From a virus: a stretch of DNA of 21,426 bases. Made by a program: the position numbers and the translations under genes. Below the pieces are notes generated by a model that was not told the origin of the DNA, did no database searches, and saw nothing but the letters and a program-made list of their open reading frames with translations. This document shows, piece after piece, positions 1-21,426 of this stretch (within the stretch, counting starts at the first letter, position 1; each line of letters begins with the position of its first letter). The DNA is taken from positions 1-21,426 of IMG/VR virus record IMGVR_UViG_3300009593_000146. One strand, given 5' to 3'.

Positions 1-2957
1 CCCCCAATAGGTGTTCCTGCTTGCACATATATATCCGCATGCGATGCGTATGCAGCACCGTCGTACCCCTGGAAGGACATTTGTCCGAGAAAGTCATTTG
101 GCTGGACTGCTGCGGGGTTCGCGAAGTCGCCGCGGGATTTTTTAAAGTCAATATTTGGAGCGTCACCGCCGTCATTATTTTGTTGTATGGCGAGCACAGT
201 TCCCCCGCTGGTATCGCTAGTTATGTGAGTTTTCGCTTGGGGATCTCCTGTACCTATTCCTACTCGGTTCGTGGAGCCTTTCACGAACAACGCGTGGGGA
301 TTTGTATCGCCTTCGACACGGAAGTCAACCAAAGACTCGGAACCCTCGTTGACAACAACTTCCGGCACGGCGCCATTAAGCCTGAAGCCTTCTCTGGTTG
401 TTCCATTGTCATTAACTTTAAATACGATATGTTTGTTGATTGTGTCGTTTTGAATTAAAATATTGTCCGATGAATTCATCCCAATCCGGCCTAGGCTTGC
501 GCCGCCACTTGAACTAAAGTGAATAGTGGGTTCAACAGTTTTAATTGCCAGAGTACCGGCGGGGTTTAAATTAATATCTCCATCAACTGTAAATGTAAGA
601 TGAGCAGCTGCAGCATTGTCGTCAACTGTTGTGATTGTGGTTGCGCCAGCGGTGGTGGTTTGAATCTGGAAGTAATCGCCACTATCGGCTGAACTTTCAA
701 TTCTAAGATCAACGTTATTGGGTCCATCCTCAACGTCAAGCTGGATTCCGTAGTTGAAGTCACCGCCGGCTGCTTCGATCCTTGCACCTTGGACCAAGCT
801 GCTGCCTTTTGTTCCGCCTTGGGCACTAATGTGGGCGCCGTATACAAAGCTGCCGCCGGCATCAGCAGCGTGTATAAGAGTTGGAGTGACGTGTAAGCCA
901 TACATATAGTTATTACCATTGGTGGCTGTGGTATTATCCATGTCAAGTTGGATACCATACATGTTGTTGTCTGATGTGGAAGCGCCGGTTTTATCAAAAT
1001 CTATATTTAAGCCGACTATTGAAGCCTCAGTGGTATCTGAGTAATTCTTGTCTATTTTTACTCCTGTTTTACCTCCGTCTGACTGAATTGCGAGCGCTTG
1101 GGCGTTAATTGCAGCAGCATTATTCTGAATGATGAGAGCACTGTTTCTTGTCCCTGTGTTTGCTGAATTATCGTCAACATAGAGGGCATTACCGGTGGTT
1201 AAACCATCTGCGCCAATGGCAAGCACCCTTGCGGTTGTTACATCATTTGCTGTTACATTGACTACGTTTGCGTCAATGTTGCCGGCATTAATATCAAGAC
1301 ATTGTTGGTCGGTGTCGTTGTTGTTTAGCTGTAAAAGAGGCACTCCGGTCGCGCCGGCAGAAGCATGATTTTTAATTTCTAATGTGGCGCCGGGGGATCC
1401 TGTGTTGTCGCCGATACTCATTCTATTAGAAGAGCCTTCGACAAAAAGCATATGGGATTCGTCGGCAGTTTCAATTCTAAAGTCAACATCAACGCCCCCT
1501 TCGTTAAATGTTACTTCGTTTTGAGTATCTTCGGTGAGATCTAGAAAATTGACCCCGCCGGCTTGGAAGTTTATATCGTCAGCTGTAAAGTTGATAAACG
1601 TATCTGTATCGCCTATATGAAAGATCTTGTCGGAGACACCTAAGTCTGTTCCATCAAATGTCAGGTTGGACTCGACGTCTGCTGTGGATGCATTGGCATA
1701 GGTTACAAGTCCGTTCGCAGTGGATCCGTTAAAAGAAATTCCGCCGCCACCGGGGAGATTGGTTAGCTGGCTTCCATCACCATAAAAATACGAAGCTGAG
1801 ACTGATAAGGAACAACTTAATGGCACTGAGGCTGTCATGGCGCCGCGGCCACCATCTAAACGCAACATAGTGGTTTGTGCAGCGGCTACTTTCGCGCCCA
1901 GTATTACATCAGCATTGGAAGTGGTGTTGCCAAGAACCATGTCGCTGGTGGCCCCTATCACTTGGAGATATCCTTTGGAGGCGCCGGCTATTCCTAAGCG
2001 GAAATAAGCGTTATTAACGCCATCAGCAAAAACACTCGCGTCATTACCCTTAGCATGGATCTCGTATGCAGGAGCGTTAGTATTGACACCCACTGAATTT
2101 GATACTACCGCACCAAAACTTGAGGTAAGCTTTTTGGTATAGACGGTGCCCGAGCCAGATACATCTCCTATAACAGCAAGCTTACTTCCATCAAACGTGA
2201 GGGCTGCTAACCCATTCACTGTCCCACCTGTAGCGGTGCCGGCGATGATGCGATGATTAGCTTGGTTAGTGTATGCTGTAATTGGGCTAAATGTAAGATT
2301 GCTTTGCAAATAAGTTGCGAGAGTGCCGACAGTCATGCTGCGGAGCGCTGGTGCTGCTGGGCTTGCGCCGGCGACGTCTTGCACAAAGAGTTTGTCGCCA
2401 GTTGCCAATGACTGGCCGCCATTAGAAATATCGTAGGTCTGGCCGGCATCTAACATCAGGGCGGTTGTATTAAGGTTTAAGCCGCCGTATGTGTCGAGGT
2501 TCGGCTTAACTCCGGTGGCCGTCACGGTGATGCCTGCACCGCCAGAAACAACAAGAGTACCTGAATCACTTTTTACGCCATTGCCGAGCACCAGATTAGA
2601 CGCACTAATGAAGCCCTGGAATTTATCTGTGCGAATATTCGTAAGGCCGGCCGCAGATCCTGAATAAAGTGTAGCGCTTAAAAGCCCGCTACCTGCGGCA
2701 AATGTAAAATTAGTATTTCCAGCGACACCTGAAGCTCCATCAAAATATGTTACCCGAGTGGCGGCGGCGTTTGTGACGCTACTAATAACAGGCGGTGCCA
2801 AGTTTGTGCCATTAAGTGTAATTGCGCTTGCAGTTATTCTTTGAGTAAACGTTTTCTTACCTGCAATAGTTTGATTACTAGTCTGGTCTACGGTATTCTC
2901 CAGCGACCCATTGTCGCCTGTGAACTCAACGTTTCCTTTTAATATGTTATAAGCCAT
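1..2957 (-). CDS. Long tail-fibre-like protein, 3' end beyond the window
   Basis: An open frame runs from an ATG at 2957-2955 to the window edge without a stop: 985 codons, C-terminus missing. A good ribosome site (GGGAGAG, about 8 bases upstream) sets the start. The protein is rich in Gly, Asn, Thr, Ala and Asp, with almost no Cys. Features in order: N-terminus MAYNILKGNV; a LYSGSAAGLTNI element near 97-108; SASYFYGDGSQLTNL at 387-401 followed by GGGG; a repeat unit at 485-526 copied at 870-910 (VDFRxE, LFVxGSxNR, IG); YG[I/L/A][Q/H] repeats at 666-741; and RVGIGTGDP at 898-906. The GIGTxxP element and the GYDGAAY stretch near 964 are typical of phage fibre regions that precede an S74-type intramolecular chaperone, which could lie beyond position 1. 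Inferred role: trimeric receptor-binding or long tail fibre. It follows a terminator, so it is probably a separate transcription unit. Confidence 0.8.
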   Translation of the reverse strand, partial: MAYNILKGNVEFTGDNGSLENTVDQTSNQTIAGKKTFTQRITASAITLNGTNLAPPVISSVTNAAATRVTYFDGASGVAGNTNFTFAAGSGLLSATLYSGSAAGLTNIRTDKFQGFISASNLVLGNGVKSDSGTLVVSGGAGITVTATGVKPNLDTYGGLNLNTTALMLDAGQTYDISNGGQSLATGDKLFVQDVAGASPAAPALRSMTVGTLATYLQSNLTFSPITAYTNQANHRIIAGTATGGTVNGLAALTFDGSKLAVIGDVSGSGTVYTKKLTSSFGAVVSNSVGVNTNAPAYEIHAKGNDASVFADGVNNAYFRLGIAGASKGYLQVIGATSDMVLGNTTSNADVILGAKVAAAQTTMLRLDGGRGAMTASVPLSCSLSVSASYFYGDGSQLTNLPGGGGISFNGSTANGLVTYANASTADVESNLTFDGTDLGVSDKIFHIGDTDTFINFTADDINFQAGGVNFLDLTEDTQNEVTFNEGGVDVDFRIETADESHMLFVEGSSNRMSIGDNTGSPGATLEIKNHASAGATGVPLLQLNNNDTDQQCLDINAGNIDANVVNVTANDVTTARVLAIGADGLTTGNALYVDDNSANTGTRNSALIIQNNAAAINAQALAIQSDGGKTGVKIDKNYSDTTEASIVGLNIDFDKTGASTSDNNMYGIQLDMDNTTATNGNNYMYGLHVTPTLIHAADAGGSFVYGAHISAQGGTKGSSLVQGARIEAAGGDFNYGIQLDVEDGPNNVDLRIESSADSGDYFQIQTTTAGATTITTVDDNAAAAHLTFTVDGDINLNPAGTLAIKTVEPTIHFSSSGGASLGRIGMNSSDNILIQNDTINKHIVFKVNDNGTTREGFRLNGAVPEVVVNEGSESLVDFRVEGDTNPHALFVKGSTNRVGIGTGDPQAKTHITSDTSGGTVLAIQQNNDGGDAPNIDFKKSRGDFANPAAVQPNDFLGQMSFQGYDGAAYASHADIYVQAGTPIG

Positions 2958-2976
2958 TAATGTGTCTCTCCCTTAG

Positions 2977-2990
2977 ATCTATAAATAGAT
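2977..2990. promoter_or_regulatory. AT-rich dyad before the long fibre gene
   Basis: The sequence ATCTATAAATAGAT is a 6-bp inverted repeat around a 2-base centre. It lies 19 bases upstream of the fibre ATG and just downstream of a terminator. On the gene strand it reads CTATTTATAG; on the other strand it contains TATAAATA, the T4 late promoter consensus. It could be a promoter element or an operator. No clear -35 box was seen. The related string CTATTTATAATG occurs in the gap at 7010-7021. Confidence 0.35.
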
Positions 2991-3024
2991 AGTTATTTTA
3001 TTCCCTTCACTCTATAAGTAGTTT

Positions 3025-3060
3025 ATAAAAAAGAGGACGCCCCCCAAAAGGAGGGCGCCC
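3025..3060 (-). terminator. Intrinsic terminator after the 621-residue fibre gene
   Basis: On the minus strand an 11-bp stem (3050-3060 pairing with 3035-3045, mostly G-C with two G-U type pairs) closes a TTTT loop. It is followed by CTC and six T residues (3032-3027). The hairpin starts 39 bases after the stop of the 3100-4965 gene. Stem, loop and T tract form a complete rho-independent terminator and should separate that gene from the fibre gene that starts at 2957. Confidence 0.85.
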
Positions 3061-3099
3061 AATATAGAAGAATAATCTTCCGGACTGCAAAAGCAAATC

Positions 3100-4965
3100 C
3101 TAGAAGAGTACCCAAACGTTAGAACCAACGAACATGCATGAAATAGCACCACCATCAGATTCGATTTCGACCGACTCAGCACCATCGATGCGGTGATCAG
3201 CAGAACCCTTGTTGATGATGAGATCATTGCCACCAAGAGAACCTGGAGCTTTAGCGTGCACGATATCACCGATATCAGGGCTAGCAGGAAGCGTCCAAGT
3301 ACGATCAGCAGTGAAAGTTGTAGTACCGAAGTTCATACCTTCTGTAAGAGTTCCGTTCTCATTTGCGATTGCTTGGGCTGAACCACCTTGCGTAGAAAGC
3401 ACACCGTTAGTAGCGGTCAGACCACCACCAGCCATGGCTGTCACAAGGTCAGCAATGCTTTCTTTCTTAGAGTTGTTACTGTCGTCAGCGTCGATGATAG
3501 CGATGCTATCAGCAGCAACATTAACAGCAGCAGCAGTCAGTTCGTTAAGGTCAAGAGCCAGAACTGCGGAAGCCGCAGACAGACCAACACCAGCAAAGAG
3601 AGTAGCGAGGTCATCGACAGTCTCTTTCTTAGTGGCGGATGCATCGTCCGAATCGACGAATGCAAAGAAGTCGCCAGAAGCGACAACACCAGCACCAAGC
3701 TCTGATAACTCAAGCTCAAACGTACCAGCACTGGCACGAATACCAATACCAGCAGCTGCGGTTGCATAGTCAGCGTAAGAATCTTTCTTAACAGCGTTGC
3801 TATCATTGGCATCGATGAAAGTGAAAGAATCAGCAGCGACATCAACGACACCAGCAGTGGCTTCGTTTAAGTCAACACTGAGCACACCAGCACTGGCGGC
3901 AAGACCAGAACCAGCGATTGCAGCGGCGTAGTCAACGAAACTTTCCTTCTTCATGAGACCGTCGGAATCAAGGAAGTATAAGTCATCATTAGCAACAGCA
4001 GCTGCAGCTGCAGCAACACCAGCAAGTTTGACAGTGCCATGTGAGGTTACGTTGCCGACAACATCTAACGTGCTAGAAGCCGAAAGAGTTGTAGCTCTAA
4101 CAGAAGACTGGGCTGCAGCACCGATGGTAGCACCATCGATAGAACCACCGTTCAGATCTAAAGTAGTGAAGATACCACCGTCAGCAACAGTACGACCAGC
4201 GTTAGTCCAGTTACTTCCCATAGAGAAGCTAGCACCGTCAGCAGAAATGCTATCAAGAGCAATGTCACCAACGTTTGTGATGTTTGCATCGCCCATTGAG
4301 GCACCAGCGTGAGCAGTAAGTAAGCCGTATATACCAGCAGTACCGTTCACAGTAGCGTTATCCGCAATGTTCAAGTCACCAGAAGCAGACAAGCTTGTGG
4401 CATTAATCGCCTTTGCGGTCATTGTACCAGAGACGTTTAACGTACCTTTAATTTGTGTGTTGTAAAGATAGTTGTTTAGTCCAGCAGCACCAGAGAAAGA
4501 GGTACCTTTCACAGCAAGGAATGTACCAGCTGCCGCGGCTGCACCACCGATGACAGTGCCATCAACAGTACCGCCGTTGATGTCGACAGTGGTAAGGATA
4601 CCAGCGTCGGCTACAGTGCGGCCGGCGTTGGTCCAGTTACTTCCCATAGAGAAGCTGGAACCGTTGTCGGCTATAATGCTGTCAAGAGCAATAGAGCCAA
4701 CGTTTGTGACGTTTGCATCACCCATTGAAGCACCAAGCTTAAAGACTGCTGCTCCACTAACGTGTAATTCGTTTTTTAGTTCTGCGCGTCCAACGACGTT
4801 AAGAACAGAAGAACCTGACAACGAAACCGCTGTCACGTTACGGCTGGCGTCGGACAAAGTTTGTCCCGCCAGTTTAAGAAGACCTGCGCCTGTGATGTCT
4901 ACTGTGCCCTCTTGTTCGAGCGCACCTGACATTGTGCTAGGTCCAAATTGAAATTTATAAGCCAT
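3100..4965 (-). CDS. Repeat-rich fibre or appendage structural protein (621 aa)
   Basis: This is a low-complexity, Ala/Gly/Ser/Asp-rich protein without Trp-rich or enzymatic motifs. The start ATG has GGAGGG about 9 bases upstream. Residues 78-140 and 221-282 are near-identical copies of one unit (GASMGDAN, SFSMGSNWTNAGRTVAD). Residues about 324-526 hold four tandem units of about 52 residues built on D-x-x-x-F/I-x-D-x-D followed by KK(E/D)S and AGxGLxAxxGVLxxDLNE. The C-terminal 65 residues (TWTLPASPDIGDIVH through IDGAESVEIES to GSNVWVLF) match in pattern the ends of the two upstream fibre genes. Repetitive beta-rich shafts with a small C-terminal head are usual for phage fibres and decoration proteins, so a virion appendage is inferred. 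A strong terminator follows. The exact attachment site is unknown. Confidence 0.75.
   Translation of the reverse strand: MAYKFQFGPSTMSGALEQEGTVDITGAGLLKLAGQTLSDASRNVTAVSLSGSSVLNVVGRAELKNELHVSGAAVFKLGASMGDANVTNVGSIALDSIIADNGSSFSMGSNWTNAGRTVADAGILTTVDINGGTVDGTVIGGAAAAAGTFLAVKGTSFSGAAGLNNYLYNTQIKGTLNVSGTMTAKAINATSLSASGDLNIADNATVNGTAGIYGLLTAHAGASMGDANITNVGDIALDSISADGASFSMGSNWTNAGRTVADGGIFTTLDLNGGSIDGATIGAAAQSSVRATTLSASSTLDVVGNVTSHGTVKLAGVAAAAAAVANDDLYFLDSDGLMKKESFVDYAAAIAGSGLAASAGVLSVDLNEATAGVVDVAADSFTFIDANDSNAVKKDSYADYATAAAGIGIRASAGTFELELSELGAGVVASGDFFAFVDSDDASATKKETVDDLATLFAGVGLSAASAVLALDLNELTAAAVNVAADSIAIIDADDSNNSKKESIADLVTAMAGGGLTATNGVLSTQGGSAQAIANENGTLTEGMNFGTTTFTADRTWTLPASPDIGDIVHAKAPGSLGGNDLIINKGSADHRIDGAESVEIESDGGAISCMFVGSNVWVLF
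3388..3996 (-). repeat. Four tandem 52-residue coding repeats (unit B)
   Basis: Residues about 324-526 of the 621-residue fibre protein. The units begin at DDLYFLDSDGLMKKES, DSFTFIDANDSNAVKKDS, DFFAFVDSDDASATKKET and DSIAIIDADDSNNSKKES. Each is followed by a D(Y/L)A..., AG.GL and SVDLNE-type segment. The units are divergent in DNA, so this is an old coding repeat and not a recent expansion. Confidence 0.8.
4120..4305 (-). repeat. Second copy of 62-residue coding repeat (unit A)
   Basis: Encodes residues 221-282 of the 621-residue fibre protein. It shares GASMGDAN, GxIALDSI, SFSMGSNWTNAGRTVAD and NGGxxDGxxIG with the copy at 4546-4734, 429 bases away. The DNA is also very similar (for example gttagtccagttacttccca near 4201). 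Confidence 0.85.
4546..4734 (-). repeat. First copy of 63-residue coding repeat (unit A)
   Basis: Encodes residues 78-140 of the 621-residue fibre protein. It is paired with the copy at 4120-4305. It differs by one extra residue (IIADNGSSFS against ISADGASFS) and a few substitutions. It is an intragenic duplication. Confidence 0.85.
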
Positions 4966-5035
4966 GTTTAAAAACCCTCCATTTTATAGTTTTATAATGG
5001 TCATCTGTTTAGGAATACACCTATCCAGATTTGAT

Positions 5036-5053
5036 CCGTGGATCGCTCCACAG
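5036..5053 (-). other. Small hairpin with GCGA tetraloop in a 124-base gap
   Basis: On the minus strand CTGTGGA and TCCACGG form a 7-bp stem (one U-G pair) closed by GCGA, a GNRA-type loop. It sits in the gap 4966-5089 after the stop of the 5090-5815 gene. No T tract follows, so it is not a normal intrinsic terminator. It may be an RNA processing or mRNA-stability structure. The rest of the gap is AT-rich with two TATAAAA-like strings near 4983-4998. Confidence 0.4.
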
Positions 5054-5089
5054 GTCGCTTATAATTAGAAGGCTCACAGCTAAAAAATC

Positions 5090-5815
5090 TTAGCAGATAA
5101 AGTATTTATTAATACCGTTACAATAAAGCTGAACAGATGCATAAGGGGACTCCAAAACAATCGAATTTTTACCATCGATTGTTTCGGCTCCGGAGGCTAA
5201 AATTGTAATGTTGTTGCTATTAGCATTGCCTCCCTCATCCTTTACCACATACGTTTGGCCGTTCAACATTAGAGAAGCGCTTGGCAACCTGACATCCACA
5301 ACATTGTTAGTTGTATCTACTCCGATATAATAGCTCTTAGTAGATGCGGTTAGAGTTGCATTGGCCGTTGCTCGGCTTAGTTGTAGGCCTCCCGCCAATG
5401 CTAGCCGATCACCCTCAAAGCGCAACCCAAATGAACCTGTTAAGTTTCCACTAGCGTTCTTAAATTGAACCGAATAATTCGGGCCAGATGGGTTTACGTT
5501 GCTCACGCCCGTTAGTTGACTGCCATCCCCATAGAAAAACGATGCGGAAACGGGTGCGCTAGCACTCATTCCACCAACGATTCCAAGCGAAGAGCCGTCA
5601 AACGTCAGATTGGTTTCACAATTTAAAGCATTCGCATTGCCACCTACATTGGTTACAATACCATTATCAGTCGCGTTTTGTACGCGAGGGACATTAATAA
5701 TGCTCGCGCCGTCGGACGTGCTTAAGTTGCCCGAGAGGATGTTGGTCCCAGCATCAATGCCTGGTCCGAAATATGCCGGCGCAATTACTGTGCCCGTCAG
5801 TGAATTATGAGCCAT
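5090..5815 (-). CDS. Fibre or appendage protein with YGDGSQLT motif (241 aa)
   Basis: The start ATG has a very strong ribosome site (AGGAGG, 9 bases upstream). The N-terminus MAHNSLTGTVIAP resembles that of the long fibre gene (MAYNILKGNVEF). NLTFDGSSLGIVGG (69-82) is followed by SASFFYGDGSQLTGV (90-104), an element shared with residues 387-401 of the long fibre protein. The C-terminus (about 172-241: VDVRLP, GQTYVVKDEGG, ETIDGKNSIVLESP, NGINKYFIC) follows the same pattern as the ends of the 239- and 621-residue neighbours. Its size, composition and position in the 1-6558 block support a virion fibre or fibre-adaptor role. No enzymatic motif was seen. Confidence 0.7.
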   Translation of the reverse strand: MAHNSLTGTVIAPAYFGPGIDAGTNILSGNLSTSDGASIINVPRVQNATDNGIVTNVGGNANALNCETNLTFDGSSLGIVGGMSASAPVSASFFYGDGSQLTGVSNVNPSGPNYSVQFKNASGNLTGSFGLRFEGDRLALAGGLQLSRATANATLTASTKSYYIGVDTTNNVVDVRLPSASLMLNGQTYVVKDEGGNANSNNITILASGAETIDGKNSIVLESPYASVQLYCNGINKYFIC

Positions 5816-5838
5816 TTACCAGTTCCTCCTAAAACTAA

Positions 5839-6558
5839 TTAGAAGACAAACCAGTTGCTTCCATCCGAATACAAGTTAATTGCCGGCATTGTACCAGTTA
5901 ATTGGTAATAGTTTCCACCTTCAACTAATCCACTTACTGTACTCTTTGAAAGAATGAGAGAACTTGTGCGTGCCGTTACCTGATCTTTCACTACCATGAT
6001 GTGACCAGCTTTGGCGCCTTGAGATCTCGGATCGTCTAATGTGATAACTGTGTTGGCGGTTGCAGTTACGCCATAAATATATGCTCTCTTCGTAAGATTA
6101 GCGCCACCATTGAGTGTGACCGTACCCGTCACAGCAAAATAATTACCACGAATTGATTTTAGATAAGTCATGTGGTTGGTGGCCGAAGAACTTAGAACAG
6201 GTGTGACTGATGTCCACACTGCTCCAACTGCGCTTGACACAACATTTAAACTACCGGTGCGGAGATGTATGTCATCGGCACTATTACCAAAAATGGTTGA
6301 ACCAGAGATGACCTCAGTGTCAATAATTTTATAAGAACTCGCGGTGATGGCGCCACTAACAATAAGGGCCCCAGTCAATACCAGCGTGCTTGTAGTTCCA
6401 CCGGGAGTACCACCGCGAGACGCAGTGAAGTACATAAGATTACGCGAACCTGTCATGTTCGATCCGCTTGTATGAAACTGTATGGAACCAGTAGGACCCG
6501 TGGCTGATGCGCCACCGGTGCTAGCAGTACAGTTTATATATGCCCATCCGGTAGCCAT
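5839..6558 (-). CDS. Fibre or appendage protein with GPTG segment (239 aa)
   Basis: The start ATG shares its A with the TAA of the preceding gene (TAATG at 6556-6560). The N-terminus MATGWAYINCTASTGG leads into GASATGPTGSIQFHTSGSN, a short collagen-like and Gly/Ser-rich stretch. The middle contains SSYKIIDTEVISGSTIFG (about 74-91) and DDIHLRTGSL, elements of a type that recurs in marine T4-like structural proteins. The C-terminus (AGHIMVVKDQ about 181-190 to INLYSDGSNWFVF) is the head-like module shared with its two downstream neighbours. It is inferred to be a virion appendage protein. Receptor specificity cannot be read from the sequence. Confidence 0.7.
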   Translation of the reverse strand: MATGWAYINCTASTGGASATGPTGSIQFHTSGSNMTGSRNLMYFTASRGGTPGGTTSTLVLTGALIVSGAITASSYKIIDTEVISGSTIFGNSADDIHLRTGSLNVVSSAVGAVWTSVTPVLSSSATNHMTYLKSIRGNYFAVTGTVTLNGGANLTKRAYIYGVTATANTVITLDDPRSQGAKAGHIMVVKDQVTARTSSLILSKSTVSGLVEGGNYYQLTGTMPAINLYSDGSNWFVF

Positions 6559-6980
6559 TATCCAACTCCGGCAGAACCTGACCAGCTAGGTCCAAGGCGT
6601 CCTGCTGTCTTCTTACGATCAATGCACGTGAGACCTGCTGCAACGTCGACTTTACCAGCCGTTCCCGGAGTATCTGCATATAGCCAAATCTGTGAAACCT
6701 TGAGCCTTTGTGTTCCTGAATGTCCGTGTTGACGCAACGACGAGCCCGACACTACAAAATAGTTAGACCCTGACACCCCAACTTGTGAAAACCCCACTCT
6801 TACCGAGCCCGAACCGCGGTTAATTACCTCAAAATATTGTGAAACCATAGGAAAGTCTACTTTCATTGCATGATTGACAGTAATGTTTCCACTAGCGAAT
6901 GGTCGACCGCTTACTTGATATGAGCCGACGTTGTTAAGTCCAACTTCGGGCACTCTAATTGGTGCTAATCCTTTTGCCAT
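6558..6980 (-). CDS. Small probable virion structural protein (140 aa)
   Basis: The start ATG has AGAGG about 8 bases upstream and lies after a 41-base gap. The protein is Gly/Ser/Val-rich with alternating hydrophobic residues (SGNITVNHAMKVDFP; SVRVGFSQVGVSGSNYFVV; LKVSQIWLYADTPGTAGKV), which suggests an all-beta sandwich fold. No signal peptide or membrane segment is present. It opens the fibre block and is coupled by TAATG to the 239-residue fibre gene, so a neck, tail-tip or capsid decoration role is plausible. I do not recognise the family. Confidence 0.6.
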   Translation of the reverse strand: MAKGLAPIRVPEVGLNNVGSYQVSGRPFASGNITVNHAMKVDFPMVSQYFEVINRGSGSVRVGFSQVGVSGSNYFVVSGSSLRQHGHSGTQRLKVSQIWLYADTPGTAGKVDVAAGLTCIDRKKTAGRLGPSWSGSAGVG

Positions 6981-7009
6981 GTTTTAAATCCTCTGAAATT
7001 TGTTGTATT

Positions 7010-7021
7010 CATTATAAATAG
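7010..7021 (-). promoter_or_regulatory. Possible promoter, TATAAT box before the fibre block
   Basis: On the minus strand the gap 6981-7021 reads CTATTTATAATG. It contains a perfect TATAAT at 7016-7011, 30 bases upstream of the ATG at 6980. No convincing -35 hexamer was found 17 bases further up, so a phage-modified polymerase or an extended -10 is possible. The first nine bases match the element before the long fibre gene (2979-2988). Confidence 0.35.
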
Positions 7022-7267
7022 TCACTTATTTGTTCTATTACGCCTTTCTTTGGCGCGTTCTCGCTTTCTTTCTTCTTTAGCTCGAAGGCGGCGGGCGCGT
7101 TCACTCTTCTCTCTCTTCTTTATCGAAGGCTTTTTGTACTCTTTTCTCTCACGAATTTCTTCAACTATTCGCTCTCGCTTAGCTTTCTTGATAAATTTCC
7201 TTATCATTCTTTCGTGATTGCCTTTACACTCTTTGGCAGTTACTTTAAAATTTGATTTTTTAGCCAT
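7022..7267 (-). CDS. rpsU: Ribosomal protein bS21 homologue
   Basis: This is an 81-residue, strongly basic, largely helical protein. The core from about residue 22 aligns with bacterial bS21: RKFIKKAKRERIVEEIRERK followed by EYKKPSIKKREK corresponds to the family pattern [20 protein letters not shown] then FYEKPTTERKR, including the diagnostic Y-x-KP turn. The C-terminal tail (RARRLRAKEERKRER) is longer than in the 71-residue E. coli protein. bS21 sits on the small subunit near the anti-Shine-Dalgarno end of 16S rRNA and helps translation initiation. Phage copies of bS21 are known from uncultivated and large phages. Here it could enter host ribosomes and favour phage mRNAs. The gene is coupled to the preceding gene by TAATG inside a structural operon. 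A generic basic DNA-binding protein is the alternative. Confidence 0.75.
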   Translation of the reverse strand: MAKKSNFKVTAKECKGNHERMIRKFIKKAKRERIVEEIRERKEYKKPSIKKREKSERARRLRAKEERKRERAKERRNRTNK

Positions 7268-7695
7268 TAGTTTCCCTTTTCCTTGATTGCTTTCCAGACA
7301 TGGGAAGCTCCACCTATTAGGGAACTAATATCAACTCCAGAATCATCTGGGGCACCTAGGTCTGGGGCGCCCTGTAATCGATTTGGGTCCGGGGCAGTCG
7401 TTGGGGTGGTGCCTTCGAAAAGATTTACTCCATTGTATGCATCACTCCCAATTGCTTCCATCATCTTTCTTTTCTGATCAGCCATTTTTTTATTGATAGT
7501 TGCAGTTTTTTGTCGCATTTCTTCACGTGTTGCGCGGGGGGCCTTAGCTTGCTTGGTTTCAGTGATGACGCTCGCTTGCATGCCCTTTGCCACTTCTGCA
7601 ACAACATTAGACAGAAGCCCTTCTTCAATAAGGACCTCGTGAATACATTCTTTAACCATGGGCTTGATTAATTGTTTTAAATCAGTTTTTTTCAT
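7267..7695 (-). CDS. Tagged conserved phage protein, unknown role (142 aa)
   Basis: The ATG at 7695-7693 overlaps the TGA of the preceding gene (ATGA) and has AGGA 6 bases upstream, so it is preferred over the in-frame start 24 bases earlier. The N-terminus MKKTDLKQLIKPMVKECIHE leads into VLIE-EGLL, an amphipathic helix ending in L-I-E, the [L/I]-x-E pattern cut by T4-type prohead proteases. The middle is helical and charged (about 55-85), then comes a Pro/Thr/Asp-rich linker (TTPTTAPDPNRLQGAPDLGAP), and the end VDISSLIGGASHVWKAIKEK is amphipathic. No known domain was recognised. The context after the 581-residue protein suggests an internal head or assembly protein. Confidence 0.7.
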   Translation of the reverse strand: MKKTDLKQLIKPMVKECIHEVLIEEGLLSNVVAEVAKGMQASVITETKQAKAPRATREEMRQKTATINKKMADQKRKMMEAIGSDAYNGVNLFEGTTPTTAPDPNRLQGAPDLGAPDDSGVDISSLIGGASHVWKAIKEKGN

Positions 7696-9437
7696 TTTAT
7701 TCCTGCAAGCGACTTCCATCGCCCGATAGTGTTAGATTCATTAAGTTTGTTTTCTGCGACTTTACCTTGATCCACCGAAGCTCCGCGATTGGGTTTGGAA
7801 GCTGGCTGTTTCTTCGTGGGTAAGTCTACCACTTCTGCGCCTTGGTCACTCACCATTTTGGTGCGCACCTTGCGCATAAGATCATTTAGTAGTGGTTTTG
7901 ATTGAGATTTCATAAATATTCTAGACATCCTCTTGACCTTCTCAGCTTTCTTGGGATCTTCTCTACTTAATTTCTTAAATTGTTGTAGAATTTTGTCTTT
8001 GTTTTTAATTAGATAATTGCTATTCGCTATTTTTTCTACTGGGTTGTTAGAAGTCTTCTTTTCACTTAAAACATTCTCAGGTAAATATGGGCCAATAAAG
8101 TTTACAAAAGCGTCTAAGTCTGATTGGAAATTGATATTTGGGCCGGCCTTTCTTTTATTGACGCTGTTCCAACTACCTTTGATCTTGTTGGTATTAAAAT
8201 CATCTGCTAAGTAAAATACTTTTCTCTCTTGAGGTTCGGCTCCGGGACTATCGTCTTCATCTGGAATTTCCTCAACATCTACTGGAGTAGCACCGTCTTG
8301 ACCTGGTTTCTTCGGAGTGCGATCCTCGGGAGTGTCCCAATCGTGGGGTTCATCCCATGGTTTAGGTTTTTCTTCGGGTGGGGCAGGTTGACCAATATTC
8401 CAGCCACTTGTTTTCAGTTGTAACTTACAGCAATCATAAATCGACTGGGCTATCTCTTGATCCTTAAAAATCTGGAAAATGCCACTCAGGTCGACCGAGC
8501 GACTTTTCGCCGGCTTGGAATTAGAGCCTTTTACTGGTCGAACTTGACGGCGAGGAGTTTTGGTAGAGGCAACTTGGCCGACTACTTCTTTAATTTCTTT
8601 CGCATCCAACTCACTAAAGAACCCAGCGGCGACACTTTGTTTGACAATGTAATCACGTAGTTCTACATATTTCTTAGGGTTTAGCTGGTATTCTTTTTTG
8701 ACATTAAGCAAATACATCTGAAGAGCCATCAATGGGCTCGCAGGATTTTTGTTAACTTTAAATTTCTTGCAGCTACCCAATACGGCTTCTGGCGCTTCCT
8801 TCTCTGGTGTCGGCGCAGGCTCTGGGGCCTTACCAAACCAGTCGGGTATCTGATCGCCGTCTTTGCCAAAAAAGCCGCCGCGTGCTAAAATCTTATGTAA
8901 ATGCGCTTTGGTCTTTGCGTTGGTCAATGCACCATTAAAAAGTTTAGTCAGATTAGGATATTTGGATAAATCGCCAAGAGTGGGCATGCGGCTTAAGATA
9001 ACCGATGCTTTGTGAATAGCTTGCTCTTCAATCGTATAATTATTCCCTTGGGGATCTGTGAGTAGATCCTGTAGCTCTTGGGATAGGGCTGCTCGATCTA
9101 TCTCAAGACCAAGAAGACGATTTATATCATCAAACGCCTTGTTGAGGGCTACTACATCATCAGCGTTATATGTTTCGGGTCCAAGTTGCTCGCCACTTCC
9201 GTCGCCAGTGCTACACGGTTGGCCCCTCTTGCAGACTAAATCTTTAGTATATTGATTTTTGTCATAACTGAGGCCATGTTTGCCGCCCGTTTTACCTCGC
9301 AAGAAGTTCTTCAAGCCGCCAGTGAACTCATCGAGCGGGATCTCTACAGCTTCTTCAGAAGCAGCGCTTTCATTGAGAAAGTCTCTCCATGCGTCACTTT
9401 GTTTTTTAGCGTCTTTAAAACTACTCCAGTCACTCAT
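7692..9437 (-). CDS. Large protein after the protease, possible head core or scaffold (581 aa)
   Basis: The start ATG overlaps the end of the protease gene by 8 bases. Residues 1-25 (SDAWRDFLNE-SAASEE) carry an L-N-E site. The middle has helical segments (about 80-190), a Pro/Glu linker (PEPAPTPEKEAPEA), a Lys-rich helical part, and then a long acidic, Pro-rich stretch (about 360-405, with PWDEPHDWDTPED). The C-terminal part is Lys-rich and helical (DKILQQFKKLSREDPKKAEK). The protein ends in NKLNE-SNTIGRWKSLAGIK, with a second L-N-E site near the end. In T4 the protease gene is followed by the scaffold gene 22, which has similar charge and coiled-coil character. The position therefore suggests a prohead core protein, but no homology to gp22 was seen and the length is larger. 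Confidence 0.65.
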   Translation of the reverse strand: MSDWSSFKDAKKQSDAWRDFLNESAASEEAVEIPLDEFTGGLKNFLRGKTGGKHGLSYDKNQYTKDLVCKRGQPCSTGDGSGEQLGPETYNADDVVALNKAFDDINRLLGLEIDRAALSQELQDLLTDPQGNNYTIEEQAIHKASVILSRMPTLGDLSKYPNLTKLFNGALTNAKTKAHLHKILARGGFFGKDGDQIPDWFGKAPEPAPTPEKEAPEAVLGSCKKFKVNKNPASPLMALQMYLLNVKKEYQLNPKKYVELRDYIVKQSVAAGFFSELDAKEIKEVVGQVASTKTPRRQVRPVKGSNSKPAKSRSVDLSGIFQIFKDQEIAQSIYDCCKLQLKTSGWNIGQPAPPEEKPKPWDEPHDWDTPEDRTPKKPGQDGATPVDVEEIPDEDDSPGAEPQERKVFYLADDFNTNKIKGSWNSVNKRKAGPNINFQSDLDAFVNFIGPYLPENVLSEKKTSNNPVEKIANSNYLIKNKDKILQQFKKLSREDPKKAEKVKRMSRIFMKSQSKPLLNDLMRKVRTKMVSDQGAEVVDLPTKKQPASKPNRGASVDQGKVAENKLNESNTIGRWKSLAGIK

Positions 9438-10035
9438 CTTCGAGAACCTCGTTTAAAAGTCTATTAATTCGATCAGCTTTGGTGAATACCTTGTTAGTAA
9501 AATCTTTTGCCTCTTTCATCATGAAGGCGCCAGGAGTTGATGGCTCAGAAACAAAATCAAAGCAAATCAATTGGAAGTCGTCTTCGACAACCGTGTTTCC
9601 TTGGGCCTCGGTTACGGAACCCATACCGCGGGATGAAATACCGATGCTGACGCCCGACTGTACAAGCGTTTTAAGAACCTGCCCAGAAGGAGTATCAAGC
9701 ACTTTAGCTTTACCCATAACATTCTTGCCGTCCCACCAAACTTTTGTCATCATATGAGATGCATTTTTAAGGTTGATTACTGAATCTTCTGGATGATCTA
9801 GTTCTCCCAAGGCGCGACGTTCGGTCACAAGCTTGTCATAGTTTTTCATCTCGCGCATTAAGACGTTATAAGGATAAACACGGCCATTGCCATTAACTGT
9901 ATCTGCACGTTGGATTATTCCAGTTAAGTACATGCCTCCAGCCGTAACAAAAGCTTTTTCTTCTTCTGTGAGCAGGTCTTGACAAACGCCGCCATCGCAA
10001 AGTTCGTAATATTCTCTCAGTAATTTCTGACCCAT
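9430..10035 (-). CDS. Prohead maturation protease (T4 gp21-like)
   Basis: This 201-residue serine protease belongs to the herpesvirus-assemblin-like prohead protease superfamily. Motifs in order: NGNGRVYP at 48-55; GELDHPE with His81 at 77-83; GISSRG with Ser134/Ser135 at 132-137; and FDFVSEPSTPGA at 159-170. These are the core signatures of T4-like gp21 proteases (His and Ser of the catalytic site, and the conserved SEPS strand). Such enzymes assemble inside the prohead, cut core and capsid proteins at [L/I]-x-E sites and then degrade themselves. Its own C-terminus ends in LLNEVLEDE, with a candidate L-N-E site. Many proteins in this window carry such sites near their N-termini. The start has AAGGGA about 9 bases upstream. 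The length is close to that of T4 gp21 (212 aa). Confidence 0.9.
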   Translation of the reverse strand: MGQKLLREYYELCDGGVCQDLLTEEEKAFVTAGGMYLTGIIQRADTVNGNGRVYPYNVLMREMKNYDKLVTERRALGELDHPEDSVINLKNASHMMTKVWWDGKNVMGKAKVLDTPSGQVLKTLVQSGVSIGISSRGMGSVTEAQGNTVVEDDFQLICFDFVSEPSTPGAFMMKEAKDFTNKVFTKADRINRLLNEVLEDE

Positions 10036-10059
10036 AGCTAAGATCCCTTACAACAGCGT

Positions 10060-10404
10060 CTAACTGGTTGCAGCATCCACTTGTCGGTCCAAGTATTTGT
10101 GTTCATGTTTAACTCCGTGGTCGCCAAAGACCATGTTTAATATATAGGATGTTCCTGAAGATAACCATCCTAGAAGGAAGAAATTGAATACAGTAACATC
10201 AAAACTAAATAGTTCTGTAAACGGGGAAAGCAGCATCAAAACCCACCCAACATGGAAACCCATGCACATGGGGCAGTGAAATACCTTACCGTAGCCGGCT
10301 CCAAATTCCTTTGAAGGACGTAATTTTTGTAATACAGGCATATCACTATAAACTAAAATTTGAGTGAGCCCGTAGGCACACAGTATAAATGTGAGCAATT
10401 CCAT
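10060..10404 (-). CDS. Small membrane protein with CPMC motif (DUF1360-like)
   Basis: The ATG overlaps the TAA of the preceding gene (TAATG). The 114-residue protein has hydrophobic segments at about 1-20, 50-66 and 70-93. A short cytoplasmic or lumenal loop holds GAGYGKVFHCPMCMGFHVGW (36-53ish). The C-x-x-C followed by GF-x-x-G resembles small phage and bacterial membrane proteins of the DUF1360 type. The tail is His-rich (GDHGVKHEHKY). The Cys pair could bind metal or be redox active. It lies between an unassigned gene and the protease. A role in a virion-membrane or cell-envelope step is possible, but none can be assigned. Confidence 0.65.
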   Translation of the reverse strand: MELLTFILCAYGLTQILVYSDMPVLQKLRPSKEFGAGYGKVFHCPMCMGFHVGWVLMLLSPFTELFSFDVTVFNFFLLGWLSSGTSYILNMVFGDHGVKHEHKYLDRQVDAATS

Positions 10405-10943
10405 TATTGTTTTACTCGGTCGACGGTATTACCCTTCTGGCCACCGATGGGGCGCGAGGCTAGCCATTGCTTGATTACTTCATCCATATTAGGAATAGGC
10501 TCGTTGGGCGCTGCTTGTGCCATTTTTTCAATCTCCGGGATCTTTTCTTTTATAAACTCATCTTCAAGTCGATCATCAATTAATTCTTGAAACCCGTCGC
10601 TTAAATTAAAAGCAGATAATATTGGATTGTCTGCGGTGTCTTGATCTGGTTTTTGTGCATAGGTTTTCCAAAGGCCGGCCATGGCCATGCCAACTGTCTT
10701 AGCGGTAGCTGCAAAGGGGATCATATCTGTCAACAATGAAATTGCTAAATCGGAGCCGACATCAGCCAGCTGGCCCAGAAGATCGATTTCTTTTTCTTTA
10801 GTTAACTTACCTTTCGCTTTCAGGGCGGCCGCTTGGGTAATGATAGATAACTGAGCCCATGTCATTGGTGCTCTTTTTGGTTCGATAGCTATTTCTGTAA
10901 CATAACCGTTCCAGTTCTCCATTATCAGTTTCATTTCAGACAT
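10404..10943 (-). CDS. Conserved phage protein of unknown function (179 aa)
   Basis: The start chosen is the ATG at 10943 because GAGGAG lies 7 bases upstream; the in-frame TTG at 10958 would put the start inside the ribosome site. The N-terminus MSEMKLIMENWNGYVTE resembles MKQLFENWRKHLNE of the 20045-20647 gene and ends in V-T-E. An Ala/Leu-rich helical part follows, with hydrophobic segments around 60-95 (LAISLLTDMIPFAATAKTVG) that might touch a membrane. The acidic part NPILSAFNLSDGFQELIDDR (about 112-131) has the look of a recurrent marine-phage motif. The protein ends in a basic tail. No catalytic motif was seen. Confidence 0.65.
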   Translation of the reverse strand: MSEMKLIMENWNGYVTEIAIEPKRAPMTWAQLSIITQAAALKAKGKLTKEKEIDLLGQLADVGSDLAISLLTDMIPFAATAKTVGMAMAGLWKTYAQKPDQDTADNPILSAFNLSDGFQELIDDRLEDEFIKEKIPEIEKMAQAAPNEPIPNMDEVIKQWLASRPIGGQKGNTVDRVKQ

Positions 10944-10954
10944 CACAAAACTCC

Positions 10955-11494
10955 TCAAAGTGTGTACATATAGCTCAACGAATAAGGATCACGTACGTAG
11001 CCCGGGCGAATTGAGCCCTTCTCAGTAGATTGCGGGACGTCACCCAACTCAGTGGAGTCTTCCTTATCGGGATGTATCAATTCGTCATCGGTCATTGAAA
11101 CAATAGCTTCTGTAGATTCAAAATACGGCCGTTCTTCATTGATAAAATTGGAAATATTAATTAGCGTGAACTTGGCAGCATTTAAGCTTTCCTTAAACGG
11201 CTCCTGCATAACCGCCTCAAATGAGCCATAGAAAGCGCCGGCTACGATAGATTCTGGAATTATGAGGCCCTTTTTGCGTAAGTGTGCAAACAATCTATTC
11301 TGGGCACCATATACTAAATCGTTCATAGTATCTTTGGGAAAGGCAACAATTTTATTTTTTGCGGGAGATAGCACAATGTCAATATCTCCGTGATCAAAGA
11401 TCATCAAATCTCCGCTTAAACTTTTACGAAGGTCCATTTCTAATTTAACAACCGCGGATTGGTGGCCGCGGCCGATCTTAATTGTTAGGGCCAT
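10955..11494 (-). CDS. Conserved phage protein of unknown function (179 aa)
   Basis: The start ATG lies 17 bases inside the end of the preceding gene. The protein begins MALTIKIGRGHQSAVVKLEM and has a beta-rich first half (GDLMIFDHGDIDIVLSP, NKIVAFPKDT). A helical part follows (VYGAQNRLFAHLRKKGLIIP, GAFYGSFEAVMQ), and then an acidic, Pro-containing tail (about 125-179). There is no signal peptide or membrane segment. It is part of the portal-to-protease gene block, where T4-like phages keep head-assembly genes. The family looks conserved but I cannot assign a function. Confidence 0.65.
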   Translation of the reverse strand: MALTIKIGRGHQSAVVKLEMDLRKSLSGDLMIFDHGDIDIVLSPAKNKIVAFPKDTMNDLVYGAQNRLFAHLRKKGLIIPESIVAGAFYGSFEAVMQEPFKESLNAAKFTLINISNFINEERPYFESTEAIVSMTDDELIHPDKEDSTELGDVPQSTEKGSIRPGYVRDPYSLSYMYTL

Positions 11495-12311
11495 CGGTAT
11501 GGAACTCCTGTACTAATTTTTGAGTTTTGAGTACTGTAAGAAGTACACTCTCAGTAATGTCTGTTTGTTTAAACGAGTCTAATTTTTCAAGAACTCGGGT
11601 AGCATTCTGTAATAGGATCGGATCATCTTCGAAGAGGGCCGCGGACATCGCAGCTTTCACTTCTTTCTTTAAGCGCAAAATCTCTTCGTTAAGATACATT
11701 TTCAAAGACAAAGAATTATCGGTAAATGAAGATATGTATTTGCTTAGAAGTTCCTTTTGTTCCGACATTAAATCTTGCTTGTACTTCTCATTAAACTTAC
11801 TAACGAACGTATTGAGTACTAAGTTATCTATCGTTGGCTCCTGGTTCTGTTCAGCAACCGATGTAAGCATATTCGTGGTAACTTCATTTTCTAATATAAC
11901 ACGACTTTTAGGATCTGTTTTTATATTAAAAATTTGGTCAATCGAGGCCAGTGTTTTATAGTTAGGAACAAAGTTGTTGAATATATCTGATTCAATTTCT
12001 TTATTAATATCATGTATCATCGCTGTTTGCGCAGTAAAAAGTTGTTGTGGATCTATCATCATCTTTTGTATCTTTGCTTCTCTAAGGATCTTCTGTGAAT
12101 CTTTTTCCGTTAAGTCTTGGTTTTCATAAAGAGACTTATAGCACTCTAGATCGTATTTTAAAACGCTATCGGCACCGAAGTGCTCTCTAATTATATTAAT
12201 AACTTTTTGTTTGCGTTCTAAGTCTCCTTTCATAATAGAGATTGTTGCTTCTTTTATCAAAGCCTCATAAACAAATGCTGTATTGCGTTTTTTATTATGC
12301 TTTGTTTTCAT
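11478..12311 (-). CDS. Helical conserved protein next to the portal (277 aa)
   Basis: The ATG is 17 bases inside the portal gene's end, with GGAG about 7 bases upstream. The N-terminus MKTKHNKKRNTAFVYEALIK is basic, then nearly the whole protein is predicted helical and charged (ERKQKVINIIREHF, QKILREAKIQKMM, EEILRLKKEVKAAM). Residues 200-265 look like a coiled coil. It is coupled to the portal, as would fit a portal-associated assembly factor or prohead core component. I know of no catalytic signature in it. It could equally be a tail-completion protein. Confidence 0.65.
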   Translation of the reverse strand: MKTKHNKKRNTAFVYEALIKEATISIMKGDLERKQKVINIIREHFGADSVLKYDLECYKSLYENQDLTEKDSQKILREAKIQKMMIDPQQLFTAQTAMIHDINKEIESDIFNNFVPNYKTLASIDQIFNIKTDPKSRVILENEVTTNMLTSVAEQNQEPTIDNLVLNTFVSKFNEKYKQDLMSEQKELLSKYISSFTDNSLSLKMYLNEEILRLKKEVKAAMSAALFEDDPILLQNATRVLEKLDSFKQTDITESVLLTVLKTQKLVQEFHTDGPNN

Positions 12312-14298
12312 CTTTTTGCTCCGTTAATAGTTTTTTACTTTCCAATCCCTCAATCAAGTTTCGGACTGACTCGTTAATTTGAAATAAACTTTCTTCTTCT
12401 GATTGCTCTCTCAGACTATAAATAGATTGCTCTTGTTCATAAATCCCATTGCCAACAGTTGGTATGGCATTTATCTCAGCGCCTGGATATACATTTCGTG
12501 TAGTAGATGAAGCTTTTTCTTTTGAATATTTAGCTGCGTTTGAACGTTGTCGGGCGCCGGCTTTCCTTTTATCCACCTTTACTGGATTGTATACTTTGCC
12601 TTTAGCGCCGGGTGTTAGACGAGGCTCCTGTCTGCTGCCCGGAGGTACCGCCAATAAAGGAGATTCTTCCCCGCCGGCGTCGGCGTCTGCGGGCGCGTCT
12701 GCGGAGCCTGCTGGCATTTCATCTGGACCGCCAAGATCAAGATCGTCACCTAAGTCTCCCCCTCCAAGATCGCCGCCGAGATCTCCACCGCCGAGGTCCC
12801 CGCCGAGGCCGCCCTCAGCTTGGGCGCCCCCTTCGGCTACTGCCTGTAGGGACGCATCGTGGGTGCGATCATAATACATTTCGCGCTGGTTGCGTTGGAA
12901 TTCTTCATGGCTCATACCAAAAATGTTATCGGCCACCCAACGACGAGAGAAGAACCCTTCTGTGGCTGAAGCTGCGACATCAAACTTGGATTTCCAATGC
13001 TCAATTTCCTGAAGTTCTGCAATTTGGGAAGGATTATTCAGAGCCAGCTTGAAGGATAACAGATCATCTCCGCGGAAACCAAGAGTATATAAGTGGATGA
13101 TAGCAATTTTTTCTAACTCCGCGATAATAACTCTCTGTAATCTTTGTACGGTTCGTGAGAACCGAATGTCTTTTTGGGCTAAGGTTGTCTTATCTTCAGC
13201 TGCGCCTTCTCCCATCGCAAGATATGCTTGGGGAATTTTTAACGCGGAAAAAAGTTTATCGCGGAGATATTTGATATCATCTATTTGAGTAATGTTTTGG
13301 GCGCCGGCAAGAGTTTGTATCTCGGTTGCAGAACCAGCGCGAACAGGAATAAAATAATCTTCTTCAATGGACATTGGGTTATAGCGTAAGTCAACGCGTC
13401 CAGTGCTTGGATCTACCACTGAGTGTCTCTTAAGCTGAGTTACAATTTTTTGCATATACTGTTCAACCTCTTGCGGAGGAACAGCCCCCACATCAATCTT
13501 AAACACGCGGCGCTCAGACGAACGAACAACACGATAAGCCATCATTGCGTCTTCCATCAAAGTTAGTTGGCGCCAGATGCGGCGGGCAGGTTCCAGAATA
13601 GATGTTCCGTATGGGGCATATTTATCGTTTCCTAAAATTCTAAAATGTGCAATTTGCCAATTCTCAAATGTCATTCCTGCTGAGTTCCATTGGTACTGAA
13701 CATAGTTGGGGTTCGTAGAGTCTTGACCCTCTAACCTTTCAATCTCAGCAGTAGGGATAGCTATCACCCCCTTAACACCGTATTTGTCGTCAATGTCTAG
13801 ATACAAAAAGAAGTCTCCATACTTGCACATGGTGCGGCTCCAGCCATACAGGTTGTACTGAAGGCTAAGTATATTATCGAACAAGACCGCTAAAACTGCA
13901 CGTATCTCTTCGTTGGGACATTTGATGCTCAGCATTGGCCGGAGATCCGAATATGTCGTCATTTCGTCGGCATAGATATCCAGTGATGATGCAATCTCTG
14001 GTGTGTATTCCATTTGATCAAAATCAACATATCGTTCAGAGCGGCGCTGGTTTGCTATCGCATTGGTCGCTAGATTATCTAATGGGTTGTGTAAACTCTT
14101 TTTAAACTGTTGTCCGGACGCAGTCTTAAAACGTGAAGAATATTTATCCAGATGTTGACGTCGGATGCGACGGCCGGATTGTGACCGATAGTTTACTATG
14201 GGGCCTGAGAATAATCTAGTTAAAGCTTGGAAGAGCTTAGATTCTTGATTAGCAGGGTTTCTGTTGTTTGCTGTTAGTCTTCTGTCAGGGGGTGCCAT
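12295..14298 (-). CDS. Portal protein (T4 gp20-like)
   Basis: This 667-residue protein lies 8 bases after the terminase. The N-terminal arm is basic (SGRRIRRQHLDKY, 41-53). The stem-and-wing core contains DQMEYTPEIASSLDIYADEM (94-113), LRPMLSIKCPNE (119-130), YGDFFLYLDID (160-170), the APYGTSILEPARRIWRQL segment (228-245), the KYLRDKLFSALKIPQAYL segment (343-360) and the DKTTLAQKDIRFSRTVQRLQ helix (369-388). These are typical of T4-like portals, which form the dodecameric DNA entry ring, nucleate the prohead and dock the terminase. The family is usually about 520-560 residues. The extra length is a Gly/Asp-rich stretch (490-545) and a long tail ending in charged Glu/Gln-rich helices (INESVRNLIE), which has I-N-E and L-I-E sites. 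Confidence 0.9.
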   Translation of the reverse strand: MAPPDRRLTANNRNPANQESKLFQALTRLFSGPIVNYRSQSGRRIRRQHLDKYSSRFKTASGQQFKKSLHNPLDNLATNAIANQRRSERYVDFDQMEYTPEIASSLDIYADEMTTYSDLRPMLSIKCPNEEIRAVLAVLFDNILSLQYNLYGWSRTMCKYGDFFLYLDIDDKYGVKGVIAIPTAEIERLEGQDSTNPNYVQYQWNSAGMTFENWQIAHFRILGNDKYAPYGTSILEPARRIWRQLTLMEDAMMAYRVVRSSERRVFKIDVGAVPPQEVEQYMQKIVTQLKRHSVVDPSTGRVDLRYNPMSIEEDYFIPVRAGSATEIQTLAGAQNITQIDDIKYLRDKLFSALKIPQAYLAMGEGAAEDKTTLAQKDIRFSRTVQRLQRVIIAELEKIAIIHLYTLGFRGDDLLSFKLALNNPSQIAELQEIEHWKSKFDVAASATEGFFSRRWVADNIFGMSHEEFQRNQREMYYDRTHDASLQAVAEGGAQAEGGLGGDLGGGDLGGDLGGGDLGDDLDLGGPDEMPAGSADAPADADAGGEESPLLAVPPGSRQEPRLTPGAKGKVYNPVKVDKRKAGARQRSNAAKYSKEKASSTTRNVYPGAEINAIPTVGNGIYEQEQSIYSLREQSEEESLFQINESVRNLIEGLESKKLLTEQKDENKA
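12664..12831 (-). repeat. Gly/Asp/Ala-rich low-complexity stretch in the portal
   Basis: Encodes portal residues about 490-545. It has tandem (L)GG(G)DLGG-type units, then PADADAGGEE. The DNA has tandem gatctccaccgcc-like units, which favour slippage. It separates the conserved portal core from a basic and acidic C-terminal tail and is probably a flexible acidic linker. Confidence 0.85.
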
Positions 14299-14306
14299 TT
14301 ATTTTC

Positions 14307-15890
14307 TCACTTAATGATCCAGCTAAACTGGTCGTATGTATTTTTTGCTTCATTTATTTTATCAAATATATTATCTTTTTTGTAGCCTTGCTGGCCTTTT
14401 ATTTGAGTATTCATAGTTGTCTTAGAAGATACAATAGCAGATAGGAACGCTTTTGAATAGTTTAAATCTCGTGCACTTGTCTGCAATGCTGTGTCCCTCA
14501 CCCAACAAGCGATTGCAAGTGCCATGATGAGATCATCATGGTATCCTTTCATCGCTTGCGGTTTTCCATTCTTCCAAATAAAAGTTTTCATCTCGTTAAT
14601 TGTACGAGAAGAATATATGGTAATTAGTTTGTTTCTGATAAACTCCTCTAATTTCGCTATAATCAAGGGGCGCGTTTTCATGGAAGTTGTGAAGCCGGCT
14701 ATACTAGAATTCATTGCTTCTGCTTGATGTTGTTCTATATACTCATGTGTAGACTTGATAGAGTAGTACAAATTTGGATAGGCATGTTCAACAAGCTTGT
14801 CGAGAACTGTGTAACCGATATTGTTGTTCTCTACCACAAGCATAGCATCTCCAAATTCTCTCCCTACTTGATTCAGGAAGTTTGCATACATATCGGGCGT
14901 TGGCTTCCCTTGATATTCGCCCACGATTTCGAGAGTTTCTATCTTGATCATATGTAATGTTGAAAAATCGGCGCCGTCGCCGCGGGAAACATCTGCAACA
15001 GCAAGATAGTTGCAGCTTGGGTCGTATTCTTCCCAAATCCAAAAATTTCTGTCAAAAGCTGTTCGGTATTTTGGTTCCCTAACGTTTTCTAATAACCACT
15101 TCATACAATCTGGATCAATGACAGTCTCTCCAGAAGTATTGAAATTGCACTCAAGCTCTTGTGCAATTTGGCGCTTTGACATATTCTTGGTCTCTTTCTT
15201 ATACCATTCATTATCTCTGTCTGGGTGGACATCCCACGGCAGTGTAGTCAAGTTAAAGTTATTTGTATTGCTTTCGGCATCCGTGCATGTCTTGTGGAAC
15301 CAATTACCAACACCGTTGGGTGTAGACAGCGCTATGCATCGACCACCAGTAGACAGAGTGGGATATAGGCCGGTCCACAGATCTCCGAGACCCTCAATGT
15401 GAGCGGCCTCATCGAGTACTAAAAGGGAAAGTGCTTCTGAACGACCTGCATCACCAGAGGTGGAGGCTGCTTTAATAGACGAACCGTTAGAAAGCTCAAA
15501 TGAAGTTCGGTTGTCTACTGTGATAGTAGCAATACTTAACCAATCAGGCACATTTCTCATGATACCTTTAACTTTCTTTACAAGGTTACCGGCTGTAGCG
15601 AACTTCGTTGCCATTACAAGAATTGCTTTGTCACGATGGAATAACATAAGCCAGACAATATATCCAGCTGTGATTGTTGATATTCCTAACTGTCTGGCTT
15701 TTAAAATAACGTTAAAACGATAATCATTAAAATCACGTAAAAGGTCGTCTTGGAAATCATATGTGTCAAAAAGAATTAACCCATGCATAGGATGGGAAAT
15801 TCTGGCGTAGGTTTTTAAAAAGTAGGCAGGATCTTTGCCACATTTTAGTATTTCTTTAACTTGCTGTTTTTTGTCTAACTGAAAAGCCAT
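14307..15890 (-). CDS. terL: Terminase large subunit
   Basis: This 527-residue DNA-packaging motor has an N-terminal ATPase domain and a C-terminal RNase H-like nuclease. The Walker A region is KARQLGISTI (64-73): the usual Lys of GK[T/S] is Ile, and a Lys/Arg pair lies just before, as in other deviant phage terminases. Walker B is LLVLDE (156-161), with Glu161 as the likely catalytic base. The coupling motif is LSTPNG (188-193). Nuclease acids are Asp300 (AVADVSRGDG), Glu354 (LVVENNNIGY) and Asp452/453 (GYHDDLIMALA). It packages DNA through the portal encoded just downstream and cuts concatemers. The ATG overlaps the TAA of the preceding gene (TAATG). No small-subunit gene was identified, although the neighbour at 15890-16450 is a candidate by position only. 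Confidence 0.95.
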   Translation of the reverse strand: MAFQLDKKQQVKEILKCGKDPAYFLKTYARISHPMHGLILFDTYDFQDDLLRDFNDYRFNVILKARQLGISTITAGYIVWLMLFHRDKAILVMATKFATAGNLVKKVKGIMRNVPDWLSIATITVDNRTSFELSNGSSIKAASTSGDAGRSEALSLLVLDEAAHIEGLGDLWTGLYPTLSTGGRCIALSTPNGVGNWFHKTCTDAESNTNNFNLTTLPWDVHPDRDNEWYKKETKNMSKRQIAQELECNFNTSGETVIDPDCMKWLLENVREPKYRTAFDRNFWIWEEYDPSCNYLAVADVSRGDGADFSTLHMIKIETLEIVGEYQGKPTPDMYANFLNQVGREFGDAMLVVENNNIGYTVLDKLVEHAYPNLYYSIKSTHEYIEQHQAEAMNSSIAGFTTSMKTRPLIIAKLEEFIRNKLITIYSSRTINEMKTFIWKNGKPQAMKGYHDDLIMALAIACWVRDTALQTSARDLNYSKAFLSAIVSSKTTMNTQIKGQQGYKKDNIFDKINEAKNTYDQFSWIIK

Positions 15891-16450
15891 TAGTCATTTT
15901 TTGATTTTGGTCTCGTGTCGTTGTCGGGTCGGGAGCCGCCCTTGCCATTCCAGCCACCCTGATCCAAAAAGCTTTTCCAATTTGCTTCGACCGGATTTGT
16001 AGAGCCGCTGTTGTCATCATTCATATCTTTCGAAAGTCCGCCAACCTTAAAGTGCTTTTTAGCTTCGACCCAGGTTCGAACCCGAGAGGAATTCTGAACA
16101 AACACATCGACTTCGCCTTCTTCGGTCAGAGTTACTGAATTGCCCGTAATTTTCTTGTATTCTTTCTTAAGGTAATCCGCAATATCTGTCATGCGCTGAT
16201 CAATTTCTTCTTCGAACCCGCCGGCGTACACTTCTTTCAGCTGCACATCGGATTGATAAGTAAGACACATTATATCGCCGTAAAACTTAACATTAAAACC
16301 ATCGATAACTCTCTGATCAATCAGAGCATCCCCCTCTTCACGACGTAGAACACCGGTTTTTGTAGCGGATTCATCTTCTCCTAATGCTCCATCATATGCG
16401 TTTGCTGCTGCTTGTGATAAGCCTTGAATTATTTCATAAACTGTTGCCAT
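15890..16450 (-). CDS. Conserved protein upstream of terminase (186 aa)
   Basis: Both ends are coupled by TAATG. The protein starts MATVYEIIQGLSQAAANAYD and contains LRREEGDALIDQRVIDGFNV (35-54), a beta-strand region (VKFYGDIMCLTYQSDVQLKE), a long helix (EEEIDQRMTDIADYLKKEYK) and VRTWVEAKKHF. The last 45 residues are Asn/Gly/Ser/Asp-rich and probably disordered. It appears conserved in pattern among marine T4-like phages beside terL, but I cannot name a function. A packaging role such as a small terminase subunit or a head-completion factor is possible from position only. Confidence 0.65.
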   Translation of the reverse strand: MATVYEIIQGLSQAAANAYDGALGEDESATKTGVLRREEGDALIDQRVIDGFNVKFYGDIMCLTYQSDVQLKEVYAGGFEEEIDQRMTDIADYLKKEYKKITGNSVTLTEEGEVDVFVQNSSRVRTWVEAKKHFKVGGLSKDMNDDNSGSTNPVEANWKSFLDQGGWNGKGGSRPDNDTRPKSKND

Positions 16451-16809
16451 TATCCTTGTGCTCCTTGGTTTGGTGGGGTGGTGGTATCTTGTTCGGGAGA
16501 GGTAGCCTGCTTAGCAGACGAACCAATTCTTTTTTCGAGAGTTTTTAGAATCGTCTGCAGTGTTGTTCGATGGCTCTGTAGTTCCACACCAGGTAGTGCT
16601 GCCAATTTCAATAAAAAGGCGTCTATTTGGTGTATTAGGGCGCGCTCGTTATTATCAACTTCGGCGCTTACGTCTTTTCTCTGGTTTTTGCCGCCGGCTG
16701 TAAAAGTTCCACCTGTCATTGCTTTATTCTTTAGCTTGACGGCTGCCTCATCAGCTTCGGCTAAAACTTCTTTGATAATTTTACTAAGTTGTGATTTTGT
16801 AATTTTCAT
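16450..16809 (-). CDS. Tagged small protein, MKITK type (119 aa)
   Basis: The start ATG lies 26 bases inside the preceding gene. The N-terminus MKITKSQLSKIIKEVLAE-AD is an amphipathic helix ending in L-A-E, a good T4-type prohead protease site. The next part is flexible and Lys/Gly-rich. A helical segment follows (NNERALIHQIDAFLLKLAAL and HRTTLQTILKTLEKRI), and then a Thr/Pro/Gln tail. The same first residues occur in the genes at 18148-18981 and 19264-19641. A head-internal protein targeted by the tag is inferred. No enzymatic motif was seen. Confidence 0.7.
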   Translation of the reverse strand: MKITKSQLSKIIKEVLAEADEAAVKLKNKAMTGGTFTAGGKNQRKDVSAEVDNNERALIHQIDAFLLKLAALPGVELQSHRTTLQTILKTLEKRIGSSAKQATSPEQDTTTPPNQGAQG

Positions 16810-17182
16810 CGGGTCTCCATCCTTTTAACCATCTTTCTTCTCGGCCTTCCACATATTGAATATAGCAATTATTGCAACACTCAAATTTTAGCTGACAAAC
16901 ATCATCCATAGTACTCTTTGGAAAATTTCCGCAGACAGAACAATTCTTTAAAGATTCTCTATTAAGTAGTTTTTTTGTGACCTTTATACCATTTACATCT
17001 ACTTTTTCTTGCCACTCATCATTCTTCGATGTTCGTTGATACAATTCACGCATTTGTTGAAGATATTCTTTCTCTTTGATCGGGTCCCAGTCAGCACGTG
17101 GATTTTTAATAGTTTCCTCACCATACTTCTGGGCTATGGCCCGCTCTATGGCAGCAATATCATTAGGATCTTTTTTACTCAT
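16784..17182 (-). CDS. Cys-rich probable zinc-binding protein (132 aa)
   Basis: The ATG at 17182 overlaps the end of the preceding gene (ATGAGTAA) and gives MSKKDPNDIAAIERAIAQKY; the longer frame would start inside that gene. Residues 1-60 are helical and charged. Cys residues at 81, 84, 96, 102, 103 and 106 form CSVC (81-84) and CCNNC (102-106), a pattern fit for a zinc ribbon. The conserved-looking end YIQYVEGREERWLKGWRP follows. It may bind nucleic acid or a protein partner. It lies between lysis-like genes and packaging genes. A known enzyme family was not recognised. Confidence 0.65.
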   Translation of the reverse strand: MSKKDPNDIAAIERAIAQKYGEETIKNPRADWDPIKEKEYLQQMRELYQRTSKNDEWQEKVDVNGIKVTKKLLNRESLKNCSVCGNFPKSTMDDVCQLKFECCNNCYIQYVEGREERWLKGWRPDENYKITT

Positions 17183-17603
17183 CAAACACCTTATAAGCCC
17201 CATACGATATAGCCATTCCGCTAGCCACCCCAATCGCTACCCAGAGCACAGGATTCTTTTTACTTTGCTTTTTTAATGCGGTTGCTAAGGCATCTGACTC
17301 TCGCTGAAGCGACAGTACTCTCATATCATATTCCGAAATTAAAGCATCATGCCTTATTGTGAGGTTTTCTAATTTTAACTCATATTCCGTAGCCTGTATA
17401 CCTAAATCATACTTTAGTCGAATGTCGCATGCGCTTTTGGCAGACTGAGTTTTCGTAAGTATGGAAGCATTAGCTATCGGGTCATATAAAACACCCTCAA
17501 ATGGTGCGCATTGATTTAGGCCCAAAAATGTAAATGTACCGGTGTCGTTTGCTATCGCAGTACTACTCCACATACTCAAAGTCAAAAGTGCTAATAATCT
17601 CAT
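17175..17603 (-). CDS. Signal-peptide protein with coiled coil and C-terminal membrane helix
   Basis: The ATG lies 41 bases inside the preceding gene. Residues 1-18 form a signal peptide (MRLLALLTLSMWSSTAIA, with AIA before Asn as a likely cut site). The mature part has Cys32 and Cys59 around CAPFEGVLYDP, then a coiled coil (about 64-112, with ATEYELKLENL and LSLQRESDALATALKK). A hydrophobic segment VLWVAIGVASGMAISYGAY (118-136) is a probable membrane anchor. Nested overlap after a coiled-coil membrane protein is typical of spanin pairs, but no lipobox Cys is present, so it is not a standard outer-membrane spanin. A periplasm-spanning envelope protein in lysis or entry is inferred. Confidence 0.65.
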   Translation of the reverse strand: MRLLALLTLSMWSSTAIANDTGTFTFLGLNQCAPFEGVLYDPIANASILTKTQSAKSACDIRLKYDLGIQATEYELKLENLTIRHDALISEYDMRVLSLQRESDALATALKKQSKKNPVLWVAIGVASGMAISYGAYKVFDE

Positions 17604-17946
17604 TTGCTAACGCCTCCTTATCTTGCGTGAACTGTCTCTCGTATTCTTTAGTTTTTTTTTGCTTTTCATTCTCTAAGTCTTCTTGAGACTTGTCGTATTC
17701 ATCTCTCAACTCTTTCATGGCTTCTTTATAAGTATCAATTGCTTGCTCTCTGCGAGCGAGTTCTTCACTGTGGATATACTGTAGTGCTTCGATGCGCTCT
17801 TTGGTTTCTTGTTTTGAGATCTCGTAAGCTTTATTAAGCGCGTTATAATCCATACGCATTTTAAGAGATACAAGTGACAAAGAAAAAATGACGAGAATTT
17901 CTCGCCAGTTCTTAAGTGCAAATTGTAGAACCTTGGCCCAACTCAT
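17563..17946 (-). CDS. Rz-like inner-membrane coiled-coil protein (candidate i-spanin)
   Basis: The ATG overlaps the stop of the holin-like gene (ATGA). The 127-residue protein has one N-terminal membrane helix (about 14-30, ILVIFSLSLVSL) preceded by a short tail. A long, strongly charged coiled coil then runs to the end (about 35-118, with ISKQETKERIEALQ and YDKSQEDLENEKQKK). This N-in, C-out plan matches inner-membrane spanins (Rz), which fuse inner and outer membranes in the last step of lysis of Gram-negative hosts. The overlap with a secreted downstream gene supports it. Homology is not proven, since the sequence is dominated by coiled-coil composition. Confidence 0.6.
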   Translation of the reverse strand: MSWAKVLQFALKNWREILVIFSLSLVSLKMRMDYNALNKAYEISKQETKERIEALQYIHSEELARREQAIDTYKEAMKELRDEYDKSQEDLENEKQKKTKEYERQFTQDKEALANEIISTFDFEYVE

Positions 17947-18140
17947 GCAACACCTTTTAGTTTTGCAATGCCATCGATGACTGTCTGACCACCGATGTAA
18001 ATAGCAGAGATGATTACCCAGTCTCCAGATTGCAAATCAGAGAAAGCAAGTAGTCCGGTAGCTGTCAGCCACACAAGAAACTTGCGTGATATCATCTTCT
18101 CAACTAGTCTGTCTAATTTTCCTTGAACATAGTTCATCAT
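17943..18140 (-). CDS. Small two-helix membrane protein, holin-like (65 aa)
   Basis: Two adjacent ATG codons (18140 and 18137) lie after GTGAGG; the longer frame would run through the preceding gene's end and is rejected. The protein begins MMNYVQGKLDRLVEKMISRK, then has hydrophobic segments at about 21-34 (FLVWLTATGLLAFS) and 40-57 (DWVIISAIYIGGQTVIDG), with a basic end (AKLKGVA). Small size, two helices and charged ends fit a class II holin. The adjacent ATG codons recall dual-start holins, although both here are consecutive. It is coupled to the Rz-like gene. No endolysin gene lies beside it. Confidence 0.6.
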   Translation of the reverse strand: MMNYVQGKLDRLVEKMISRKFLVWLTATGLLAFSDLQSGDWVIISAIYIGGQTVIDGIAKLKGVA

Positions 18141-18147
18141 GCAAGCC

Positions 18148-18981
18148 TCACTTCTTTTTGTTGCGAGCGACCGTAGCTGCACCTTTGGCAAAGCTAGCTT
18201 GACGAACTGTTTTGGTATCATACTCGTCGGTATTTGCCAATACTTTGCGGGCGAACTCTTGTGCACTCATGCCGCGTTTTTTAGCTTTTGCAGTGAATAC
18301 ACCTTCAGTTCCTTTTTTCTCGATTTCTTCGCCGGCTTTAGAGAAGGAATCATCCTCTTCCAATTCTCTATTGTTTAATTTCTTTTCTATTGCCATCATC
18401 AGAGGAGTACCGATAGCAAGCATGCCAAGCATTGGCGCCATCTTTACCAGCACATCAAAAACTAATTTAAGATTTTCTGGTGTAAGGTTCTCGACACCTT
18501 CTTCTAGTCCAAGATTTTTGGATACATTTTCACCCGAGGCTGGAATGAGTGCGGCAACCGTATCAGCTAGAGCTTCTACTTCTTCTGGGTTTGCTTCACC
18601 TAATTGCCCTAATAGGTTCCGGAACAGCTGGGCTAATTCACTGCGTGATCCTTCAGGCTGCTTTGCGATATCGCCGGCGGCAAACTTGCTGGCCATGGTT
18701 TGAGTTGGGTTCTCACGTTGGTCAACGGGCTGCGCCTCGCTAAGGTCCGGCGGTGGCGTGGACCCTTTCTTTGTTGAAGGTCGATAAGCCCTACCGAGGG
18801 CTCCTTGAGCGCTACCAATCGATATTGGATCTTCACCCGTGACTGCAGCGGCCAAGAAATCCACGCTTATATCTAGTCCGTCGATGGTGCTAGTTAAGGA
18901 GCGTATTGCATCCACAAGAGCCGGATCTTTTTCTATTTCTTCCTTAATAGTCTCTCTGAGTTTTGATTTAGTAATTTTCAT
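18148..18981 (-). CDS. Tagged protein with hydrophobic centre, MKITK type (277 aa)
   Basis: The start is the ATG at 18981, two bases after the TAA of the preceding gene; an in-frame GTG 15 bases upstream overlaps that gene and is less likely. The N-terminus MKITKSKLRETIKEEIEKDP is the shared tag with I-x-E sites. Residues up to about 150 are Ala/Pro/Gln-rich and helical. A hydrophobic segment (about 193-213: VKMAPMLGMLAIGTPLMMAI) could be a membrane or buried helix. The C-terminus is basic: KAKKRGMSAQEFARKVLANT with TKTVRQASFAKGAAT, a short motif that resembles nucleic-acid-associated tails seen in phage and giant-virus proteins. A role as an internal virion protein is inferred. Confidence 0.7.
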   Translation of the reverse strand: MKITKSKLRETIKEEIEKDPALVDAIRSLTSTIDGLDISVDFLAAAVTGEDPISIGSAQGALGRAYRPSTKKGSTPPPDLSEAQPVDQRENPTQTMASKFAAGDIAKQPEGSRSELAQLFRNLLGQLGEANPEEVEALADTVAALIPASGENVSKNLGLEEGVENLTPENLKLVFDVLVKMAPMLGMLAIGTPLMMAIEKKLNNRELEEDDSFSKAGEEIEKKGTEGVFTAKAKKRGMSAQEFARKVLANTDEYDTKTVRQASFAKGAATVARNKKK

Positions 18982-18982
18982 C

Positions 18983-19267
18983 TTATAGTTTTCCACTTAA
19001 TTTTGCAGCCACTCCAGGTTGCGTAAGTTTAAATTCAGCGATAGCAGCGCGGATGCTTTCTTCATCACAGGGGCCAGTATACCACTCTTGAAACAGGTTT
19101 GCTGCGTCTGACTCTTTTAAATCTCGCTGTCTAACGCCTGCTTCCCGGCATATTTCAAAAAATAGCGTGCCGGCGGTGGGGCACACTTCGTCAGCGCGGG
19201 GTTCTACACAACATGCGTCTTCATTTGGTGTTATAAACCAATTCCAAAATTTCTTAAGCCAGTTCAT
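18983..19267 (-). CDS. Small Cys-containing hypothetical protein (94 aa)
   Basis: The ATG overlaps the TGA of the preceding gene (ATGA). The N-terminus MNWLKKFWNWFITPNEDACC is aromatic and amphipathic and could lie on a membrane. Cys residues at 19, 20, 29, 40 and 67 are too spread for a simple zinc knuckle. The rest is helical (LFFEICREAGVRQRDLKESD, ESIRAAIAEFKLTQ). The size and position in the run of small coupled genes between the tubulin-like gene and the lysis-like genes give no clear role. The family was not recognised. Confidence 0.6.
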   Translation of the reverse strand: MNWLKKFWNWFITPNEDACCVEPRADEVCPTAGTLFFEICREAGVRQRDLKESDAANLFQEWYTGPCDEESIRAAIAEFKLTQPGVAAKLSGKL

Positions 19268-19641
19268 TTCTCATCCTCTGTTGTTTCTACAAAGAATTCA
19301 TTATCGCCATCAAACCGATCAAGCTTCTGGCGCATTGCGTAGCGCTCATCATCATAAACCTTGGCGTCAAAATCAAATTCTTCCATAATCTTTCTAAATT
19401 CGCTTTCAAGCTTGTAAGCCATTCTAGCTATTCTTTTTCCGTCAGTTTTTAAATCAAAGCCGGGACGATGGAGATCCCTTGTATACGCGGTAAATTTGTT
19501 AAACAGCATAGCCCACTGTTCGATCTTTCTTTTAAAGGCGTCGTATTTCTCAACAGGGATTTTTAGCTCGGCGCCTTCATCGATGGTGGCACTAAGTTCT
19601 TCTTTAATAAGTTGTTCAAGTTGTTGTTTTGTAATTTTCAT
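19264..19641 (-). CDS. Tagged small protein, MKITK type (125 aa)
   Basis: The start ATG follows the 24-bp repeat directly. The N-terminus MKITKQQLEQLIKEELSA is the shared tag, with I-K-E and the following E-L-S. The body is helical and rich in charged and aromatic residues (KYDAFKRKIEQWAMLFNKFT, MAYKLESEFRKIMEEFDFDA) and the end is acidic (ETTEDEK). There is no membrane segment or catalytic motif. The TGA is coupled to the next gene. It is likely a virion-internal or assembly protein. Other functions are open. Confidence 0.7.
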   Translation of the reverse strand: MKITKQQLEQLIKEELSATIDEGAELKIPVEKYDAFKRKIEQWAMLFNKFTAYTRDLHRPGFDLKTDGKRIARMAYKLESEFRKIMEEFDFDAKVYDDERYAMRQKLDRFDGDNEFFVETTEDEK

Positions 19642-19665
19642 GTTGCTAATCCATTCATGCTTAGT
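19642..19665 (-). repeat. 24-bp perfect direct repeat, copy 1 (gene spacer)
   Basis: Identical to 20648-20671. On the minus strand it starts ACTAAGCATG and ends GATTAGCAAC, right before the ATG at 19641. It fills the whole gap between two genes. In frame it reads L-S-M-N-G-L-A-T with a TGA that overlaps the ATG, the same last eight residues as the tubulin-like gene. No strong Shine-Dalgarno is inside it. Confidence 0.95.
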
Positions 19666-20045
19666 TATCTTTTGAATTTCGTTTTGCCGGGGTACTCTGA
19701 TGACGGGCCGTATGGATCATTGTCGAGTGGGTTATGTTCAATATCTCCATATGCTTCAGCACGCTCTAAAGTATCCATGCATCGGGCATCGTCGAATTCT
19801 TTTTGAAGCTCAGCATAATCAGCTTGTGCTATCTCTGCCTCTTCCGGAGTTTGTTTGGCATGTGTGGGATACCTGTCAGAGCCGGCGCCACCTCCGCGAT
19901 CAGTCATCTTGCCTCTTGTGTTTGGGCCTCTATCCAATGCTTGCATCAGTGCCAGACATTTTTTGATTACTGGTGTTGGTATCTGCATCTTCTCGTCTAA
20001 AAAGTAACGAGGATCAATAAATTTCTTGTTTTTTCTAAATGCCAT
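19665..20045 (-). CDS. Small hydrophilic phage protein (126 aa)
   Basis: The ATG overlaps the TAA of the preceding gene (TAATG) and the stop touches the 24-bp repeat. The N-terminus MAFRKNKKFIDPRYFLDE-K is basic and ends in L-D-E, a possible prohead protease site and a style of N-terminus I associate with marine T4-like phages. The centre is Gly/Arg/Asp-rich (GKMTDRGGGAGSDRYPTHAK) and likely disordered. A helix follows (PEEAEIAQADYAELQKEFDD), and the tail is polar and Pro-rich. There is no known domain. It belongs to the two-gene block flanked by the direct repeat. Confidence 0.65.
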   Translation of the reverse strand: MAFRKNKKFIDPRYFLDEKMQIPTPVIKKCLALMQALDRGPNTRGKMTDRGGGAGSDRYPTHAKQTPEEAEIAQADYAELQKEFDDARCMDTLERAEAYGDIEHNPLDNDPYGPSSEYPGKTKFKR

Positions 20046-20647
20046 TATGTTGTACTCCTATATACTTGATTAAATAGTTGCATAATATCTTCATTGCCCC
20101 GGTATGCTAAATTTAAAGCAACCTTTAGTTGATCTAAGTCTTTCCGCTTCTCATCGGCAGGCAATTGAGTATAATCAACAAACAAGCTTGGGTTACTATC
20201 TTTTTGCCATGAATTGTGTTTCATCCATATTTCATGGAATTCAGAAGATAGATTTTCAATGTCATCAACTGAAGGGGATTCTGGTAGGTTTTCAACTGCA
20301 ACCGCATAGTCTACTGATGGCGCTCCATTTAACTTATGGGCAAGTGATGGCACAATTTTATCGGCCTCTTGGTTAATATTCTGATGTGCAACTCCATCAA
20401 CAACCTCAACACCTTCGAAGCCTTGTAGTTTTTCTATCGGAGGATTATCGGGAATAGGCTTAAATCTTGGCTTATCACCATTCTCTTTTCTGTAACCTGC
20501 AAGCCATTTAGCGTGCATATTGTTGGTTAACTGCTGAGCAAGTTCCTTCACACCCATAGACATTTTCAATCCACTAGTTAGACGAGGATCTGGTTCATAT
20601 GCTGCTTCGTTCAAATGCTTTCGCCAATTTTCAAATAGTTGCTTCAC
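20045..20647 (-). CDS. Tagged protein with RyR-like segment (200 aa)
   Basis: The start is the GTG at 20647, which overlaps the TGA of the tubulin-like gene (GTGA). The longer in-frame ATG at 20731 would need an 88-base overlap and lacks the tag. The N-terminus MKQLFENWRKHLNE-AAYE carries an L-N-E site. Residues about 137-185 (SSEFHEIWMKHNSWQKD, then FVDYTQLPADEKRKDLDQ) fit the RyR-type pattern H-x-x-W followed by a 'vPy-x-L-x-x-x-EK-x-x-D' element. A weaker copy may lie at 30-60 (ELAQQLTNNMHAKWLAGYRK). RyR-type domains occur in many phage proteins of unknown role. The middle is Pro/Asp-rich. A virion or host-interaction role is inferred. Confidence 0.65.
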   Translation of the reverse strand: MKQLFENWRKHLNEAAYEPDPRLTSGLKMSMGVKELAQQLTNNMHAKWLAGYRKENGDKPRFKPIPDNPPIEKLQGFEGVEVVDGVAHQNINQEADKIVPSLAHKLNGAPSVDYAVAVENLPESPSVDDIENLSSEFHEIWMKHNSWQKDSNPSLFVDYTQLPADEKRKDLDQLKVALNLAYRGNEDIMQLFNQVYRSTT

Positions 20648-21426
20648 GTTGCTAATCCATTCATGCTTAGTATCGCAATCAGACCGGGCACATTCTTTCT
20701 GACATAAACGCCAGAGAAAAGTGTCTCGCATCGACCGCCGACATAAGCGATTGCCGACTCAATATTCTTGCTGACTTTAGGGTCAGCCACCATCTCTTCC
20801 GAGACGACTAAAACCAATGAACCAGCCGCTGCCTTACCCTTCGGTGGGGGGCACGCTGACCTGTTCATACAGTTGTGAAGGATCACCGATCCAAGCTTTG
20901 CAGTATTTGGGTCCTTTATCATAGTCGAGCCCATAAAAGCGCGACCGTCATTACCCAAACATGTTTCCAAATCTTTGCTATCAAAAGATTGGATCGGTGA
21001 ATCCTCAGTGGAGAGTTTTAACACTTGGGCTAATGACTTAGCAAATTGTGTGTTGGCGACAGGGTACATACCAAGCATACCTATTCTGCCGCGCAGTAAT
21101 CGTGTAGCACGCTCGTTGTCAAGAACAATATGCGGATGTTCCGCAACATCATTAACGAGCGTTAGAGCATTTCTTGCAATGGTGGGATTAAGAACTTCTT
21201 GCGCGGTTGGCCACGATACTATGTAAACGACCTTGCCACTCGACTGCACAGAGCGCATGTAACGCTCAAAGACAGGGTGCAAAGCGGTAACACTACTACC
21301 GGTACCGCCACCGCCGCCAGCAAGGACGAATAACCAATCAACTTTACCGAGCTTGATACGCAGGGCATCTTCAACAATCGCACCATTTTGACTTAAAACC
21401 TCTTTTCCATATTCTACGTTTTTTCC
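20644..21426 (-). CDS. FtsZ/tubulin-family GTPase homologue, 5' end missing
   Basis: 260 residues remain; the N-terminus lies beyond the window. Residues 36-45 read AGGGGGTGSS, the Gly-rich phosphate loop of tubulin/FtsZ proteins (family pattern GGGTG[ST]G), though the final Gly is Ser. Later elements match FtsZ in order: VVYIVSWPT (strand after the loop), HIVLDN, then a T7-loop-like stretch around 148-152 (FDSKD) that keeps the two Asp residues of the NxDxxD loop, followed by GRAFMGST, like the FtsZ GKAMMG. The C-terminal domain ends in LFSGVYVRKNVPGLIAILSM, like the last strands of FtsZ. Phage tubulins (PhuZ, TubZ) form filaments that position or move phage DNA. It could instead be an inhibitor of host FtsZ. 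It heads the operon in this window and is translationally coupled to the next gene by GTGA. Confidence 0.8.
   Translation of the reverse strand, partial: GKNVEYGKEVLSQNGAIVEDALRIKLGKVDWLFVLAGGGGGTGSSVTALHPVFERYMRSVQSSGKVVYIVSWPTAQEVLNPTIARNALTLVNDVAEHPHIVLDNERATRLLRGRIGMLGMYPVANTQFAKSLAQVLKLSTEDSPIQSFDSKDLETCLGNDGRAFMGSTMIKDPNTAKLGSVILHNCMNRSACPPPKGKAAAGSLVLVVSEEMVADPKVSKNIESAIAYVGGRCETLFSGVYVRKNVPGLIAILSMNGLAT
20648..20671 (-). repeat. 24-bp perfect direct repeat, copy 2 (inside tubulin-like 3' end)
   Basis: Identical to 19642-19665, 1006 bases apart. Here it encodes the final residues L-S-M-N-G-L-A-T of the tubulin-like protein and directly precedes the GTG start at 20647. The base just after the repeat differs (G here, A in copy 1), which makes GTG here and ATG there. 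Confidence 0.95.

What the first reader, a model, noticed from the sequence alone, without database searches (positions are those of the whole stretch)
20644..21426. Phage-encoded FtsZ/tubulin-like protein that keeps the catalytic T7-loop Asp pair
The Gly-rich loop (GGGGGTGSS) and a D-x-x-D before GxAxMG are visible in the order known for FtsZ and tubulin. In that superfamily the loop binds GTP and the T7-loop Asp residues of one subunit activate hydrolysis in the next. That both remain suggests a polymerising GTPase and not a dead decoy. The last Gly of the signature is Ser and the Asn of NxDxxD is Ser, so it is clearly diverged. Known phage tubulins come mainly from nucleus-forming jumbo phages and a few plasmid-like phages; here it lies near T4-type head genes. 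The role in DNA positioning is inference.
Basis: partly seen in the sequence, partly recalled or inferred. Interest (0 to 1): 0.78.

Follow-up and report, generated by a model that had tools for sequence, protein, structure and literature searches.

The report
New tubulin family in marine phages
The sequence at the window's end is a real tubulin/FtsZ-type gene, part of a large, uncharacterised family found in every well-covered genome of a group of roughly 200-kb, T4-like ocean viruses of bacteria that show no sign of the 'phage nucleus' that such tubulins usually serve.

Summary
Window 20644-21426 (-) is the 3' 260 codons of a tubulin/FtsZ-superfamily gene; the record ends before its 5' part. 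Relatives supply the rest: about 380 aa, with an acidic, disordered N-terminal tail, a GTPase domain, helix H7, an activation domain, and almost no C-terminal tail. All 47 family representatives match Pfam PF00091. A predicted structure (pLDDT 95, pTM 0.93) matches CetZ, FtsZ and TubZ. The GTP loop (GGGTGS) and both T7-loop Asp are invariant in 47 of 47, and dN/dS is about 0.03 against the closest relative compared. The gene occurs in 276 full-length loci, in single copy in 29 of 29 large IMG/VR contigs (up to 203 kb), 3.5-7.4 kb upstream of a T4-type terminase. None of 13 large contigs encodes the nucleus shell protein chimallin. No PhuZ/TubZ-like C-terminal helix is present, and four FtsZ-specific interface residues are replaced, so it is neither PhuZ nor an FtsZ orthologue. 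It forms its own clade; the only related isolate protein found is Bacillus phage G gp138, itself uncharacterised. Most likely it is a GTP-driven filament that organises infection, with cargo on the N-terminal tail. Polymerisation, cargo and host are not shown. New variant of a known kind.

The parts
20644..21426 (-). Tubulin/FtsZ-family gene, 3' 260 codons plus stop; 5' about 120 codons lie beyond the end of the record
21292..21318 (-). T4 glycine loop GGGGGTGSS (GTP phosphate binding); GGGTGS invariant in 47 of 47
20980..20982 (-). First T7-loop Asp (D269 of full-length L005; equivalent to S. aureus FtsZ D210), invariant in 47 of 47
   Evidence: role from PMC8936486
20971..20973 (-). Second T7-loop Asp (D272 of L005; equivalent to S. 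aureus FtsZ D213), invariant in 47 of 47
   Evidence: role from PMC8936486
20929..20946 (-). GRAFMG, start of the activation domain after the T7 loop and H8, as in FtsZ GxAxMG
20647..20679 (-). Last residues (IAILSMNGLAT); the protein ends 0-5 residues after the last conserved segment, so no H11 helix or C-terminal tail
20045..20647 (-). Next gene, GTG start overlapping the tubulin stop; N-terminal FENWRKHLNE peptide and a RyR domain. This position is a variable cargo slot in relatives
14307..15890 (-). Terminase large subunit (T4 type), anchor for synteny; tubulin 3.5-7.4 kb upstream in relatives
12295..14298 (-). Portal protein (T4 gp20 type)
9430..10035 (-). Prohead protease

Best explanation
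It is a phage-encoded member of the tubulin/FtsZ superfamily that binds GTP, assembles head to tail so that the T7 loop of one subunit completes the GTPase site of the next, and forms a dynamic filament during lytic infection by roughly 195-203 kb T4-like marine phages. The filament most likely positions or moves phage DNA or capsids, with the partner bound by the acidic N-terminal tail (DDFDFVxxYG-type motif) rather than by a C-terminal tail as in FtsZ, TubZ and PhuZ. Shown here: family, fold, invariant catalytic residues, strong purifying selection, core-gene status, absence of chimallin. Inferred: polymerisation, hydrolysis, filament dynamics, the tail's role, the cargo, and that it acts in lytic infection.
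For: PF00091 in 47 of 47 members. AlphaFold2 model pLDDT 95.2, pTM 0.93; Foldseek best CetZ 3zid E 3e-20 TM 0.72, B. cereus TubZ TM 0.80, S. aureus FtsZ TM 0.75. GGGTGS, N43, D65-G66, K69 and T7 D216/D219 (L005 trimmed numbering) invariant. dN/dS 0.028 window versus L005. Single copy in 29 of 29 large contigs. In loci picked by terminase and not by tubulin, 11 of 11 with at least 7.4 kb upstream carry it. S. aureus FtsZ D210N and D213N abolish assembly (PMC8936486), so strict conservation of both points to an assembling GTPase. PhuZ, the functional model, moves nuclei and capsids (PMC13282480; PMC7950403). The tail is acidic (median net -16) with a recurrent motif, and the C-terminus stops 0-5 residues after the last conserved segment.
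Against: No biochemistry or imaging. D46, Q48, R143 and N208 of S. aureus FtsZ, which that paper lists as key for association or hydrolysis, are replaced by Thr, Lys, a non-basic residue and Ser/Thr/Ala, so assembly need not follow FtsZ. PhuZ uses its C-terminal tail in polymerisation (PMC3678025) and this family has none. No cargo or adaptor gene was identified; the genes next to it vary. Host unknown.
Confidence: 0.65

Rival explanations
1. It acts on the host: it co-polymerises with or titrates host FtsZ or its partners, blocking division so that the cell grows larger before lysis.
For: Sequence profiles hit bacterial FtsZ best (S. aureus FtsZ E 1.2e-10). Phage inhibitors of FtsZ are known (own knowledge).
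Against: Residues D46, Q48, R143 and N208 of the FtsZ-FtsZ interface are replaced; the FtsZ C-terminal peptide is absent; the family is a separate clade with a long stem; it keeps its own catalytic pair under strong selection, which a decoy would not need.
Confidence: 0.15
2. A TubZ-like partition motor that segregates the phage genome as an episome during pseudolysogeny.
For: TubZ of B. cereus is the structure with the highest TM-score among the 50 listed (0.80); tubulins have been linked to pseudolysogeny in large phages (PMC7824862).
Against: No room for an iteron centromere beside the gene (10-22 bp gaps upstream, overlap downstream); no TubR-like neighbour recognised; conserved position between gp46/47-type and head genes on one strand fits a lytic programme; no plasmid relative.
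Confidence: 0.1
3. A GTPase that no longer forms filaments and serves in head assembly or DNA packaging, given its place just upstream of the head genes.
For: Constant synteny with terminase, portal and protease; adjacent genes carry possible capsid-targeting N-termini.
Against: The T7 pair acts only across a subunit interface, and it is invariant; T4-like relatives with the same head module (Flavobacterium phage immuto, Microcystis phage Mel-JY01) do without it.
Confidence: 0.08
4. Host or other contamination in a viral record.
For: E. coli FtsZ hits in the phage collection look mostly like that.
Against: 276 full-length loci, with the terminase-linked synteny wherever there is room to see it; complete-looking 195-kb contig with end repeat; the single hit in bacterial assemblies is one contig of a MAG, 98% identical to this phage gene.
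Confidence: 0.01

Closest known systems
Bacillus phage G gp138 ('putative FtsZ-like cell division protein', uncharacterised; PHROG 17961 related)
   Same: Best profile match among isolates (A1 hmmsearch E 8.8e-16; hhalign E 8e-12): same Gly loop region, DNE and FD-KDL T7 segment
   Different: About 24% identity by tblastn; own clade; 498-kb Bacillus phage; no function known
PhuZ of Chimalliviridae (phiKZ, 201phi2-1)
   Same: Phage-encoded tubulin-superfamily GTPase with two invariant aspartates spaced as in the T7 loop (D201, D204); functional model
   Different: Weak profile match restricted to the N-terminal part (E 6e-7); lower structural similarity (TM 0.57 to Noxifer PhuZ); PhuZ has C-terminal H11 and acidic tail (PMC3678025); no chimallin here
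FtsZ
   Same: Fold (TM 0.75), Gly loop, T7 NxDxxD-like loop, best sequence profile hit
   Different: FtsZ-specific interface residues replaced, no C-terminal linker and peptide, N-terminal tail instead, far below the TIGR00065 cut-off
TubZ / RepX (Bacillus plasmids, Clostridium phage c-st)
   Same: Fold, TM 0.80 to B. cereus TubZ
   Different: No C-terminal H11/tail; no centromere room or recognised TubR beside the gene
CetZ (Methanosaeta thermophila, 3zid)
   Same: Top Foldseek hit (E 3e-20), 22% identity; also GGTGSS
   Different: Archaeal protein of a cell-shape family (PMC12583498), not viral; placement in a tree not tested
A0A6J5RW92 'FtsZ Cell division GTPase' of an uncultured Caudovirales phage (BFVD)
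   Same: Closest viral predicted structure, TM 0.83
   Different: 16% identity, 452 aa; database name only; context not seen

Membership tests
Tubulin/FtsZ superfamily | Match to the GTPase-domain profile PF00091 | tested here: met
   47 of 47 members, best E 1.1e-10; L005 35 bits over cut-off 33
Tubulin/FtsZ superfamily | Fold: Rossmann-type GTPase domain, central H7, activation domain | tested here: met
   Model pLDDT 95.2, pTM 0.93; Foldseek probability 1.00 to CetZ, FtsZ and TubZ
Tubulin/FtsZ superfamily | GGGTG[S/T]G signature and T7 acidic pair | tested here: met
   GGGTGS invariant, last position S/A instead of G; both Asp invariant in 47 of 47
Tubulin/FtsZ superfamily | GTP hydrolysis and head-to-tail polymers | not testable with these tools
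   needs purified protein
FtsZ (orthologue) | Score above the equivalog cut-off of TIGR00065 | tested here: not met
   35 bits for the 260-residue fragment against 295; the full-length protein was not scored
FtsZ (orthologue) | Interface residues D46, Q48, R143, N208 (S. aureus numbering) | tested here: not met
   Thr, Lys, non-basic, Ser/Thr/Ala (alignments; columns)
FtsZ (orthologue) | C-terminal linker and conserved terminal peptide | tested here: not met
   protein ends 0-5 residues after the last conserved segment in 141 of 145 sequences measured
PhuZ | Groups with PhuZ sequences in a tree | tested here: not met
   PhuZ 100/100 and this family 95/99 are separate clades; long stems, so depth order unsure
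PhuZ | C-terminal helix H11 and acidic tail | tested here: not met
   absent; feature from PMC3678025
PhuZ | Nucleus-forming phage: chimallin | tested here: not met
   no phrog_4795 in 13 large contigs, phiKZ control positive
PhuZ | Nucleus-forming phage: multi-subunit RNA polymerase | tested here: not met
   no PF00623 in four 195-203 kb contigs; cellular control genomes positive, no phage control run
TubZ | TubR adaptor and tubC iterons next to the gene | tested here: inconclusive
   gene packed tightly, no room for iterons; no dedicated TubR search elsewhere in the genome
TubZ | Groups with TubZ in a tree | not tested
   TubZ genes of the c-st phage and of virulence plasmids were not fetched

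The most novel reading that the evidence does not exclude
A third lineage of phage tubulins, besides PhuZ and TubZ, that builds filaments in phages without a nucleus and recruits its cargo through an N-terminal tail, that is, from the other end of the chain than in FtsZ, TubZ and PhuZ, and that is a core gene of a widespread marine phage group.
Probability: 0.45. Interest if true: 0.8.

Novelty: new variant of a known kind. Interest (0 to 1): 0.62.

Why it matters
[quoted passage not shown] Here it is a conserved single-copy gene of a marine T4-like group seen in hundreds of loci, none of those tested with a nucleus shell gene. That makes testable what a viral tubulin is for when there is no nucleus to centre, and whether the N-terminal tail can replace the C-terminal tail used by FtsZ, TubZ and PhuZ.

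Tried and rejected
Host contamination (rejected: synteny). PhuZ orthologue (rejected). FtsZ orthologue (rejected). tblastn against phages with the window fragment: no match; with full length only phage G; plasmids: none. First genome scan with alignment A1 used poor patterns from the N-terminal tail and found nothing; second found one MAG contig. First structure job with 21 close sequences gave pLDDT 57; 47 diverse ones gave 95. T4 late-promoter TATAAATA: no enrichment (12 on the coding strand of G004 against 11.5 expected). ParB-like guess for the gene upstream in G004: no Pfam match for its first 260 residues. RyR neighbour: full-length relative found in only one other locus. Alignment A4 held one wrong frame and was replaced by A5. 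A scripted count of the cargo slot over all loci returned zero because the pattern failed; only the individual junctions are used. Literature: no paper found describing this family. TubZ genes of the c-st phage and virulence plasmids were not fetched.

Full report
Observation. The window is a whole IMG/VR record of 21,426 bases. Its last open frame, 20644-21426 on the minus strand, runs off the end. The 260 residues contain GGGGGTGSS (21292-21318), QSFDSKDLE with two aspartates (20980-20982, 20971-20973) and GRAFMG (20929-20946). Pfam Tubulin matches at E 2.4e-4 despite the truncation, the NCBI ftsZ model at 8.6e-9, and CetZ and FtsZ chains of the PDB at 3e-6 and weaker.

Full gene and family. 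Relatives in IMG/VR give the missing part. With stepwise searches from more distant members I hold 300 loci-frames with the gene, 276 full length, 145 distinct C-terminal sequences, and 46 clusters at 90% identity that go down to about 49% identity to L005 (some contigs are held more than once as separate loci). All 47 rows of alignment A6, window included, match PF00091. Full-length L005 is 380 aa: residues 1-65 form an acidic tail of very low predicted confidence; the rest is GTPase domain, H7 and activation domain.

Structure. The model of the folded part has pLDDT 95.2 and pTM 0.93. Foldseek against the PDB gives CetZ (E 3e-20), FtsZ and TubZ, probability 1.00. Among viral models the best are an 'FtsZ' of an uncultured Caudovirales phage (TM 0.83) and a 'cell division protein' of an unclassified myovirus (0.75); PhuZ of Noxifer is at 0.57.

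Active site. In 47 sequences the run GGGTGS, K69 and both T7 aspartates are invariant, and N43 and D65-G66 are invariant in the 46 that cover them; the position after GGGTGS is Ser or Ala and the Asn of NxDxxD is Ser, Thr or Ala. In S. aureus FtsZ the two aspartates hold the catalytic water, and D210N or D213N stops assembly (PMC8936486). Four other residues that the same paper lists, D46, Q48, R143 and N208, are replaced here. So the hydrolytic pair is kept while the FtsZ-specific contacts are not. dN/dS against L005 is 0.028; against the more distant members compared, synonymous sites are saturated.

Ends of the protein. The chain ends 0-5 residues after the last conserved segment in 141 of 145 sequences, and the model shows no helix after the last strand, so the H11 helix and tail that PhuZ uses in polymerisation (PMC3678025) are absent. 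Instead there is an N-terminal tail of median 66 residues, net charge about -16, with a recurrent DDFDFVxxYG or EDFGMVEDFG motif in 136 of 145 (a loose pattern). A role in partner binding is inference. N-terminal attachment has a precedent in an archaeal FtsZ (OdinFtsZ1, PMC12583498), but by an amphipathic helix.

Phage. The window encodes T4-type terminase, portal and prohead protease. The nearest isolates by terminase are Flavobacterium phage immuto (47.6%) and Microcystis phage Mel-JY01 (43.7%), followed by a 484-kb uncultured phage (42.9%); none has a convincing tubulin. Contig G004 is 195,459 bases with the same 128 bases at both ends, which fits a complete, circularly permuted genome; others reach 203 kb. 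The gene is single copy in 29 of 29 large contigs. Where the neighbours are seen, it lies about 2.4 kb downstream of a gp46/47-like nuclease gene, same strand (182 loci), and upstream of the terminase, same strand, in 78 of 78 loci with at least 7 kb of room. In an independent set chosen by terminase, 21 of 25 loci with at least 4.5 kb upstream have it; the four without have 4.6-5.6 kb, while the known distance is 3.5-7.4 kb; with at least 7.4 kb it is 11 of 11, though five of these are near-identical contigs. No chimallin in 13 contigs with a positive control in phiKZ, and no multi-subunit RNA polymerase in four. The only bacterial assembly found with the gene is a Flavobacteriaceae MAG; with the immuto relationship this hints at flavobacterial hosts, no more. 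That the group is marine is inferred from the MAG, the relatives and my knowledge of the IMG datasets; sample metadata were not at hand.

Relation to known proteins. Profile comparison: phage G gp138 E 8e-12, FtsZ 1.8e-10, PhuZ 6e-7 over the N-terminal part only; these profiles differ in depth, so the ranking is rough. A tree puts this family (95/99), FtsZ (100/100), PhuZ (100/100) and the phage G pair (99/98) in four separate clades; the stems are long and their order is not resolved.

Mechanism. Best reading: a GTP-driven filament of lytic infection that positions DNA or capsids, with cargo on the N-terminal tail. Family, fold, active site, selection, core status and lack of chimallin are shown; filament, hydrolysis, tail function and cargo are inferred. 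Rivals are a host-division inhibitor, a TubZ-like segregation motor and a non-filament head factor; see their entries.

Novelty. Reviews treat phage tubulin as PhuZ or TubZ (PMC7950403), and a recent survey finds it distinguishing for Chimalliviridae with a handful elsewhere (PMC11835377). I found no description of this family in the open-access library; subscription papers and preprints were not searched. It is a new variant of a known kind.

Noticed in passing
window 19641, 18981, 16809 (MKITKxxLxxxIKE) and 20626, 9389 (W(R/K)xxLNE), minus strand; also G004: Several unrelated proteins start with one of two short peptides, MKITKxQLxxIIKEE or WRKxLNE. The second fits the (I/L)xE cleavage rule of T4-type prohead proteases (own knowledge), so these may be capsid-targeting signals of packaged proteins.
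   Followed up: partly
L012:10756-11257; compare L364:820-930 and window 20045-20647: The position just after the tubulin gene is a cargo slot: L012 holds an extra gene flanked by a 26-base direct repeat of the tubulin 3' end, L364 has the empty site with one copy, and the window carries a different gene there.
   Followed up: partly
window 20045-20647 (-): The gene overlapping the tubulin stop encodes a RyR domain (PF02026, 28.9 bits over 27.4); a full-length relative was found in one other locus only.
   Followed up: partly
L203:5525-5864 (G004): Phage-encoded tmRNA with tag peptide ANNNNYFEQRLAA, plus several tRNAs.
   Followed up: no
L265:4001-5116: A 175-kb IMG/VR contig encodes a 66% relative of Bacillus phage G gp138, so the phage G tubulin is not unique either.
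   Followed up: no
L190 (LR756508, 484 kb): A 484-kb uncultured phage shares terminase and portal at 37-43% identity with this group: one head module in two very different genome sizes.
   Followed up: no
L199-L208 (G004), genes g42-g61: A run of about 20 genes that by eye look like sugar-nucleotide and glycosyltransferase genes in the 195-kb phage; not checked with profiles.
   Followed up: no
window 3-6558 (-): Long repetitive proteins, some sharing SASYFYGDGSQLT-type segments, likely tail fibre or appendage proteins.
   Followed up: no
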